Positions 1-64,000 of a DNA stretch of 64,000 nucleotides are shown piece by piece (positions within the stretch are counted from its first letter, which is position 1; each line of letters begins with the position of its first letter). The translations under genes were made by a program, and so were the position numbers. The DNA comes from a virus: positions 1 through 64,000 of the IMG/VR virus record IMGVR_UViG_3300031841_005609; one strand, written 5' to 3'. The notes under the pieces were generated by a model. The model ran no database searches and was not told the DNA's origin. It saw only the letters and a program-made list of their open reading frames with translations.

Positions 1-305
1 TTCTCCAAATAGATCTTCCGAAAGATATCAGAGAAACTTCTTGGGATCTGATTCTTGTTGACGCTCCTTTAGGCCATGGCCCACCAGCTCCTGGATCTCC
101 TTGGGAAAACACACCAGGAAGACCCTTTAAAGGACCCGGAAGAATGTCATCTATTTATGAGTCTTCTAGATTAATAAAAAAAGGTGGACATGTAATTGTC
201 GACGACATGGGAAGACATGTCGAAGCCCTTTATTCACTTAGATATCTAGGAAAAGAAAATCTCAAGATGTTGATCGAAAACAAAGTAGGAATATTTCAGG
301 TTTGA
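1..305 (+). CDS. Glucuronoxylan 4-O-methyltransferase-like protein, C-terminal part (5' end outside window)
   Basis: Only the last ~100 residues are present, read from base 3 to the TGA at 303-305. They contain a W-D-L-I-L-V-D-A-P-L-G-H strand, a P-G followed after an insertion by P-G-R-M-S-S-I-Y, and H-V-I-V-D-D-M-G-R-x-V-E. This succession (VDGP..G..APGRM..IY ... VHDv.R.vE) is characteristic of the DUF579/IRX15-GXM family, SAM-dependent enzymes that in plants methylate O-4 of glucuronic acid side chains. The substrate here is inferred only by homology. The segment between PG and GRM is longer than I expect for the family. The downstream gene starts at a TTG inside the stop codon (TTGA overlap), so the two are translationally coupled. 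A UDP-glucose dehydrogenase, which would supply UDP-glucuronate, lies 3.4 kb downstream. A generic class I methyltransferase is the alternative. Confidence 0.6.
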   Translation, partial: LQIDLPKDIRETSWDLILVDAPLGHGPPAPGSPWENTPGRPFKGPGRMSSIYESSRLIKKGGHVIVDDMGRHVEALYSLRYLGKENLKMLIENKVGIFQV

Positions 306-736
306 AAAAAATAATATCACATAGAGGCAATATTAATGGTCCCGTTCCAGAAAAAGAAAACTCTCCTGAATATATCTTGGATGCTTTGAAACTAGGTTTT
401 GATGTTGAGATAGATGTTTGGTATTTTTCTAACACATTTTTTCTAGGTCATGACGAACCTGATTATCAAGTAGAAGAATCTTTCTTAGAAAACGACAAGC
501 TTTGGTGCCACGCGAAAAACAAAGAAGCTCTTCAAAGAATGCTTCTTAATAAAAAGATACACTGTTTCTGGCACCAAGAAGATGATTATGCTGTAACCTC
601 CAGAGGGTTTATCTGGGCATACCCTGGAAAGACAGCTGAAGGAAAAGCTATTTGTGTAATGCCCGAAAGATCACCAGGGATAGATGTCGATACTTTCATC
701 GGTGTTTGTACTGACTTTTGCGAGAGATTTAAATGA
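302..736 (+). CDS. Small glycerophosphodiester phosphodiesterase (GDPD)-like protein
   Basis: A 144-residue protein starting at TTG 302 within the TTGA overlap with the preceding gene. Residues 6-9 read S-H-R-G, followed by E-N-S near 19-21, E-I-D-V-W near 36-40 and G-H-D near 49-51. These are the catalytic and metal-binding landmarks of the GDPD TIM barrel (HRG, PENT, ExD and HD). GDPD enzymes hydrolyse glycerophosphodiesters to sn-glycerol-3-phosphate and an alcohol. Normal family members are 230-300 residues, so this is about half length and lacks much of the barrel; it may be a minimal enzyme or a binding protein. Its place in a carbohydrate cassette would fit an action on teichoic-acid-like or phospholipid head-group material, but that is inference. 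Confidence 0.55.
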   Translation: MKKIISHRGNINGPVPEKENSPEYILDALKLGFDVEIDVWYFSNTFFLGHDEPDYQVEESFLENDKLWCHAKNKEALQRMLLNKKIHCFWHQEDDYAVTSRGFIWAYPGKTAEGKAICVMPERSPGIDVDTFIGVCTDFCERFK

Positions 737-1413
737 AAAAAGAAAATTTAGAAAGAATAGTCAATGATTTGTCCGACTCAGATGGATGGAATCACTATTA
801 CGAGTTTCCTTACAACATAAAAACAAGATCAGTTCATATTCAATCACCTGGATATTGTATTCATAAATGGCCTAGACTTGAAGCTATTCTTTCGAAAGAA
901 TCTCTAGAAAAAAAGACTCTCGTCGATGTCGGGTGTTCCGATGGATATTTTTCAATCAATGCAGCCCGAATGGGACTAAAAGTAAAAGGTTTCGATCTAG
1001 ATCCCTTAAGAATAAAGAGAGCAGAGCTGGCAAAAGAAGTTCTCTCTCAGGAGAATGTAGATTTTGAATGCAGAGATGTTTTTAAAATAGAGGGTTTGCA
1101 AAAATTTGATTATTGCTTTGGTCTGGGTCTGTTGCACAGAGTCTCAGACATTGTAGGATGTTTGAAAAACTTATCAAAGCTTTCTGATTTCCTTATTCTA
1201 GAGTACAAGACCTACAACTCAGTGTCCGATATGTGTTTTGAGGGAAAAAAAGGAGAAGTAAAAGTTAATGCTTTCAATACTCTTCATGGAATACCTACTA
1301 ACACTTTTGTCAAAAACAGGCTTGAGGAACTTGGTTTTAATGAAATAGAATTTGATCTAGATACAAAAAGCAACTTAAACTTTAAGAGATCTATCTGTAT
1401 AGCGAAAAGATAA
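733..1413 (+). CDS. Class I SAM-dependent methyltransferase
   Basis: A 226-residue protein whose ATG overlaps the previous stop (ATGA). Motif I is clear: L-V-D-V-G-C-S-D-G-Y-F-S around residues 64-75. It is followed by the acidic ribose-binding position in G-F-D-L-D-P (~85-90), a C-R-D-V motif II region (~112-115) and a G-L-G-L-L-H-R stretch typical of post-motif regions. The W-P-R-L-E-A-I-L segment before motif I recalls the CmoB/DUF1698-like group, but the substrate cannot be assigned. It sits directly before a sulfotransferase with no gap, so it is likely part of a glycan-decorating set. A tRNA-directed activity cannot be excluded. Confidence 0.75.
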   Translation: MKKENLERIVNDLSDSDGWNHYYEFPYNIKTRSVHIQSPGYCIHKWPRLEAILSKESLEKKTLVDVGCSDGYFSINAARMGLKVKGFDLDPLRIKRAELAKEVLSQENVDFECRDVFKIEGLQKFDYCFGLGLLHRVSDIVGCLKNLSKLSDFLILEYKTYNSVSDMCFEGKKGEVKVNAFNTLHGIPTNTFVKNRLEELGFNEIEFDLDTKSNLNFKRSICIAKR

Positions 1414-2142
1414 ATGAAAAAAGCTTTTTTTGTACACATTCCTAAGACTGCCGGAAACTCTGTCAGGAAGTCTCTTAGAGTTCATAATCTTCTTGTAAAC
1501 CCAGGTTATGAAAAAAAAGAAAGGGAGCATCATTTCGGAAGTAAAAGTTCAAAGAGAGTTAAAGGATCTCACCTTTCTTTTAAGACAGATACATGGCCGT
1601 GTTATTTTGAAGAACCTAGTTTCCATCATGCAGATCTTTCTTTTACAGCTGTTAGGAATCCTTACGATTTACTATTCAGCTATTATAGTCACTACATAGA
1701 CAATTCAAAAAAGAAAAACTGGATAGATAACGGATGGGCTAATGTCAATGGCTACCACAACATTGATAGTTTTGAAAAGTTCATAGATGTCTACACATCT
1801 ATTGATCCTGAAGATTGGCACGTGCCCGACCTATGTAGAAATCTATTCGGACAAATTTTCTCAGAAGATAGAAATCTTCTTGTTGAGAAAGCTGTTTTTG
1901 TTGAAACCCTAGGAAAGGGACTGTCGGAACTCGCCAAACTTCTGGGCTTAGATAAGAAAATAAGCCCTGTAAGAGCAAATGCTTCTCCTAAAAAAACCTT
2001 GAAACTAGAAGATGCATATAGCGAAGAAATGATAAAAAAAGTTTCTAAAAAATGTGAATGGGAGCTTGATACTTTTAGATACACATTTGGATCTAAGTCA
2101 TCTCATGAGAATTTTTTACTGGATATAAAAAAATATGTCTAA
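1414..2142 (+). CDS. Sulfotransferase family protein (PAPS-dependent)
   Basis: A 242-residue protein beginning immediately after the preceding stop. Residues 5-17 give F-F-V-H-I-P-K-T-A-G-N-S-V, the 5'-phosphosulfate-binding loop of the sulfotransferase-2/heparan-sulfotransferase type. A-V-R-N-P-Y-D-L-L-F-S-Y-Y near residues 79-91 is the matching 3'-phosphate-binding region (R-N-P...S). Such enzymes move sulfate from PAPS to a hydroxyl or amine of a carbohydrate. No signal peptide or membrane segment is seen, so it should act in the host cytoplasm on a sugar intermediate or a finished virion or host component. Its end overlaps the next gene by 8 bases. The motif-level assignment is secure; the acceptor is unknown. 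Confidence 0.85.
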   Translation: MKKAFFVHIPKTAGNSVRKSLRVHNLLVNPGYEKKEREHHFGSKSSKRVKGSHLSFKTDTWPCYFEEPSFHHADLSFTAVRNPYDLLFSYYSHYIDNSKKKNWIDNGWANVNGYHNIDSFEKFIDVYTSIDPEDWHVPDLCRNLFGQIFSEDRNLLVEKAVFVETLGKGLSELAKLLGLDKKISPVRANASPKKTLKLEDAYSEEMIKKVSKKCEWELDTFRYTFGSKSSHENFLLDIKKYV

Positions 2143-2836
2143 GACACCAGAAATAATAATGATAGACCCTAGCGATGTGATAAATCTAGGTAGAGCTCCA
2201 GTTTCAGCTTCTAAGAATCCTTTGTTTGAAACATGTAGAATTATATTAGATTCGAATCCAAGTACTTCAGATGCGAAAGCTTTTTTAAAAAAATACTATT
2301 CTAGCCTAGCTTACGTCACTCTAAACGATCTTTTTAGAACATCGATAAAAAGTCTAGACGACTTAAGTTTTGACAACTATTTTCTTCCATGGATTCATAA
2401 AAAACCTACATCTCTAAAGGATCCAACTTTCACAAAAAGTATCAGTCAGTCTACTGTCGATAAAAAGGTAATAGAGCTAAAGAAGATAATGATATCAGTT
2501 CAGGACAAAGGCTACAGGCCTGGAGAGCATTCGGATAGAAGACATGGACATATCGCTGGTTATTTTTTAGAAACTGAAAAAAAGAAGTCTTTTTATGTAG
2601 TCGCCGGAAATCATAGAGTTGCAGCTCTTTCAGCCCTGGGTTTTGAAAAAATTCCTGTAATATATGATCACCCTGCTTATTTTAAGCCTAGGGACAAGAA
2701 ACTGTTTGGCTGGAAAGAGATGCCAAACGTGTTCGGTTTTGAGAATTTAAAAGAATGGCCCTCTGTAAAATCAGGTTTTCTAAAAGAAGAAGAAGCTGAA
2801 GAGATATTAATATCCTATGTTCACAACGAGAAATAA
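2135..2836 (+). CDS. ParB/Srx-fold-like protein in the carbohydrate cassette
   Basis: A 233-residue protein starting 8 bases before the end of the sulfotransferase gene. Residues ~147-171 contain F-Y-V-V-A-G-N-H-R-V-A-A-L followed by G-F-E-K-I-P-V, the G-x-H-R hallmark of ParB N-terminal (ParB/sulfiredoxin) domains. A D-R-R-H-G-H region precedes it. ParB-fold proteins may be CTPases, nucleases, adenylating enzymes or small-molecule kinases. No helix-turn-helix or ParB C-terminal dimer domain is visible, so a role in plasmid-style partition is unlikely. The genomic setting, between a sulfotransferase and a DUF115-like protein, suggests involvement in carbohydrate or surface modification, but no reaction can be named. 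Confidence 0.6.
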   Translation: MSKTPEIIMIDPSDVINLGRAPVSASKNPLFETCRIILDSNPSTSDAKAFLKKYYSSLAYVTLNDLFRTSIKSLDDLSFDNYFLPWIHKKPTSLKDPTFTKSISQSTVDKKVIELKKIMISVQDKGYRPGEHSDRRHGHIAGYFLETEKKKSFYVVAGNHRVAALSALGFEKIPVIYDHPAYFKPRDKKLFGWKEMPNVFGFENLKEWPSVKSGFLKEEEAEEILISYVHNEK

Positions 2837-2839
2837 ACC

Positions 2840-3661
2840 ATGAATAGAGTTTTTGAAGATTACAAAGATATACACAAGGGAAAGAGAGTTTTTCTTGTAG
2901 CAAACGGGCCAAGTCTAAATGATACAAACTTAGACTTGATCAAGGACGAATATTCTTTTGCTATGAATAGAATTTCTCTAAAGTATGAAGAAACAGAGTG
3001 GAGACCTACCTACTATCTGTTTTCATCGACAAATGTTAACAGTTCTAAGCCTTGGCACCAGCAATGGAGAGATTCAGTTCGAACTGCAATAGAGTCTGAC
3101 AAAACAACTTGCTTCGTTGCTGAACAGTTTAGAAATCAAGTTGATCCTGAGAATAAATACAGTCAAGTGAAGTGGTTTTCTAGCCTCTCTGAGAACAAGC
3201 CAGACCCACAGGGCAACGTTTTGCATACGTGTTTTTCTACTAACGTAGTTGATAGAATAGACAAAACAGGAACCACAATGAACCTAGCCCTTCAATTATG
3301 TTATCACATGGGATTTTCTGAAATAATTTTCGTAGGAGCAGATCTGGGCTGGACTTTCGATACAGGGACTAAGAAAGATCCAAACCATTTTTCCAAAGAG
3401 TACACTGCTGAGATCACCAAACCTGAAAAAGCAAACTATCAAATGAGAAACATTCATTCTCTGGCATATGCTTATTTCAACAGAGACAAGCCAGATGTAA
3501 AGTTTTATAACGCAAGCAAGAAAACAGTTCTGGACGTTTACCCTATCATAGACTATGAAAAATATGTATCAGACGGAAACACTGATGTGTTGTCTAATAA
3601 ATTGCAAGATGCACGGGCATTCTGGGTAAGACCACCCCAATATGGCGGGTACTTTGAGTAG
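2840..3661 (+). CDS. DUF115 / GT42-like putative glycosyltransferase
   Basis: A 273-residue protein. Near the N-terminus (residues ~16-24) it has R-V-F-L-V-A-N-G-P-S-L, the G-x-G/N-G-P-S-L nucleotide-binding signature shared by DUF115 (MptE-like) and sialyltransferase-like GT-A-related proteins. Later come T-M-N-L-A-L-Q-L near residue 142, I-I-F-V-G-A-D-L near 158 and D-P-N-H-F near 175, which are the typical conserved blocks of these enzymes. The family includes sugar-phosphate and CMP-sugar transferases. With flanking sulfotransferase and UDP-sugar genes, a transferase of an unusual sugar is the simplest reading. Substrate and linkage are unknown. It is spaced 3 bases after the ParB-like gene and 12 before the dehydrogenase. 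Confidence 0.55.
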   Translation: MNRVFEDYKDIHKGKRVFLVANGPSLNDTNLDLIKDEYSFAMNRISLKYEETEWRPTYYLFSSTNVNSSKPWHQQWRDSVRTAIESDKTTCFVAEQFRNQVDPENKYSQVKWFSSLSENKPDPQGNVLHTCFSTNVVDRIDKTGTTMNLALQLCYHMGFSEIIFVGADLGWTFDTGTKKDPNHFSKEYTAEITKPEKANYQMRNIHSLAYAYFNRDKPDVKFYNASKKTVLDVYPIIDYEKYVSDGNTDVLSNKLQDARAFWVRPPQYGGYFE

Positions 3662-3673
3662 AAAGGAACTAGA

Positions 3674-4510
3674 ATGAAGATTGGAATTATAGGGCAGGGT
3701 TTTGTAGGTTCTGCAATAAGAGAGGGACTAGATGATTATTACGAAGTACTCACTTACGATAAAGACTCATCTAAGTCAAGAAACAGTCACGAAGAAGTAG
3801 TTAGCAACTCTTCAATTGTTTTTATATGTGTTCCTACTCCTATGAGAAAGTCAGGTGAATGTGACACCCGAATTCTAGAGTCAGTGATATCTGATGTAGA
3901 AAACGTAGATACAAAAAACGAGCCTGTTCTGGTTATAAAGTCAACCATACCTCCAGGTACAACTGATAGAGTTTCTGGTCTCACTCGATTTGATGTCTGT
4001 TTTAGTCCTGAATTTTTAACTGAAGCCAATTCTTTTCAAGATTTTAAGAACCAGACAAGAATAATAGTCGGTGGTCCTCGTCCAGCCACGGGAAAAGTAA
4101 AAGCAATGTTCAGAAAACCTTTTCCTGAGATTCCTATTATAAAGACAGGAACAAGAACAGCTGAGATGATAAAGTACTTTACTAACTGCTTCTTAGCTAC
4201 CAAGGTTACTTTTGCAAATCAAATGTACGATATCTGCAAATCTGCAGGAATAGACTACGACAAAGTTTGTGAATATGCGCTACACGATCAGCGAATAGGG
4301 AGAACTCACTTAGCGGTTCCGGGTCCAGACGGAGATAGAGGGTTCGGGGGTCACTGTTTTCCTAAAGATCTTGCTGCAATGATATACTTTTCTAATGAGA
4401 TCATGAACGAAAACTCTGATTTTCTAAAATCTGTTGAAGACTCTAACAACAGATATCGAAAAGATAGAGACTGGGAATCAATGCAAGGGAGAGCAGTTTC
4501 AGATGACTAA
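3674..4510 (+). CDS. UDP-glucose 6-dehydrogenase-type enzyme, short form
   Basis: A 278-residue member of the UDP-glucose/GDP-mannose dehydrogenase family, which oxidises a UDP-hexose to a UDP-uronic acid with two NAD+. Residues 3-14 hold the NAD-binding G-I-I-G-Q-G-F-V-G fold start. C-V-P-T-P is near 52-56, S-P-E-F-L-T-E at 111-117, M-I-K-Y-x-x-N at 165-171 (K167, N171), and the catalytic cysteine at C228 in G-F-G-G-H-C-F-P-K-D. All catalytic residues I can check are present. The usual C-terminal UDP-binding domain is absent: typical enzymes are about 390-450 residues, and this one stops about 50 residues after the catalytic cysteine. The stop is a normal TAA inside the start of the next gene, with no sign of a frameshifted remainder. 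Confidence 0.85.
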   Translation: MKIGIIGQGFVGSAIREGLDDYYEVLTYDKDSSKSRNSHEEVVSNSSIVFICVPTPMRKSGECDTRILESVISDVENVDTKNEPVLVIKSTIPPGTTDRVSGLTRFDVCFSPEFLTEANSFQDFKNQTRIIVGGPRPATGKVKAMFRKPFPEIPIIKTGTRTAEMIKYFTNCFLATKVTFANQMYDICKSAGIDYDKVCEYALHDQRIGRTHLAVPGPDGDRGFGGHCFPKDLAAMIYFSNEIMNENSDFLKSVEDSNNRYRKDRDWESMQGRAVSDD

Positions 4511-5393
4511 AGCAGTTGTGACCGGCGGTTGTGGTTTTATAGGAAGTCACATCGTAGATAGGCTCATTGTCGAAGGATTTGATGTCGAAGTAATCGACGA
4601 CCTTTCAGCACCTGAAAACGAAGAGTTCTATTTTAACGACAAAGCTGCTTATCACAAGATGGATGTTTCCAGAGATGATTGCTTTAAAGTATTTGAAAAA
4701 TCTTCCTATGTTTTTCATCTTGCAGCAAGGAGTAGAATTCAACCTACAATAGATTCTCCAAACAGTTGTTTTGAAGTAAACGTCGTAGGTTCTCAGAGGG
4801 TCCTGGAGTGGTCTAGAAGGTCCGGAGTAAGCAAGTTCATATATTCAGGCACAAGTTCTCTTTACGGTCATCAGAATTCAATTCCCTTTCTTCCTAACAT
4901 GCCTACTGATTGTTTGAATCCTTATTCTATGTCTAAGTGGATGGGCGAACAGATTTGTAAATTATACAGCCAGAACTATGAATTGGACACTGATGTCCTT
5001 AGATACTTTAATGTTTACGGGCCTAGAGAACCTATCAAAGGACAATATGCTCCAGTTATCGGTCTTTTTAAAAGACAAAAATCAGAAGGTAATCCGATGA
5101 CAATCGTAGGGGATGGAGAACAGAGAAGAGACTTTACTTATATCGACGATGTTGTCGAAGCTAACATCCTTTCGGCGCTTTCTAGAAAAAGAAGTGGGTT
5201 CAATATCTATAATGTCGGATCTGGAAAAAACTATTCGATAAACCAAGTTGCTGACATGATCGGCGGAGAAAGAAAGTTTATAAAAGAGAGACCTGCTGAA
5301 GTTAGAGAAACCTTGGCAGACATTGAAGACACACAGTCTGTTTTAGCTTGGTTTCCTAAGCACTCTCTTGAAGAGAAAATTTTATCCTATTAG
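4503..5393 (+). CDS. NAD-dependent nucleotide-sugar epimerase/dehydratase (extended SDR), copy 1
   Basis: A 296-residue extended short-chain dehydrogenase. I place the start at ATG 4503 because the Rossmann motif follows at once (V-V-T-G-G-C-G-F-I-G-S-H, glycines 8, 11, 14) and a GGGAGAG stands upstream; the in-frame start at 4434 would add 23 residues before the fold. The catalytic S-x-x-x-Y...Y-x-x-x-K set is intact: S-G-T-S-S-L-Y-G near 115-122 and Y141-S-M-S-K145. R-Y-F-N-V-Y-G-P-R near 175 is the usual substrate-binding block. Candidate reactions are UDP-glucose or UDP-glucuronate 4-epimerisation; motifs alone do not decide. It overlaps the dehydrogenase by 8 bases, which supports sequential action on the same UDP-sugar. 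Confidence 0.85.
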   Translation: MTKAVVTGGCGFIGSHIVDRLIVEGFDVEVIDDLSAPENEEFYFNDKAAYHKMDVSRDDCFKVFEKSSYVFHLAARSRIQPTIDSPNSCFEVNVVGSQRVLEWSRRSGVSKFIYSGTSSLYGHQNSIPFLPNMPTDCLNPYSMSKWMGEQICKLYSQNYELDTDVLRYFNVYGPREPIKGQYAPVIGLFKRQKSEGNPMTIVGDGEQRRDFTYIDDVVEANILSALSRKRSGFNIYNVGSGKNYSINQVADMIGGERKFIKERPAEVRETLADIEDTQSVLAWFPKHSLEEKILSY

Positions 5394-5400
5394 GTGAGAA

Positions 5401-6339
5401 ATGAAAAATATTTTAGTAACAGGAGGCTTAGGCTTTATTGGATCTAGTCTCGTAGAAAGGCTTAGAAAAGACAACAAGGTCACAGTCGTAGATAACATCT
5501 CTTCAGCAAGAGAAGACTGGAGAGAGCTAATAGACAAAAATTCAGACGTTGAATATATTGAAGCATGTTATTCATCTCCCATGATTCTTAACTCTCTTAG
5601 AGCTGGAAAATTTGACTATGTTTTTCACGTCGCCGCAGTTCCCAGAGTCTTATATTCTGTAGAAAATCCCGTTGAAACTACTGACAACAATGTAATGAAA
5701 ACCATTTCTCTTATTGACGGTTCTATAAAAGGGGGTGTCAAGAGATTTATCTTTTCTTCTTCTTCGTCTGTTTACGGAGGAGCCGAAGTTCTTCCTACTC
5801 CTGTAGATTTTAAAAAGGATCCTAAGTCACCGTATGCTTGGCACAAGTCATCAGTAGAGGATTACATTGCCATGGCTTCTTTTCTCTACAATGTAGACAT
5901 GGTTTCTCTGAGATATTTTAACGTTTTTGGTCCTGGGCAATTTGGAGGATCTGCCTATTCAACAGCAGTTTCTGCTTGGTGTCATGCAATAAAAAACGAA
6001 AAACCCTTAAGAAAAGACGGGACTGGAGAGCAGTCTAGAGACATGTGTTATATTGACAATGTTGTTGACGCAAACATAAGAGCTATGGAAAGTAAAAACA
6101 AATTTTCAGGTGACTGTTTTAATGTTGCGTGCGGAGACAGAGTTTCTAACAATGAGATTCTAGAATTTCTGTCCAAAAGATATTCTGACATAAAAATAAA
6201 AGAAGCACCGTTCAGGATGGGTGATGTAATGCACACTCTGGCGGATATCTCTGAGTCTGAGAAAACTCTGGGATACTCTCCTAAAATTAGGTTCTGGGAA
6301 GGCCTAGAAAAAACTTTAGAATGGTGGGGTTTAGACTGA
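5401..6339 (+). CDS. NAD-dependent nucleotide-sugar epimerase/dehydratase (extended SDR), copy 2
   Basis: A 312-residue extended SDR, 7 bases after copy 1. Residues 5-16 read L-V-T-G-G-L-G-F-I-G-S-S. S-S-S-S-S-V-Y-G lies near 119-126, the active-site pair is Y145-A-W-H-K149, and R-Y-F-N-V-F-G-P-G is near 181. It is clearly homologous to copy 1 but diverged throughout, so the two probably catalyse different steps, for example 4-epimerisation and decarboxylation or dehydration. Which one does which cannot be read from motifs. It ends the first run of sugar genes; a 58-base AT-rich gap follows before the nuclease gene. Confidence 0.85.
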   Translation: MKNILVTGGLGFIGSSLVERLRKDNKVTVVDNISSAREDWRELIDKNSDVEYIEACYSSPMILNSLRAGKFDYVFHVAAVPRVLYSVENPVETTDNNVMKTISLIDGSIKGGVKRFIFSSSSSVYGGAEVLPTPVDFKKDPKSPYAWHKSSVEDYIAMASFLYNVDMVSLRYFNVFGPGQFGGSAYSTAVSAWCHAIKNEKPLRKDGTGEQSRDMCYIDNVVDANIRAMESKNKFSGDCFNVACGDRVSNNEILEFLSKRYSDIKIKEAPFRMGDVMHTLADISESEKTLGYSPKIRFWEGLEKTLEWWGLD

Positions 6340-6397
6340 ACTTAAACTTTTGATCATTTTTTTCTAATATTGATTTATAATTTATAAGAGAGAAAAC
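6340..6397 (+). promoter_or_regulatory. AT-rich intergenic gap with possible promoter
   Basis: This is one of the few real gaps in a tightly packed stretch. It contains TTGATC at 6350-6355 and TATAAT at 6376-6381. The 20-base spacing is longer than ideal for a sigma-70 promoter, so the call is weak. A purine run (AAGAGAGAAAA) before ATG 6398 serves as ribosome binding site. Confidence 0.25.
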
Positions 6398-7261
6398 ATG
6401 TCAAAAGAACAATCTCTACCTCTTTTACCCACCGGTAAGCCTCACATCTCTTTTTCAGAAGCGAGAATGTGGAAAGAATGTCCTTGGCGACATAAGCTGG
6501 TTCACATAGATAAGCTTTCTATCCAGGAAGAATCACCTCACCTTCATTATGGTACTTTAGTTCACGAAGCAGTTGAAAATTTCTTGAACACTAAAGTGAT
6601 GGACATAAAGAGTTGTCAAGAAAAGATAGAGGAAGCCTGGAACGAACATGGTTTCGACACGCAGGAGTTTGTAGAAAAGCAGACAGCTTCAGCTCAAAAA
6701 CAAGGTTGGAAATATAGACACGACAATCTAGACAGCTGGAAGGAATCTGCAGAAAACTGCCTAACAAGACTTCCTGATTTTATGGATGAAAATTTCGGAG
6801 AGTGGAGGTCAATCGAGGCTGAGCATCAACTCTATGAAAACATAAAAGGTTGCCAGGGAGAAAAGTTTAAAGGTTTTATTGATGCCATCATCCTTTCAAA
6901 AATTGACGGAAAGAAAAAAGCTTGGATCATAGACTGGAAGACTTCTTCACCTCGAGGATGGTCCAAAGAAAAGAGACAAGACTTCTTAATGCAGGCTCAG
7001 CTAATGCTCTATAAGTCTTTTTGGTCTGAAAAAATGGAACTTCGTAGCAGAGATATCTCTTGTGGTTTTGTTCTATTAAAAAAGAAAACAAAGATGGAAA
7101 AATCAGTTCAGCTAATACCCGTTTCAGCAGGTCCTACCTCAATGGAAAGATCTCAAAAAATGATTCGAAGTGCAATCAAGGGTATTAAGTCTGGAATGCT
7201 TCTTAAGAACAGAGAAGCATGCAAATTTTGTGAATTTAAAGACACGCCTCATTGCACTTGA
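6398..7261 (+). CDS. PD-(D/E)XK nuclease with Cas4/AddB-type Fe-S cysteines
   Basis: A 287-residue RecB-family nuclease. Conserved parts in order: S-F-S-E-A-R-M-W-x-x-C-P (C28), G-T-L-V-H-E-A-V-E (H56), F-I-D-A-I-I (D162), and I-I-D-W-K-T-S giving D179-x-K181, the D...(D/E)xK active site. The C-terminus has C275-x-x-C278 and C286, which with C28 form the four-cysteine cluster that binds 4Fe-4S in AddB, Dna2 and Cas4. Such enzymes degrade or process DNA ends. Similar proteins occur in T4-like marine phages. Its position between sugar genes shows no functional link; it is more likely a recombination or host-DNA-degrading enzyme. No helicase domain is attached. Confidence 0.85.
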   Translation: MSKEQSLPLLPTGKPHISFSEARMWKECPWRHKLVHIDKLSIQEESPHLHYGTLVHEAVENFLNTKVMDIKSCQEKIEEAWNEHGFDTQEFVEKQTASAQKQGWKYRHDNLDSWKESAENCLTRLPDFMDENFGEWRSIEAEHQLYENIKGCQGEKFKGFIDAIILSKIDGKKKAWIIDWKTSSPRGWSKEKRQDFLMQAQLMLYKSFWSEKMELRSRDISCGFVLLKKKTKMEKSVQLIPVSAGPTSMERSQKMIRSAIKGIKSGMLLKNREACKFCEFKDTPHCT

Positions 7262-7300
7262 GCGCGTTTACTAAACAGTGCCTCTATGTAATATTCGATC

Positions 7301-8557
7301 ATGAATGAAAAATATAAAGTTTTAGTCCTTTCCGACCATGCGCTAAGTACATCAGGAGTCGGCTGTCAGACAAGGTTCTTAATTGAAGGTCTTTTGAAAA
7401 AAGGTAAATGGTCCTTTAGACAGTTCGGTGCAGCGATCAAGCACACAAACTACGATGTTGTTCAAGTCAATCCTGACTTTATCATCAAGCCCATCGATGG
7501 TTTTGGTGATAGAAATATGATACTCCAGACCTTGATAGCTGAAAAGCCTGACGCAGTTTTAATATTCACAGACCCAAGATTTTTTATCTGGCTCTTCGAG
7601 ATTGAAGATGAGATAAGGCAACTTTGCCCGATAGCTTACTGGCACGTCTGGGACAACTATCCTTTTCCGGAGTATAACAGGCCTCTGTATGCCTCCACTG
7701 ACTTAATAAATTGTCACTCTCACATGACCTATGAGATGGTCAAGAAAGAGTTTCCTGATAGAACAAACTTTATTCCTCATTCTTTACCAGAAGAGATATT
7801 CTATCCCCTGCCAGCCAGCGAAGTCAGGCAGTATAAGTCTGAAGTCCTAGGAAAAGGAACTGAGGATAAGTTTGTCTTGTTTTGGGTAAACAGAAATGCT
7901 AGAAGAAAAAGACCTAATGATGTCTTGTGGGCCTGGAAGAAATTTCTAGATAAAGCAGAAGCCTCGGGAAGAAAGAACGATGCTTTGCTTTTAATGCATA
8001 CAGACCCTACTGATAATGAAGGTCCAAATTTGCTCGAAACCGCTTCTTCTTTAGGAATTCAGGACTCTATTGTCTTTTCGAACCAGAGGCTTGAATTCGA
8101 AAAAATGAATGTCTTGCACAATATGGCAGATGCTTGCATAAACATATCTTATGCAGAGGGTTTTGGGCTTGCTACTCTTGAGGCAATGAATTGCGGAAAA
8201 CCTATCATAGCAGGAAAGACTGGTGGTCTAACAAGACAAGTTGTTGATCACAGGGATGGTTCTGAAAACGGAGTAGCACTACCAATAAGATGCAAGAGCC
8301 TTGTCGGCTCTCAATCTGTCCCTTACATTTACGAAGACTACGTAGATGTCGACGAAACAGCGGACGCCATCTTTAAGTTATACAGTATGACAAAAGAAGA
8401 GAGATCTTCTCTGGGCAAAAAAGCTAGGGACTATGCACTTTCTGAGTTTTCTTATCAAAAGACCATTGACCTTTGGGATGAGACTCTAGAGAAGCTAATA
8501 CTAGAAAAAAGAGAAAACCCACCAAAACGTTGGACAATTCAGGAGGTCAAGCCTTGA
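7301..8557 (+). CDS. Glycosyltransferase, GT4/GT-B type
   Basis: A 418-residue protein. The N-terminus has the nucleotide-fold start V-L-V-L-S-D-H...S-G-V-G-C-Q-T-R (residues ~6-25), as in retaining GT-B transferases. The C-terminal half has F-W-V-N-R-N-A-R-R-K-R-P near 199-210 and, near 287-300, Y-A-E-G-F-G-L-A-T-L-E-A-M, the E-x7-E donor-binding motif of GT4 enzymes, followed by C-G-K-P-I-I-A. It would transfer a sugar from a nucleotide donor, plausibly made by the upstream dehydrogenase and epimerases. No membrane segment is seen. The gap of 39 bases before it has GTTTAC at 7266-7271 and TATGTAAT further on, part of a recurring intergenic pattern. Confidence 0.85.
   Translation: MNEKYKVLVLSDHALSTSGVGCQTRFLIEGLLKKGKWSFRQFGAAIKHTNYDVVQVNPDFIIKPIDGFGDRNMILQTLIAEKPDAVLIFTDPRFFIWLFEIEDEIRQLCPIAYWHVWDNYPFPEYNRPLYASTDLINCHSHMTYEMVKKEFPDRTNFIPHSLPEEIFYPLPASEVRQYKSEVLGKGTEDKFVLFWVNRNARRKRPNDVLWAWKKFLDKAEASGRKNDALLLMHTDPTDNEGPNLLETASSLGIQDSIVFSNQRLEFEKMNVLHNMADACINISYAEGFGLATLEAMNCGKPIIAGKTGGLTRQVVDHRDGSENGVALPIRCKSLVGSQSVPYIYEDYVDVDETADAIFKLYSMTKEERSSLGKKARDYALSEFSYQKTIDLWDETLEKLILEKRENPPKRWTIQEVKP
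8541..8556 (+). promoter_or_regulatory. Strong Shine-Dalgarno deciding a TTG start
   Basis: AGGAGG at 8541-8546 lies seven bases before TTG 8554-8556. This fixes the start of the second glycosyltransferase at that TTG rather than at an in-frame TTG 24 bases upstream. The TTG overlaps the preceding gene's TGA (TTGA). Confidence 0.8.
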
Positions 8558-9720
8558 AGTCAGTTCTTTTAAGAGGTCCAGTATTTTCTAAATCGGGCTA
8601 TGGCGAACACACTCGCCAGATTTACAGATATCTTCGTGAGCAAAACGTCAAAATATCTATAGAGTCTTTAAACTGGGGTTATACACCTTGGTTTGTCAAG
8701 AGTTCTGACTACTTCGGACTTATCGGAGAGATGCAAGAAAAATGCAGCAGAGATCCTAGCGAGAAATATGATGTCACCATACAGTGTCAGCTTCCAAACG
8801 AATGGGATCCTAATCTTGGTAATTTCAACATCGGCGTAACTGCGGGTGTTGAGACAGACTTTGCAAATCCTTCATGGACAACTGTTGACGTCAACAAAAT
8901 GGACCTTGTTTTAGTTCCTTCCGAATTCACCAAGAGTTCTTTTGAAAAACTAGTAAAGCCCAGAACTGAGATAAAAGTAGTTCCTGAATCTTATTATGAT
9001 GAACTACTAACTGATTCTCAAAAGTCTGAGGCTGAAGAAGCCCTTGTTACCGACTTTAACTTCTTGACAGTCGGAGTTTTGACAGGCACTTCTCCCGAGA
9101 CAGACAGAAAGAATCTTTTCTATCTAATAAAATGGTTTGTCGAAGAGTTTAAGAATGACAAGAACGTTGGGTTGGTTATAAAGACCAACAAGGGAAGAGA
9201 CACCGAAATAGACAAAGTAGCGACAACTCGTCTTTTAGCACAAGTTCTTAGTGAGGTAGGACACACAGGTTTTCCTAGAGTCTATCTTCTTCACGGAGAG
9301 ATGTCTAGACCGGACATGAGAGATCTTTATAAGTCTGAAAAAATAAAAGCCTACGTTTCAGCAACAAGAGGTGAGGGATTTGGATTGCCTTTGCTCGAAG
9401 CGGCTGTTTCAGGATTGCCTGTAATTGCCACAAACTGGTCAGCTCACACTGAATTTTTAAACAGAGGTAAGTGGATAAGTCTAGACTTTGATCTAAAAGA
9501 AGTAGCAGATTCAAAGATAGACGATCAGATATTCATCAAGGGGTCTAAATGGGCCGAAGTCAGAGAAGACGATTTCAAGAGAAAGCTTAGAAATTTTTAT
9601 AAAAAGCCGGGTCTTCCCAAAGAGTGGGCAAAAAATCTTAGCGGAAATTTGAAAAAAGAATATTCAATAGAGTCTATTAAAAATCACTATCACGAGGCAA
9701 TAGGAGATCATCTCACTTGA
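8554..9720 (+). CDS. Glycosyltransferase, GT4/GT-B type, second copy
   Basis: A 388-residue protein starting at TTG 8554. Near the N-terminus it reads R-G-P-V-F-S-K-S-G-Y-G-E-H-T-R. L-V-P-S-E-F-T-K lies near 125, G-V-L-T-G-T-S-P-E near 171, and the donor-binding T-R-G-E-G-F-G-L-P-L-L-E-A-A near 270-283, followed by G-L-P-V-I-A-T. These are GT4 motifs. It is related to, but clearly different from, the upstream GT4 enzyme, so the pair may add two successive sugars. It overlaps the membrane-protein gene by four bases and closes the carbohydrate cassette. Confidence 0.85.
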   Translation: MKSVLLRGPVFSKSGYGEHTRQIYRYLREQNVKISIESLNWGYTPWFVKSSDYFGLIGEMQEKCSRDPSEKYDVTIQCQLPNEWDPNLGNFNIGVTAGVETDFANPSWTTVDVNKMDLVLVPSEFTKSSFEKLVKPRTEIKVVPESYYDELLTDSQKSEAEEALVTDFNFLTVGVLTGTSPETDRKNLFYLIKWFVEEFKNDKNVGLVIKTNKGRDTEIDKVATTRLLAQVLSEVGHTGFPRVYLLHGEMSRPDMRDLYKSEKIKAYVSATRGEGFGLPLLEAAVSGLPVIATNWSAHTEFLNRGKWISLDFDLKEVADSKIDDQIFIKGSKWAEVREDDFKRKLRNFYKKPGLPKEWAKNLSGNLKKEYSIESIKNHYHEAIGDHLT

Positions 9721-10010
9721 TCTATTGGTACATAGGTTCGTCTGTACTTTTAACATATGCTGTACTAGTGTCTTATTATTGTCTAAAGTTTGCTATGGTA
9801 ATCCTTAGAGTTCAAGAATCTATAGAGGAGTCAGTAGACTTAATAGAAGAGAAATATGAAAGTATGTCTGAGATTTTATCCAGACCCTTGTTTTATGACA
9901 GTCCTGAAGTTAGAAGGGTTGTTGAAGATATCTCTGAAGTAAGAGATTCTTTGAATCAGGTAGCTTTCGACTTAACAAACAAGCTAGAGAAAGACACAGA
10001 ACTAGAATGA
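9717..10010 (+). CDS. Small membrane protein with one N-terminal transmembrane helix
   Basis: A 97-residue protein starting at TTG 9717 within a TTGA overlap. Residues ~2-30 form one hydrophobic segment (Y-I-G-S-S-V-L-L-T-Y-A-V-L-V...). The rest is acidic and probably helical, so it would be anchored in the host inner membrane with most of the chain on one side. I do not recognise a family. It is coupled to gp55 by an ATGA overlap, which suggests co-expression but not a shared function. Confidence 0.6.
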   Translation: MIYWYIGSSVLLTYAVLVSYYCLKFAMVILRVQESIEESVDLIEEKYESMSEILSRPLFYDSPEVRRVVEDISEVRDSLNQVAFDLTNKLEKDTELE

Positions 10011-10735
10011 AGGGTAGAAAAAAGATAAGGAGAAAACCAGGAACTCCTAGAAACATGTACTTTACGAAAGAGACTGGTGAGTCTATCGCGAAGTATTGTG
10101 AAACTGAGTGCCCTGATTCTAAAAGAAGCATCTATGAAAAAGAGATATTGCCATCTTTTGACAAGCTGGCAGAGAACTTAATTTTTGTGTACGGTTTTAA
10201 ATCTCCTTATGCTACATCTGAAGAGCTTAAGGTGGATTGCGTCTCTTTTATGTTTGAAACTTTGCATAAATGGGATCCCTCTAGAGGATCAAAAGCTTTT
10301 TCTTATTTTAACGTGGTCGCTAAGAACTGGTTTATTATCAACACCAGAAAACATTTAAAGAGAAGAAACAGACATCTCAGTATCGATGATCCTAATTCTA
10401 TGTCAGCGGCTCAAAGGGCCGTTTTCGAAGATTTCGACTATGTTCCACCAGCTGACGAAATCATGATAAAAAACCAAGCTAAGAAAGAGATCATTAATCT
10501 TTTAGAAGATATGAAAGTAAAGCTCACAAACGAAAATGAGCTAAAGTGTCTTCATGCAATCGAGACTCTTTTTGGCTCTATTGATGATCTTGAGCTTCTA
10601 AACAAAAGAGCTGTCTTGTTATACATAAGAGAGATAAGTGGTCTAGACAAGAAGCACCTTTCAAAAGCAATGTCTGTGATTAGAAGACACTATAGGGCTA
10701 TGTCAAAGCTTCCCGACAAGTACTGTATTTTTTGA
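10007..10735 (+). CDS. 55: Late-transcription sigma factor gp55-like
   Basis: A 242-residue protein matching the T4 gp55 pattern. It has a sigma region-2-like core with V-D-C-V-S-F-M-F-E-T-L-H-K-W-D-P-S-R-G around residues 76-94, then K-A-F-S-Y-F-N-V-V-A-K-N-W-F-I near 96-110 and N-T-R-K-H-L-K-R-R near 112-120. Gp55 binds host core RNA polymerase and recognises the -10 element of late promoters, with gp33 and the sliding clamp as co-activators in T4. The basic N-terminus (K-G-R-K-K-I-R-R-K) is in keeping with DNA contact. No gp33 candidate is obvious in the window. The ATG overlaps the preceding stop. Confidence 0.85.
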   Translation: MKGRKKIRRKPGTPRNMYFTKETGESIAKYCETECPDSKRSIYEKEILPSFDKLAENLIFVYGFKSPYATSEELKVDCVSFMFETLHKWDPSRGSKAFSYFNVVAKNWFIINTRKHLKRRNRHLSIDDPNSMSAAQRAVFEDFDYVPPADEIMIKNQAKKEIINLLEDMKVKLTNENELKCLHAIETLFGSIDDLELLNKRAVLLYIREISGLDKKHLSKAMSVIRRHYRAMSKLPDKYCIF

Positions 10736-10741
10736 GGAATC

Positions 10742-11119
10742 ATGAAAGATAACGAAGAAAAAATAGACAAGATGCTCAAAAAGGTGAAAAAGAAAGAAGA
10801 AAGACTAAAAAGTTTTTCTGAGCTTCTCGAAGGCCTTGCAACGACAGATGAAAAAAAGAAGTCTCTTTGGAAAGAGATTTATGAAAACGCTGTGAGTGAC
10901 AGAGAAAGAGCTTCTATTCTTTTCACTGAGGCTTATAAGACAATGGGCTCGAGTACGTCTGATCATGTTGCCATGGGCACTATAATGTCGAAATACCTTG
11001 AAAGAATGTCAAAGTCAAACGACCAGATATTAAACTTGGCTGATTTAGTAAACAAAGCTGAGCAAGATCAAGAAAAGATAGTTCCTGACGAGCTGTATAG
11101 CAAGATCTTAGGTGACTAA
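10742..11119 (+). CDS. Small helical protein, possible small terminase subunit (gp16-like)
   Basis: A 125-residue, almost wholly helical, highly charged protein. The N-terminal 50 residues are lysine/glutamate rich. The central part (D-R-E-R-A-S-I-L-F-T-E-A-Y-K near 56-69, then M-S-K-Y-L-E-R-M-S-K-S-N-D-Q-I-L near 82-97) resembles the paired helices that form the ring of T4-type gp16. The C-terminus ends D-E-L-Y-S-K-I-L-G-D. In T4, gp16 is next to gp17, but here gp17 is 42 kb away, so the assignment is tentative. A gp33-like co-activator beside gp55 is another possibility, though the sequence does not resemble T4 gp33. Confidence 0.35.
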   Translation: MKDNEEKIDKMLKKVKKKEERLKSFSELLEGLATTDEKKKSLWKEIYENAVSDRERASILFTEAYKTMGSSTSDHVAMGTIMSKYLERMSKSNDQILNLADLVNKAEQDQEKIVPDELYSKILGD

Positions 11120-12720
11120 TGACAAATCTTTTTAGACCTAACAAGGAGATAATAGAGGCACCTTTTTCTAGGTTTGTCGTGGTTGAAGTTCTTTCAAAGA
11201 CATATCACGAAAGAGAGAAGATAGCTGAATGGTCACAAAGTGTTAATAATGTAAAGTTCTTCATTCAAACTACTGGGGAGGACGGAGAAAATTTAGAGTC
11301 TTATTTGATAGCCCCTAGGAATTCTCTAATAGCCAAAAAGATAGATGGTGGAGAAAGTAGATCTGAGGGAAATCTAGTCGTCATGTATCCTTTTTTCTCT
11401 TCTCATTTTTCATTACCTGTCAAGCCAGGCGAACAAGTATGGGGGATGGAAGAAGTTGACGGAAAAGTCTTTTGGGTCTCAAGGATACATGAACCAGACA
11501 CTGTTGAAGATCTTAATTACACGCACGGTGACAGAAGAGATATACCCACGATTCAAGAGACCAACGAAGTCAAAGAAGAGTCTCCTGATAATCTAGTAAT
11601 TGAAAGGGCTCCTTCTTTTCCAAACGGTTTCAAGCTAACAAATAGAGCATCAGATCTTTTGGATCCTGAAGCTACTGATTTGGAAAAGCTGAATGAAGCG
11701 GGAGTAAATGAGGACTACTTTACCCTTCCTGACTTAGACGGATATGAGAAGATAGTTTCGGAAAACTCAGAGTCAGATTCTATTATCTTTGAACCTGTCC
11801 CTAGACACACTAAGAGACCAGGAGATCTAACTCTCCACGGATCGAACAATGCATCTATAACTCTAGGAACTGAAAGAGGGTTCGGAGCAAATGTACGACC
11901 TGAAGACGCTGAAGGCAGCAATTTAACTCCAGAGAATGATGATGCTTCTCTTGTAGGGCTTTCTGAGGGAATGGGAGCAATCGATATTGTTGTAGGAAGA
12001 GGTAGACTTCACGAAGGATCTGAAGCTAACTCTGATGTCGATCCGATAGGAACGAGACCCAGGGTTATAGAAAACTCTAGAGAGAATTTTGAGACCGACA
12101 AGAACGTAGGCTTAGACTCTTCTAAAGCACCCGAAGGATCAGCACTAGCTGATGTTAACGAAGGTGATCCCGACTTCATCAATGATGCGTCGAGGGTTTA
12201 TATTTCAATGTTCTCAGACCCTGACAATCTATTTGGCCTCTCATATCCTGACCAACCCACAGAAGGCACTGTCGTTGAGCCCACTCCTGGTGATTCTGCG
12301 ATCGTTTTTAAATCTGATCAAATAAGAATAGTCGCGCGTAAGGATGACGACAACGGAATCAATGGTTCAATTAGGATAATCAAGGAAGGTGAATCAGAAG
12401 CTGACAGAGCAACTATAGTGATACAGCCTGACGGATCGATTATGATCGACGGTCCCAAGATCATCATAGGGGACGGAAGAGAAGACGCTAGCGGAGAAAA
12501 CGGTGCCGGAACTCAAGTTGTTTTGGGTAGAGGAGCTAGCGAGTCTATTCTTCTGGGTGACAAGCTTATAACAATGCTGAAGTCACTAGAGGAAAAATTC
12601 AACAATCACATTCACAACACAGGTGCCGGACCGTCATCAAATCACGTTGCAGGAGGCGCCACAGAGATGTCTGCGGAGGATTGGGATACTGCAAAGAGCA
12701 AAGTTGGGAAAACCAAGTAA
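11119..12720 (+). CDS. 5: Baseplate hub / spike protein gp5-like, without lysozyme domain
   Basis: A 533-residue protein. Residues ~15-135 form an OB-fold-like region typical of gp5/VgrG (F-V-V-V-E-V-L ... P-V-K-P-G-E-Q-V-W-G-M). A long low-complexity linker with D/E/N/G/S follows. From ~390 come short alternating strands such as S-I-R-I-I-K-E-G and S-I-M-I-D-G-P-K-I-I-I-G-D-G, as in the gp5 C-terminal beta-helix spike. The end has H-I-H-N-T-G-A-G, a histidine-rich turn common at gp5 tips. T4 gp5 carries a T4-lysozyme-like domain between OB fold and spike; no E...D..T lysozyme motif is seen here. It starts in the stop of the preceding gene (TAATG). Confidence 0.75.
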   Translation: MTNLFRPNKEIIEAPFSRFVVVEVLSKTYHEREKIAEWSQSVNNVKFFIQTTGEDGENLESYLIAPRNSLIAKKIDGGESRSEGNLVVMYPFFSSHFSLPVKPGEQVWGMEEVDGKVFWVSRIHEPDTVEDLNYTHGDRRDIPTIQETNEVKEESPDNLVIERAPSFPNGFKLTNRASDLLDPEATDLEKLNEAGVNEDYFTLPDLDGYEKIVSENSESDSIIFEPVPRHTKRPGDLTLHGSNNASITLGTERGFGANVRPEDAEGSNLTPENDDASLVGLSEGMGAIDIVVGRGRLHEGSEANSDVDPIGTRPRVIENSRENFETDKNVGLDSSKAPEGSALADVNEGDPDFINDASRVYISMFSDPDNLFGLSYPDQPTEGTVVEPTPGDSAIVFKSDQIRIVARKDDDNGINGSIRIIKEGESEADRATIVIQPDGSIMIDGPKIIIGDGREDASGENGAGTQVVLGRGASESILLGDKLITMLKSLEEKFNNHIHNTGAGPSSNHVAGGATEMSAEDWDTAKSKVGKTK

Positions 12721-13292
12721 TGGCCTTAAGCAAAGAAGGACTTGAAACCGCAATCCAGTCTGTGATAGACGGACCTCCTGACTCTGTTGAAAGCTACGTC
12801 TCAGGAATATGTGATGCTATTGATAGCTATTTAAGCAACATAGAACTAGATCCTTTTCCAGCTCCGGGAGTAAATCCAGCTGGTCCGACACCCGATCCTA
12901 GTTTTGTTGAAGATCAACCGGTCGAGCCTGCTGCTCCTCTAAAAGCCATTCAGTTTAGAGCGGCTTTCTTGGCGGCTGCTAACGCAGCCGCCGGTGGAGC
13001 GGATAGAGACTACTCAGCTTGTACTGCTGGCTTTGTTACTGACATCTCTTTGTTGGCCAGTGTAAAAAATGCCGGCGGATATACATCCGCGGGTTCTACG
13101 GCTTGTCCTTCCGGGCCTGACGTAGATGCCGCAATGGATCAAGGCTTGACCGATATAGCACCGCCAGAAGGTAAGTTTGCCAAAGAGTTGTCAAAACAAA
13201 TACACGATGCAACAACATCTTCGACTTTTTCTGGCCCCTACTTGAAAGCCGCATTTGCAGGACCATCTCCTTATTCTTCTTCTCTCAGTTGA
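12720..13292 (+). CDS. Unknown Ala/Pro-rich structural-context protein
   Basis: A 190-residue protein. The start is set at ATG 12720, overlapping the gp5 stop (TAATG); an earlier in-frame start would extend 39 bases into gp5. The N-terminal 40 residues look helical. A proline-rich linker (P-A-P-G-V-N-P-A-G-P-T-P) follows, then an alanine/glycine/serine-rich body with two cysteines near 100 and 125. I recognise no family. Placement between gp5 and gp25 suggests a baseplate or hub accessory role. A 7-bp inverted repeat spans its stop codon. Confidence 0.6.
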   Translation: MALSKEGLETAIQSVIDGPPDSVESYVSGICDAIDSYLSNIELDPFPAPGVNPAGPTPDPSFVEDQPVEPAAPLKAIQFRAAFLAAANAAAGGADRDYSACTAGFVTDISLLASVKNAGGYTSAGSTACPSGPDVDAAMDQGLTDIAPPEGKFAKELSKQIHDATTSSTFSGPYLKAAFAGPSPYSSSLS

Positions 13293-13316
13293 CATACCTA
13301 CACAATAAAGTCAACT
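13287..13316. terminator. Inverted repeat across a stop codon (possible weak terminator or operator)
   Basis: AGTTGAC at 13287-13293 and GTCAACT at 13310-13316 can pair as a 7-bp stem around a 16-base loop; the left arm contains the TGA of the preceding gene. There is no U-tract after it, so intrinsic termination would be poor. It lies in a 102-base gap, the largest in the window, which also contains TATATAG near 13334 and GAGGAG near 13361. Confidence 0.3.
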
Positions 13317-13394
13317 TAAATACATTTCAGACGTATATAGTCGATCAACTCTAATAATCTTGAGGAGTGTCATAATTATTGCAGAGGTGAAACC

Positions 13395-13883
13395 GTGTCG
13401 AATCAAGAAAGAAAAGTATATAGTTTTAAGTCGGTAGGCGAAACAAAACCTGAGAGAGACAAGAGAGCTCAGGATAGAACTCTAGACCTTCCAATAGGGA
13501 TAAAGACTCCGATGAGATTATCTGCTGGAAATTTCGCTCTCTTTGACATGCATACAGATTTGGCTGGTCAGATAAGAGATAACTTTAGAAACATGGTTGC
13601 TACTAATCACGGAGAAAGACTTTCTATTTACGACTTTGGAGGAAATCTTCTTCCTCTTGCTTTTGAGCTAGGTTCTGATGATATAGACTCTCAGGCGATA
13701 CGAAGAATTACAGCTACCACTGAAAAATATATGCCCTTCATTTCTCTAGAGACTTTCGAACCTTTCAGAGAAAATAGTGAAGATGGAAATCTTGCAAAAA
13801 TAGGTGTTAGAGTTACTTACTCAATACCAAGCATACAAGTTACAAATCAGGCTGTTGAAGCTTTAATATACGCAGTTGGGTAA
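13395..13883 (+). CDS. 25: Baseplate wedge protein gp25
   Basis: A 162-residue protein from GTG 13395, with AGAGGTG just upstream. It contains the gp25/GPW fold landmarks: L-S-A-G-N-F-A-L-F near residues 42-51, I-R-D-N-F-R-N-M near 60-67, G-E-R-L-S-I-Y-D-F-G near 73-82 (the E-R-x-x..P..G lysozyme-like block), and a final I-G-V-R-V-T-Y-S-I-P strand. In T4, gp25 forms the inner baseplate ring with gp6 and gp53 and contacts the sheath initiator. It is followed by gp6 four bases later, as expected for the wedge. Its length agrees with the family (about 130-160). Confidence 0.9.
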   Translation: MSNQERKVYSFKSVGETKPERDKRAQDRTLDLPIGIKTPMRLSAGNFALFDMHTDLAGQIRDNFRNMVATNHGERLSIYDFGGNLLPLAFELGSDDIDSQAIRRITATTEKYMPFISLETFEPFRENSEDGNLAKIGVRVTYSIPSIQVTNQAVEALIYAVG

Positions 13884-13887
13884 TTAG

Positions 13888-15780
13888 ATGACAAAGAAAA
13901 TAAAAGACAGGCTTAGAGCCGGCTCGAACAGAACTTTTCTTGCCAGGGACTTTGAAGGATTCAGGACACAGCTGATAGAAAGTGCTAGGATATTCTATCC
14001 TGACAAAATACAAGATTTTTCTGAGGCGTCTTTAGGAGGTTTGTTGGTAGATCTTGCAGCAACTGTAGGAGATACCATGTCTTTTTATTTGGATCACCAG
14101 TTTAGAGAGCTTGACCCCTCTAGGGCTGTTGAATTCGACAATATAGCTACTCATATAAGAAATGCCGGCGTCAAAGTTATGGGAGCATCTCCAGCAGCTG
14201 GAAAAGCTACATTAAGTTTCACAGTTCCTTCTGAGTCCTATGTTGATGAAAATTTTGAAACTGCATACAGACCAAAAGAATCGGCACTTCCCTATGTCTT
14301 TGAAGAAACAGCTCTGGAATCATCAAATGGGATTATTTTTAATTTAGTTGAAGATATCGACTTCGCTGAAAAAGATGTTTTAGACCAGCTAGTTGCAAAG
14401 AAATCAGTCAAAGACGTGGAGGATGGAACTCCTAGAAACTGGATAGTTTCAAGAGACGTAGATATAATATCAGGAGAAGAGATCGTAGAGACCTTCGCGA
14501 TAGAAGATGAACATGTACCCTTTAGAGAAATTGTTCTGGGGAATCAAAACGTAACACAAGTGCTAAGTGTTTTTGACTCCGATGGTAATGAATATTTTGA
14601 AGTCGACTCTCTGAGTCAAGATACTGTATTCGAGCCAGTAAAAAACACCAGAAAGGAAGATTCTGACTTGGTGCCTTATACCCTGGAGGTTAAGCATGCA
14701 CCAAGGCGTTTCGTTTCCATAACATCTCCTTCAAATTTTAGAACTACTATCAGGTTCGGCAGCGGAAACTCTCTTTCGCTTGATGACGACATAGCTCCGG
14801 ATCCAAGTGAGTTAGCCCTGAGCATGTATGGAAAAAAGACTTTTTCAAAGTTTTCAATAGATCCTAATGCCTTGATCGACACACAAACATTGGGTATATC
14901 ACCTAGAGGAACTACGATAACAGTCACATACAGACACGGAGGAGGCTTGCGACACAATGTTCCTAGCGGAAATATAAATGGGTTTAGCAATATATCTCTA
15001 GAGTTTAGAAAGAACCCCGATCCAAACGAAGCTCTGTCTGTCAGGCTTAGTGCTTCGGTTGTAAACAAAAAGTCTGCTTCTGGAGGAGCTAACGCTCCTG
15101 ACACTGATTTCTTAAGATCTTTAATAGCACCTTCCCGAAATGCTCAGTCAAGAATAGTGACAAAAGAAGATTTAATAGCCAGGATCTATACGCTTCCAAA
15201 TAGATTCGGAAGAGTTTTCAGAGTAGGACTTTCTGAAAACTCTATGACAGGTACTTCTCTCATAGTGCATGTAATAAGCCTTGACGCTGACGGGAACTTG
15301 ACTATATCTCCTGATACTCTTAAACAGAACTTAAGCACCTACTTGAACGAGTTTAGGCTTCTTTCTGACGCTATAGACGTAGTTGACGCAAAGGTTTTAA
15401 ATTATAAAGTTAGGTACGAAGTAATTCTAGATAAGAAAGTAAACAAGCAGGCCACGCTTCTCACTATAAATAGAAATCTATCAGAGGCACTTCAGAGAAG
15501 GTACTTTCAAATTGATCAACCGATTATCGTCGACGATATCGTGAATGTCATAATAAATACTCAGGGAGTTATTTCAATCAACGATATAGAGATAGTACCT
15601 GCAGTAGGAGTAGAATCTTCAGCCGGTGACAGGTTTGGAGAAGGGGATGGCGGAAGGATATATTCAGTTCATCCTTTTCAGTCCGAAGGTAGTGTTAAGA
15701 GAGGCATTTTGACGGGAGATGTAGGTTCAATCTTTGAGCTAAGATATCCTGAAAACGACATAATCGGGTACGCGGTGTAA
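13888..15780 (+). CDS. 6: Baseplate wedge protein gp6 (baseplate J-like)
   Basis: A 630-residue protein, close to T4 gp6 (660). The N-terminal part has F-R-T-Q-L-I-E-S-A-R-I-F-Y-P-D-K and F-S-E-A-S-L-G-G-L-L-V-D-L-A-A-T-V-G-D-T-M-S-F-Y (residues ~25-67), the characteristic helical start of gp6. S-R-I-V-T-K-E-D-L-I-A-R near 420-431 and the V-D-D-I-V-N-V-I-I-N-T-Q-G-V near 547-560 are typical of the J-like C-terminal part. Gp6 dimers link the wedges into the hexagonal inner ring. It directly follows gp25. No defects are apparent. Confidence 0.9.
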   Translation: MTKKIKDRLRAGSNRTFLARDFEGFRTQLIESARIFYPDKIQDFSEASLGGLLVDLAATVGDTMSFYLDHQFRELDPSRAVEFDNIATHIRNAGVKVMGASPAAGKATLSFTVPSESYVDENFETAYRPKESALPYVFEETALESSNGIIFNLVEDIDFAEKDVLDQLVAKKSVKDVEDGTPRNWIVSRDVDIISGEEIVETFAIEDEHVPFREIVLGNQNVTQVLSVFDSDGNEYFEVDSLSQDTVFEPVKNTRKEDSDLVPYTLEVKHAPRRFVSITSPSNFRTTIRFGSGNSLSLDDDIAPDPSELALSMYGKKTFSKFSIDPNALIDTQTLGISPRGTTITVTYRHGGGLRHNVPSGNINGFSNISLEFRKNPDPNEALSVRLSASVVNKKSASGGANAPDTDFLRSLIAPSRNAQSRIVTKEDLIARIYTLPNRFGRVFRVGLSENSMTGTSLIVHVISLDADGNLTISPDTLKQNLSTYLNEFRLLSDAIDVVDAKVLNYKVRYEVILDKKVNKQATLLTINRNLSEALQRRYFQIDQPIIVDDIVNVIINTQGVISINDIEIVPAVGVESSAGDRFGEGDGGRIYSVHPFQSEGSVKRGILTGDVGSIFELRYPENDIIGYAV

Positions 15781-15783
15781 AAA

Positions 15784-17313
15784 ATGAAAATATTCTGTAC
15801 TGCCAGTTCTGATCTTTACATAACAGATAAGATCATCAATGAAAAGATTCGGGCTACTGATGCTAACACAGGAAAAGCTGGAACTTTGGACCTTTTTAAG
15901 CTTTATGATGAGACTGAGCTAACAGGATCTGACAGCCAGAACGAGATCTCTAGATTGCTTGTTAAGTTTGACCTCACCAAACCCAGAGATCTAATAAGAA
16001 AAAATCTCGATGTAAGGCACAAGAGCTTTAGCGCAAAAATAAAGCTTTTTGACATAAGATCAGGTCATGCAACTCCTTCAAGATTTTCTGTCGTAGCTTA
16101 TCCTCTCTCTAGAAGTTTTGAAGAAGGTATCGGAAGAAATATCTCAGAATTCTCCGACCTAGGAGTTTCTAACTTTTTTACTTCATCTATTCAAAACGGA
16201 TCTCCTGTTGCTTGGGCTGTTTCCGGAGCGAACGGAAAGGGAGGGCTTAATACCGGTAACATAGACCTTATAGAATCTGGAACCATCGGTGGCGAAGTCT
16301 TTCAGTTTGGATCATCTCAGTTTTTTGAATCCGGAAACGAAGATCTCTCAATAGACGTAACTACAGCTATTTCAGGCACCTTGATGGGCCACGTTCCCGA
16401 TCTAGGGTTTAGAATATCCTTTTCAGGTTCCGACGAGTCTGATAAAAAAACTAGATTCGTTAAAAGGTTTGCTTCTAGGCACTCTTCGAACCCGTTACTT
16501 CGGCCTAGACTTGAAATATCATATGACGACTCAGTAAAAGACGATAGATCAGAGTTTTATTTTGACAACTTCGGAACTGTTTTCTTAAGAAACAGCAAGG
16601 GGTCTTCTTTTTCTAATTTAAAGGCCGGAGGTTCTCAGATCACCGGAGACGATGCCCTTAAGATAAAAATCAGAAAAGGAAAGTACAGTAAAGTTTTTAA
16701 TGCATCTCAGGTCAAAGTAGGGTCTTATGACTCTCTTGCCACCGGAATATACTCAGCTTCTTTTTCTGTTTCTTCCGAGGATTCAACAGAATATGAAAGA
16801 GGAAAGTCTCTTGCATCTCTTATTGCAAAAGAAAAAGAAGTAGTTTTTGAAGAATTTTGGTTTTCTAATGATGGTACAAAAGGATTTTATACGGGTTCTT
16901 TGACGCTAAAATCTGAGAAAGCTCAGGCTTCTGTCTTCGGAGATGACATCGAAGTTTTTTCAACAAACTGTAGATCTTCTTACTTCACCACAGACAGTGA
17001 CAAGATACGCCTCTTTGGTCTAAATAGAACAGAAGATCAAAATAAACCTAGAAAGAAGTCAATCAAGAGAAGATCAGAAGTTTTTGAAAAGGTTTATTAC
17101 AGAGTTATCGATGCAGATAGTCTAGACGTAATATTTGATTTCGGAGAATCAGATAATTCCACTAGAGTTTCAACTGACGATGAAGGAATGTATTTTAATT
17201 TTCACATGGATGTCCTTCACCCCGGAAGATCTTATGTTTTCGAATACCTGATAATACAGGGTAATCACAGAAGAATATCTAGGGATTCTAAATCTAGATT
17301 TACGGTGAGATAA
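15784..17313 (+). CDS. Virion (baseplate-context) protein with DNRLRE-like domain
   Basis: A 509-residue protein at the position gp7 occupies after gp6 in T4, but without recognisable gp7 sequence. Residues ~1-255 look like a DNRLRE-type beta-sandwich: a start with S-S-D-L-Y-I-T-D-K, a central L-L-V-K-F-D-L strand near 62, and the typical end F-A-S-R-H-S-S-N-P-L-L-R-P-R-L-E-I-S-Y near 228-246. The C-terminal half is beta-rich, with a final F-E-Y-L-I-I-Q-G-N segment reminiscent of an Ig-like strand. It overlaps the next gene by one base. Structural by context; exact place in the virion unknown. Confidence 0.6.
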   Translation: MKIFCTASSDLYITDKIINEKIRATDANTGKAGTLDLFKLYDETELTGSDSQNEISRLLVKFDLTKPRDLIRKNLDVRHKSFSAKIKLFDIRSGHATPSRFSVVAYPLSRSFEEGIGRNISEFSDLGVSNFFTSSIQNGSPVAWAVSGANGKGGLNTGNIDLIESGTIGGEVFQFGSSQFFESGNEDLSIDVTTAISGTLMGHVPDLGFRISFSGSDESDKKTRFVKRFASRHSSNPLLRPRLEISYDDSVKDDRSEFYFDNFGTVFLRNSKGSSFSNLKAGGSQITGDDALKIKIRKGKYSKVFNASQVKVGSYDSLATGIYSASFSVSSEDSTEYERGKSLASLIAKEKEVVFEEFWFSNDGTKGFYTGSLTLKSEKAQASVFGDDIEVFSTNCRSSYFTTDSDKIRLFGLNRTEDQNKPRKKSIKRRSEVFEKVYYRVIDADSLDVIFDFGESDNSTRVSTDDEGMYFNFHMDVLHPGRSYVFEYLIIQGNHRRISRDSKSRFTVR

Positions 17314-20300
17314 TGTCAAGAAAGATTAATTTTTTCAAAGACTCTTTGTTTAAACCAAGCGTCCTTAGGTCGAGCGGAGGTAGAGAAAGTCTTTCAATTT
17401 CTGACAGCGCTCAGGATTCTTATGGTGCCGTTTATTCTTCTAGCTCCTTTAGGTTCGATCCAGCCGGCGCTGCTCTAAAAAACACTCAGCAGCTAAATGT
17501 AGATTTTTCTAAGTTTGAGAATCACACTTTTTTTAATTCTGCTAAAAACAAAGTACATGTCGCTTTTGAAAAGATCATAAATCAATACCCATTCGACGGA
17601 ACTCGATCAGAATACGAATCTTTTTTTGACAAGATAACTGGTTTTGAGAAGTATGTTTTTGATAGATTTCCCAAGAACACAGGTTTTTTAATTTTTGATA
17701 GAGATGGATCTAGCCCAGGAACTTTTCTTTCCGTGGATGACTCCAGAGGTTCAGGAGATCTAGAGTCTGATAGAAAATATGACGGACAGCCTAGACTCAA
17801 GATAGGTGAAAATCCCTTTACAATTGAGCTTAACATCTTTGTACCAAGCGGATCTGTGAATCACAATGAGGTGATAGCTCAGCGTCTTTCTCAGGGCGCT
17901 GGATACACTCTCGCTCTTTCTAGCTCTTCTGAGTCAGATTCACCCGAAGGTGAGTGTCAACTAGTCTTTATACTCTCAGACGGTTCGAAGTCAGAGTCAG
18001 TCAAAAAGAAAATTACAAAAGGTAAGTTTCATCACATCGCAGCGATATACGATAGGGGAGATACAAACAGGCTCAAGATCGTAAGAAACTTTGATTCAAC
18101 AACTCAGAGTACTGGATCGATAATATTAGATACTATTGACTTTAAAACTACGAACATGCTGATAGGATCGGGATCGAAACACAGTTATGGTAATCTCTCT
18201 TTTGAGCCGAAACAGACTCTCTCGGGAGCTTTGGATGAATTTAGATTCTTTTTATCATCTAGAACACGAGATGACCTCAAGAAGTACGGAGATAGAGAGA
18301 TTTTTGCCCAAGAAGATCTTCAGCTCTATTTTAGATTTAACGAACCTAGTGGGTCTTATAATGCTGCAGGTTTAGGTACAAACAATTTATGTCTAGACCA
18401 CTCAGGGAACGGTTTTCACACTCAGATTTCTAATTTTGATATCAGCCAAAGAGACACTTCTAGGATCGGTGTCGATTCTATCGTTGCTGAAGATCCCTCT
18501 GTGTCTCCTGTTCTTTTTCCTACGTTTGAGTCTGTAAGAAGCCTTTCAAGCGAACTTTTATCTAGTGCTTCGAACTATGACCTTAACAATCCCAACCTGA
18601 TAACAAACTTAGTTCCCAGGCATTACCTTTCTGACGAACAAAATGTAAGCAGTCTCGAAGATGAAGTTGCAGGAAACCTAGAAGGCCAACCCAGAATTAT
18701 TTTTGATCAGCCTGGCGGGAATGAAATACAACAATCACATTTAATTACGTCAATTCTTTATATGTGGGCAGAAACTTTTGATGAGATAAAAATGTTCATC
18801 GACGAACTCTCTAGAATGACAAAAGTAGATTACGACTCAAAAGATACAATTTCAGACAACATGCTGAGCTTTCTTGCTGAGTATCACTCGTTTAACCTTC
18901 CAAGTCAGTTCAATCAGTCATCAATACTTCAGTTTCAAGAAGGAAGAAACGTAACCCTTGAAAAGGCTCAGAAGAACAGGTCACTCCAGGAAATACAAAA
19001 CACTATCTGGAGAAGAATACTATCAGACCTTCCGGAAATAAGAAGAACAAAAGGGACTAGATCTTCTTTAGAGGCACTTTTAAGAAATGTAGGAATCAAC
19101 CCGGGCACTACTTTTAGAATAAAAGAATATGGGGGATCACCTAGAAAAGAAATATCCAACACATACGAAAAAAGAACTCACATTGGGTCTAGGTTAAATT
19201 TTTCGAGTTCATTTAGTCCTCAAGGAACTTTGGACGCTGAGGGAAGAGACTCAAACCGACCGGTCTTAACAACTCCGTTTCTTTCGGCATCTAGAGTGGA
19301 GCCAGGTGAGCCTCTAGCTAGAGGAGTTTTTATCAACGGAGTTAGCAATCAAAAAGGTGACGGGCTTTTTACCAGTAGCTCTTGGACCTCAGAGGCTTTC
19401 TTTTCATTTAATGGATCTCTTCCACACACCTCACCCCAGAGTTTAATGAGAATTCACACAACTGGATCTTCTTCTGGTACAGGTAACAATTGGCTTACTT
19501 TTAATCTGACTGCAGTAAAACCGAATCCGAAGACAGCAAAAACAGGATCTTTAATCTTGTTCGGAAAGCCTGACGGAAACAAAGAAGGAAATCTTCGAGT
19601 TGAGATCAACAACATCGATGTTTTTAACGGAGGTAATTGGTATATATCTTTCGGAAGAGAGGCAAAAAGCTCGAAAAACAATTATGCTTCTTCTTCCTAT
19701 TTTCTCAGAGCAGGCCAGCCAAGATATCTAAAGTCTCCTCTCTTTCGATCAAGTTCTGCTTTTTTTGATGATACTGGTGACAACACAATGAATTCAGTGG
19801 ATTCTTCTTATAATGCTTCTGGGTCTTTTGTTTGCTTTGGCAGCATGAGCTTAGGTTACGATGGATCTTCTGCTCTGAGATTTTTAAATCACGATTCAAG
19901 TTCAAACAGAGTCGACTTTACAGGAAACGTTTCTAATTTTAGATTTTTTTCCAAGGCGCTTTCCAAAAAAGAGTCAATTGCTCACGCCGAGAACCCGAAG
20001 TCTTTTGGCACTATTGATCCTTCTGTTCATTTTAGCTTTAACGAACATGTGACTGGGTCTTTTCAAAGACTACGAGTTGAATATTCTATGAATCAACCGA
20101 GCACTGGATCTAGTTCTTCGGGAGAAATAAACATAACAGACTTTTCTCAAAATAACAGACATGGTAGAGGCACTGGGTTTATACCTTCTTCAAGGGTAGT
20201 TGATCCCGTCAGATATGATCACAGGACAATTTCTCCAAAGCTAGACACCCGCTCCTCAGACAACAAAGTTAGAATAAGATCTTATTTGTCTCCTGAGCTA

Positions 20301-20789
20301 GCCGAAACAGAGGGGTCACGATTAGCCCCTGTTTACGAAATACCTTTAGAGGAAAACCCTAACGACGACAGAAGAGTTGAAATAGAAGTCTCAACAGTTC
20401 AGGCACTTAACGATGATATCATACTTCTCTTTTCTACTTTAGATTATTTTGACAATGCTATCGGAGATCCAGAGCTTGTTTTTGCATCTGAGTACAAGTC
20501 TTTGAGAGATCTTCGAAGAATATACTTTAACAGGCTTACCGACAAGATGAGTCTAATGAAGTTCTTTTCTTTTTTCAAGTGGTTTGATGACACTGTGGGA
20601 GACGTTCTAGAGGATTTAGTACCCAGATCTTCGAAATATATGGGTGCTAATTTCATAATAGAGAGTCATTCTCTAGAGAGGCCCAAGTTTACTTATGCAT
20701 ATACTGATATGTATCTAGGAGAGCTTGAGAGGCCCAACCCGGGCGAAATATTCGTTCAGCAACTTATTGGTATCCTTAAGAAGAGGTAG
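17313..20789 (+). CDS. Large baseplate-context protein with two LamG-like domains and a tail-protein-I-like centre
   Basis: A 1158-residue protein. Residues ~165-340 form a LamG/concanavalin-like domain (P-F-T-I-E-L-N-I-F-V-P-S-G; F-H-H-I-A-A-I-Y-D; L-S-G-A-L-D-E-F-R-F-F). Residues ~430-610 carry N-L-V-P-R-H-Y-L, an I-L-Y-M-W-A-E-T-F-D-E-I-K helix and R-R-T-K-G-T-R-S-S-L-E-A-L-L-R, a pattern seen in phage tail proteins that sit between baseplate J-like proteins and fibres. A second LamG-like domain follows at ~680-910. The remaining C-terminus is mixed. LamG folds bind glycans, so the protein may combine wedge-joining and receptor contact. Cytoplasmic, with no signal peptide, as expected for a virion part. 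Confidence 0.65.
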   Translation: MSRKINFFKDSLFKPSVLRSSGGRESLSISDSAQDSYGAVYSSSSFRFDPAGAALKNTQQLNVDFSKFENHTFFNSAKNKVHVAFEKIINQYPFDGTRSEYESFFDKITGFEKYVFDRFPKNTGFLIFDRDGSSPGTFLSVDDSRGSGDLESDRKYDGQPRLKIGENPFTIELNIFVPSGSVNHNEVIAQRLSQGAGYTLALSSSSESDSPEGECQLVFILSDGSKSESVKKKITKGKFHHIAAIYDRGDTNRLKIVRNFDSTTQSTGSIILDTIDFKTTNMLIGSGSKHSYGNLSFEPKQTLSGALDEFRFFLSSRTRDDLKKYGDREIFAQEDLQLYFRFNEPSGSYNAAGLGTNNLCLDHSGNGFHTQISNFDISQRDTSRIGVDSIVAEDPSVSPVLFPTFESVRSLSSELLSSASNYDLNNPNLITNLVPRHYLSDEQNVSSLEDEVAGNLEGQPRIIFDQPGGNEIQQSHLITSILYMWAETFDEIKMFIDELSRMTKVDYDSKDTISDNMLSFLAEYHSFNLPSQFNQSSILQFQEGRNVTLEKAQKNRSLQEIQNTIWRRILSDLPEIRRTKGTRSSLEALLRNVGINPGTTFRIKEYGGSPRKEISNTYEKRTHIGSRLNFSSSFSPQGTLDAEGRDSNRPVLTTPFLSASRVEPGEPLARGVFINGVSNQKGDGLFTSSSWTSEAFFSFNGSLPHTSPQSLMRIHTTGSSSGTGNNWLTFNLTAVKPNPKTAKTGSLILFGKPDGNKEGNLRVEINNIDVFNGGNWYISFGREAKSSKNNYASSSYFLRAGQPRYLKSPLFRSSSAFFDDTGDNTMNSVDSSYNASGSFVCFGSMSLGYDGSSALRFLNHDSSSNRVDFTGNVSNFRFFSKALSKKESIAHAENPKSFGTIDPSVHFSFNEHVTGSFQRLRVEYSMNQPSTGSSSSGEINITDFSQNNRHGRGTGFIPSSRVVDPVRYDHRTISPKLDTRSSDNKVRIRSYLSPELAETEGSRLAPVYEIPLEENPNDDRRVEIEVSTVQALNDDIILLFSTLDYFDNAIGDPELVFASEYKSLRDLRRIYFNRLTDKMSLMKFFSFFKWFDDTVGDVLEDLVPRSSKYMGANFIIESHSLERPKFTYAYTDMYLGELERPNPGEIFVQQLIGILKKR

Positions 20790-20791
20790 AG

Positions 20792-22078
20792 ATGTCTAGC
20801 GTTAGAATACTAAGCGGATCTTTAACTAAGGGATCTATTTCTTACGATATAAATGAGGAAGGCACTCTTAGTGGATCTCATGTGTATGGAGCAGAGGCGT
20901 ACGCTGACGGAGCAAATCTGAGAAGTTACAATCAGATCTTTCGAAGAGTGATGATTTTCCCCAGACCAAACACATCAGACAAGCTTCTCGTTGGTGGAAA
21001 GCCCATAGGAATGAAGTACGACGACGGAATTACTCCAACTTCTCCTCGTCGTCAAAAGTTTTCAAAGTACTCTGTTTGGGGAAAGCTCTATGACGCGTCC
21101 CGATTTCCTGGATCCACCAGAATAGATTCTACTACTACTTTTCTCATGACTGTTCCGCCTGGTTTTCCCGGCGGCGGATTTTTTCTTACAAGAGAAGTTG
21201 TCAACACAGAGACTAAGATTTACGTAACTCCTGAAGAGGCCACTGACGATCAACCTTACGGCGACTTAGTTTTCGACGTAGTTGCTGAGCTCGAGCAAGA
21301 TCCCTATCATCGAGTTCAAGTAAGATATAATCCAATACTTTCTACAATTTCTTTTGTAGCCCATAAATTAGGAGCAAACCTCGACGTCGGAACCCTTTTT
21401 ACAGGTCAATCCATATTTCAAGCCGACACTAAGAAAAAAATAACGCAGGTCATAAATCACGAAATGGAGCAGAGAGACATAGGGTATCCCGCTCTCTATG
21501 ATGACGGTCTCCCTTTCAAGGAGGAAATCGCCCCTGAGAATCCTGTAGAGCTTGTAAAAACACATCCGCAAAATGTTTACCTACCTCTGACGCTAGTAGA
21601 TCCTGGAAATGCTCTTTCCATGAACGGAGTTTTAGAACCCCTAGGCATAAGAAGCAACATTGACATCTCTGGTCTTGAAATTCCTTTCACCACAAGAGGC
21701 TTGAGAGGAACATTGGGATCTGGTGAAGATGTTTACAGAAACAGTGTGGTGATCTCTGAAGGTTATAATGATGGTGATCCAAAGGTTGTTCCTTTCCTAG
21801 ATGCTGTTGAATACTTTGGGCCTGTTGAGCTACCGCCTGTGTTCGAGCCAGATGAAACGCAGATTAAGAAATTTTCGGACACAAGTCACATGAGAGAGAT
21901 ATATTTCGAAAAGAGAGCAAAAAAAGGCGTGAACGTCTCCCAAGATTTTAGAACTGTCTTGATAAGCGGTTCTTTCGATACTTCTGATTTTGAGTCATTC
22001 GATTACGAAGGAACCAGAGGTACTCAATATTTCGGCGGCGGAACAGATTCCATAGTTTACGGAGGCTTGAAGAAATAA
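20792..22078 (+). CDS. Unknown virion protein between LamG proteins
   Basis: A 428-residue protein, three bases after the previous gene and overlapping the next by one base. It is beta-rich, with several glycine/proline clusters such as V-P-P-G-F-P-G-G-G-F-F near residue 110-120 and an acidic loop near 300. The C-terminus ends G-T-Q-Y-F-G-G-G-T-D-S-I-V-Y-G-G-L-K-K. No domain is recognised. Its tight coupling to large baseplate and LamG genes makes a structural role very likely. It could be a chaperone, but the lack of helical or coiled-coil regions argues against that. Confidence 0.55.
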   Translation: MSSVRILSGSLTKGSISYDINEEGTLSGSHVYGAEAYADGANLRSYNQIFRRVMIFPRPNTSDKLLVGGKPIGMKYDDGITPTSPRRQKFSKYSVWGKLYDASRFPGSTRIDSTTTFLMTVPPGFPGGGFFLTREVVNTETKIYVTPEEATDDQPYGDLVFDVVAELEQDPYHRVQVRYNPILSTISFVAHKLGANLDVGTLFTGQSIFQADTKKKITQVINHEMEQRDIGYPALYDDGLPFKEEIAPENPVELVKTHPQNVYLPLTLVDPGNALSMNGVLEPLGIRSNIDISGLEIPFTTRGLRGTLGSGEDVYRNSVVISEGYNDGDPKVVPFLDAVEYFGPVELPPVFEPDETQIKKFSDTSHMREIYFEKRAKKGVNVSQDFRTVLISGSFDTSDFESFDYEGTRGTQYFGGGTDSIVYGGLKK

Positions 22079-25000
22079 TGCCAAAAGCAGGATCCAGCTT
22101 AACGTATGACTTACTAAGACAGATGAACTCACCTTCGGGTTTTTCTTATACGGCTTACGACTCTTTGTATGCTTGGTATAAGTTTGACGAAACCCTGACA
22201 GCTTCAGGAGAACTTACTGATTATTCCAACAACTCTAGGGGCATTGGCCCGAAGAATGACTCATCTTTACTAACGCCCGGAGCTCCTACTAGCGATTCTC
22301 CTTTCTTGAAGTCTTTCGATCGGAAATCTATAAATTTTGCCAACGATCTCTTGGTGAATGACAATGACTCTGATTTCGTTCTAGACGAGGGGTTCACAGT
22401 TGCAACTTGGATAAAAGTCGACGCATTCTCCGGGACGCACGTAGCAGCTTATCAAGGAAACGCTACTGGGCAGCCTGAGACTGCCGGAGAGTTTTCTTTT
22501 GTACTAAAGGTTGGGAAAGGAATCTATTCAAACCCTTCAGTTGATCTTTTCATAGGCGATGCTTCGAACAATGGCGAAATCTACGTAAGGTCTAATTACA
22601 TAGCCTTGAACACTTTCGATTCAGATAAGTGGGTTCATGTCGCAGCTTCTTACGACGGAGGAGATAATCCCGATTCAATATCTCTCTATCTTAACGGAGA
22701 AAAACTAGGCATCAGAGACAGAGGAGAAAACAATTTCACTAGCATGACCGGACCTTCGGGCGGAAGGTTCTGTGTAGGTAATTCTTTTGGAGGCTCTACA
22801 AGCTACGATTTCGATGGATCGTACGCAGAACTAGCAGTCTGGTCAAAAGTTCTAAAAAGCTCCGAGATTTACGGAATCTACTCACTTTCTCAAGGTGCAT
22901 TCTTACCCACTTCGGGAATTTTGACAAATCCAGTTCGAACTATTATAAGAGAGAACGATTATAGAACTGGGTCTTACCCCACTAACTTGAGGACTGGTGA
23001 TCCTGATTTTGTTGGAAACAGAGTCGTAGAACCTTACAATGACAGAAACACGCTTGATTTTAAGACAGGCTTTCCCAGGGGAAAGATACAAATAAAAACA
23101 GGTATAGATTCGATGGAAGGTTACGTTTTTGGGCTTACTGGATCTAACGGAACCACCAAAGAGTTTGAGGTAATAAGAGCCTCCATTCCAAACCCAGCCG
23201 GCGGCTTTTATGGGCTTAGAAGGGTTTTAAATGCTACTCCTGTTTATGTCAATCCAAATAAAACAAAGCTTACCGATTCTCTAGGAATGACGCCAGGAGG
23301 AAATCGGCACGTCGCCTATATGCTTTCTGTCTGTATTAATAACGATCCTGACCTAGAACTGAAAGCAGAGCCAGTAAGCGGCTCTGTTTATATGCAGAGC
23401 ATCAACGGAAAGAGAAACGTAGACTCGAACGGAAGAATATCGGTTTACAATCCTTTAATGGGTTCTCCCAAAGACAGAGACTATAAAGTAACAAACTTTG
23501 TTCGGGATTTTACAACAGTTAATGCTGCTACGAAGCTCACTATAAGCAGCCCGTTTGATAGAAACAATATTAGTACCCCTAACTCTCTGCCGGATATCAT
23601 GATCGAAGGAGGCATTTTACCAGGAATATCAGATCATGGAATTCACTTCTCTCCTGGAGAAAACATTAGTCCATTTGATGACAGAAAGTACTCAATAGGA
23701 AGTACTAAGTACTACGAGGAAGGAACTCCTGTTTCTATTTTACCTGGATTTTCTTCTCCCTTGAGTTCTAAAACTCAGATAGTCATAAATCTAAGTTCTT
23801 CAAATGGTCCGAATGGAACTGGAACAGCTTTGTATTTTGCAACTGGAGTAAACGGTGACGGCGCCCCAGCCGAAGCCGGTCCCGAAGGATTGTATCATCC
23901 AGAAATAACGACATCTTCAAACGCACCCGGATTTTCTTACTGGGATGATGTTCTTAAAAAGTGGACTTTAAAAAAAGAGATAGTCGATCCCCCGGGAATA
24001 TCTTTGGCCTATACAACAGCTGGGATACCCTTGAACAGTCTTATGTCGTACACCCAGGCTAGAATTTTTGGATACAGAGGTTTCACAGCACCTGTTTACA
24101 TCGACCATCCCTTGAGTGATAGCAGCGGAATTACAAGCCAGACTCTGGATTATTACCGACTTACAGCTGGCGAGATATCAAATGAAACTATAGTTAGAAA
24201 AAAGATAGACCGATTAAAGAGTTGTGCCCAGCCCACTGTTTCTCTGCAGTTTCCACTAGGGATGCAATATCAACCCTCCGGATCTCAGTACATAGAAATG
24301 AAAAACAAGATTGGAACTCCTTTTCTTGTTGAGAAGATCAAAGTCGATATCGATGTAAATCTGGGTATTTCAAGCAATCAAGATCTTGAAACAATAGCAT
24401 TTAGAAAGTTTTTCATTCTTTGTCAAACAAACGAACCAGAAGGAAAAGTACCCGAACAGAAAAATCAAATACCAATATCTGAGACGTGGTATCAAAGAAG
24501 TAAATCTTTCTTAAGAGAAGGACTTTCTCAAGGGTACAGAGAGATAATCACTTACGGCAGAATCGGAGTTGCAAACGTAGCCAACAACTATTCTAGCTCG
24601 AGCCTATATAATGATCTTAAGAATTCTTTTGACGCTTTTGTCACTTACACAGGAGAAGATCAAGCACGACTCGGCGTCACCTCTAGCTTGAGTCTGGAAA
24701 TAGAGCCCAGAGTTGCCGAGAAACAGTCCATGGCTGGTTTTTTTACAACTTTTTCTGCTAATGACTACAGCAATGCTGGAACCAGCCCGCTATCCACTAC
24801 TGCTTGGCACTATGATAGAGACTCAAATCCAGGAGGTCCAGCTTTAAATGGAAGAGCATCGGGTAGACACTTAGGCCCTTCCCTGGAAGCTTCTGATATC
24901 GATCCCAATAACGATCCTCTCGTTGTGACTTCTTTAGACTCATCTACTGCTTCTTTTTTACCTAAGAAGGAATACTTTAAGACGTCACCCTACATGATCT

Positions 25001-26460
25001 TTCCTTCGGATAAGCTGATAATTGGCTGGGAAAACATCCCAGAGTTTTACTCTTCTCTCCAGGAAGTAAAAGACAATGCTGAAGAGATGGTCGACAGAAT
25101 CAAAAACTTAAAGATAACTCTTTTCGGTTCACAGGTTGTAGGAGGGGTTGAGCATCACGATACTTCAAACCAGCCCTTGACATCGCCTGGCATTCACGAG
25201 GCAATACTCGGTGATCCTGTCGTCGACAAGTGGGACGTTGAACCTTTGATCACCATGACTGGATCGATCTACGACGCCAATGTTTTCGGATCAATGGTGA
25301 ACAATCATGAACCCTCTGGTTCTGAAAGAGGAGTAATAAGTTCGAAAACAAAACAGTACGTCTCTCTTCGAGATCCAAGTAGTTCGAATACAACTGCTGT
25401 GAAGATAACAACCAGTTCCTTCAGCAGAACAGTTCCTTTGGTCGACAATAACGTTGTTTACTACGATTCAGCTGTTCCACCCCCTGGGGCTTTTCTCTCT
25501 GAGATCTTACCGTCAAATACTCTTGCGGAAAGAAAGACAGTAGGTTCTATTGTTAGATACGGACTACAGCTAAGTACTGCCGCCGGCGAACCTACAAGAA
25601 GAGCTGCACCTTTCTTAGGTCTCTTCAATGACCCAGAGATTAATGCCTCTAGAAACAGATTTTTACCATCAAATCCCTTTCTCTACAAGGGCAAAACAGC
25701 ATTTAGAAGAGCTTCTGACGGTTCGAACAGAAGATTCAGCAATCTTTTCTTCGAGGACAGAGTATTTTCAGGATCTTTTCAGAGAATCCACGGAGTTTCA
25801 GTAGGTTCTACAAGTCAGCGTCAAAACAGATCTTCTTATACTTCTGAGCCAAGTGGAAGTGTACCTCTAAAAGTAGTTTCATTTGCATCTCCGGTCCCTG
25901 AGGATCTTTTTCAAAATGTTTTAATCATGAGGAAGCGCCATAGAAGAGAAGTCGCAATTAGAGAAACAAGAAGTCTGTACAACACACTTTATGGAATTCC
26001 AAAATATCTAAGCGATGGTTCGATAAGATTTCCAGTTAGGCCCGCCGGAGCCTTTGGCGTGACTGATAACATCGAGGGTTTCAAGTATGGACTTATGAAC
26101 ACCACACCGGTCTCACCTGTATATCATTTTTCTAGAACTTCTCATGGCAACTTTAGAGACTTGATGTTCTCACCTCCCGAAGGAATGATGAGAGGTCTCT
26201 ACAAGGTTCTCGATCCAGAAGATATCGTTGACGGAAAGCGAAAATCCGGACTTGACGAAGAAGGAAGTCCTGTTAGAATTAGATTTGTATCAAGAGCCGG
26301 CGAACCCGACGTAGACCCTAGAACTACAAATGCTCAGAATCTTCATAAGTTTTCTTCTTCTTCTTTCCCTTATTTTGACGAGATATCAAAGGACAGGGAT
26401 GTTGTTAAGAGTCCTCCTCCTGATGGAGATCTTGAGTCTTATGAAATTGAATTTGAGTAA
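22078..26460 (+). CDS. Giant virion protein with N-terminal LamG-like domain
   Basis: A 1460-residue protein. Residues ~25-275 match a LamG-3-type jelly roll: L-Y-A-W-Y-K-F-D-E near 28-36, F-T-V-A-T-W-I-K-V-D near 108-117, W-V-H-V-A-A-S-Y-D near 187-195, S-L-Y-L-N-G-E-K-L and Y-A-E-L-A-V-W-S-K-V-L near 250-260. The other ~1180 residues show no domain I know; they are rich in S, G, P, N and beta strands. The C-terminal region has a basic patch R-K-R-H-R-R-E near residue 1285. By size and content it is a peripheral tail or adhesin-type structural protein. Confidence 0.6.
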   Translation: MPKAGSSLTYDLLRQMNSPSGFSYTAYDSLYAWYKFDETLTASGELTDYSNNSRGIGPKNDSSLLTPGAPTSDSPFLKSFDRKSINFANDLLVNDNDSDFVLDEGFTVATWIKVDAFSGTHVAAYQGNATGQPETAGEFSFVLKVGKGIYSNPSVDLFIGDASNNGEIYVRSNYIALNTFDSDKWVHVAASYDGGDNPDSISLYLNGEKLGIRDRGENNFTSMTGPSGGRFCVGNSFGGSTSYDFDGSYAELAVWSKVLKSSEIYGIYSLSQGAFLPTSGILTNPVRTIIRENDYRTGSYPTNLRTGDPDFVGNRVVEPYNDRNTLDFKTGFPRGKIQIKTGIDSMEGYVFGLTGSNGTTKEFEVIRASIPNPAGGFYGLRRVLNATPVYVNPNKTKLTDSLGMTPGGNRHVAYMLSVCINNDPDLELKAEPVSGSVYMQSINGKRNVDSNGRISVYNPLMGSPKDRDYKVTNFVRDFTTVNAATKLTISSPFDRNNISTPNSLPDIMIEGGILPGISDHGIHFSPGENISPFDDRKYSIGSTKYYEEGTPVSILPGFSSPLSSKTQIVINLSSSNGPNGTGTALYFATGVNGDGAPAEAGPEGLYHPEITTSSNAPGFSYWDDVLKKWTLKKEIVDPPGISLAYTTAGIPLNSLMSYTQARIFGYRGFTAPVYIDHPLSDSSGITSQTLDYYRLTAGEISNETIVRKKIDRLKSCAQPTVSLQFPLGMQYQPSGSQYIEMKNKIGTPFLVEKIKVDIDVNLGISSNQDLETIAFRKFFILCQTNEPEGKVPEQKNQIPISETWYQRSKSFLREGLSQGYREIITYGRIGVANVANNYSSSSLYNDLKNSFDAFVTYTGEDQARLGVTSSLSLEIEPRVAEKQSMAGFFTTFSANDYSNAGTSPLSTTAWHYDRDSNPGGPALNGRASGRHLGPSLEASDIDPNNDPLVVTSLDSSTASFLPKKEYFKTSPYMIFPSDKLIIGWENIPEFYSSLQEVKDNAEEMVDRIKNLKITLFGSQVVGGVEHHDTSNQPLTSPGIHEAILGDPVVDKWDVEPLITMTGSIYDANVFGSMVNNHEPSGSERGVISSKTKQYVSLRDPSSSNTTAVKITTSSFSRTVPLVDNNVVYYDSAVPPPGAFLSEILPSNTLAERKTVGSIVRYGLQLSTAAGEPTRRAAPFLGLFNDPEINASRNRFLPSNPFLYKGKTAFRRASDGSNRRFSNLFFEDRVFSGSFQRIHGVSVGSTSQRQNRSSYTSEPSGSVPLKVVSFASPVPEDLFQNVLIMRKRHRREVAIRETRSLYNTLYGIPKYLSDGSIRFPVRPAGAFGVTDNIEGFKYGLMNTTPVSPVYHFSRTSHGNFRDLMFSPPEGMMRGLYKVLDPEDIVDGKRKSGLDEEGSPVRIRFVSRAGEPDVDPRTTNAQNLHKFSSSSFPYFDEISKDRDVVKSPPPDGDLESYEIEFE

Positions 26461-26486
26461 TTTTATTAGAGGTCTAGTTTAAGATT

Positions 26487-29400
26487 ATGTCAAAGCAATA
26501 TATTGATAAGAAAAAAGCAAAAAAAGCCAAAAAAATAGTCGTCCGAAACAGAAGTGGAGAGGTCACCAACACTGTAATTCCCGGAGGTCTTTCAGTTGGT
26601 GTCAAGGGAGAAAACGACGGACTCACTGTTTACGGAGAGTCAACCTTCGAAGGCACCATCAACGCTGAAAGAATCTTAATCGATGGTTTACCTGTAGAAT
26701 CCTCAGCCACCGCCGGCGCAAACTTTTTCTTTACAACAAATATTCTCACTGTTGAAGCAACACCTGACTATGCCTATCCGGCGAACGGAGCCGACTGGGC
26801 GACCGATTTTAGCGGCGCGCCCAGTGCCAAGATGGACGGATCTTTATCGTCAGGAACTAGGCTCACTACACCAGGCAACGACTATTCGAATACTTCTCTT
26901 GGTGGGGACTCTAATATCGATACTAACGAGTATCTTGTTGATGGTTCGAACGCAACTGCTGAAACTGATAAAGGGACCTCTCTCACCGTCTCTCTAGAGG
27001 GACATGACGATCTTTCTCCCAACGACTTTAGAATCAATATGAAAAGGGGTTCTAAGACAGTAGCTGCCCTTCGAATAACAAAAGACGTTGGTGGAAATCA
27101 AATTCTCACGCTTGTAGATTTGACACAGCACGAGGATGAGTCAAACTCAGATACATTTGCCAGCATATCAGTTGCCATTCCATACAAGTTGAATCTAGGT
27201 TCGGGTATAGTTGACCTTACAAGGGTTCTTGTGATTCAAAAGCTCATCGGTGGTTCTGATGGCTCTGATGGGGCTGACGGCTCGGATGGAGCCCCTGGAG
27301 CAGACGGAAGCGATGGTTCTGCAGGAACCGACGCAAGAGCAGTTCACTTAACTGTTTCTTCTGGGAAAAACGTAATAATATACGATCAAGACGGTGCTAA
27401 TCCCTCGCCTTCCTCGATCACGATTTCTGCGACTGATCAGAATGTTCCCGATGGAACAGATGCAAAATTTAGATTTCTTTTAAATGACTCGGAAGTTCAG
27501 TCTTCTTCAACGACTTCAACTTATACTTTTAGTGCTCCTTCCTCAATAGAGGACTCTTCTCTTCCTTTAAAGTTCGAAGTAGAGCTCAGGGAAGGCGATG
27601 GTTCTACAGTCAAAGCTACAGATCAAATAACAATCCCGGGCGTTAGGGATGGTTCTGATGCATATACTGTAGTTTTGGAAAACGAAGCTCACACGATACC
27701 TGCAGATTCGAGTGGAACTGTAATTGATCCGGACGGATCAGGAGATCTAACAGGATACGAAAATTCTGGCACAAAGATTGTGGTCTATAAGGGATCAACT
27801 CAATTAACAGGTCTAACTGCAGGAAGTACTCCTTCTACCGGACAATATGTTGTTGCATCATCAGTTCAGCAAGGCACCATCACGGTAGGATCGTACACAG
27901 TAAATTCAGACGGCGATGTTGTAATACCAGATCACTCTTCCTTTACATCTGAGACTGCTATCATCTCTTACACGATTAACGCCGAGGGTTCTGCAAACAT
28001 CACCAAGTTGCAGTCCTTGACAAAATCCAGAAGAGGTGTAGACGGAGTCGATGGTGCAAACGGATCAGACGGCTCGGACGGAGCAGCAGGTAGGACTGTT
28101 AAGCTCACAACCACACACCAGGCGATCGTGTACGATGCCGCAGAGGGCAATCCAGTTCCAGACGGAGAGTCCTCTGGTCAGCTAGTAACAATCACTGCTA
28201 CGGCGATCAACTCATCTGGAACACCTTATTACAGATTTTTTAAAGATGACTCCGTAGTCCAGGGAGGTTCTTATGGAGGTACTGACAACACATACTCTTA
28301 CGTCCCGGAATCTTCTTATGCTAATATGCCCGACAAGATCGAAGTAGAACTTAGAGAGGGAAACACAGCAGACGATCCGATCTTAGCCAGAGATCAGATA
28401 ACGATCTTTGGTCTTAAGCCAGGAAATGATGGCTACTCAGTACTGTTAGGAAACGAAGCCCACACTATTCCAGCCAATGCTGACGGAACGTTCGAATCGG
28501 GTGCCTTTGCTGGGTCTGGAACCACTCTAAACGTTTTCAAAGGTACAACTCAACTTAAGCACACGACAACCTCTAACGCAGGGTCTGGGTTCTACAGATA
28601 TGCTGTGAGTGCAACCAACATATCAGCTGACGGGTCTCCTGATACTTCTTCTAGCATATATGAAGTTGTCTACGGAGATGCTGCTTCCGCCGGAGATGAC
28701 TCTGTGGATAACGATACTGCCTCCATAGAATTTACAATCTACGCCGAAGAAGGTAGTGCTGATGGCGCTACGATCACAAAGACGCAGACTTTCTCTAAAT
28801 CTAAGAGAGGTAATAATGGTACGAATGGAGCAAATGGTACTGACGGTAAGACAGTAAAGCTTTCTGTCTCTTCGGGCAAGCAAGGTATTGCTTATTCTGC
28901 CGCCGGCGGCTCTCCCGACCCTAGTAGCTGCACTATTCTTGCTACTAGATTTGGCCCATCGGTCGGTGCTGGAGATTCTGTTTTTTATCGATTTAAGATT
29001 GATGGCGTTGTCCAAGGATCAGGTTTTACATCCGGAGTCGGAGCCAATGAGCTTGATTACACTCCTCCTTCAAGCTATGATGATATGCCAGATGCAATTC
29101 TTGTAGAGATGGGAGAAGGAACAAACGCATCAGACGCCGCAAGCAATGTAGTTGCTCAAGACGAGCTCACCATGTTCGGGCTGAAGCCGGGAGAGAACGG
29201 AGAAGATGCTTACACAATGATTCTGACCAACGAGTCTCATTCGTTGCCAGCAGTAAGCACCTCTCCCACAGACGCAGTCTACACAGGTTCCGGAACAACT
29301 GTTCGAGTATACAAGGGCACAACAGAACTGACAGCTGTTACGTCTTCTCCGGGCGCTACTGAATATACCGTAGTTGCAGAAGGGACAAATATTGACCCGA

Positions 29401-32400
29401 GAGGTTCAACGGATTCTTCTGTCAGTCCGACTAGTGTAAGTTCATCAGGGGCAGTCTATGCTGACCACAGCAACATGACGCAAAACAATGCTACAATCAC
29501 TTACACGGTGACTACTGGGGGAAGCGGCCCAACACTAGTAAAAATACAGACTCTTTCTAAGTCTTTGAAAGGCGATGGAGGAACAGACGGAACTTCACCA
29601 TCAGGGGTCGATCTTGAGCTCGATCCACCTGTAGTCATATATGATTCCAACGGAAATAATCCCGACGTTTCCGAAATTGACTTAATAGCATCTCCTAGAA
29701 ATTTAGGAACCTCTGTAAATGTCCTGAATTTCAACGGAACTTCCGAGTCCCGCATATATCAGCAAGGCCTCAGCTCGTCGAATTTTTCATTCTCAGATGG
29801 GTCTTCTACAGACAATCCTTTTACTGTGTCTTTCTGGTTAAACGTAAATTCTGGTGCTAATAGTAGTGACTTCCAGCGCATTTATAGAAGCTGGTTTCCT
29901 TTTGCAGTGGGTTATGAGAGCAATGATATGCAAATTTGGCTCAGGGATGAGACGAATGACGTATACAACACATTCACATCTTCTACTGTCGGAGGAAAAG
30001 ATTTCCTAGAAGACGAGGAAGGCAACTGGGTCCACGTTATTCTTGCATACACTCCTGAGACTTCAAACGGTGCAAATAACGAGAAAATTGATTTCTATAA
30101 GAACGGAAGCTTGTGGTCAACCCATGTATCGCCCAACGATTCGTACGATCACGCAGGACTGGTGGATAGCACTTCCTATGTGGGCTGGTACCAAGCACCG
30201 TACTCCCCGGATATGAAGCTATCAAGTTTATTGCACTACAATCACGATGGATCAAGTGGTAGAGGAAGTTCTGCGTTCACAGCATCAGATGCTGCTGCAA
30301 TATACAACAGCGGTTTCGTTCACACTGATTACACTTCACTTACAAAGGGTGATGACATAGTAGGGTACTGGAAACTGGATGATGATCCTACCACCGACAG
30401 GGTTGAAGACTATTCAGGAAATAACGAAGATTTTACAAATATCTATTCAGGAGTCACCAGAGATACTTCTTCTGGATTAAAGTCTAGAGGCGGACCGGTC
30501 TATTTCACCTTTAAGGTTGCAGGAACTACGATAGGATCTGCAAATCAGACTCTTCCTTATGCTACGTGGTCATCGATACCTTCTACCTTCAATTCTTTTG
30601 TGAGTTCTCCAAAGACTGCAACTGTGGAGATAAAGATAAACAATGCTTCTGATCCAGCTGATTCAACAGATCAAGCCGCTATAACAGCGATCAATCCTGG
30701 TTCAAATGCTCCAGTTGTTGTTCTAAGCAATCCCATTCATGTTTTTTCAGGAGATGCAGACGGTGCTGTTTCAAGCTACACAAACTCTGGAACTGATATT
30801 CAAGTCTATGTCAACGGAAGCCTTCTAACAGGAGTCGGTTCAAGTGGGACTAATCCCACAACAGACAGTGGGACTTTTAAGGTTATTTCTCGAACTGTTG
30901 ATCCTGCCAATAGAATAGTCTTAAGTGCGCTTGCCGACTATTCAGTACAGTCCGTCGATGGAACCAACGACGCTATTAGAGTTCCTGCTCACGCTCAAGC
31001 CACTGCTTCCGGAGACAGATTTTCAAAAACCGACGACAAACAGTCTGCAAAAGTAACTTATGAAATAAACGTTGAAGGAACGACTATCAAGGCGATTCAA
31101 AGCCTTTCTGTTAACAGTCCAGGAGACCAAGGACCACAAGGACCTACCGGCAACGACGGAGCTGACATTGGAATCACAGTTGAGATCGACACGCCCCTTG
31201 CAGTTGTTTTAACAGATTCTTTTGGGCAACCTATATCTGGAGGTTTTGCCAACACAGACGCTGTCATTTATGTGAGAAAGAATGGCACCGCAATGTTAGC
31301 AGACGAATCAGGAACTCAGTCTGACAACACTTTTCGATTTTATAACAATCCCTATGCAACGATGACATCCGGTGGGTTCACTGAGGGTACCGCTACAGAT
31401 ATTTTAGCAGCTCCTGGAAGTCCTACACCCTACCATTATATACAGGTTTACGATATCGCTGGAATGACAGAAGACGTAGCCTATCGATCTTGGAAACTTA
31501 GAGTTCGAGTCGGAGGACAGTACTACTATCCTGTAGTAACTCAGCAGATCGTGAAAGTGATAACTGAGATCAACACTTTAGATTACGGAACTCCAAGGCC
31601 ATCAACAGTGCTCAGAGATGACTGGTCGACGTACTACTGGCCGATCCCGTCCGTCACACAGCATACCCACACCATCTTGCCCTCCATGGGAACGACTAGT
31701 TATTATGGCGTGTCGTACGAACCAAACGACGGCCGTGCAAATCCAACATCAAACAGATACAGTGTTAACGTTCGGGACGATTATTATTATTGGTCTTCGT
31801 TTCAACCCGATGAGAGTGACCATGACCACGAGCGCGATCAATATGGCGGCCTTCCTCAAATCAGCCAACTTGGGCACCGCTATTATGTCAAGACAAATTT
31901 TGTTAACAGCGTCAGAATGAATACTCTGGAGCCTCTTACAGGACACTCTGATATCTGGGTTAGATACGTGGACACTGCTGGAACCGCTAGATACGGTGTT
32001 TCTAGAAAATACTATCACATGATAGTAAAGGAAAGGCCTTTAAGAACTGTAGATATTCGTGTCTATATTGACTACGATAGATCCACAAGACCTCAGACCT
32101 TGAAGAACCTGCAGACGACAGGTGGCAACATCGACGACAGGTTTGTCGCTGCTGCGCTTTCTCGATCCTCCTCCAGATACGAAGGTGGCGACGGCTATGT
32201 CGAAGACGGAACACTTTATGTTGGACACTCAGACAACGCAATAGACTCAGACCATCGAAGAGCGCAGTTTACTTCAACTACCGACTCTGACGCCATATAT
32301 CAATCTTTTATCTTCAATCCAGGCTACAATATTAGGTTTACTGGAAGAGCTTGGGGTCAGGTTTACAATCGGGATATAGGAACTTCTACCGCGTTGACGA

Positions 32401-32801
32401 TGCAGGGCTCCAATGTATCTTTTGAGTTCTTTAAGCTCACCGCATCCTCCACCAACACTGGCGCGAACCGGCCGATGGATTACATAGGGTCGCTTATTTT
32501 TGGGAATTCCGCCACAGACGGAAACGGAGCGTCTAGTGACCCGAGAACTGTAAAGGCCATCAGCGCTGACAATTTCCTTCCTATTATCGGGGTAAGAAGA
32601 CTCAACAACTCCGACGAGGTAGTCACTTCTCGGACATACCTCGATACTGATATAATGAAGGTATCCTCAAGCCAAGCTGTTGCTGCAATTTTAAACATCG
32701 GAAGAAGTGACAACACCAGAGTAGTTCCTGACCAGGGCTCAACAGTATTCGAATTTACCCTTGAGTATATGATTTTGGATGATGACCCCTATATTGCATA
32801 A
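26487..32801 (+). CDS. Modular tail fibre with collagen-like linkers and nested LamG domain
   Basis: The largest gene, 2104 residues. A lysine-rich N-terminus (K-K-K-A-K-K-A-K-K) is followed by a probable attachment region to ~250. Four homologous modules of about 255 residues occupy ~254-1545. Each has an A part (I-I-Y-D..G.N-P), a B part (N-E-A-H-T-I-P-A ... Y-K-G-T-T-x-L-T ... T-K-x-Q-x-L-S-K-S) and a G-x-D/N collagen-like linker. Module 4 has a LamG domain inserted in its A part (~1078-1332). A short G-P-Q-G-P-T-G-N-D-G linker at ~1547 leads to a ~540-residue C-terminal region rich in Tyr, Trp and His, probably the receptor-binding tip. Collagen-like linkers imply a trimer. The tip is GC-richer than its neighbours. 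Confidence 0.75.
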   Translation: MSKQYIDKKKAKKAKKIVVRNRSGEVTNTVIPGGLSVGVKGENDGLTVYGESTFEGTINAERILIDGLPVESSATAGANFFFTTNILTVEATPDYAYPANGADWATDFSGAPSAKMDGSLSSGTRLTTPGNDYSNTSLGGDSNIDTNEYLVDGSNATAETDKGTSLTVSLEGHDDLSPNDFRINMKRGSKTVAALRITKDVGGNQILTLVDLTQHEDESNSDTFASISVAIPYKLNLGSGIVDLTRVLVIQKLIGGSDGSDGADGSDGAPGADGSDGSAGTDARAVHLTVSSGKNVIIYDQDGANPSPSSITISATDQNVPDGTDAKFRFLLNDSEVQSSSTTSTYTFSAPSSIEDSSLPLKFEVELREGDGSTVKATDQITIPGVRDGSDAYTVVLENEAHTIPADSSGTVIDPDGSGDLTGYENSGTKIVVYKGSTQLTGLTAGSTPSTGQYVVASSVQQGTITVGSYTVNSDGDVVIPDHSSFTSETAIISYTINAEGSANITKLQSLTKSRRGVDGVDGANGSDGSDGAAGRTVKLTTTHQAIVYDAAEGNPVPDGESSGQLVTITATAINSSGTPYYRFFKDDSVVQGGSYGGTDNTYSYVPESSYANMPDKIEVELREGNTADDPILARDQITIFGLKPGNDGYSVLLGNEAHTIPANADGTFESGAFAGSGTTLNVFKGTTQLKHTTTSNAGSGFYRYAVSATNISADGSPDTSSSIYEVVYGDAASAGDDSVDNDTASIEFTIYAEEGSADGATITKTQTFSKSKRGNNGTNGANGTDGKTVKLSVSSGKQGIAYSAAGGSPDPSSCTILATRFGPSVGAGDSVFYRFKIDGVVQGSGFTSGVGANELDYTPPSSYDDMPDAILVEMGEGTNASDAASNVVAQDELTMFGLKPGENGEDAYTMILTNESHSLPAVSTSPTDAVYTGSGTTVRVYKGTTELTAVTSSPGATEYTVVAEGTNIDPRGSTDSSVSPTSVSSSGAVYADHSNMTQNNATITYTVTTGGSGPTLVKIQTLSKSLKGDGGTDGTSPSGVDLELDPPVVIYDSNGNNPDVSEIDLIASPRNLGTSVNVLNFNGTSESRIYQQGLSSSNFSFSDGSSTDNPFTVSFWLNVNSGANSSDFQRIYRSWFPFAVGYESNDMQIWLRDETNDVYNTFTSSTVGGKDFLEDEEGNWVHVILAYTPETSNGANNEKIDFYKNGSLWSTHVSPNDSYDHAGLVDSTSYVGWYQAPYSPDMKLSSLLHYNHDGSSGRGSSAFTASDAAAIYNSGFVHTDYTSLTKGDDIVGYWKLDDDPTTDRVEDYSGNNEDFTNIYSGVTRDTSSGLKSRGGPVYFTFKVAGTTIGSANQTLPYATWSSIPSTFNSFVSSPKTATVEIKINNASDPADSTDQAAITAINPGSNAPVVVLSNPIHVFSGDADGAVSSYTNSGTDIQVYVNGSLLTGVGSSGTNPTTDSGTFKVISRTVDPANRIVLSALADYSVQSVDGTNDAIRVPAHAQATASGDRFSKTDDKQSAKVTYEINVEGTTIKAIQSLSVNSPGDQGPQGPTGNDGADIGITVEIDTPLAVVLTDSFGQPISGGFANTDAVIYVRKNGTAMLADESGTQSDNTFRFYNNPYATMTSGGFTEGTATDILAAPGSPTPYHYIQVYDIAGMTEDVAYRSWKLRVRVGGQYYYPVVTQQIVKVITEINTLDYGTPRPSTVLRDDWSTYYWPIPSVTQHTHTILPSMGTTSYYGVSYEPNDGRANPTSNRYSVNVRDDYYYWSSFQPDESDHDHERDQYGGLPQISQLGHRYYVKTNFVNSVRMNTLEPLTGHSDIWVRYVDTAGTARYGVSRKYYHMIVKERPLRTVDIRVYIDYDRSTRPQTLKNLQTTGGNIDDRFVAAALSRSSSRYEGGDGYVEDGTLYVGHSDNAIDSDHRRAQFTSTTDSDAIYQSFIFNPGYNIRFTGRAWGQVYNRDIGTSTALTMQGSNVSFEFFKLTASSTNTGANRPMDYIGSLIFGNSATDGNGASSDPRTVKAISADNFLPIIGVRRLNNSDEVVTSRTYLDTDIMKVSSSQAVAAILNIGRSDNTRVVPDQGSTVFEFTLEYMILDDDPYIA
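27246..31121 (+). repeat. Four tandem ~255-residue coding modules in the fibre gene
   Basis: Approximate module spans are 27246-28034, 28035-28814, 28815-29573 and 29574-31121. They align at the protein level by shared blocks: I-Y-D or V-Y-D followed by N-P; D-Q-I-T-I or D-E-L-T-M before the B part; N-E-A-H-T-I-P or N-E-S-H-S-L-P; a K-G-T-T or K-G-S-T strand; and the closing K-x-Q-x-L/F-S/T-K-S. Nucleotide identity is not high, so the duplications are old. The fourth is about twice as long because of the LamG insertion at about 29718-30482. Confidence 0.75.
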
Positions 32802-32859
32802 AGTTACACTAATCAATATGTTATCTTATAGAAGATTGAACGAGAGATAATTAAAGAAC

Positions 32860-33894
32860 ATGGCAGGAATACTAGACAGCAAAGAAAGAGTTATAGACTT
32901 CATCATCACTCCGAACGGAAGGTCTCAAATATCTTCTGGTCGGCTTAAGATCGAGTTTGCATCTCTTTCAGACACCCAAACTTTTTATAGGTCTGCGTCT
33001 CTCGATCGAGTCGCTGATGATGCTTCTGATCGAGTCTATTTTGAGACAAACTCTTCTCCTTCTGACACGATCTCACCTGAGCTCGAAGCCGGCACTTTTC
33101 TCAAAGGTTTTAGAGCAGGTGAATTTGAAGTACAGGGTCAGAAATTTGCTCTAAACTCCCTGAATGAAAACTCCGGGCAGGAGACTTCCACAATCCTGAG
33201 CGGATCTAAGATAATAGATAACTCAGTAAAACTAACTGAAAACATCATTAACAATTTCACTAGTCTAAGAATTCTAGGTACTGAAGATCTCTTTTCTGAC
33301 ACCTCTGAATTTGATATTGGATATGCTACAGGAAGTTTTGTTATCACCCAGAGAGATCTTGAGATCAATCAAGGAAAAGGCATCTATCTTAAGGACATGT
33401 CTCCTCGTGATTACAATACAGAGAGCCCAGCCAACGCTGAGCCCGACGGAGCTGTAACTCTAGAAAACTCTCCAAGTATATTCTCAGACCCTCGGTTTGA
33501 TCATCTGCCAAACTATAGATACTTACCTCCTGTAAACCTACCAGATCCAGGAAAAGACCCAGAGGTGATGGGTCTCTATCCTAGGCTTGACAACAACAAA
33601 GATCCTGGAAACTCTAATTCTATATTTCAAAACCTTGAAACAAGACAGAAAATAGAATTAGAGTTTAATGAAATATCTAGGTCTAGAAATCTAATGTGTC
33701 AAGTCTTTGAGTTCACTAAGTCTCATATGGGAGGTGTAGAAAAACTTTCTGCTGTTGACAATGGAATATACGAAGACCCCGACACCGGTGAGCTTTCTCA
33801 CATATTTTACATTGGGAAGCTCAAAAGAGATCAGAACGGTTCTGATACTTTTCTTAACATTTTTACCCTAAGGTTTTCGGGCCTTGGTGACTGA
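32860..33894 (+). CDS. Virion protein, paralogue of the gene at 43436
   Basis: A 344-residue protein. Its first ~45 residues (M-A-G-I-L-D-S..., I-T-P-N-G-R-x-x-I near 17-25, I-E-F-A-S-L-S-D near 31-38) match those of the 233-residue protein at 43436 (L-T-D-K-G-R..., F-F-S-L-A-D). After that they diverge. The N-terminal block is familiar from marine T4-like phage virion proteins, but its function is unknown to me. The C-terminus ends in strands L-S-H-I-F-Y-I-G-K-L and F-L-N-I-F-T-L-R-F. The 58-base leader has AGTTACAC at 32802 and a short ATCTT-AAGAT dyad at 32823-32836. Confidence 0.6.
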   Translation: MAGILDSKERVIDFIITPNGRSQISSGRLKIEFASLSDTQTFYRSASLDRVADDASDRVYFETNSSPSDTISPELEAGTFLKGFRAGEFEVQGQKFALNSLNENSGQETSTILSGSKIIDNSVKLTENIINNFTSLRILGTEDLFSDTSEFDIGYATGSFVITQRDLEINQGKGIYLKDMSPRDYNTESPANAEPDGAVTLENSPSIFSDPRFDHLPNYRYLPPVNLPDPGKDPEVMGLYPRLDNNKDPGNSNSIFQNLETRQKIELEFNEISRSRNLMCQVFEFTKSHMGGVEKLSAVDNGIYEDPDTGELSHIFYIGKLKRDQNGSDTFLNIFTLRFSGLGD

Positions 33895-33904
33895 TTTGGT
33901 CTAA

Positions 33905-36715
33905 ATGGCGCAAGCAAATTTACAATATTCAATTCAAGCAGTTTTGGCCGAAGACGAAGACGGATCATTGGTTCAGCCCGATCTTTCTTTCGAAGATATT
34001 GGAATAGATAGAAACGTCTTAGGAACTGCAGGGATGCACGAAGATGAAAACGTCTGTGTAAGGTTGCGACTCGATCTGGAGGTTGACGTTGAAAAAATCG
34101 TGAGTACTCGGACTATAGGCTACCGAGTAGACTTTATTTCAAATCTTCCTGACAAGCAGGGCTCTTCTTTTTCCAATTACTTTATTGATGACTTTCATGA
34201 AAAAGTAACCATCGGAGAGAGAGACTTTGAGGCATTTCAGGAGCTAGTTCTAGAACCTAGAATAGAGATCATAACTGCACTAGATGACATTGGAGATCCC
34301 TCAGACAGTAACAACGGAATAGTAGATGATTCTGAGCTTAACGCTTTTTATGAAAATAATATGTTGTTAAACACAAGAGATTTGATATCTTCTCAGATAC
34401 AGTCGAGCTTAAACGTAGGTGTTGCTCCTACTTCCATGGACAAAATCTTTGCAGATCTAAGGCCTACCTACAGAATTCAAAAGAACGACAAATCAGGGAC
34501 TAACAGTTCGAACAGTCCAAAAATGCATACTGACGGAGCGATCAATAATCCGATCACTTTATCTGAGATTAGAGCTACTGAACCTGTTCCTGAGAGTGTA
34601 CAGGTTTTTAATTCTCAAGCAGCAGCATCGATATACGCTGCTGAGACTCAAAAGAGAAAGCAAGTAAGCTTAGGAAGAGTTGTCAAGTATACTAGTTCCA
34701 ATTTTACTTCTTCTAGATTTTTTGATATTGGGTTAGAAAACATTTCTTTCATGTCGAACTTCACTGTCAATATATTTCCAATCATAGATATCGAAACTGA
34801 AAGCGGTTCTCCTCCCGCGGCTGCGCCCTATACAATTTCAGCTAACATATCTGATGATGCTGTCAGTGAAATATTCAATTTTGATGGAACCAAGTCTCAG
34901 ATAAAAGTGACTAGAAATACTCCCGGAAAAGTATCTGTCGAGATCACAAGGTCTGATCATTTTTCTGGTTATTTTTCTGTTTCTCTGGAATCTACAAACC
35001 CCTATACTGGCATAACGGTTGATGATGAAAAGGAGGTCGCCTTTGCCATAGGAGAGTATTCAAAGGTTGTAGATTTTGAAAATGTTTTGAATATTGATCC
35101 TTTTTTTACGACAATATCTCTCCTTCCGAAGAAAATGCCCGACGGACCTTACGTAGACGGTCCTCCTTCCGTCACTATACCAGGCCTTCCGGTAAATCGT
35201 CAACAAGGCTTTAACAAGTCCGGGATCGTTGAGAATGTCAAGATAGGAACTTCAAACACGCCGTCCGGAATCAATGTAGAGCTTTTTGACCTACCCACTA
35301 ACTGCTCCGGAGTTCGAATTTACAGATCTCTTTCTACGCTTTTAAATGAAAGAGATCTTGTCTTCGAAGGGTCTATCGATCGAGAATTTTCACTGATAGA
35401 TGAGAATGTCAGTGAAGGAAGAACTTATGTCTATCAAGCTGAATTAATTCTTAGAACTCCTACAGTTGATCTTGGTTCTTCTATTGATTACAGATGGGGC
35501 ACTCCTTCGAACGAAGTCCTCCAGGAGTCTGCTAAATCTAGAATAGTTTATTATCACAAAGCAGAAAACGAGTCGATAATAACGAGGAAGTACCCACGAA
35601 GCGCGCAGTTCTCTGTAGAAATGTCAAATCCTGACCTAAATAGTGTGTCTAACAGGGTGGAAATTTTAGTCCAAGTCAAAGAAGACGAAAGTGCTTTTAG
35701 TAACAAGGCAGTTCAGGCCTTGGCAGCAGGATATCAGAAAATAAGAGATTTGACAAACGATCCTGTTTTTAGTCAAAGCAATCTGCACAGTCAGCCTGTT
35801 CCTTTTGTTAAAGTTACACGACTCGATCTGAACAAAGGCGGAGAGCCGATAGTCATAGGCTATGGAATGTTTGCAGAGAAGTCTAGAATAATTGACAATT
35901 CTGTGTCTTCTATAAAGGAGAAAACGCGTCTAAGGTATTTTGCAGAGCTCTCCCTGGTTTCACTTGGTTCTCTTAGAGATGCTGCCCTAGAACTAAATTC
36001 TATTAACTCTCCAGGAGACAGAAAAATATCCATAAAACAAAAGAAATATGACGTATTTAGTCCTGACGGTACCATCGAGACAGTAGCATTTAACAGAACA
36101 GAAAACAATCTCATAGACCTGATCAACAGGAACATGACAGGAAATGAGACTAACACTAATTTAAATTATGCCCCGCCAGCGCCTGTAAATGCAGGCTCTG
36201 GGAATGCTTTTTTCTCCCCGCGTTTTTCTGCCAAGCTAAAATATATTTCGAAAAAATGGGGAGCAGACATTCAAGTAGACATAACAGGCCCAAAGTCAGT
36301 TTCTGAGTTCATGCTTTACAGGAAATCATCATCAGGTAGAAAAGTTCTAATAGCTGTCCAAAAGGTTTCGAAAAATTCCGGAAAATACGTAATCAAGGAT
36401 GAGTTTTTAAAGCTTTTTATAAATCAAAAACCGTCTCAATATTTCCTAGATGTTGTCTTGCTCGACGGAACGCTTCTTAAAAATGTTGCAGCTACTCCGT
36501 CAGAATACGTCAGAAAAAAAGGAAGTAAGAAGATTTCAAGGAAAAGAACAAAGATAAGAATACTATCGTCGGGTAAGAACACCACAGCCAAAATAAGAAA
36601 AATAAAAAAGAAAGTCAAGAGCGTCAAGAAGGGCGTCCCTATAGGAAAACCTAGGAAGAAAATAAGCAAGAACAAATCAAGCTTCCGTAAAATTAGAAAA
36701 GTTATATTGAGGTAA
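33905..36715 (+). CDS. Virion protein with fibronectin-III-like regions and polycationic C-terminal tail
   Basis: A 936-residue, mostly beta protein. Around residues 454-545 a fibronectin-III-like domain can be traced (G-I-N-V-E-L-F-D-L-P, V-R-I-Y-R-S-L, R-T-Y-V-Y-Q-A-E-L), and a similar one around 775-855 (S-E-F-M-L-Y-R-K, Y-F-L-D-V-V-L-L-D-G). The last 67 residues (870-936) are extraordinary: 31 Lys/Arg and no Asp/Glu, in short K-K and R-K clusters. This could bind nucleic acid, lipopolysaccharide or an acidic partner such as the polyacidic regions elsewhere in this proteome. Gene context is virion structure. Confidence 0.6.
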   Translation: MAQANLQYSIQAVLAEDEDGSLVQPDLSFEDIGIDRNVLGTAGMHEDENVCVRLRLDLEVDVEKIVSTRTIGYRVDFISNLPDKQGSSFSNYFIDDFHEKVTIGERDFEAFQELVLEPRIEIITALDDIGDPSDSNNGIVDDSELNAFYENNMLLNTRDLISSQIQSSLNVGVAPTSMDKIFADLRPTYRIQKNDKSGTNSSNSPKMHTDGAINNPITLSEIRATEPVPESVQVFNSQAAASIYAAETQKRKQVSLGRVVKYTSSNFTSSRFFDIGLENISFMSNFTVNIFPIIDIETESGSPPAAAPYTISANISDDAVSEIFNFDGTKSQIKVTRNTPGKVSVEITRSDHFSGYFSVSLESTNPYTGITVDDEKEVAFAIGEYSKVVDFENVLNIDPFFTTISLLPKKMPDGPYVDGPPSVTIPGLPVNRQQGFNKSGIVENVKIGTSNTPSGINVELFDLPTNCSGVRIYRSLSTLLNERDLVFEGSIDREFSLIDENVSEGRTYVYQAELILRTPTVDLGSSIDYRWGTPSNEVLQESAKSRIVYYHKAENESIITRKYPRSAQFSVEMSNPDLNSVSNRVEILVQVKEDESAFSNKAVQALAAGYQKIRDLTNDPVFSQSNLHSQPVPFVKVTRLDLNKGGEPIVIGYGMFAEKSRIIDNSVSSIKEKTRLRYFAELSLVSLGSLRDAALELNSINSPGDRKISIKQKKYDVFSPDGTIETVAFNRTENNLIDLINRNMTGNETNTNLNYAPPAPVNAGSGNAFFSPRFSAKLKYISKKWGADIQVDITGPKSVSEFMLYRKSSSGRKVLIAVQKVSKNSGKYVIKDEFLKLFINQKPSQYFLDVVLLDGTLLKNVAATPSEYVRKKGSKKISRKRTKIRILSSGKNTTAKIRKIKKKVKSVKKGVPIGKPRKKISKNKSSFRKIRKVILR

Positions 36716-36722
36716 TCAAGAC

Positions 36723-39700
36723 ATGAGCCTAAACAACAAAGATACAAAAGACACGGGCCAAAAAATACTAAGATCTACGCTTTCTCAGGTCTATAAAGCT
36801 GCACTTGACAAAAACTTCATAGTGGAGGGAAAAGCTCTTGATGACACAGATATAGAAGAGCCAAGCATTATCATAAGAGATCTTTCAGACCAGGCTCAAA
36901 AAGGTTTTGATAATAACCATTTGCCGGGAGATATGGTCGATATCAGTTCAACTATTCTCGCAGGAGACAGAATTCTTTCTCATGTTTTTTCCCTAGACTT
37001 AGATTTAAACACTCTTTCTTTTCTGAGAGAGACAATGAAAAGCCTCCGAATTGAAAAAGAAATAGAGAATCAGCTTGGTCTCGAGATCCTTAGAAAGTTC
37101 TATCAGTCAGATCCTGCTTTTTTAACAGGGTTGATAGCACAATTTCAAAACAATTTTGAAGAAAACTTTTCTAAGGTAAAGTTTCTAGGCATCGAGACTT
37201 CTTTTTTCACTAGAATGAATTTATCGACAAACAAATCTTCCGTTTATTACGGCTCTAGAGTTCCTGGAACCGTAAGTTATGATTTCCTGGAGGCAGGAAT
37301 AGATGATATTCATAGATCTGTCTATTCTTCTAATTTTGGTCCATACACCTTGCTTTTTGCCTCGAATCTCAACAGTAAGGACAAATTTAATTTCAAAGAC
37401 CAATACAAAGAAGAATTACAGCACATTTTAAACGACATGTCTGGAAAAAGTCCTTCTCAAAGATTCTTTCCTGCCGGAGACTCTCCAGTCTCTTTTCCAC
37501 CGCCTCACTCTAAGTCTACTTTGACCTCGATCATGTATCAGCATCTCCACGATGCTTCTTTTTCCTTGAATCACGGCGTTTCTCCCTATTCGTGGAATAG
37601 TCTCGGTTATGAAATCCAGGAGATAAGCTCAGGAGACAGCCACAATAATCACGAAAACCTCGAGGGAGATCTTCCTCCCTTGCTTAGAGATTTAGGATAT
37701 AACAAAGACTTAGTTGAGATGAGAAACTCTTCCTACCCTAGCAGGGAAGAACTTCAAGTACTCTCCGTCGCAACCGCTACCAATCAAGAGCCTCCCAACT
37801 CAATAGAAAGCGTTTTTGAAAAAACAGGAATTGATGCCACCAAAGAAGACTTTGTGATCGATATCAACAACAACGTATCAGTTCCACATATAGGGTCAAA
37901 CAGCGGCCCAAGTCTAGACATATCATCACCGTCAGCTCCTGGTTCAAGGGTTATGGAATGGCTCAATGAAGGAGAACCCTTCGGGGGAGAGAATTCTATA
38001 GCTAGACTGGGAAGAATATCTTCGGTGATAGCTTCAGAAATTCAAATGTCTGCTGGGATAAGCTCTCTCCCAGAGCACATGTATGATCCAAAAGAAGGAA
38101 ACACAGAGCCGCTAGGGGACAAGATTTTTGGAGAGTTTAAAGAGAGAATGAATCTCTTGAACGAGGTCTCCACGAAAGCACCTGGGATCTTGTTTCCAAT
38201 TGTCCCTGAAAAGGGTCATGTTTACTTTTACGAAAGAGCTATAAGATTTAAAGATTTTCAAGGATCTCAAAACGGAAAAGATCTAACCACAGAATACATC
38301 ACGCCGTATGTCGCAGCAACAAGAAGATTCGATAGGAGTGATATCGTAAGCGATTTAGACGAAGTCGTCCAGAGTCAGGATGAACGAGCAAAAAGACTTT
38401 GGGACAACATCTCTGGACTCAATCAGTACAGTTCAAATGAAGATCTCCTGTCAGACGAACAGCTAGACCATGCAAGTTCTGCTTATCTTCATGTTTCTTC
38501 CCGAAACTCTTTGGTAGGGTCTCGATCTCCTGAGCATGTCAGCAGTATAGTTCTAGAGATTTTTCAGAGTCTTCATAGTTTTATTTACAATAGAAGGCAA
38601 CTATCTGTTGGAGAAAATTTTAAAAAGTCAAATCTTCCAAAAAGAATTCTTTCCCAGATGCATGGATTGATGCTCACGTCGAAAGGTTCCAATAACCAAC
38701 TTACGTTTTCTAATAAGAAAAAGCTGAGAAACTGTATAATAGCTGCCGTAGTAAATAGAGACATGGTTCGAGCTATGGACAACATTCCCGTAGGCATGGA
38801 GATCGACACCTACATGAACGAAGTTCTAGGAGAGTATTCAACGAAAAGGAGGATAGGCTACACTAAGGCGATGATTCGACGACACACAACGCAGATCAAT
38901 CTTCTCTCCTCTACGCCGGATGTTCATCTAGACGCGAAGATTGCAAGGTCTGACAACTTAAGATATAACGTAGCTCGATATGTAGCCTGGTCCCTAAATC
39001 AGGGAATACACACTTTTACTAATTTCCACAAGATAAACAAAGTCACGTTCGCTTATGGAGGCGATCCTGCTCTGCCACACTTACGCAGAAACCAGCCAGA
39101 GTCAGCTAAGACTTATAACAGAGTCGGAGACTTTGTCGCTTACATCGCCGGCGACATCTTGGATAACTCAACTACACTAAATGCCGAAGCCGACACATTC
39201 GCTCAAGTAGATCCGACCGCTATAACCACCAAGTACGATCTCTACGACATGATCATAAGAGCAGTTGACAGAATTGACGAATCTATCGGGCGGACAATTG
39301 ATTCGAGCAAGTCTCAAAACTTAGTCGACAGCGAAGTTTCCGAACAATCGGACCTTTTTGCACCCAACTATTTTCATTCAGATGCAGGAATAACAAGAGC
39401 TTCCGGTTTTGATAGAAGTTTACTCATAGCTCTGGTAGTAGATGCAGTCGCAGAATTGTTAGGAGCTTCATTTAAATCCAATCTCTTTGTTAAGTTTGAA
39501 AATTCTGCATGGCAGTTTCGAGGCTTTTACGATGAAGGAAATATAAACCCAAACAATGGAAAATATGCTTACGAAAAGCCTTGCGCGATAGAGATATTTC
39601 CTAAAGGTTTGGATCTACATCCCTTTAGGAATCGAAAGGCAAAGATCGGAGAAGTTCAAGATAAGATCAAGTGGCCGTATGACCCAGCAGTAGCTTCGGA

Positions 39701-41507
39701 CTATTCATGGAGATTCAGGGATGTAATGAACACTGAGAAAACATGTGCTTCCCTCGCCTCTCTCGGAATGATTCTATCACCCACATTCGTTCACAAATAC
39801 ATGAAAAACGGACGAATAGAAAAGCTTTCAGATGTCCATGACCTCTGGAAAGCTTGTGTTGTTGAAATGATGATAGAGGGCCCGCTAGAGTTCAGTAGAA
39901 CATCGCTTAAGAGTCCTACTGGTTCGGGATTTGGGTATAAGGTGTACACTAAATATAAAAAAATCTTCGGAGAATCAACTGTAGGTAGTTATAATCTTCT
40001 AGGTTCTCAAGACATAAATAACTTTTCAGCGAAAGTCATTGCGGAGCTAGCACCTTACATCAACAGTCATAAGGGAAGCCTTAAGTCTGTGACTGAATTT
40101 ATCAATCTCCACGCCTCTTATATGGATCCCTTGAGAAGCTTCGTAGAGGTTTTTAAGGATAGCAGCTCATTTTTATCTGAAAGCTATCCTGACCATCTAG
40201 CATGTTCTTATTCTTCTCCCGGACAGTTTCTAAAGAGCCTTATGAGGCTCGATAAGATGAGAACTGCAGTCTCTGCTGCACCCGACGAAGATGATAACTT
40301 CTTTTTTAGAGAAAGAATCGATCCTAAAATGTGGATGTTAGTTGAAAAATTTATAGACTATGCTGAGGAGAACATTCCGGAATTCGATCAGAAAAAAATA
40401 GTTTTTTACGGAACAACTCCTGGATCTTTTTACGAAGCTTTATCAAACTTTACTGACGAATCTCCGGAGTTCGGAAACTGGCCTGCTGAGTCTAATTACG
40501 TTCCAATAAAGACAATCTTTAACGTTAAGAAAACAAACCCGCTTGACGAGAACATTGATTTTTCGAACCCAGAAGAAGACATACCAGATGTTGATTTGAA
40601 TATAATACTAGATGAAACAGCTGTCTTGAGCAGCGTCAGTGCAGATTCATCCTGGGAAGAGATAGCCAATTCTGTTATATTCATATCTCCGACGCAGGCC
40701 TTGTCTTACGACAAGATACCTAGCGTGAAAAAAAATTCTCCTAGTTCCATTTTGTCTCACTTTAGAGAAACAATAGGCTTTTCAGTCAACAGTATTCTAG
40801 AAAGTCAAAACATCTCAGATGACGAAGAAGAAAAGTTGAAGCAAATGGCAAGAAGAAAACTAGGAGACTTTTGTTATAAATTTTTAATAAATTCCATTTA
40901 TTCTCTAGAGCTCAGAGACGAAAAAATAATCAGAGAAAACGTCAAGGGCTTAATAAAGAATCCCTCTGTTGGGGGTGAAGATTTTGTCGCAAAGTTTAGA
41001 AATTCTCTTAGCTCGATAGATGTCGATCTCAAAGATATTTTTGAAAAACTTACTTCTAGTAAAGCTAAACATATTACAGAGCCCAAAGGGTTTGATGGAA
41101 ACAGTATAACTCAGTCCAGCGGACTCAGAAGAGCTAGAATGCCCATGGGAACCGAACTAAAGAGAAGTCTCAAACCTTCAGCCAAGATCTCTGCTAACGG
41201 AACTCCTTATATAGCTCCCCCAGATCTCAATGATCAAGAAATCTACGTAGGAGACATTCTTTTCTCTTCTTTGTTCATGTATGATCACAGGCTTTTGTTT
41301 GGAACTCCTTTGTTTGAAGATATCGTAAGCGTTGAATTTGACAATGAGAACACAAAATGCATTCCGAGGTTCGACGGAAGATATCTAGCTAATCCTGATA
41401 ACGGAACTCCTCACCCTGGGCTTGAAGACTTGGCAAATTCTCGAACAGTTAAGGTAATACGACCCGAGGTCTTCATCTCTCTTCAATCACTCTCGTCAGT
41501 TATTTAA
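36723..41507 (+). CDS. Giant orphan virion-context protein
   Basis: A 1594-residue protein for which I recognise no domain. It is largely helical in the first 160 residues (L-D-L-N-T-L-S-F-L-R-E-T-M-K), then mixed, with repeated hydrophilic stretches. No transmembrane segment, signal peptide, coiled-coil run or enzymatic motif is visible. It sits among beta-rich virion genes (8 bases after one and 20 before the next). A tail tape-measure role was considered because of its size, but the sequence lacks the long helical periodicity and hydrophobic segments of tape measures. Confidence 0.5.
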   Translation: MSLNNKDTKDTGQKILRSTLSQVYKAALDKNFIVEGKALDDTDIEEPSIIIRDLSDQAQKGFDNNHLPGDMVDISSTILAGDRILSHVFSLDLDLNTLSFLRETMKSLRIEKEIENQLGLEILRKFYQSDPAFLTGLIAQFQNNFEENFSKVKFLGIETSFFTRMNLSTNKSSVYYGSRVPGTVSYDFLEAGIDDIHRSVYSSNFGPYTLLFASNLNSKDKFNFKDQYKEELQHILNDMSGKSPSQRFFPAGDSPVSFPPPHSKSTLTSIMYQHLHDASFSLNHGVSPYSWNSLGYEIQEISSGDSHNNHENLEGDLPPLLRDLGYNKDLVEMRNSSYPSREELQVLSVATATNQEPPNSIESVFEKTGIDATKEDFVIDINNNVSVPHIGSNSGPSLDISSPSAPGSRVMEWLNEGEPFGGENSIARLGRISSVIASEIQMSAGISSLPEHMYDPKEGNTEPLGDKIFGEFKERMNLLNEVSTKAPGILFPIVPEKGHVYFYERAIRFKDFQGSQNGKDLTTEYITPYVAATRRFDRSDIVSDLDEVVQSQDERAKRLWDNISGLNQYSSNEDLLSDEQLDHASSAYLHVSSRNSLVGSRSPEHVSSIVLEIFQSLHSFIYNRRQLSVGENFKKSNLPKRILSQMHGLMLTSKGSNNQLTFSNKKKLRNCIIAAVVNRDMVRAMDNIPVGMEIDTYMNEVLGEYSTKRRIGYTKAMIRRHTTQINLLSSTPDVHLDAKIARSDNLRYNVARYVAWSLNQGIHTFTNFHKINKVTFAYGGDPALPHLRRNQPESAKTYNRVGDFVAYIAGDILDNSTTLNAEADTFAQVDPTAITTKYDLYDMIIRAVDRIDESIGRTIDSSKSQNLVDSEVSEQSDLFAPNYFHSDAGITRASGFDRSLLIALVVDAVAELLGASFKSNLFVKFENSAWQFRGFYDEGNINPNNGKYAYEKPCAIEIFPKGLDLHPFRNRKAKIGEVQDKIKWPYDPAVASDYSWRFRDVMNTEKTCASLASLGMILSPTFVHKYMKNGRIEKLSDVHDLWKACVVEMMIEGPLEFSRTSLKSPTGSGFGYKVYTKYKKIFGESTVGSYNLLGSQDINNFSAKVIAELAPYINSHKGSLKSVTEFINLHASYMDPLRSFVEVFKDSSSFLSESYPDHLACSYSSPGQFLKSLMRLDKMRTAVSAAPDEDDNFFFRERIDPKMWMLVEKFIDYAEENIPEFDQKKIVFYGTTPGSFYEALSNFTDESPEFGNWPAESNYVPIKTIFNVKKTNPLDENIDFSNPEEDIPDVDLNIILDETAVLSSVSADSSWEEIANSVIFISPTQALSYDKIPSVKKNSPSSILSHFRETIGFSVNSILESQNISDDEEEKLKQMARRKLGDFCYKFLINSIYSLELRDEKIIRENVKGLIKNPSVGGEDFVAKFRNSLSSIDVDLKDIFEKLTSSKAKHITEPKGFDGNSITQSSGLRRARMPMGTELKRSLKPSAKISANGTPYIAPPDLNDQEIYVGDILFSSLFMYDHRLLFGTPLFEDIVSVEFDNENTKCIPRFDGRYLANPDNGTPHPGLEDLANSRTVKVIRPEVFISLQSLSSVI

Positions 41508-41526
41508 TCAAACACAGGTATTTTTT

Positions 41527-43353
41527 ATGTCAGTAAAGAAAAATCCGAGGCCCTTCGTCATATATGATCTACCTAGACCTTCACCTGCAATCCTAGAACC
41601 TGTATATAGTTTTTTCACACCGGATGAAAGAGTAGAAGTAGAAGGAAATCAATTTCAAGGATTTGCTGGAGAAGCACAAGGTGAAGTTTATGTAAAGCCC
41701 AACGGCGAAATTATAAAAGAAGACAACACCAGAGATCGAACTCCTCGATTCATTAAGATACATCTCGAAGAGCCGAATTTTTCTGGAATAGGTTCTCTCT
41801 CCATTCCGGGACAGATCGCAAACTTAGAACCTTCAGACTTAAACTTTCCGGAGCTTTCAAATTCACCCTATGATATATCTCTTGTATTTAACGACTCTAC
41901 TAGTTACAAGAGAGTTAAGAATAAGCTTTCTACAGTCATGAGACTAAAAGGCTTTTCAGAGGGAGCCGAGAGCGAAGAATCTGTAGAAAGTTTCTTTAGT
42001 ACGTTTTCTGAATTGCCTTCAAATCTAAAGAGCAAGATAAAAGACAACATAGACTATGACCTAGCTGCAGGCGTATCAGTAAACTCACTGACCTATGACG
42101 ATGCCACGGAATTCTATAGAAATGTCCAGTCAGCTCTCTATAGAGGTAAAGTTGACATTAGATATATGCATCAAATGATAGGCTACGATCATCAGTCAAG
42201 CACTTTAAGGAACTCTGTTTATCAGGGGTGGATTGATGACTTTGACCCTTTTCCAGTCCCAAAGATCGATAGCCCTCTCTTAAGAGATGTCACCTTAGTA
42301 CCGGCAGGAGTTCCATCTCAAGAAGATTCAGTAAAGACAGACTATGATCTTTCTTTTGTCGGGTACATCATAGAGAGATATTCGGGATCATCAACTATTC
42401 TTGACAATGAGCCCGATGCAATTTATAAAATAGACACACCGTCTGCCGGAGTATTCATAGATACAGAAGTCTTATACGGTATACCTTACACATACACCCT
42501 AAGATACATTTTCAAGATCAGCTATGGAATACCTGACCAATTTTTGCCTGACAAGTCTACTAGGTATACTAATTTCTTAACAAGCGAATTAAGCGACCCT
42601 GCTTCGACAAGCATTATCGACAGAGAACCGCCAGATGAACCTGAAGCTGTCTTTTATAGATTTAATTTTATGAATAAAAAAGGTCTCTTCATAACCTGGC
42701 AATTGCCGACAACACCGCAAAGAGACGTTAAATATTTTCAAATCTTTCGAAGATCCAGCATGGATGAACCTTTTACATGTATCGGCGAGATAGATTTTGA
42801 TAACTCTTTCGTAAAGACTGCTCGAACAGAAAAAGTTAGAGAGGACAGAGTTATAAAGAAAAAAGGCTCGTTTTCTTTTTTTGAAGACCCGGACTTTAAG
42901 AATGACAGTTCTTTTATATACGCAGTCGCTGCAGTAGATGCTCATGGTTTTACGTCAGGTTATAGCGCACAAACTCGAGTTTCTTTTATAAAGCATTCAA
43001 ATTCTTTGTCTTTGACTCCCATTTCCATAGGCGGAGCTCCAAAGCAGTATCCTAATTTTTACATGGATCCGGATGAAGATCCGAACACTTTTGTCAACAC
43101 AATAACCCAGGATACCATAAAAACTAGCGGATTTAAAAAACTTACTATTTATTTCGATCCAGATGCACGATACATAAAGCAATCTGAGATTGAGGGAGTC
43201 AAGCACGTTTTTCCTTGTGAGAACGGAGGTTCTAACTTTTCTCCTAACTCTCCCGAAGGTGTCTTCAAAATGACTTTTCTAGATATAGATAGACAGAAGT
43301 CAAAAACTTTGGAGCTAGGAATCACAGAGGCACCAGAGGAAATCTTTAGTTAG
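41527..43353 (+). CDS. Virion protein with fibronectin-III-like domains
   Basis: A 608-residue protein. Residues ~365-490 form a good fibronectin-III-like unit: P-P-D-E-P at the entry, G-L-F-I-T-W-Q-L-P, Y-F-Q-I-F-R-R-S-S, and Y-A-V-A-A-V-D-A-H-G-F-T-S-G-Y-S at the end. A second, weaker one at ~275-345 has Y-I-I-E-R-Y-S-G and Y-T-Y-T-L-R-Y-I. It shares this style with the 936-residue protein at 33905. Such domains are common spacers in phage tail and baseplate proteins and may bind carbohydrates weakly. N- and C-terminal parts are unknown. Confidence 0.6.
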   Translation: MSVKKNPRPFVIYDLPRPSPAILEPVYSFFTPDERVEVEGNQFQGFAGEAQGEVYVKPNGEIIKEDNTRDRTPRFIKIHLEEPNFSGIGSLSIPGQIANLEPSDLNFPELSNSPYDISLVFNDSTSYKRVKNKLSTVMRLKGFSEGAESEESVESFFSTFSELPSNLKSKIKDNIDYDLAAGVSVNSLTYDDATEFYRNVQSALYRGKVDIRYMHQMIGYDHQSSTLRNSVYQGWIDDFDPFPVPKIDSPLLRDVTLVPAGVPSQEDSVKTDYDLSFVGYIIERYSGSSTILDNEPDAIYKIDTPSAGVFIDTEVLYGIPYTYTLRYIFKISYGIPDQFLPDKSTRYTNFLTSELSDPASTSIIDREPPDEPEAVFYRFNFMNKKGLFITWQLPTTPQRDVKYFQIFRRSSMDEPFTCIGEIDFDNSFVKTARTEKVREDRVIKKKGSFSFFEDPDFKNDSSFIYAVAAVDAHGFTSGYSAQTRVSFIKHSNSLSLTPISIGGAPKQYPNFYMDPDEDPNTFVNTITQDTIKTSGFKKLTIYFDPDARYIKQSEIEGVKHVFPCENGGSNFSPNSPEGVFKMTFLDIDRQKSKTLELGITEAPEEIFS

Positions 43354-43399
43354 TAGTTTACCGATACTAGAGAAGCAATATATTTATCAGAGAGATTCG

Positions 43400-43421
43400 T
43401 TTTGAAAAACAGTTTTCAAAA
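43400..43421 (+). promoter_or_regulatory. Perfect 9-bp hairpin just upstream of a ribosome binding site
   Basis: TTTTGAAAA (43400-43408), loop ACAG, TTTTCAAAA (43413-43421). The stem ends four bases before AGGAGA (43425-43430) and 14 before ATG 43436. It is AT-rich but perfect. Possible roles are protection of the mRNA 5' end, an operator, or translation control. Upstream in the same gap are AGTTTACC (43355) and TATATTTAT (43379), a possible promoter. Confidence 0.55.
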
Positions 43422-43435
43422 ATCAGGAGACATCA

Positions 43436-44137
43436 ATGGGATTTTTAGATCATTCCACTAACAACATTATAATAGACGCAGTTTTAACAGATAAGGGCAG
43501 ACAGCGTCTTGCTGAAAATAACGGACAATTTAGCATTCAGTTCTTCTCTCTTGCCGATGATGAAGTTGACTACGGAATCATAAAGAAGTTTGGAAGAATA
43601 GTCGGCAAAGAAAAGATCGTAAAAAACACTCCGATCTTCGAAGCGCAGACAAAACAAAATTCAGCGCTTAAGTACAGGATGCTCACTCTTCCTGACCCTA
43701 CTATCTTTAAGATGCCTTCTATGTCTCTGGTTACTGTCAACACCTCAAACGTAGTTTCTTTTTCTGGGACAGTAGTAGGTGGAAATTTAGCGACTCAAAA
43801 CATTGTAATAAAACAGGCTATCGGGAACGAACAGGATCTTCCTCCGAATCTAAACGATTCTTCTTACACTGTCTATGTCAACGACAGGTTTGTGTCCGTT
43901 TCGGGTAACCCTCTAGGATCTCCGGATCCGATGACGAAAATAAGAGCTTATACAGTCTTCTCTGAAGACACAGGCACTGTAAGCTTTGATATAGAACCAG
44001 TACCAACAAATCAACTTACTTCTACTGTTTTTGCCACATATGGAGTTTCAGGAACAATAACAACACCGGTTTCTGTAGTAGGTGATCAAACAGGTCTTAG
44101 GCTTGATTTTAAAGTTGCAATAAGCCAAGGAAGCTGA
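43436..44137 (+). CDS. Virion protein, shorter paralogue of the gene at 32860
   Basis: A 233-residue protein preceded by a strong AGGAGA. The N-terminus (M-G-F-L-D-H-S-T-N-N-I-I-I-D-A-V-L-T-D-K-G-R near residues 1-22; F-S-I-Q-F-F-S-L-A-D-D-E-V-D-Y-G near 32-47) belongs to the same family as the protein at 32860. Residues ~100-225 look like Ig-like strands (V-V-S-F-S-G-T-V-V-G-G; A-T-Y-G-V-S-G-T-I). The family is one I associate with marine T4-like virions. The hairpin and promoter-like sequences upstream suggest its own transcript start. Confidence 0.6.
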   Translation: MGFLDHSTNNIIIDAVLTDKGRQRLAENNGQFSIQFFSLADDEVDYGIIKKFGRIVGKEKIVKNTPIFEAQTKQNSALKYRMLTLPDPTIFKMPSMSLVTVNTSNVVSFSGTVVGGNLATQNIVIKQAIGNEQDLPPNLNDSSYTVYVNDRFVSVSGNPLGSPDPMTKIRAYTVFSEDTGTVSFDIEPVPTNQLTSTVFATYGVSGTITTPVSVVGDQTGLRLDFKVAISQGS

Positions 44138-44170
44138 TTTTTCTAAAGTCGAATTAGGAGCAAAAAAAAG

Positions 44171-45403
44171 ATGGCAATAGCAGGCGGCAGTTTTAAGAAG
44201 ATATCGCCCAACGATATTAAAACCAGACAAACAACCTTGAATCAACTGGTTGATGTAATACAAGAAGATGTCTCAGGATCCAATACTCGACGAAAATACC
44301 AAGTCTTTGTTACTGGCGGCGTCGGCCCTGGAGTGACCAGCTCTCTTTATCAGACAGTTTACGACCAGAACTTTACTCTTCAGACAGCAAACCCAATATT
44401 TGACATGACTGTGGGAATCAATGAAAACTCTTCTACAGTCACAGGAAATGCATCAGAGGATGGTTCAACGAAAAAGACTTTTCCTTCTTCTTCACTCATG
44501 ATGAGAGAAAAGATCGATATCTATCGACAGCACGCAGCATGGCTTCTTGGCAATGCAGATTCTCAGTTTAAAGCTCCGTTTGGAAATTCTGATGCTTCGA
44601 CTATAAATCACGCTCTCTTTCTCGACATAAAAAGGCTTTTCTCTAGAGATGGATTGAAGCAAAACACGTTTGCAGCAAAAATGTATAGATCTGCGTCACT
44701 GGTTCTTTCGGGAGGCATGCCTCCTAACCTATGGACCACTTCTGAGCTAGGATCTACGATCTTTACAGATAATCCTGCCGTTACAACAGACTACCAAGGT
44801 TCGAAAGTAGGAGACATCAAGAATTCAGCAAATGCTAGTGAAGAAGCAGTTGGATTGATCTTCTACGACAAGGGTGCGGTTGTCCTAGACATGGACAAGG
44901 TTTTCTCAGGATCTCAAAGAATGTCCGGCACTATGAAGGCCATGTCAAACGTATCATCTGTGAACGGAGACACAGTCTCTGCTGGATATACCATCCTAGG
45001 AGCTAAAGGCACTGCATCTCCTGCTGCGAAATTTATACCTGACTTTTTGGTTTCTGGATCCGTCGATCAGATAATTGATCACATTGCTTCTACCCGATTC
45101 TCTTCGGGAAGTTTGACTTCCATGACATTCCAAAACAAAACTAGTATTAACTCAACATTGATCTTCTGTAGAGCAACAGCCGACGAGTTTAACTACTCTT
45201 CGAACCCCACATTTACAGACGAGAACGGAAACATCGTCGTAATAGACGAGGCTCAAAATGAAATTCAGAGATCCTTTACTTTTCCAACAACTGTAGGTCT
45301 TCACGATCAGTTTGGCGACACCCTCGCAGTTGCAAAATTCTCTAGACCAATAGAGAAGAATGACGAAAAAGACATAACTTTTAGAATTAGACTTGACTTC
45401 TAG
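44171..45403 (+). CDS. Virion structural protein with shared C-terminal module
   Basis: A 410-residue protein. The N-terminus (G-G-S-F-K-K-I-S-P-N-D-I-K near 5-17) and S-L-Y-Q-T-V-Y-D near 56-63 recall a conserved structural protein of marine T4-like phages, remembered rather than searched. The last ~70 residues (F-N-Y-S-S-N-P-T-F-T-D ... T-T-V-G-L-H-D ... A-V-A-K-F-S-R-P ... I-R-L-D-F) are shared with the next gene's C-terminus. It probably forms part of the tail or neck. The stop codon lies in the left arm of an inverted repeat. Confidence 0.65.
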   Translation: MAIAGGSFKKISPNDIKTRQTTLNQLVDVIQEDVSGSNTRRKYQVFVTGGVGPGVTSSLYQTVYDQNFTLQTANPIFDMTVGINENSSTVTGNASEDGSTKKTFPSSSLMMREKIDIYRQHAAWLLGNADSQFKAPFGNSDASTINHALFLDIKRLFSRDGLKQNTFAAKMYRSASLVLSGGMPPNLWTTSELGSTIFTDNPAVTTDYQGSKVGDIKNSANASEEAVGLIFYDKGAVVLDMDKVFSGSQRMSGTMKAMSNVSSVNGDTVSAGYTILGAKGTASPAAKFIPDFLVSGSVDQIIDHIASTRFSSGSLTSMTFQNKTSINSTLIFCRATADEFNYSSNPTFTDENGNIVVIDEAQNEIQRSFTFPTTVGLHDQFGDTLAVAKFSRPIEKNDEKDITFRIRLDF

Positions 45404-45445
45404 AAGTTTAACAAGAGACCTCTTCTCTATGCGAATCGCTTCTAG
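45400..45445. promoter_or_regulatory. Long dyad in the gap before the 832-residue virion gene
   Basis: CTAGAAG (45400-45406) pairs with CTTCTAG (45439-45445). Inside is a second complementary pair, AGAGA (45414-45418) with TCTCT (45424-45428). The dyad spans the preceding stop and ends 11 bases before ATG 45457. There is no U-tract. AGTTTAAC at 45405 is part of the recurring intergenic box. Confidence 0.4.
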
Positions 45446-45456
45446 GAAAAAAGGCT

Positions 45457-47955
45457 ATGTCGATCATAAAATTTTCACGTGACAACTTCGAAAATTATGA
45501 ACTAGTCGCTCGACCTGAAAAAGTATTTAGATCATCTTCTGACGGAGGCCTAGAAGGAGATATTCTTCTCATGAAGGATGCTTCTCCGAGCCTGAAAGAT
45601 ATTTCTAGAAAAGAAGTCGTAACAAGCTCCATAAAAAAGGGGAAGACCTGGAAAGGTCTAAATCAGTATGATGATTCTGTCTCCGATAGTTTCGTAGACC
45701 TTTTTTCTGCAGGAGGTCCTGCATCAGAAGAAGCCCTTAGACTTGTAAATCAGACAAAAACAGGTCTCAGATACAGAAAGCGTCAGGAGATTTTCAGGAC
45801 TATTCCAGGGACTCAGTTTAACAAAACTTATCTTAAGAAAAGAGTTGTCAAGAATAACTTAATGCCTTACTATAGAGCGTTCTACGAATCTATGGAGTGG
45901 GCTTATACAAACTATCATTGCTTAAACTTTTTTGAAAACACTAACGTTCCTTCTGAGTCTGCTTTGATCTATCCTGCTTTGACAGAATCGTCAGGAGAAA
46001 GTTCATACGCTCCTTCCTCCAGTTTTACGATAGAGTTTTACGTAAAACCGAGAGAAAACAGTGATGCTATAAGGGCAGGCTCAGAAGTTTCTCCTGGAAC
46101 GATACTTCACATGTCATCTTGCTATGCGGTCAGTCTTGTTACAGGTTCTTCTACTGGTCCGGACGGAAAGCCTGATGGGTATAGAGTATTACTTCAACTA
46201 AGTGAAAGCGCGGACATAAACCCATCTAATTGCATAGTCTCAAGTAATCAAGTGTCTGCGGGGAACACGAGCTGTGACAAGAGCTTCATATTCGCCTCAT
46301 CAGACAACTCTCTTTCTAGAGATGTTTGGAGTCATGTTGCAATAAGGTGGCCCGGGTCGTCTAACAACATGGGATCGGGTTCTTTTGTAATTAACGGAAA
46401 GAAAGATTCTGATTTTGTAATAACATCTTCTATTGTCATGCAGACAACCACATCTATTGGCTCTAACCTAGGTAATCCTGATGCTGTTTTTATCGGAAAC
46501 TATTTTAGCGGAGAAAATTCAGGAAACTCTACAATCGCTAGGTTCTTTAACAATACTGCAGGAAGAGACGAAGGTGTTTCTCCGATCCTCAGTGGAGCAC
46601 TAGGCGATATCGCAGATCCCGTTGGTTTCAAGTTCACTTCTCCTCTAAGGGCTGAGCTTCACGAAATAAAGATATTTGATAAATTTAGAAGCTTGCCCAA
46701 TATCAACAAAGATATGAAAACCGGCGTGAGCAAGATCGGATCAAGTCTTAAGTTTTATGTACCACCTTTCTTTATAAAGGAATCTAGAAGGAGAAACATT
46801 CTTCAGACTCCGTTTTTCACAGAGGTCGGTAAGACTGATGATCCTTTTAACATTCCTCTTTCTTTTGGACTTGGGTCTTTAGACATAAACGTCGAAAATT
46901 TCGTGAGAGAGATGGTTAAAAAAGAGTACCCAAGGCTCTGGAATTTAACAGCATCTGCTGACAACTCAGTAGCTTACGAAGAGGGGAAGACTTCAAACGA
47001 TGTAATCTATGGTCGACAGGGTTCTGCTAGAAAAAGGTTGAGAACAGTAATGCCCTGTGATAACGGAATGTTCTATCCTGACTTTTCTTTTTTAAAGACT
47101 GGATCGAACAGCTCGAGCAAGTTCACAGACAGCTATGGTTCTACTAGACTTGACCTAATAAGTCTGGAATCTATGGTGACTCCTAGCACTCTGTTAAAGG
47201 ATCTTGCCATCTTGGACGACTCTATATCTAGGACTCCCGGAGGAGATGGTTCTTTAGTGGGGGGACCTGCCTGGGGACAGATATCTGACGAAGGTTCCTC
47301 TCCTTTCGGCCCGAAATACTTTTTAAATGATCTTGTCGGAGCAAACCCACAGGACCCATCACTAGCCCCGGGAGCAATTCTTTCAGTCCTGCAAAGAACT
47401 GGAGACCCAAGCTCGAGTGAAGTTGTGATGTTTGATATATCCAATATGTTTTACGGAGATTCGATCACACCAGGCTCTCTTTTGATAGAAGATTTAGCAC
47501 CAACGGGATCTGAGGGAAGCTTTACTTTAAAGGTAAGAGATAACTCATATGGTAATCTATACAGGGCTGATGTGAAGAATCCCGAGAAGGCAGCAAGGTG
47601 GGCGTCTGTCGGTAACGTTTTTTACGAAGAAGGAATCGTGCTAATCAAGTCTCCTCATCTAGCTTTTTTCGGAAAAGAAGACTTTAGAATAACTTTCAAG
47701 GGAGAGAAAACTGTTTACGTTCTCGAGATAATTGTACCAGTCGAAGCTTCAAAGCATAATTCCTCATCAAACCCCACATACAAAGATCTGTCTCCCACAG
47801 ACTATTCTAACGAGACCTCCAGAAAATTTACGTACATATCGTCTATTAACTTACATGATGACAATCTTAATGTTATAGGGAAAGCAAATTTAAGTCAGCC
47901 TTTCTTGAAAAGAAACGAAGACAAAGTCGTCATAAAGTTAAGGATGGATTTTTGA
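45457..47955 (+). CDS. LamG-containing virion protein with shared C-terminal module
   Basis: An 832-residue protein. Residues ~185-415 form a LamG-like domain (S-F-T-I-E-F-Y-V-K-P, W-S-H-V-A-I-R-W, S-F-V-I-N-G-K-K, L-H-E-I-K-I-F-D-K). The final ~65 residues (S-S-S-N-P-T-Y-K-D ... S-I-N-L-H-D-D ... G-K-A-N-L-S-Q-P ... L-R-M-D-F) align with the end of the preceding protein, so both may plug into the same virion site. The C-terminal module is probably the docking part, with LamG outward. It overlaps the resolvase gene by four bases (TTGA). Confidence 0.65.
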   Translation: MSIIKFSRDNFENYELVARPEKVFRSSSDGGLEGDILLMKDASPSLKDISRKEVVTSSIKKGKTWKGLNQYDDSVSDSFVDLFSAGGPASEEALRLVNQTKTGLRYRKRQEIFRTIPGTQFNKTYLKKRVVKNNLMPYYRAFYESMEWAYTNYHCLNFFENTNVPSESALIYPALTESSGESSYAPSSSFTIEFYVKPRENSDAIRAGSEVSPGTILHMSSCYAVSLVTGSSTGPDGKPDGYRVLLQLSESADINPSNCIVSSNQVSAGNTSCDKSFIFASSDNSLSRDVWSHVAIRWPGSSNNMGSGSFVINGKKDSDFVITSSIVMQTTTSIGSNLGNPDAVFIGNYFSGENSGNSTIARFFNNTAGRDEGVSPILSGALGDIADPVGFKFTSPLRAELHEIKIFDKFRSLPNINKDMKTGVSKIGSSLKFYVPPFFIKESRRRNILQTPFFTEVGKTDDPFNIPLSFGLGSLDINVENFVREMVKKEYPRLWNLTASADNSVAYEEGKTSNDVIYGRQGSARKRLRTVMPCDNGMFYPDFSFLKTGSNSSSKFTDSYGSTRLDLISLESMVTPSTLLKDLAILDDSISRTPGGDGSLVGGPAWGQISDEGSSPFGPKYFLNDLVGANPQDPSLAPGAILSVLQRTGDPSSSEVVMFDISNMFYGDSITPGSLLIEDLAPTGSEGSFTLKVRDNSYGNLYRADVKNPEKAARWASVGNVFYEEGIVLIKSPHLAFFGKEDFRITFKGEKTVYVLEIIVPVEASKHNSSSNPTYKDLSPTDYSNETSRKFTYISSINLHDDNLNVIGKANLSQPFLKRNEDKVVIKLRMDF

Positions 47956-48503
47956 TAATACTTGGACTAGATATATCAACATCAGTGACAGCCTACACAG
48001 TCTTAGACTCAGAAAGACCTCCAGGGCAAAGGCTTGTCCTTTCTGAAGGAATACACCTTTCTAAAATAAAAGATTCTTACGCCAAGTCCTGCAAGGTCAG
48101 GGATGAGTTTAGAAAGCTATCTGAGAAGTGGAAAGTTGACAAGATAATCGTAGAAGAGTCTTTACAGTCTTTTAGATCTGGTCTTTCTTCTGCGAAAACC
48201 CTTTCTGCCTTGACTAGATTTAATGGAATTGTAAGTTTTTTCGCTCAAGATATCTTTGAAGCCCCGTGTGAAAGAATAAACGTAAATTCAGCTCGCTCTA
48301 GACTCGGAATTAAGATAGACCGAAAGTCTTCTGTCTCTAGTAAGGAACAGGTTAGAGACTGGGTCATGAACCACGAAGACTTTAAGAACTTTCCGTGGCC
48401 TACAAAGACTTTGAAATCGGGACCAAGAAAAGGCCTTACAATATACGATGTTTCTTGTCAAGATATTGCAGATAGTGCCGTGATGGCTCTTTGTAGCACT
48501 TAA
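47952..48503 (+). CDS. RuvC-like Holliday-junction resolvase (RNase H fold)
   Basis: A 183-residue protein starting at TTG 47952 in a TTGA overlap. The acidic active-site set of the RuvC/RNase H fold is visible: D7 in L-G-L-D-I-S-T-S, E68-E69 in I-I-V-E-E-S, and D171/D174 near the end in Q-D-I-A-D-S-A-V-M-A. These enzymes cleave four-way junctions symmetrically; in phages they resolve branched replicative DNA before packaging. T4 uses the unrelated endonuclease VII (gp49), so this looks like a functional substitute. It is followed by primase and the Mre11-Rad50 fusion. Length fits the family (about 160-190). Confidence 0.75.
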   Translation: MIILGLDISTSVTAYTVLDSERPPGQRLVLSEGIHLSKIKDSYAKSCKVRDEFRKLSEKWKVDKIIVEESLQSFRSGLSSAKTLSALTRFNGIVSFFAQDIFEAPCERINVNSARSRLGIKIDRKSSVSSKEQVRDWVMNHEDFKNFPWPTKTLKSGPRKGLTIYDVSCQDIADSAVMALCST

Positions 48504-48538
48504 TTGAACACTTCGCTCCTTAATCATATTATTCATTG

Positions 48539-49477
48539 ATGATTAGGGAAAAAGCAAAAAACACTTTGGTGCGAGCTTTCGGATCCGGATTCTTATCAAG
48601 AGACGGAGTCAATTTTGCTGTCTCTTGTCCCGAGTGCGATTCCACTAGATCAAAGAAAAAGTTCTCTGTAAGGCTTGATGACTACAGATATCATTGTTGG
48701 GTCTGTGGAATCAAAGGCAAGAACGTTTGGCTTTACCTAAGAAAGAAACTCGGCTTTAGAGACATTGATGAAAGTCTGCTCAAGCCAATAAAAGATACTT
48801 CTGAAGAAGAAGTTAGCGAGTCTATCTACTTGCCTAAAGACTTTGTTCCTCTGTTTAGAAAGACTCGAGACCCTGACGTAAAAGCCGTTCTAAACTATAT
48901 CAAAAAACGCGGCTACACTTCAGCTGACATATACAGGTGGAGAATAATGACCACAACCACAGGTAGGTTTAGAAGAAGGGCAATCATTCCTTCTTTCGAC
49001 GATCAAGGTGAGGTAAACTACTATGTTGGTAGATCCATCGATGACGGAAGTTTTAAGTATCTTAACGCTAAAGTACCTAAGCGGGAAATCGTATTTAATG
49101 AAATAGATATTGACTGGTCTAAGCCAGTTGTGCTAGTAGAGGGCGTTTTTGACGCAATGAAGTGTCCGGACAACACAATACCAGTCCTGGGCTCTTCGCT
49201 GTCAGTTAAGTCTAGGCTTTTTAGAAAGCTCATGAAGCATCAGTCTGATGTAATTGTTTCTTTCGATCCGGATCTGAAGGAAAAAGCCCTTGTTTTGGCA
49301 AACAACCTGTACGAAGCCGGATGCAAAGTAAGGGTTTGCTTTGCCCCTGAGGGTCACGACTTAGGATCTCAGACTAAGTCTCAAAACAAAGCGCTCTTGA
49401 GATCATCTAAGATTTACACTCCTTATTCTAAGCTCGAGCATAGAATCAACCTAATAAGAAGCGGAACTATTATATGA
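48539..49477 (+). CDS. DNA primase (zinc finger plus TOPRIM)
   Basis: A 312-residue primase. An N-terminal zinc ribbon has C30-x-x-C33 and C53-x-x-C56 with H52 adjacent, and F-S-V-R-L-D between them, as in DnaG/T7-type CHC2-like fingers. The TOPRIM domain follows: V-V-L-V-E-G-V-F-D-A-M with E201, and a later S-F-D-P-D metal site near 239-243. It synthesises RNA primers for lagging-strand replication and is the functional counterpart of T4 gp61. I prefer ATG 48539 to TTG 48536. No good Shine-Dalgarno is seen in the 35-base gap (TTAATCATATTATTC), so translation may be modest. No helicase domain is fused. Confidence 0.85.
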   Translation: MIREKAKNTLVRAFGSGFLSRDGVNFAVSCPECDSTRSKKKFSVRLDDYRYHCWVCGIKGKNVWLYLRKKLGFRDIDESLLKPIKDTSEEEVSESIYLPKDFVPLFRKTRDPDVKAVLNYIKKRGYTSADIYRWRIMTTTTGRFRRRAIIPSFDDQGEVNYYVGRSIDDGSFKYLNAKVPKREIVFNEIDIDWSKPVVLVEGVFDAMKCPDNTIPVLGSSLSVKSRLFRKLMKHQSDVIVSFDPDLKEKALVLANNLYEAGCKVRVCFAPEGHDLGSQTKSQNKALLRSSKIYTPYSKLEHRINLIRSGTII

Positions 49478-52400
49478 CTTATAAGTTTGCTCATTTTGCT
49501 GATGTTCACTGGCGAGGTTTAACTCGCCACAAAGAATACAGGCGATCTTTCGAAGACGCTTTTGACAAAATGAGAAGAGAAAATCTCGACGGAATATTCA
49601 TCGTAGGTGACATCGTCCATTCAAAAACCCAGGGAATCTCTCCTGAACTCATAGATAACCTTTGCTGGTGGTTTAATGAAATGGCCTCCATAGCTCCTGT
49701 CTACGTGACTCTAGGAAATCATGACGGCCTAATCATGAACAAGGATAGAGAAGACGCTATAAGCCCTATAGTGAGAGCCATAAACAATCCGAACATCTTT
49801 CTTTCTAAGCATTCCGAAGTGTTCTTTGTAGGTGATGATATTGCCGTAACGAACTTTAGCTGTTTCGACGAAGAGAACTGGGAAAAATTTAAGCCGAAGA
49901 GAGGTAAGATAAACATAGCTCTTTTTCACGGAGCTGTTACTGGAAGTGAAACTGATATCAACTGGGAGCTAGACGGAGAAGTTGATGAAGGTTTTTTCAA
50001 AGGTTTTGACTTTGCTTTTCTCGGAGACATCCACAAGCATCAGTACCTTGACAAAGAAAAAAGAATATCTTATTGCGGAAGTACAATTCAGCAGAATTTT
50101 GGAGAAGACCCTGGAAAGGGTTTCATGATATGGGAGATAGACTCTAAGAAAAAGTTCTCTTCTAGACATGTTGAAGTCTTGCATGACATGCCTTATGTCA
50201 CCATAGATTGGAAAGGTAATGTAGGAGACACTTTAGACGAGGCAGAAAAGCACCCAGATCGAGCCAGGTTTAGAATTAGAACCAGTGTTCCGATAAGCCA
50301 GGGAGAGATAAAACAAATCTATTCTGCTCTCAAAGAGTTCAAGTCAGCCTCTGAAATCGTAATGAAGCAAGATTTCGCGAGACCAGAATTAGTGCTTGAG
50401 GAAAACACTCTGAGGAAGAAGATGAATCTCAGAGATCCAAGCTCAGTCTCAATGATGGTGAAGGAATACTATACTAAAGCTGGACTAAGTGACAGAGTGA
50501 ACACGAAGCTGGAAGATCTAGTTCAGAGGTTCTGGAAGCATGTCTCTAAAGTAGAAGCGCCTCAAAGCGGACAGTGGTCGATAAGATCTCTAGAGTTTGA
50601 TAATCTTTTCGGATACGGAAAAGGAAACAAGATAAACTTTGATGAGATAGACGGCATTACCGGAATATTCGGGAAGAATAGGATAGGAAAGTCTTCTATA
50701 TGTGGTGCAATCATGTACACTCTGTTCAATACAACAGACAGAGGCTCTATTTCAAATCTTCATGTCATAAACTCTAGAAAAGGTCATTGTAAGTCTTCTG
50801 CTATCATCTCTAAAAGAGGAAAGTTTTATAAGATCGAGAGACAATCAATAAAGAAAGAGTCCAGGGCTGGAAAACTCTCTGTCTCAACACAGTTAAACTT
50901 GCTTGAAATAGATCAGGATGGAAACGTTATAAAAGATCTTTGTGGTGAACAAAGAAGAGAAACAGAAAAAACTCTTAAGAATCTTGTAGGTAACGCAGAA
51001 GATTTTCTTCTAACCAGCTTTGCATCTCAAGGTGCTATGAATTCTTTTCTAAGCCAAAAAGCTTCTTCTAGAAAGTCAGTTCTTAGTAATTTTTTAGATC
51101 TTGACGTGTTTGATCAGCTTAATGACGCCGCTAAAGCTGAGTCTTCTGGAATTAAGCAAATGATAAAGAATGCTCCCGATAGAGATTACGATTTGTCGAT
51201 TGTCGAGACTAAGAACAAGCTCAATGCTAAGATGGCTGAGAGAGATGGTCTTTATGAAAGCTTAGATCTTCTAAGGGGAAGGATAAGAGATCTAGATCTT
51301 AGTCTTGAAACAAGAGACGACAATAACCTGGTAACTCAACAAGACCTAGATGATCAAACAAAAAGAGTTCGATCCTTGCGAGACAGAAAAAAAGGTCTAG
51401 AAATCAAAGTAGAAAAGCTTGAAAAAGATCTCGTTGAGATATCTTCGAAGACCGACCGAATCCAGGAGATTAAGTCAACTTTTCCGATAGAAGACTTGAA
51501 GGTAACGCTCGCTGAAGAGAAAAGCCTAGACGAATCATCAGTTCAGATAAAACATAAGCTTGACAAGGAAAAGCAGACACTCAAAATAATAAACAATCAG
51601 GTTGATGTTTTAAATCAAGTTCCCTGTGAAGACAAGTTTCCTGATTGTAAGTTTATAGTTGAGGCTCACAAAGCAAAGAAGAAATTAAAGGGAAAAGAGA
51701 AGATAATAGAAAGTCTGTCAGAAGATCTAAAGGTCACGAAGGCTCAGTTAAGAAAACTTCAGGCAAAAGAGCTTGACAAAAAGCTTGACAAATACAATGA
51801 CCTTATTTCTTCTTTCGGAGAGCTTTCTCTAGAGAAGAATGATATAACATTAAGCCTTTCTTCTGCTAAGAACGATCTTGAAAAGACAAATGATTCTCTT
51901 GTCAGAGAAGTTAAGGTTCTCGACGAAATGAAAGTCAATCTTTCCACTGATGACAAAGCCGAACAGATAAGTGAAATGAGAAGCAAGCTAAGGGATCTTA
52001 AGTCAGCTCAGGTAGACATGGAAGAAAAATATTCTCGTCTTTCTGAGGATGTAGGTTTGCTTCAAGCCAGAGTTTCAAAGCTTTCTGAAGAAAAAGAAGA
52101 GTACGAAGCTCTCATAGAGAATTGGAGAGTTTACGAGCTTTTCCTTCAAGCCACTTCTAAAAATGGCCTGCCGCTAGAGATAATCAGATCTAGAATTCCT
52201 GAAATCAATCTTGAGATAGCCTCTATTCTGCAGGGAGTTACAGGGTTTACTGTTGAATTAGAATCTTTCGAAGGATCTAACGATATGGACATTTTTATTA
52301 ACTACGGAGACTCTAAGAGAATAATTGAATGTTGCAGCGGGATGGAAAAAATGATGTCCGCTCTTGCTATAAGAGTTGCACTAACGAACGTCTCAGAGCT

Positions 52401-52608
52401 TTCCAAGTCAAACATATTCATGATAGATGAGGGTTTTGGGGCTCTGGATTCTGGCAATGTAGAAGCATGCAGCAGATTTCTTGAGTCTCTAAAGAAGTGG
52501 TTCAGAACTATTATGATAATCTCTCACGTTGATGCCGTTAAAGACGCGGTCGACAACGTCTTGGAAATAGGTAAGGACGGAAAAGATGCGTTTATCAGAC
52601 AGGAATGA
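49474..52608 (+). CDS. Single-chain Mre11-Rad50 (SbcD-SbcC; gp47-gp46) fusion
   Basis: A 1044-residue uninterrupted reading frame. Residues 1-~345 are a calcineurin-type nuclease like gp47/SbcD/Mre11: F-A-D-V-H-W (D10, H12), V-G-D-I-V-H (D46), G-N-H-D (81-84), L-F-H-G near 150-153 and G-D-I-H-K-H (184-189). From ~367 it is a Rad50/SbcC/gp46 ATPase: L-F-G-Y-G, Walker A G-K-N-R-I-G-K-S-S near 400-408, a coiled coil (~570-930) with C718-x6-C725 at the likely hook, a C-S-G-M-E-K signature and Walker B F-M-I-D-E-G-F-G-A-L-D (~982-992). In T4 these are two genes. The complex degrades host DNA and resects ends for recombination-dependent replication. ATGA overlap with primase. Confidence 0.9.
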   Translation: MTYKFAHFADVHWRGLTRHKEYRRSFEDAFDKMRRENLDGIFIVGDIVHSKTQGISPELIDNLCWWFNEMASIAPVYVTLGNHDGLIMNKDREDAISPIVRAINNPNIFLSKHSEVFFVGDDIAVTNFSCFDEENWEKFKPKRGKINIALFHGAVTGSETDINWELDGEVDEGFFKGFDFAFLGDIHKHQYLDKEKRISYCGSTIQQNFGEDPGKGFMIWEIDSKKKFSSRHVEVLHDMPYVTIDWKGNVGDTLDEAEKHPDRARFRIRTSVPISQGEIKQIYSALKEFKSASEIVMKQDFARPELVLEENTLRKKMNLRDPSSVSMMVKEYYTKAGLSDRVNTKLEDLVQRFWKHVSKVEAPQSGQWSIRSLEFDNLFGYGKGNKINFDEIDGITGIFGKNRIGKSSICGAIMYTLFNTTDRGSISNLHVINSRKGHCKSSAIISKRGKFYKIERQSIKKESRAGKLSVSTQLNLLEIDQDGNVIKDLCGEQRRETEKTLKNLVGNAEDFLLTSFASQGAMNSFLSQKASSRKSVLSNFLDLDVFDQLNDAAKAESSGIKQMIKNAPDRDYDLSIVETKNKLNAKMAERDGLYESLDLLRGRIRDLDLSLETRDDNNLVTQQDLDDQTKRVRSLRDRKKGLEIKVEKLEKDLVEISSKTDRIQEIKSTFPIEDLKVTLAEEKSLDESSVQIKHKLDKEKQTLKIINNQVDVLNQVPCEDKFPDCKFIVEAHKAKKKLKGKEKIIESLSEDLKVTKAQLRKLQAKELDKKLDKYNDLISSFGELSLEKNDITLSLSSAKNDLEKTNDSLVREVKVLDEMKVNLSTDDKAEQISEMRSKLRDLKSAQVDMEEKYSRLSEDVGLLQARVSKLSEEKEEYEALIENWRVYELFLQATSKNGLPLEIIRSRIPEINLEIASILQGVTGFTVELESFEGSNDMDIFINYGDSKRIIECCSGMEKMMSALAIRVALTNVSELSKSNIFMIDEGFGALDSGNVEACSRFLESLKKWFRTIMIISHVDAVKDAVDNVLEIGKDGKDAFIRQE

Positions 52609-52837
52609 AGTATATTTTATCGAAGATGGAGACAGGGTGCATTCATTCTGCCCTGTTTGTGGTTTTCTGGCTAGAGATTCCGAAGACTTGGATATCATAC
52701 AAAAAGAAAAAGCCTGTAGAGAATGTACTGGTAATTTCAAATACTTAGATCTAGAGTCCTGGGAAAGAGGAGATCGACCTACAAGAGAAGAAGCTAGGTC
52801 TAAAATACATTTTCATAGTGGAGAAAGTACAAAATGA
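52586..52837 (+). CDS. Small zinc-ribbon protein
   Basis: An 83-residue protein starting inside the end of the fusion gene (23-base overlap). Two cysteine pairs, C-P-V-C near residues 22-25 and C-R-E-C near 44-47, could bind one zinc in a ribbon. The remainder is hydrophilic. Position between DNA-repair and packaging genes suggests a DNA- or RNA-polymerase-related accessory, but no family is recognised. AAGGA upstream at 52573-52577 supports the start, and the ATGA overlap with the next gene supports that it is translated. Confidence 0.6.
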   Translation: MRLSDRNEVYFIEDGDRVHSFCPVCGFLARDSEDLDIIQKEKACRECTGNFKYLDLESWERGDRPTREEARSKIHFHSGESTK

Positions 52838-53199
52838 ATAAACTAGAATTAGTTGCAAGACTTGTTGATAACACATACAACCCAGTGTCAAAGTCGGGTA
52901 CGTATTCAATTAAGACTTCCATGCAGGGAAGCAGGCTTGTTGTAAAGTTTAGCACGATAGTTAACTTTGCTTCTGAGGCATCTTTAAGACCTCAAGTTCA
53001 ATCATCAAAAGAACACGCCGTTCAGCTTATAAAAGACTTTATTGCAAACCTTAAGAAAAACTACAAGGCAGAGACAGGAGAAGCTCTAAAGGTTGAAGAT
53101 GAAGGCGGAGATGACAACATAGAGATGATTCAAGCAACTTCAAATTCACTCAGAAAAATAGCTTATTACAGATATAATCAGACTTTAGAGATATCTTAA
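52834..53199 (+). CDS. Unknown small protein before the large terminase
   Basis: A 121-residue protein. Residues 20-50 look like a beta hairpin (G-T-Y-S-I-K-T-S-M; L-V-V-K-F-S-T-I-V), followed by a helix with K-E-H-A-V-Q-L-I-K-D-F-I and a C-terminal helix ending Y-R-Y-N-Q-T-L-E-I-S. I know similar short proteins next to gp17 in T4-like phages only as unnamed ones. Its sequence does not look like the helical gp16 ring. It ends seven bases before gp17 and probably shares its transcript. Confidence 0.55.
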   Translation: MNKLELVARLVDNTYNPVSKSGTYSIKTSMQGSRLVVKFSTIVNFASEASLRPQVQSSKEHAVQLIKDFIANLKKNYKAETGEALKVEDEGGDDNIEMIQATSNSLRKIAYYRYNQTLEIS

Positions 53200-53205
53200 C
53201 AGACT

Positions 53206-54771
53206 ATGAACAAAAATCTTCAGGTCAAAGAGATAATAAAATGCGGAAAAGATCCGTCTTACTTTCTCAAAAAGTACATAAAGATTCAGCACCCTACTAA
53301 AGGTCTGGTCAACTTTGACACTTATGACTTTCAAGACGAGTGCCTGAAAGATTTCGTAGATCATAGATTCAATATCATCTTGAAGTCCAGGCAGCTAGGT
53401 ATATCTACTTTGTCTGCTGCTTACGCCGTCTGGTTAGCTTATTTCTATAGAGACAAAAACATACTGATCATCGCAACCAAGCTTGCAGTTGCCCAGAACT
53501 TTATCAAAAAAGTAAAAACAGCCCTTAGAGGTCTTCCCGGGTGGATGAACCTCACTGAAGTAGTAGGATCCAACAAGCAGGGCGTAGAGTTTAGTAACGG
53601 TTCTCAAATCAAAGCAGTACCCACTTCAGATGATGCAGGTCGCTCTGAAGCTTTGAGCCTCTTGATAATTGACGAAGCTGCGTTCATTAGAAACTTTGAT
53701 GAACTCTGGATGGGTTTGTATTCTACTCTATCCACAGGCGGTAGATCAATAATTCTTTCCACGCCGAATGGAGTCGGAGACAAGTACCATGAACTCTGCA
53801 CAGACGCTCAGGCAGGAGAGAACGAGTTCAATCTAATCAAGCTTATGTGGGATGTCCACCCAGACAGAGACGAAGAGTGGTTCGCCACTGAGACTCGAAA
53901 CATGAGCAAGAAGCAAATAGCACAAGAGCTTATGTGTGACTTTGCAGCTTCAGGAGATACGTTTTTAAACGCTCCTGACCTTGAAACTCTGGCTCTTAGG
54001 GTAAAGACCCCTATTGAGAGATGGGGCCCTGATATGAATGTCTGGGTCTGGAAGTATTCTCTTACTGAGCACAAATATGTAGTCAGCGCCGATGTGTCAA
54101 GAGGTGACGCCGCCGACTATTCTACTTTTCACGTTTTAGATGTCAATTCAGGTGAGCAGGTAGCTGAATATAAGGGAAAGATTCCGCCTGACCAGTTTGC
54201 TGTTTTGCTAGCAGAGGCCGGAAAGAGGTATAATAATGCCTTAGTTTGTCCAGAAAACAACACGTATGGCTATGCAGTCATAATGAAGCTTGTCGAACTA
54301 GGGTACACAAACCTGTATTACAAGAACGAAAAGGACAAACTTAGTGCCCTCTACACAGGAAACAACCAGATATCTAAGATAGGCTTCTCCACAAACGCCC
54401 AATCGAGAGGACAGATACTTACTAAACTAGAAGAGGTGCTAAGAAACAACTCAGTAGCTTTTTATTCTTCTCGTCTCGTTGACGAATTGAAGACTTTTGT
54501 CTGGAAGGGACAGAAAGCGCAGGCTCAAAAAGGCAAAAATGACGATCTTGTCATGGCAGCTGCAATTGGAACGTGGCTTTTCGATTCAGATCCCAAGGTA
54601 AATTCTCAAACAACGGATCTTAACAAGGCTATGCTTGATGGCTTTGCTGTCAACAGAAGAGAGTACGGTCAAAAGAAAAGTCCGTGGAGCCGATTCGGGT
54701 GGAACAATCCGAATCGAACGTATCCTTCGAAGTCCGGACCTCACGGCGATGATTTTGACTGGATTTTATAG
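53206..54771 (+). CDS. 17: Large terminase subunit gp17
   Basis: A 521-residue two-domain packaging motor. The ATPase domain has Walker A S-R-Q-L-G-I-S-T (61-68), Walker B L-L-I-I-D-E-A-A-F with D156/E157, and an S-T-P-N-G coupling motif near 184-188. The C-terminal RNase H-like nuclease has D296 in V-S-A-D-V-S-R-G-D, E350 in C-P-E-N-N and D446/D447 in N-D-D-L-V-M-A. It docks on the portal, pumps DNA into the prohead and cuts the concatemer (headful). Length is slightly shorter than T4 gp17 (610). All key residues are present. Portal follows after a 55-base gap. Confidence 0.95.
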   Translation: MNKNLQVKEIIKCGKDPSYFLKKYIKIQHPTKGLVNFDTYDFQDECLKDFVDHRFNIILKSRQLGISTLSAAYAVWLAYFYRDKNILIIATKLAVAQNFIKKVKTALRGLPGWMNLTEVVGSNKQGVEFSNGSQIKAVPTSDDAGRSEALSLLIIDEAAFIRNFDELWMGLYSTLSTGGRSIILSTPNGVGDKYHELCTDAQAGENEFNLIKLMWDVHPDRDEEWFATETRNMSKKQIAQELMCDFAASGDTFLNAPDLETLALRVKTPIERWGPDMNVWVWKYSLTEHKYVVSADVSRGDAADYSTFHVLDVNSGEQVAEYKGKIPPDQFAVLLAEAGKRYNNALVCPENNTYGYAVIMKLVELGYTNLYYKNEKDKLSALYTGNNQISKIGFSTNAQSRGQILTKLEEVLRNNSVAFYSSRLVDELKTFVWKGQKAQAQKGKNDDLVMAAAIGTWLFDSDPKVNSQTTDLNKAMLDGFAVNRREYGQKKSPWSRFGWNNPNRTYPSKSGPHGDDFDWIL

Positions 54772-54826
54772 TTTAGGTTTGAATCCTTCTGAATACAATA
54801 ATTATGAAGTGCAATAGGAGTGTTTC

Positions 54827-56755
54827 ATGTCTGAGCAGGCAAGTTTATTTACTAGACTAACAAAACTTTTTAGATCAGGCCCCGTTGTAAAAAGAAGAGT
54901 TAGAAACGTTAAGACAGCTGGAGCTTCTACAGCCCTAGAGGTTTTTAAAAGAGCACACAGCGATGTATACAATAGCACGCTAAGTGCTTACGGAGCTTTC
55001 GATAGAATGGCTCGCTATAGCGACTTCAGTGAAATGGAGTCAACTCCAGAAATAGCATCTGCTCTTGACATCTACGCAGAAGAGACCGTTTCTTCCGACG
55101 AAAAAGGACAAGTCCTACACATCTATTCAGAGAACAGAAAGGTTCAAGAAATCCTGGAGAACCTTTTTCACGACGTCCTTAACGTAGAATTCAATTTAGT
55201 AATGTGGGTAAGAAATCTTTGTAAGTACGGAGACTTTTTTCTTTTTAACGACATACATCCTGATTATGGTGTGATCAATGCTTACCCAATATCGATAAGC
55301 GAAATGGAAAGAGAAGAGGGGTTCGACACGAAAGATCCCTCTGCAGTTCGATTCCGATGGGTGACTCAAGGAAATCAAGTTTTAGAAAACTGGCAAGTAT
55401 CACACTTCAGGCTCTTGGGCAACGACGCTTTTCTTCCCTATGGATCCTCCGTGTTAGAGGCCGCCAGAAGAATTTGGAGACAGTTAATCCTCATTGAAGA
55501 TGCCATGCTCGTTTACAGAGTAATTAGAGCTCCGGAAAGAAGAGTATTTTATTTAGATGTAGGTAATGTACCGCCAGAAGATGTTTCGAACTATATCGAA
55601 CAGGCTCAAACAAGCTTAAAAAGAAACCAAGTCGTAGACAAGTCTAACGGACAGGTCGACATAAGATACAACCCGCTTTCTGTAGATGAAGATTACTTCT
55701 TGCCCGTTAGAGGTGGTGAAAGCGGAACGAGAATTGATACTCTTGCTGGCGGCCAAAATACAGCTGCCATAGAAGATGTCGAATACATACAGAAGAAGCT
55801 GTTTGCAGCTCTCAAAATACCCAAAGCTTATCTGGGATATGACGAGGAAGTCGGAGCCAAGGCTACGCTTGCCCAAGAAGATATAAGGTTTAGCAGGTCA
55901 ATCCAGCGGATTCAAAAGACAATATTGTCTGAGCTTAACAAGCTCGCGATGATTCACCTCTATTGTCATGGTTACGAAGGAGAAGATCTCGTTGAGTTTG
56001 ATCTAAGGCTGTCTAATCCCTCATCGATCGCCCAACAACAAAAGCTCGAGCTTATAAGATCTAGATTTGAGATAGCAGGTTCAGCACCTGAAGGATCTGT
56101 CGACAGGTCCTGGATTCAAAAAAATGTTTTAGGTCTTACTGACGAAGAGATAGAAAAAATTCACGAAGGACGTCTCGAAGACAAGCTTAGAGATCTCGAG
56201 GTCGAAGCAGTTCAAGCACCTGAAGCTGAAGGCGCTCCCGCCGGCGAAGCTGGTGATGAAGGCGGAGAAGAACCCGCCGAAGACGAAGGAGAAGATCTCT
56301 TCGCCGGCGATAGAAAAGATGATGAACTTTTGACCGCTTTGCCCGCAAGAAAAGACAAAAAAGAAGAGTCTGAAGATGATGATCACCCTGTCCTTTCTAT
56401 ACAGGATCTAGATGCTCCTGTTAAAGCAGACAGACAGATTCGAAATGCCTTTGGCCAGAAGATAAAAAAGTCTAGAAAGGTAACAGCTGGACCTGGGTCT
56501 ACTCACATGCCGGATTTTGTTAAAATGACTTCAACTGGAAAAGCAGGCAGAAAACAAGACACGATGAACAAACCTTTTGATAACGATTTTCTAAAAGATC
56601 CATTTTCAGAATCAATGTCGAGTTTTTCTCCTCCGAGGCTTACTTATGATTTAGTAAACACTCTTAACTCGATGGGAGACAAAATACAGGTTAAGAGACA
56701 AAAGCTATTGTCAGAAATTGATGAAAAACAAGGAGACCCTAATGGCGAAGCATAA
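54827..56755 (+). CDS. 20: Portal protein gp20
   Basis: A 642-residue protein, longer than T4 gp20 (524). Conserved portal features include E-M-E-S-T-P-E-I-A-S-A-L-D-I-Y-A-E-E near residues 68-85 and the crown/stem part Q-K-K-L-F-A-A-L-K-I-P-K-A-Y-L-G-Y near 323-339. I-R-F-S-R-S-I-Q-R-I-Q-K lies near 355-366. The extra length is an acidic Glu/Gly/Ala-rich C-terminal tail (56215-56400) followed by a basic stretch. It forms the dodecameric vertex for DNA entry, the head-assembly initiator and the neck connection. AGGAGTG precedes the ATG. It overlaps the next gene by 14 bases. Confidence 0.92.
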   Translation: MSEQASLFTRLTKLFRSGPVVKRRVRNVKTAGASTALEVFKRAHSDVYNSTLSAYGAFDRMARYSDFSEMESTPEIASALDIYAEETVSSDEKGQVLHIYSENRKVQEILENLFHDVLNVEFNLVMWVRNLCKYGDFFLFNDIHPDYGVINAYPISISEMEREEGFDTKDPSAVRFRWVTQGNQVLENWQVSHFRLLGNDAFLPYGSSVLEAARRIWRQLILIEDAMLVYRVIRAPERRVFYLDVGNVPPEDVSNYIEQAQTSLKRNQVVDKSNGQVDIRYNPLSVDEDYFLPVRGGESGTRIDTLAGGQNTAAIEDVEYIQKKLFAALKIPKAYLGYDEEVGAKATLAQEDIRFSRSIQRIQKTILSELNKLAMIHLYCHGYEGEDLVEFDLRLSNPSSIAQQQKLELIRSRFEIAGSAPEGSVDRSWIQKNVLGLTDEEIEKIHEGRLEDKLRDLEVEAVQAPEAEGAPAGEAGDEGGEEPAEDEGEDLFAGDRKDDELLTALPARKDKKEESEDDDHPVLSIQDLDAPVKADRQIRNAFGQKIKKSRKVTAGPGSTHMPDFVKMTSTGKAGRKQDTMNKPFDNDFLKDPFSESMSSFSPPRLTYDLVNTLNSMGDKIQVKRQKLLSEIDEKQGDPNGEA

Positions 56756-57563
56756 CAAGAAGCGCAACGTCGGTCTACTACATGAACAGCTTATTAGGCA
56801 TGCTAGTAGAATGACAGTCGAGGGCAGTGTCGAAAAAGCTCAAGATGCAGTCGACATTGTGACTAGGCATTTTAAAAGAGGATCTGAGACCCTGAGAGAA
56901 TTCAGGCTTTTTAGCTCTCTTATCCACACTAAGGTTGATTCCAAAGACCTTGCTCAAAGAATCGTTGCTGAAAGCAGAAGAGCATGCATGGATCATGACT
57001 CCGAAAAGCTCCGAAGAGAAAAATCTTTGCTCATAAAAGATATCAATCATCTTTTGAACGAGGAGAGCTTTTACGATCAAAGGATTCCGACCTATAGAAT
57101 ATTCGCAACAGTTCAGGCTCTACTCAATGAGTGGCGAGGAGCATCAAGACTCACACCTGCCGAAATTGTAAAGTATGAATCACGGTTGGTTGATCACTTG
57201 ACTCGGCAGGAAGCTGAGAATGAACTCCAGAGATCAGAAAACGCCGATCCTTTAGTACTAAACATAATGATCGAGAAGTTCAACAAGAAGTATGGAAAGA
57301 CACTCTCAGAAGATCAAAGAAAGATTCTTGAGCTCAGGCTTATGAACAAAAACGAAGAAGCTGTTGTTTTGATGGAGTCTGTCAAGAAAAAGACGCTAGC
57401 ATCAATCGATCGATTCTATGAATCTCTTGAAAACGAATATCTTGGAAAGAAAAGAGATGTTCTCGTTGAGAGAGTTACAAATTTTCAGCCAGACGAAACA
57501 GATGAATCAGTGGCAAAAGCTCTTTCTCTGGCAAATCTTTTATCAGAACTGGAGGCGGAATAA
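56742..57563 (+). CDS. Helical head-region protein (possible prohead core component)
   Basis: A 273-residue, almost completely helical and charged protein between portal and protease. The start is ATG 56742, preceded by AAGGAGA; an in-frame start 24 bases earlier lacks a good site. Conserved-looking blocks are K-K-R-N-V-G-L-L-H-E-Q-L-I near 5-17, H-F-K-R-G-S-E-T-L-R-E-F-R-L-F near 42-56, and E-S-F-Y-D-Q-R-I-P-T-Y-R near 107-118. I associate this family with T4-like phages of marine origin at the gp67/gp68 position, where small internal prohead core proteins lie in T4. The functional call rests on position and composition only. Confidence 0.6.
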   Translation: MAKHNKKRNVGLLHEQLIRHASRMTVEGSVEKAQDAVDIVTRHFKRGSETLREFRLFSSLIHTKVDSKDLAQRIVAESRRACMDHDSEKLRREKSLLIKDINHLLNEESFYDQRIPTYRIFATVQALLNEWRGASRLTPAEIVKYESRLVDHLTRQEAENELQRSENADPLVLNIMIEKFNKKYGKTLSEDQRKILELRLMNKNEEAVVLMESVKKKTLASIDRFYESLENEYLGKKRDVLVERVTNFQPDETDESVAKALSLANLLSELEAE

Positions 57564-58174
57564 TGGGCGACAGAAAACTACTGACAGAATGGTTGGCATT
57601 TGATTACTCTCCTGAGATGATCAAAGAGTCAAGAGAGGCCAATGGCGGGAAACTAATGATGAAAGGTATTTTGCAAAAAGCAGATACTCTTAATCAGAAC
57701 GGAAGAATCTATCCCATTGAAATACTTGACAGAGAAGTGAGAAACTACCAGAAGTTTATTAAGGAAAATCGCGCTCTTGGAGAATGTGATCATCCCGACA
57801 GCTCTGTGGTCGAACTTAAGAACGCATCACACATCGTTCGAGAAGCTTACATGAATGATGGTGTATGTTACGGAGTTGTGGAACTGCTGGATACACCAAG
57901 CGGAAAGATATTACAAAGTCTGGTAGAATCAGGCGTAACTTTGGGAATCTCATCAAGAGGCGTTGGATCAACTCGCCGTGAAGGTGATTACGATGTGGTT
58001 CAAGACGATTTTCAATTGATTTGCTGGGATTTCGTTTCAGAACCTTCTACACCAGGCGCCTTCATGATGAAAGAAGGAAAAGATTTTACGCGCGAAGATC
58101 TGAACAGACACTTTACTAAAACCGATAGAGTTGATAGGTTGGTCAACGATATCATTTCTTGGGAGAATGACTAA
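57563..58174 (+). CDS. 21: Prohead core protease gp21
   Basis: A 203-residue serine protease of the herpesvirus-assemblin-like prohead family. H77 in G-E-C-D-H-P-D and S130/S131 in T-L-G-I-S-S-R-G match the catalytic His and Ser regions of T4 gp21. M-K-G-I-L-Q-K-A-D-T-x-N-x-N-G-R-I-Y-P near 33-51 is also typical. In T4 it cleaves after Glu in L/I-x-E sites in scaffold and capsid proteins before expansion. It overlaps its neighbours by one base on each side (TAATG). Length agrees with T4 gp21 (212). Confidence 0.93.
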   Translation: MGDRKLLTEWLAFDYSPEMIKESREANGGKLMMKGILQKADTLNQNGRIYPIEILDREVRNYQKFIKENRALGECDHPDSSVVELKNASHIVREAYMNDGVCYGVVELLDTPSGKILQSLVESGVTLGISSRGVGSTRREGDYDVVQDDFQLICWDFVSEPSTPGAFMMKEGKDFTREDLNRHFTKTDRVDRLVNDIISWEND

Positions 58175-58530
58175 TGGGACATTGGGTAGGACCAGGTATC
58201 GGAGATGTGGGATCTTATCAGGTCTCAGGAACTCCTTTTGTTTTTAATGCAACACAGAATCAGACCAAAACAGCAACTTTAGACTATGTGACGTCAGAGA
58301 TACAAGTCAATGTAGTTGGCACTGGTAACACAATATCTTTTGGAGATGCCGATACAACTACGTACACTTTACCTGCAGGTCTTTCTACCTTTCGTGTTAG
58401 GTGTAAGTCAATTCAAGTTATAGTTGCTAACACTTTGAACAACACAGTTTCTGTTTGTGCTTCTCTAACAGGCATCGAAGCAAAACACCTTGACCAGCAT
58501 GATCAGGACGATTACGGAACAGTCGCGTAA
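58174..58530 (+). CDS. Small beta-rich head-region protein, possible decoration or fibre protein
   Basis: A 118-residue protein beginning in the gp21 stop. It is nearly all beta and turn: G-H-W-V-G-P-G-I-G-D-V-G-S-Y-Q-V-S-G-T-P at the N-terminus, I-Q-V-N-V-V near 48, T-Y-T-L-P-A-G near 64 and V-I-V-A-N-T near 84. The G-D-V-G-S-Y-Q-V-S-G-x-P start is familiar to me from small virion proteins of marine T4-like phages. A capsid-decorating beta-sandwich is the most natural guess. No enzyme motif is seen. Confidence 0.55.
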   Translation: MGHWVGPGIGDVGSYQVSGTPFVFNATQNQTKTATLDYVTSEIQVNVVGTGNTISFGDADTTTYTLPAGLSTFRVRCKSIQVIVANTLNNTVSVCASLTGIEAKHLDQHDQDDYGTVA

Positions 58531-58539
58531 GGATAGAAA

Positions 58540-58968
58540 ATGGCTAAGTTAACCAAAACTGCACTTAAGTCTCTTGTGAAGGAATGTTTGGTCGAGATTC
58601 TCGCTGAAGGAATCGGGTCAACAGCAACTTTGCAAGAAGGTGTGAAAAAATCATCTGTAAGCGTTGAAGCAAGAAGACGAGCAGAAGAGAAAAGATTGGA
58701 ACAACATCGGAAAAAATTTGAAGTAAAAGTTGACAACACTGTCTCCGACCTAACAGATGATCCGATCATGCAGTCTATTTTTGCTGAGACAGCTAAAACC
58801 ACACTCCAAGAGCAGATGCAGCACGATTCAAGACCGGGAGCCACCACAGCTCAGCCAACCCCGGAAATGATGTCTGGCAAAGCATCAGGGATAGATCTTG
58901 GTAATATATTTGACGGAGCTTCTTCAAATTGGTCTGAGCTTGCTTTCGCAGAAAAGAAAGCTCGATAA
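58540..58968 (+). CDS. Small helical head-region protein with amphipathic N-terminus
   Basis: A 142-residue protein. The N-terminus A-K-L-T-K-T-A-L-K-S-L-V-K-E-C-L-V-E-I-L forms an amphipathic helix, similar in pattern to that of the 95-residue protein at 59031. A charged helix E-A-R-R-R-A-E-E-K-R near 43-52 follows, and the rest is Thr/Ala-rich and loosely structured. In T4 such N-terminal helices direct proteins to the prohead core. An I-L-A-E near 19-22 would fit the gp21 I/L-x-E cleavage consensus. An internal prohead protein is inferred. Confidence 0.55.
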   Translation: MAKLTKTALKSLVKECLVEILAEGIGSTATLQEGVKKSSVSVEARRRAEEKRLEQHRKKFEVKVDNTVSDLTDDPIMQSIFAETAKTTLQEQMQHDSRPGATTAQPTPEMMSGKASGIDLGNIFDGASSNWSELAFAEKKAR

Positions 58969-58992
58969 CTGAGTTAACGAATACCTATAGAA

Positions 58993-59010
58993 TAGAGAGG
59001 CATCTCTCTA
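58993..59010 (+). promoter_or_regulatory. 7-bp hairpin upstream of a head gene
   Basis: TAGAGAG (58993-58999), loop GCAT, CTCTCTA (59004-59010). It lies 20 bases before ATG 59031, just ahead of AGGAGA (59018-59023). The same gap carries AGTTAAC (58972) and TATAG (58986), the recurring promoter-like arrangement. It is comparable in position to the hairpin at 43400-43421. Confidence 0.5.
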
Positions 59011-59030
59011 AAAGTCTAGGAGAAAACAAG

Positions 59031-59318
59031 ATGGCAAAAAGAGTAAGAAAGCTCACAGCGGAATCCCTCAGAAGAATGATTCAGCAAGAAGCTCGTAAGC
59101 TTCAAAAAGAATCATCAGATCCTTTCGCTGCCGGAGTTGAGAAAATAGAAAAGGTTTCAGCAGAAGAAGTTGATGCTGATGAGATCGCTGGATCTCTTGA
59201 AAAAGATATCGATTATGTCAAGGCTCTTAAGATTCATGAGAAAAGATTGACCGATAAGCTTAAGAAGATTCAAGAAGCTAAAAACCTTCTTTCAAAAAGA
59301 ATTTCTAAAAACATATAA
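59031..59318 (+). CDS. Small helical protein, possible prohead core component
   Basis: A 95-residue, lysine- and glutamate-rich helical protein. Its N-terminal K-L-T-A-E-S-L-R-R-M-I-Q-Q-E-A-R-K-L resembles in pattern the start of the 142-residue protein before it. The C-terminal half is a likely coiled coil (A-L-K-I-H-E-K-R-L-T-D-K-L-K-K-I). No cysteine, membrane segment or enzyme motif. AGGAGA lies seven bases upstream. Internal core protein by position. Confidence 0.5.
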   Translation: MAKRVRKLTAESLRRMIQQEARKLQKESSDPFAAGVEKIEKVSAEEVDADEIAGSLEKDIDYVKALKIHEKRLTDKLKKIQEAKNLLSKRISKNI

Positions 59319-59334
59319 GTTCGAGGAGTAGAAA

Positions 59335-59808
59335 ATGCCAACACACAAGCAAGGAACAGTAAGCCCACCGATAACTGAAAGAGGTTTGGGAAAAGCCGGC
59401 TCAAACGATCACTCTGCGATGTTCGGCACTAGTCCAATTCACTCCGGTGAAATGACTCCTGAATCAATAGCTCAGCAATACCAGCAAGAGATTCTGGACG
59501 GCACAATTAATGACGGCGGTCACACTTTCGGAACCTATGATCCAAATTATCCAGATGCTCCTAACATGGATGATGTTGAGACAGGCGGAGGAGGTCTTCC
59601 GGCCAGCCCATACGTTCCAAACCCTGTGTCCCCCGGGGAGGGATCTGTCGATCCTTCTGATCAAGCTGAGGCTCCTGACGGTTTCGGTGAAACTCCAAGC
59701 GCCACACCCTTCGTAGGTGTAGGATCTCAGCTCTCACCAAAAGCATCTTCAGAGGCTATTGCAAGACAGACTCTTGGAGACTACGGCTTAGGCAAGAGCT
59801 CCAACTAA
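59335..59808 (+). CDS. Low-complexity head-region protein, paralogue of the next gene
   Basis: A 157-residue protein rich in Pro, Gly, Ser and Asp, mostly disordered. Around residues 30-75 it has F-G-T-S-P-I-H ... I-A-Q-Q-Y-Q-Q-E-I-L-D-G-T ... Y-D-P-N-Y-P-D-A-P, and it ends L-G-K-S-S-N. The following gene shows the same landmarks in the same order. No known family. It could be an internal head protein or linker. A GAGGAG is close before the ATG. Confidence 0.55.
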   Translation: MPTHKQGTVSPPITERGLGKAGSNDHSAMFGTSPIHSGEMTPESIAQQYQQEILDGTINDGGHTFGTYDPNYPDAPNMDDVETGGGGLPASPYVPNPVSPGEGSVDPSDQAEAPDGFGETPSATPFVGVGSQLSPKASSEAIARQTLGDYGLGKSSN

Positions 59809-59819
59809 AAGAGAGATAA

Positions 59820-60323
59820 ATGCCCACAGGAAACCAAAACGTTCTTGAGAATGAATTTCCAAACTACGGAAAGACTGGCATTCATTCGAGATCAAATCAA
59901 GAACGTTTGGCTTCTGCTTTCCCCGACAGCCCTGTACACGACCCGTCTGTTACTTCTTCAACCATAAGAGAATACTACTTTTATGAAGTTCTCTCCGGAG
60001 AATACGATCCTGACTCTGGTTTTACTCAAAGCAATTACGACTACTCAGAGGCTCCCGAAATTCCTAATACAACGGCTCCTGATGGCGAATCATCTCCCGG
60101 AAATCCAGGGTCTACAATAGTCTCCTCCGGAAAAGGTCCGAATGTAGCTACTCTCAATAGAAACAATTTACAAACCAATACCTCTCCGATGGTTGAGATA
60201 GAAAACGCTTCTGAGCCTCCCTTTTCAGGTCTTGGTTCTGGAGAAGATCCGAGCGAAACATCTTCTAGAATATCTTCACAAAATTTTGTCACGGGCTTAC
60301 CGATGGGCAAATCATCTGAGTAG
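59820..60323 (+). CDS. Low-complexity head-region protein, paralogue of the preceding gene
   Basis: A 167-residue protein. It shares with the preceding protein the M-P-T start, F-P-D-S-P-V-H near 34-40, T-I-R-E-Y-Y-F-Y-E-V-L-S-G near 48-60, N-Y-D-Y-S-E-A-P near 72-79 and the final M-G-K-S-S-E. Between them is disordered Ser/Pro/Gly/Asn sequence. Tandem duplication followed by divergence is the simplest explanation. Function unknown; 11 bases from the upstream gene and 3 from the downstream gene. Confidence 0.55.
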   Translation: MPTGNQNVLENEFPNYGKTGIHSRSNQERLASAFPDSPVHDPSVTSSTIREYYFYEVLSGEYDPDSGFTQSNYDYSEAPEIPNTTAPDGESSPGNPGSTIVSSGKGPNVATLNRNNLQTNTSPMVEIENASEPPFSGLGSGEDPSETSSRISSQNFVTGLPMGKSSE

Positions 60324-60326
60324 CCC

Positions 60327-60914
60327 ATGCCTTCTACGAAAATACCAAAGTCAGTAGGTGAACCTTCTATATCACGGCATGATTCAAGATCAGATCTAGG
60401 GTATGGTAGAATATCAAATAAATTTCACAAGCCCAGAAAAGAGTCTGGAACATTTCCTTACCTAGTAGACCAATACTCAGAAATAGACTGGGAAGACGAA
60501 GAAACTCACGCCGCTATTGAAAAAAAGATTCAGAAGCATCAAAGGTCAGATCCTTTCATGAAGAAGTCAACAAGTCCTTTTTACTTTGCTGCTGGAAATA
60601 CTAAACTTTCTGATTGTTTCCAAAGAACAGAAGAAGTCTTGGAAGAAATTCACTCTCTTGGAGATTCAATGTCCCCGATTCCTCATTTGACAAAAAAGAG
60701 AAGAGAGATGTCAGGTGGCTCCAGTGTCCATTCAGGCGGAATTAGCAGCTCAAGCGCCAAAAGAACCGGTTCTGAAAAGGGATATGCGTCAGCTCCTCCT
60801 GATATAAAATATGACAAAAATGACAACGATCATAACGAAGTAATATTTAATCTAGAAGACCTCGTCAAAAAATTGCAATTAAAGACTGGGAATTTTAGGT
60901 ACCGAAAAACATAG
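60327..60914 (+). CDS. Unknown head-region protein
   Basis: A 195-residue, basic, Ser- and Lys-rich protein. It starts M-P-S-T-K-I-P-K like the M-P-T starts upstream, but no further similarity to the paralogous pair is clear. A central helix (T-E-E-V-L-E-E-I-H-S-L) sits near residues 91-101, and a Gly/Ser stretch near 130-145 looks disordered. No family recognised. Location just before gp22 suggests a role in head assembly. It is followed by a 25-base gap with AGTTAACG (60913). Confidence 0.5.
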   Translation: MPSTKIPKSVGEPSISRHDSRSDLGYGRISNKFHKPRKESGTFPYLVDQYSEIDWEDEETHAAIEKKIQKHQRSDPFMKKSTSPFYFAAGNTKLSDCFQRTEEVLEEIHSLGDSMSPIPHLTKKRREMSGGSSVHSGGISSSSAKRTGSEKGYASAPPDIKYDKNDNDHNEVIFNLEDLVKKLQLKTGNFRYRKT

Positions 60915-60939
60915 TTAACGACAGACAAGGTGATCATAG

Positions 60940-62544
60940 ATGAGCAAAACGTTGTTTGAAGAGGCGGTCGCAGACGCCAATAAACTTAGAGAGCTAGCTG
61001 AAGAAACCGCTAAAAATAAAGTGGTCGAAGCAGTCATGCCTCAAATTAGAGACATGATAAATAAAAAGATCTTAGGTGAAGACCTCGACGTTGAGCAAGA
61101 TATCGATGATCTAGATCTTTCTCTAGAGCCTGAGCCTGAAGCAGATGCTTCTGAGCCTGTAAAGGTAGGGTTAGACACTGGGGGCGAAGGATCTGCTGTT
61201 AGCATCAACGTAGATGGTGACGTTGAGATTGATCTCGAAGTAGATGCAGGTGAAAAAGAGGAAGAATTAGTTATGGATCAAGCCATGGCTGAAGCTTTGA
61301 CTCGTCTCATTAGAGGTGAGGCCTCTGAAAAGTCCGAACTGGAAGTTAAAATTGACAAACTTTCCGAAAACGTAAACAAACTTGCAAGCGTTTTAAAAAT
61401 AGTTAAAAGATCAGATTTAAATGAAAGTCAAGTTAGCAGACTTAAAATAAGCTATCTTTATTGTCTTAGAGAGGCGATAAAATTAAAATCAGGGATAATA
61501 CTTACAGAAGATACGACTCAAGAGAGGCTTGAGCGAAGACTGACAGAAACAATTAAGGAGATAAGGAACATGTCGAAGTCAAATCGTCGCAATATTTTCG
61601 ACTTCCTCTTCGAAGGTGAAGATGAGAAGAAGAAAATGGAGGAACTCGAAGAGGCCGAGCTTTCCCTTGAGCTTTCGGCCGATGAACAAGAAGAGCTCGC
61701 AGATGCAGAGGATGCAGATGCAGTTGGTGATGCCTTAGAAGATATCTTAGGGGATATTGAACTTTCTTTAGGTGGTGGCGAAGAAGAAGCTGCTGAAGAA
61801 GAAGAAGGCGAAGAAGAAGGTGAAGAAGAAGCTGAAGACGAGGAAGTCGAAGTAGCTGAAGACGAAGACCTTGAGGAAGCCGATCACATGGAAGGCGCTT
61901 ACATGGATGAGGGCGAAGACATGGATGAAGTTTACGAAATAGACGAGAACATGTTGAGAGCTGAGCTTTCTAAGATGCTCAACGAAGACGATGCAGTTGA
62001 TGCTGATCCTGCACTCGCTCACGGTGGCGAAGAAATAGGCGATGTTCTTCTTGATGTTTCCGAAGACGATTTGATTAACGCTCTTGCTGATGAGCTTGGG
62101 TCTGTTGCTGATAACGGAGCTGCAGCACCTGCAGTTGCAGAAGGTAGACAGATGAGAAAGCTTCGAAGAGCTCTTAAGGAATCTCAAAATCAGAACGCTC
62201 AGTACAAGAGAGCAGTAACAGAGCTTAAGGGGCAACTTGTTGAAATGAATCTTTTCAACGCAAAGCTTCTTTATGCCAACAAGCTGATGCAGAATAAGGA
62301 CCTTTCAATGAAGCAGCAAAAGGCTATCGTTGAGGCACTTGATAACGCACAGACACTTCGAGAGGCGAAGCTTCTTTTCAAGAGCTTGACTGAATCTCTC
62401 AACAGAAGATCTAAGAAGACTATGAACGAAGGTTCTTTGCGAACAAGCGGTTCATCTTCTAGAACTACTCGATCTTCTGCACCTAAGAACACTAACAATG
62501 CCGAAGCGGATCGATGGGCGATCCTCGCTGGCTTAGCTAAATAA
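60940..62544 (+). CDS. 22: Prohead scaffold protein gp22, enlarged and acidic
   Basis: A 534-residue protein, about twice T4 gp22 (269). The C-terminal ~150 residues contain the helical scaffold part: R-K-L-R-R-A-L-K-E-S-Q-N near 407-418, L-F-N-A-K-L-L-Y-A-N-K-L-M near 440-452 and K-A-I-V-E-A-L-D-N-A near 463-472. The middle is extremely acidic, with an almost pure Glu/Asp/Ala/Gly run at about 61770-61960 and shorter ones near residues 45-115. Gp22 forms the prohead core and is degraded by gp21 on maturation. It lies directly before gp23, as in T4. The acidic insert may mimic DNA or bind basic virion proteins. Confidence 0.85.
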   Translation: MSKTLFEEAVADANKLRELAEETAKNKVVEAVMPQIRDMINKKILGEDLDVEQDIDDLDLSLEPEPEADASEPVKVGLDTGGEGSAVSINVDGDVEIDLEVDAGEKEEELVMDQAMAEALTRLIRGEASEKSELEVKIDKLSENVNKLASVLKIVKRSDLNESQVSRLKISYLYCLREAIKLKSGIILTEDTTQERLERRLTETIKEIRNMSKSNRRNIFDFLFEGEDEKKKMEELEEAELSLELSADEQEELADAEDADAVGDALEDILGDIELSLGGGEEEAAEEEEGEEEGEEEAEDEEVEVAEDEDLEEADHMEGAYMDEGEDMDEVYEIDENMLRAELSKMLNEDDAVDADPALAHGGEEIGDVLLDVSEDDLINALADELGSVADNGAAAPAVAEGRQMRKLRRALKESQNQNAQYKRAVTELKGQLVEMNLFNAKLLYANKLMQNKDLSMKQQKAIVEALDNAQTLREAKLLFKSLTESLNRRSKKTMNEGSLRTSGSSSRTTRSSAPKNTNNAEADRWAILAGLAK

Positions 62545-62553
62545 GGAGAAAAA

Positions 62554-64000
62554 ATGTCTACATTTTCACTCGAACAGCTGACAGAGGGGATCCGTCAGAG
62601 GCATCTAGGATCTCAGAACCGTGAGCTGACAGAAAAATGGGCGAGAACTGGTCTTCTCAAGGGTCTTGACGGTGTCAAGCGTGAGAACATGGCTCGCCTC
62701 ATGGAGAACCAGGCCGCCCAGGTTCTTAAGGAGCAGTCATCCCTTTCAAACGGCGGTGGTGGTCTTGCCAACAGCGGCGACATGCGTGGTTTCACGAACA
62801 TCGCATTCCCAATTGTTCGTCGCGTATTCGGTGGTTTGATCGCAAATGACCTAGTTTCAATCCAGCCAATGAGCCTTCCGTCCGGACTCTTGTTCTACTT
62901 GGATTACACACGTCCAGGTTTGACAAGCATCCACGAAGACGGAGTGCATGTAATAAGCTCAGGTTCTTCTGCTTACGGAGATCCAGTTGGAAGCTCAGTC
63001 CAGACAGGTGCCGATGGAAAAGGAGGTCTCTACGACCTTGCTGGAAGCGCCTATTCTAGAGTTCACAGTGCCCAAGACGGGATAACCATATCAAACTCAG
63101 GTTCATTCTCAGGCGCCGACGGCGCATGGAGAGATCACCCAGGCGATGATGCAGCCACTCACCATGAAAGAGTAGTTGCGGCCACCGGTTCTGACGGAAA
63201 GGCGATCCAGTTTGATCCCCAGCTTACTAGCTTGATTGAAGCAAGAACGCACGCTTTTGACATTAAGTTTATCTCTCTTGCGACGGGTTACACAAATGCA
63301 GACACATCTCTTGTCAAGGAGTGGGGATTGGACGGCGGTACTTGTGGAGCTATCGATAGTGCAATTCAGACAGGGAACAGCAAGAACGTTCGTAGATTAA
63401 ATCAGCTGGTTACCTGGGATGGAACGAATTATGAGCCTGCCCCTCTAGGTGTACCTGGAGAAACAGCGAACCTTCACTTGTTGACAGTATGTTCTTCATC
63501 AATTCGTACTGCTCCAGGTCTTGGAAACGCTGCAAACGACACGCCTCCTACGAAACTTACTTTCCCGATCAAAGATTCTCTCACATCAGGAAACGGAAGC
63601 TCAGTTGTTGTTCCTTCTTTCGAGTCGGACTTCGGATCAACTCCATCGCCGGCGATTCCAGAGATCGACATCAAGGTTGAGGCTCTTCCTGTTGTAGCTC
63701 AGTCCAGAAAGCTTCGAGCTCGATGGTCACCAGAGCTCGCTCAGGATCTCAATGCATACCACAGTCTTGATGCAGAAGTAGAGCTCACTCAAATTCTCTC
63801 AGAGCAGATCGCTCTTGAGATCGACAGAGAGGTTCTTAACGATCTTCTCACACAAGCTGGTGCAGCTAACTACTACTGGTCAAGAGCTCCTGGTCGATTC
63901 CTCAACAAGGAGACAGGTGCTGTTCAAGACTCTGGTTTCGCTTCTTTCACAGGAACAGTTCGCGAATGGTATGAGACACTTGTTGAAACCATCATTGATG
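62554..64000 (+). CDS. 23: Major capsid protein gp23, truncated by window end
   Basis: The first 482 residues of gp23, open at base 64000, with AAGGAG upstream of ATG 62554. Recognisable are G-F-T-N-I-A-F-P-I-V-R-R-V-F near 80-93 and, near 390-425, W-S-P-E-L-A-Q-D-L-N-A-Y-H-S-L-D-A-E-V-E-L and S-E-Q-I-A-L-E-I-D-R-E-V-L-N-D-L-L, which are diagnostic of T4-like gp23. L-K-E at residues 58-60 fits the gp21 L/I-x-E consensus close to T4's cleavage after Glu65. Codon use differs from most of the window: arginine is often CGT/CGC instead of AGA, as expected for a very highly expressed gene. Confidence 0.95.
   Translation, partial: MSTFSLEQLTEGIRQRHLGSQNRELTEKWARTGLLKGLDGVKRENMARLMENQAAQVLKEQSSLSNGGGGLANSGDMRGFTNIAFPIVRRVFGGLIANDLVSIQPMSLPSGLLFYLDYTRPGLTSIHEDGVHVISSGSSAYGDPVGSSVQTGADGKGGLYDLAGSAYSRVHSAQDGITISNSGSFSGADGAWRDHPGDDAATHHERVVAATGSDGKAIQFDPQLTSLIEARTHAFDIKFISLATGYTNADTSLVKEWGLDGGTCGAIDSAIQTGNSKNVRRLNQLVTWDGTNYEPAPLGVPGETANLHLLTVCSSSIRTAPGLGNAANDTPPTKLTFPIKDSLTSGNGSSVVVPSFESDFGSTPSPAIPEIDIKVEALPVVAQSRKLRARWSPELAQDLNAYHSLDAEVELTQILSEQIALEIDREVLNDLLTQAGAANYYWSRAPGRFLNKETGAVQDSGFASFTGTVREWYETLVETIID

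Follow-up and report, generated by a model that had tools for sequence, protein, structure and literature searches.

Fusions of Mre11 and Rad50 in one polypeptide were described in 2011 by Yoshida, Claverie and Ogata, starting from Mimivirus R555 (PMC3175470). Twelve further fusions were reported from bacteria, eukaryotes and Bacillus phage 0305phi8-36, and plasmids were also named; R555-like genes were abundant in aquatic viral metagenomes, many of them beside phage genes including primases, and the authors concluded that many of these metagenomic genes may belong to phages (PMC3175470). Two nuclease positions of R555 depart from the usual: the third Asp of the motif is replaced by His, and Asp242 stands where P. 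furiosus has His206 (PMC3175470). In T4, gp47 and gp46 are encoded by separate genes, as the earlier note on this DNA had stated, and are regarded as the resection enzymes of the phage, preparing ends for Gp32 and UvsX. The CxxC zinc hook of Rad50 was termed absolutely conserved in a 2026 paper on T4 Rad50. No biochemistry of natural Mre11-Rad50 fusions was found in the open-access literature.

In this study, we analyzed a gene in a 64,000-nucleotide stretch of viral DNA (the window, whose positions are used throughout). The earlier note had read it as an Mre11-type nuclease and a Rad50-type ATPase in one 1044-residue frame, and the ORF, Pfam, PHROG and phmmer analyses all confirm this. The single frame (49474-52608, plus strand) starts with ATG and contains zero internal stops in its translation. 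In the profile search of both halves, Metallophos (Pfam) matches the N-terminal part at residues 4-188 with an E-value of 1.2e-12, and SMC_N, AAA_23 and SbcC_Walker_B match the remainder of the protein. Additionally, the fused protein matches a PHROG SbcC-like family (E 4.5e-52) and, among solved structures searched with phmmer, E. coli SbcC, T. maritima Rad50 and several Mre11 nucleases. The gene and its parts are laid out as follows.

49474..52608, plus strand: fused Mre11-Rad50 gene, one open frame with family matches for both halves; AlphaFold2 mean pLDDT 84.8
49474..50193, plus strand: Mre11 calcineurin-like nuclease domain, residues 1-240, from Pfam Metallophos, invariance in 79 relatives and the model
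50194..50370, plus strand: Mre11 capping domain, residues 241-299, from the secondary structure of the model and a Foldseek match to the SbcD nuclease and capping domain 7dog
50437..50544, plus strand: two helices, residues 322-332 and 340-357, at the place of the Rad50-binding helix-loop-helix, from the model; weakly conserved sequence
50545..50571, plus strand: linker from Mre11 to Rad50, residues 358-366, a lower-confidence loop in the model, also placed by alignment length
50572..51102, plus strand: Rad50 ATPase N-lobe, residues 367-543, with Walker A 400-408 and Q519, from family and structure matches, conservation and the model
51103..51600, plus strand: ascending coiled coil, residues 544-709, from the model
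51601..51663, plus strand: zinc-hook-like apex, residues 710-730, with C718-x6-C725, from cysteine conservation and a model loop between long helices
51664..52155, plus strand: descending coiled coil, residues 731-894, from the model
52156..52605, plus strand: Rad50 ATPase C-lobe, residues 895-1044, with S955-G956, D985-E986, D992 and H1018, from structure matches, conservation and the model

The monomer model proposed in the earlier note was obtained with AlphaFold2 from a 76-row alignment (mean pLDDT 84.8, pTM 0.50). A complete Mre11 half, a linker and a complete Rad50 half were modelled, in the order nuclease, cap, two helices, loop, Rad50 N-lobe from residue 367, long coiled coil broken at 711-728, and C-lobe. 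The predicted capping domain (241-299) and putative Rad50-binding helices (322-357) are both present; the sequence of these helices is weakly conserved, with a mean majority identity of 0.36. Foldseek matches in the PDB are mostly MRN, SbcCD and other SMC-type complexes, and the best matches among viral models are long DNA repair proteins of Tupanvirus, Harvfovirus, Yasminevirus, Terrestrivirus, Catovirus and the Tenacibaculum phages pT24 and PTm1. Because whole-chain superpositions are weak (TM 0.2-0.4, large rmsd), probably due to the long flexible coiled coil, these fold matches rest on E-value and coverage.

For the nuclease half, D10, H12, D46, N82, H83, H152, D185 and H187 are identical in 79/79 distinct full-length relatives. 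Thus, the D10/H12, D46 and GNHD motifs of the earlier note stand, whereas its H-x-H pair (187/189) does not: H189 is His in just 8 of the 79 relatives, and the true pair is D185-x-H187. The D-x-H, GD and GNHD motifs and the later His ligands of the Mre11/SbcD fold are accordingly all found, except that Asp replaces His at D185. Judged from the alignment, the GDxH of the window protein is the counterpart of the usual GHxH, with Asp in place of the first His. T4, A511 and eight of nine compared bacterial SbcD proteins have His at the position equivalent to 185, the ninth giving no motif match, and GDLH also occurs in the Mre11 of a T5-like phage (Vibrio phage X1). Because other Mre11 proteins use this His as a metal ligand, the fused protein could differ in activity. 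Furthermore, H49, the residue that follows GDxx, is invariant across the 76-row alignment, giving GDxxH instead of GDxxD. For the Rad50 half, Walker A, Q-loop, signature, Walker B, D-loop and H residue are all found, in two lobes that flank a coiled coil. Walker A (400-408), the signature S955-G956, Walker B (D985-E986) and H1018 are conserved among the 79 relatives, in agreement with the earlier placement of Walker A at about 400-408, the signature, and Walker B at about 982-992.

The search of phage genomes for the same fusion, suggested at the outset, revealed that it is widespread: an alignment-based scan found relatives in at least 581 IMG/VR contigs, of which 80 were kept. Among the loci examined, both halves lie in one frame in 90/90 uncut ORFs, that is, ORFs whose match to the query runs from before residue 60 to past residue 990; the count leaves out contigs truncated at the 5' end, LR756508, whose gene an intron interrupts, pT24, which is fused but more divergent, and phages in which the two genes are separate. 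No Rfam intron family matched the insertion of LR756508. Plasmid records gave weak matches only, none of them to a published plasmid fusion. No close relative was found in the genome contigs, and the loci examined there carry ordinary SbcC/SbcD; in every bacterial locus with both halves, the SbcD-like and SbcC-like proteins lie in separate neighbouring ORFs. In trees of 32-33 sequences, comprising fused phage proteins, T4, A511, the T5-like phage, MTATph1 and nine bacteria and leaving aside eukaryotic and Mimivirus fusions, the fused phage proteins form one group (support 100/98 in the Mre11 tree and 93/93 in the Rad50-head tree). Several branches are very long, so a single origin of the sampled phage fusions is favoured by these trees, although not proved.

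The junction between the two halves is at residues 358-366 (50545-50571), within the range of about 345-367 given earlier. In the T. maritima complex, the C-terminus of Mre11 is about 28 Å from the N-terminus of Rad50, which would need a linker of 9-12 residues (PMC3175470). The linker of the AlphaFold2 model is a 9-residue loop, and in 76/76 rows of the alignment the segment 355-367 measures 12-14 residues, while its sequence varies. Since Mre11-Rad50 already functions as a 2:2 complex and the nine modelled linker residues fall within the length needed for a gap of about 28 Å, the fixed 1:1 linkage, which had been expected to constrain docking of the nuclease, changes little. Moreover, because the two genes are separate, adjacent and often overlapping in T4 and bacteria, an assembly artefact, in which adjacent genes were merged through a lost stop codon or frame, was initially plausible. 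However, a separate contig, L009, is 99.93% identical to window positions 50226-57332 over 7107 bp (5 mismatches, 0 gaps) and crosses the junction without an indel. All 90 uncut ORFs are single-frame fusions, including relatives at 28-64% identity among the best studied, and the length of the linker is kept but not its sequence. The independent contig and the ORFs of the uncut relatives rule out the artefact, to which we assign a negligible probability, and indicate that fusion is the normal state in this viral group.

The apex of the coiled coil carries the C-x6-C pointed out in the earlier note at 718-725, and it is genuine: C718 is kept in 77/79 and C725 in 79/79 relatives, with six residues between them, at the hook position where CxxC is canonical. 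Conservation of the 21-residue apex is 0.71, compared with 0.67-0.73 for the ATPase lobes and 0.38 for the flanking coiled coils. CxxC is found in the distant fusions (Mel-JY01, LR756508, LR756501 and pT24), in T4 and in A511, and bacteria mostly have CPxC. Because the C-x6-C proteins form one subclade of the Rad50 tree (99/99), the hook was probably widened once within the fused clade, and the tree suggests that C-x6-C probably derives from CxxC there. A DNA-pattern scan for the hook returned at least 120 loci, and the Mre11 half is also present in 68 of the 69 ORFs with an uncut 5' end; the lone exception is L243, a contig in which several frames are broken. A wide hook exclusive to fusions was considered and rejected: the unfused Rad50 of Moorella phage MTATph1 has C-x7-C, so a wide spacing can also occur without fusion. 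The hook region alone gave no matches in the phage collection, and no description of a C-x6-C hook was found in the open-access literature; this apex may be the part of the finding that is new. The wide hook may alter dimer geometry or zinc binding. A distinct conserved hook form, arisen from CxxC in the fused phage clade and differing from CxxC in the geometry or metal affinity with which it pairs the coiled coils, is a tentative proposal that we hold at somewhat below even confidence.

To place the gene in its genomic context, we compared its neighbours among 104 related loci, a set that includes some overlapping copies of one contig.

47952..48503, plus strand: RuvC-like Holliday junction resolvase (PHROG E 2.9e-8), neighbour in 73/104 loci
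48536..49477, plus strand: DNA primase (PHROG E 3.1e-41), upstream in 81/104 loci
52586..52837, plus strand: small 83-residue neighbour overlapping the end of the fusion gene, in 65/104 loci; weak PHROG match, unknown function
52834..53199, plus strand: small 121-residue neighbour between the fusion gene and the large terminase, in 90/104 loci; no Pfam or PHROG family match
53206..54771, plus strand: terminase large subunit (Pfam and PHROG), in 100/104 loci
54827..56755, plus strand: T4-like portal protein (Pfam Portal_T4 E 2.8e-78), in 95/104 loci

The order resolvase, primase, fusion gene, two small ORFs, terminase and portal recurs among these loci, and the stop of the primase overlaps the start of the fusion gene by 4 bases. 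The 106,202-base record also encodes UvsX-like and Gp32-like proteins, a 5'-3' exonuclease, a DnaB-like helicase and a DNA polymerase, and it contains only one Metallophos gene.

By analogy with T4 gp46/gp47, the protein most likely resects ends and bridges DNA in support of recombination-dependent replication. Taken as a whole, we consider it very probable that this is a phage fusion of the R555 class whose paired chains resect and tether ends for such replication. One chain would be made and two chains would pair; upon ATP binding, the Rad50 heads would close with the Mre11 nuclease dimer seated on them. The terminal helices of each Mre11 would grip the coiled coil at its root, and the short gap to the N-terminus of Rad50 would be bridged by the linker, about nine residues long. 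ATP hydrolysis would then give the nuclease access to DNA ends, and trimming would yield single-stranded DNA for the Gp32-like and UvsX-like proteins in recombination-dependent replication and repair, while the coiled coil and cysteine hook would tether ends or sister molecules. In this scheme, 2:2 assembly, ATP gating, resection, tethering and zinc binding are carried over from Mre11-Rad50/SbcCD and T4 biology.

Two other roles were weighed against resection and tethering for phage recombination. The fused protein might be mainly structural or regulatory, acting in DNA tethering, packaging or ATP-driven clamping, and its nuclease might be weakened or altered by D185. The invariance of D185 in the 79 relatives, the usual His in T4, A511 and eight of nine bacterial SbcD proteins, and the adjoining terminase and portal block speak for such a role; however, the remaining metal-ligand positions are all invariant, Asp is able to bind Mn, and GDLH also occurs in the Mre11 of Vibrio phage X1, which makes it quite improbable. 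Slightly less improbable, but still unlikely, is an anti-host or anti-defence use, for example degradation of host DNA, instead of phage recombination. The annotation of T4 genes 46 and 47 as needed for both recombination and host-DNA degradation is in its favour, while the gene block is one of replication, recombination and packaging and the recombination partners are encoded. Host-DNA degradation and phage recombination are compatible rather than exclusive roles.

Collectively, these results confirm and extend the 2011 inference: among the carriers of the abundant aquatic R555-like fusion genes is a large phage group with T4-like head genes, in which the fusion gene sits within a conserved block for replication, recombination and packaging. 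In this large aquatic phage group, the fusion is the usual form. A single-chain Mre11-Rad50 with a strict 1:1 supply of its halves would be handy for structural and single-molecule studies, and the conserved C-x6-C apex offers a direct probe of the spacing tolerated by the Rad50 hook.

With respect to known systems, the suggestion of a distinct compact architecture does not hold, since the fusion class was published in 2011 (PMC3175470) and at least 581 IMG/VR contigs encode a relative; the architecture is already known, and the window gene is a further example of the R555-type class. This assignment is based on the fusion order, both substitutions, the primase neighbour, the short linker and the fold matches, where R555 was compared through its published description and the fold matches are to proteins of Mimivirus relatives rather than to R555. 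The two share Mre11 followed by Rad50 in one chain with a short linker, GDxxH for GDxxD (H49), Asp for His206 of P. furiosus (D185), and homologues in aquatic viral metagenomes that adjoin phage primases. In contrast, R555 has 1351 residues, whereas the window protein has 1044, comes from a phage with T4-like head genes and carries a C-x6-C hook. T4 gp47/gp46 are likewise Mre11-Rad50 homologues of a phage, with gene 47 ahead of gene 46, and are partnered with a UvsX-type recombinase and a single-stranded DNA-binding protein, but they are two genes with 46.2 and 46.1 in between, a GHFH nuclease motif and a CPTC hook. Bacterial SbcD/SbcC share the domains and fold and differ in separate genes at all loci examined, GHxH and mostly CPxC hooks. 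Finally, the proteins of Microcystis phage Mel-JY01, huge phage LR756501 and Tenacibaculum phage pT24 are single-frame fusions with a GDIH motif that group with the window protein in both trees, but they have CxxC hooks and are 14-28% identical to it over long stretches.

Outside the fusion gene, a cluster of sugar genes is located at the start of the window, two small ORFs separate the fusion gene from that for the large terminase, and a DNA polymerase match occurs beyond the window in the same record.

302-9720: sulfotransferase-, sialyltransferase-, UDP-glucose dehydrogenase-, epimerase- and glycosyltransferase-like products of the sugar genes
52586-52837: small ORF, kept in 65 of 104 related loci (some being overlapping copies of one contig)
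52834-53199: small ORF of 121 aa, kept in 90 of these 104
G000 90969-92105 (whole-record coordinates; = L114:8969-10105): DNA polymerase match

Of the two small ORFs, the 121-aa one occupies the position expected of a small terminase subunit. The polymerase match is partial, covering profile positions 963-1195 of 1445, and thus the polymerase of this record may be divided between genes.

In the 484-kb phage LR756508.1, which carries a distant fused relative, an insert of ~900 bases splits the fused gene directly 3' of the invariant GDIHK nuclease motif.

Locus L003 (LR756508.1 116583-132721), about 6650-7600: insert in the fused gene
L006:4650-6782: unfused Rad50 of Moorella phage MTATph1, C-x7-C hook
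L007:3139-4017: unfused T5-like Mre11 of Vibrio phage vB_ValS_X1, GDLH replacing GHxH

The insert contains a separate ORF bearing cysteine-pair zinc-finger-like motifs, of the sort that an intron-borne homing endonuclease might carry; Rfam identified no intron family in the insert.

Regarding the hook, one relative (L090:3850-6990) has extra residues inserted between the hook cysteines (PCTSPCVKNPALESGIDLSSCKF), indicating that still longer spacing is possible. The MTATph1 protein shows that wide hooks are also found outside the fused clade. The vB_ValS_X1 nuclease indicates that the Asp substitution is not confined to fusions.
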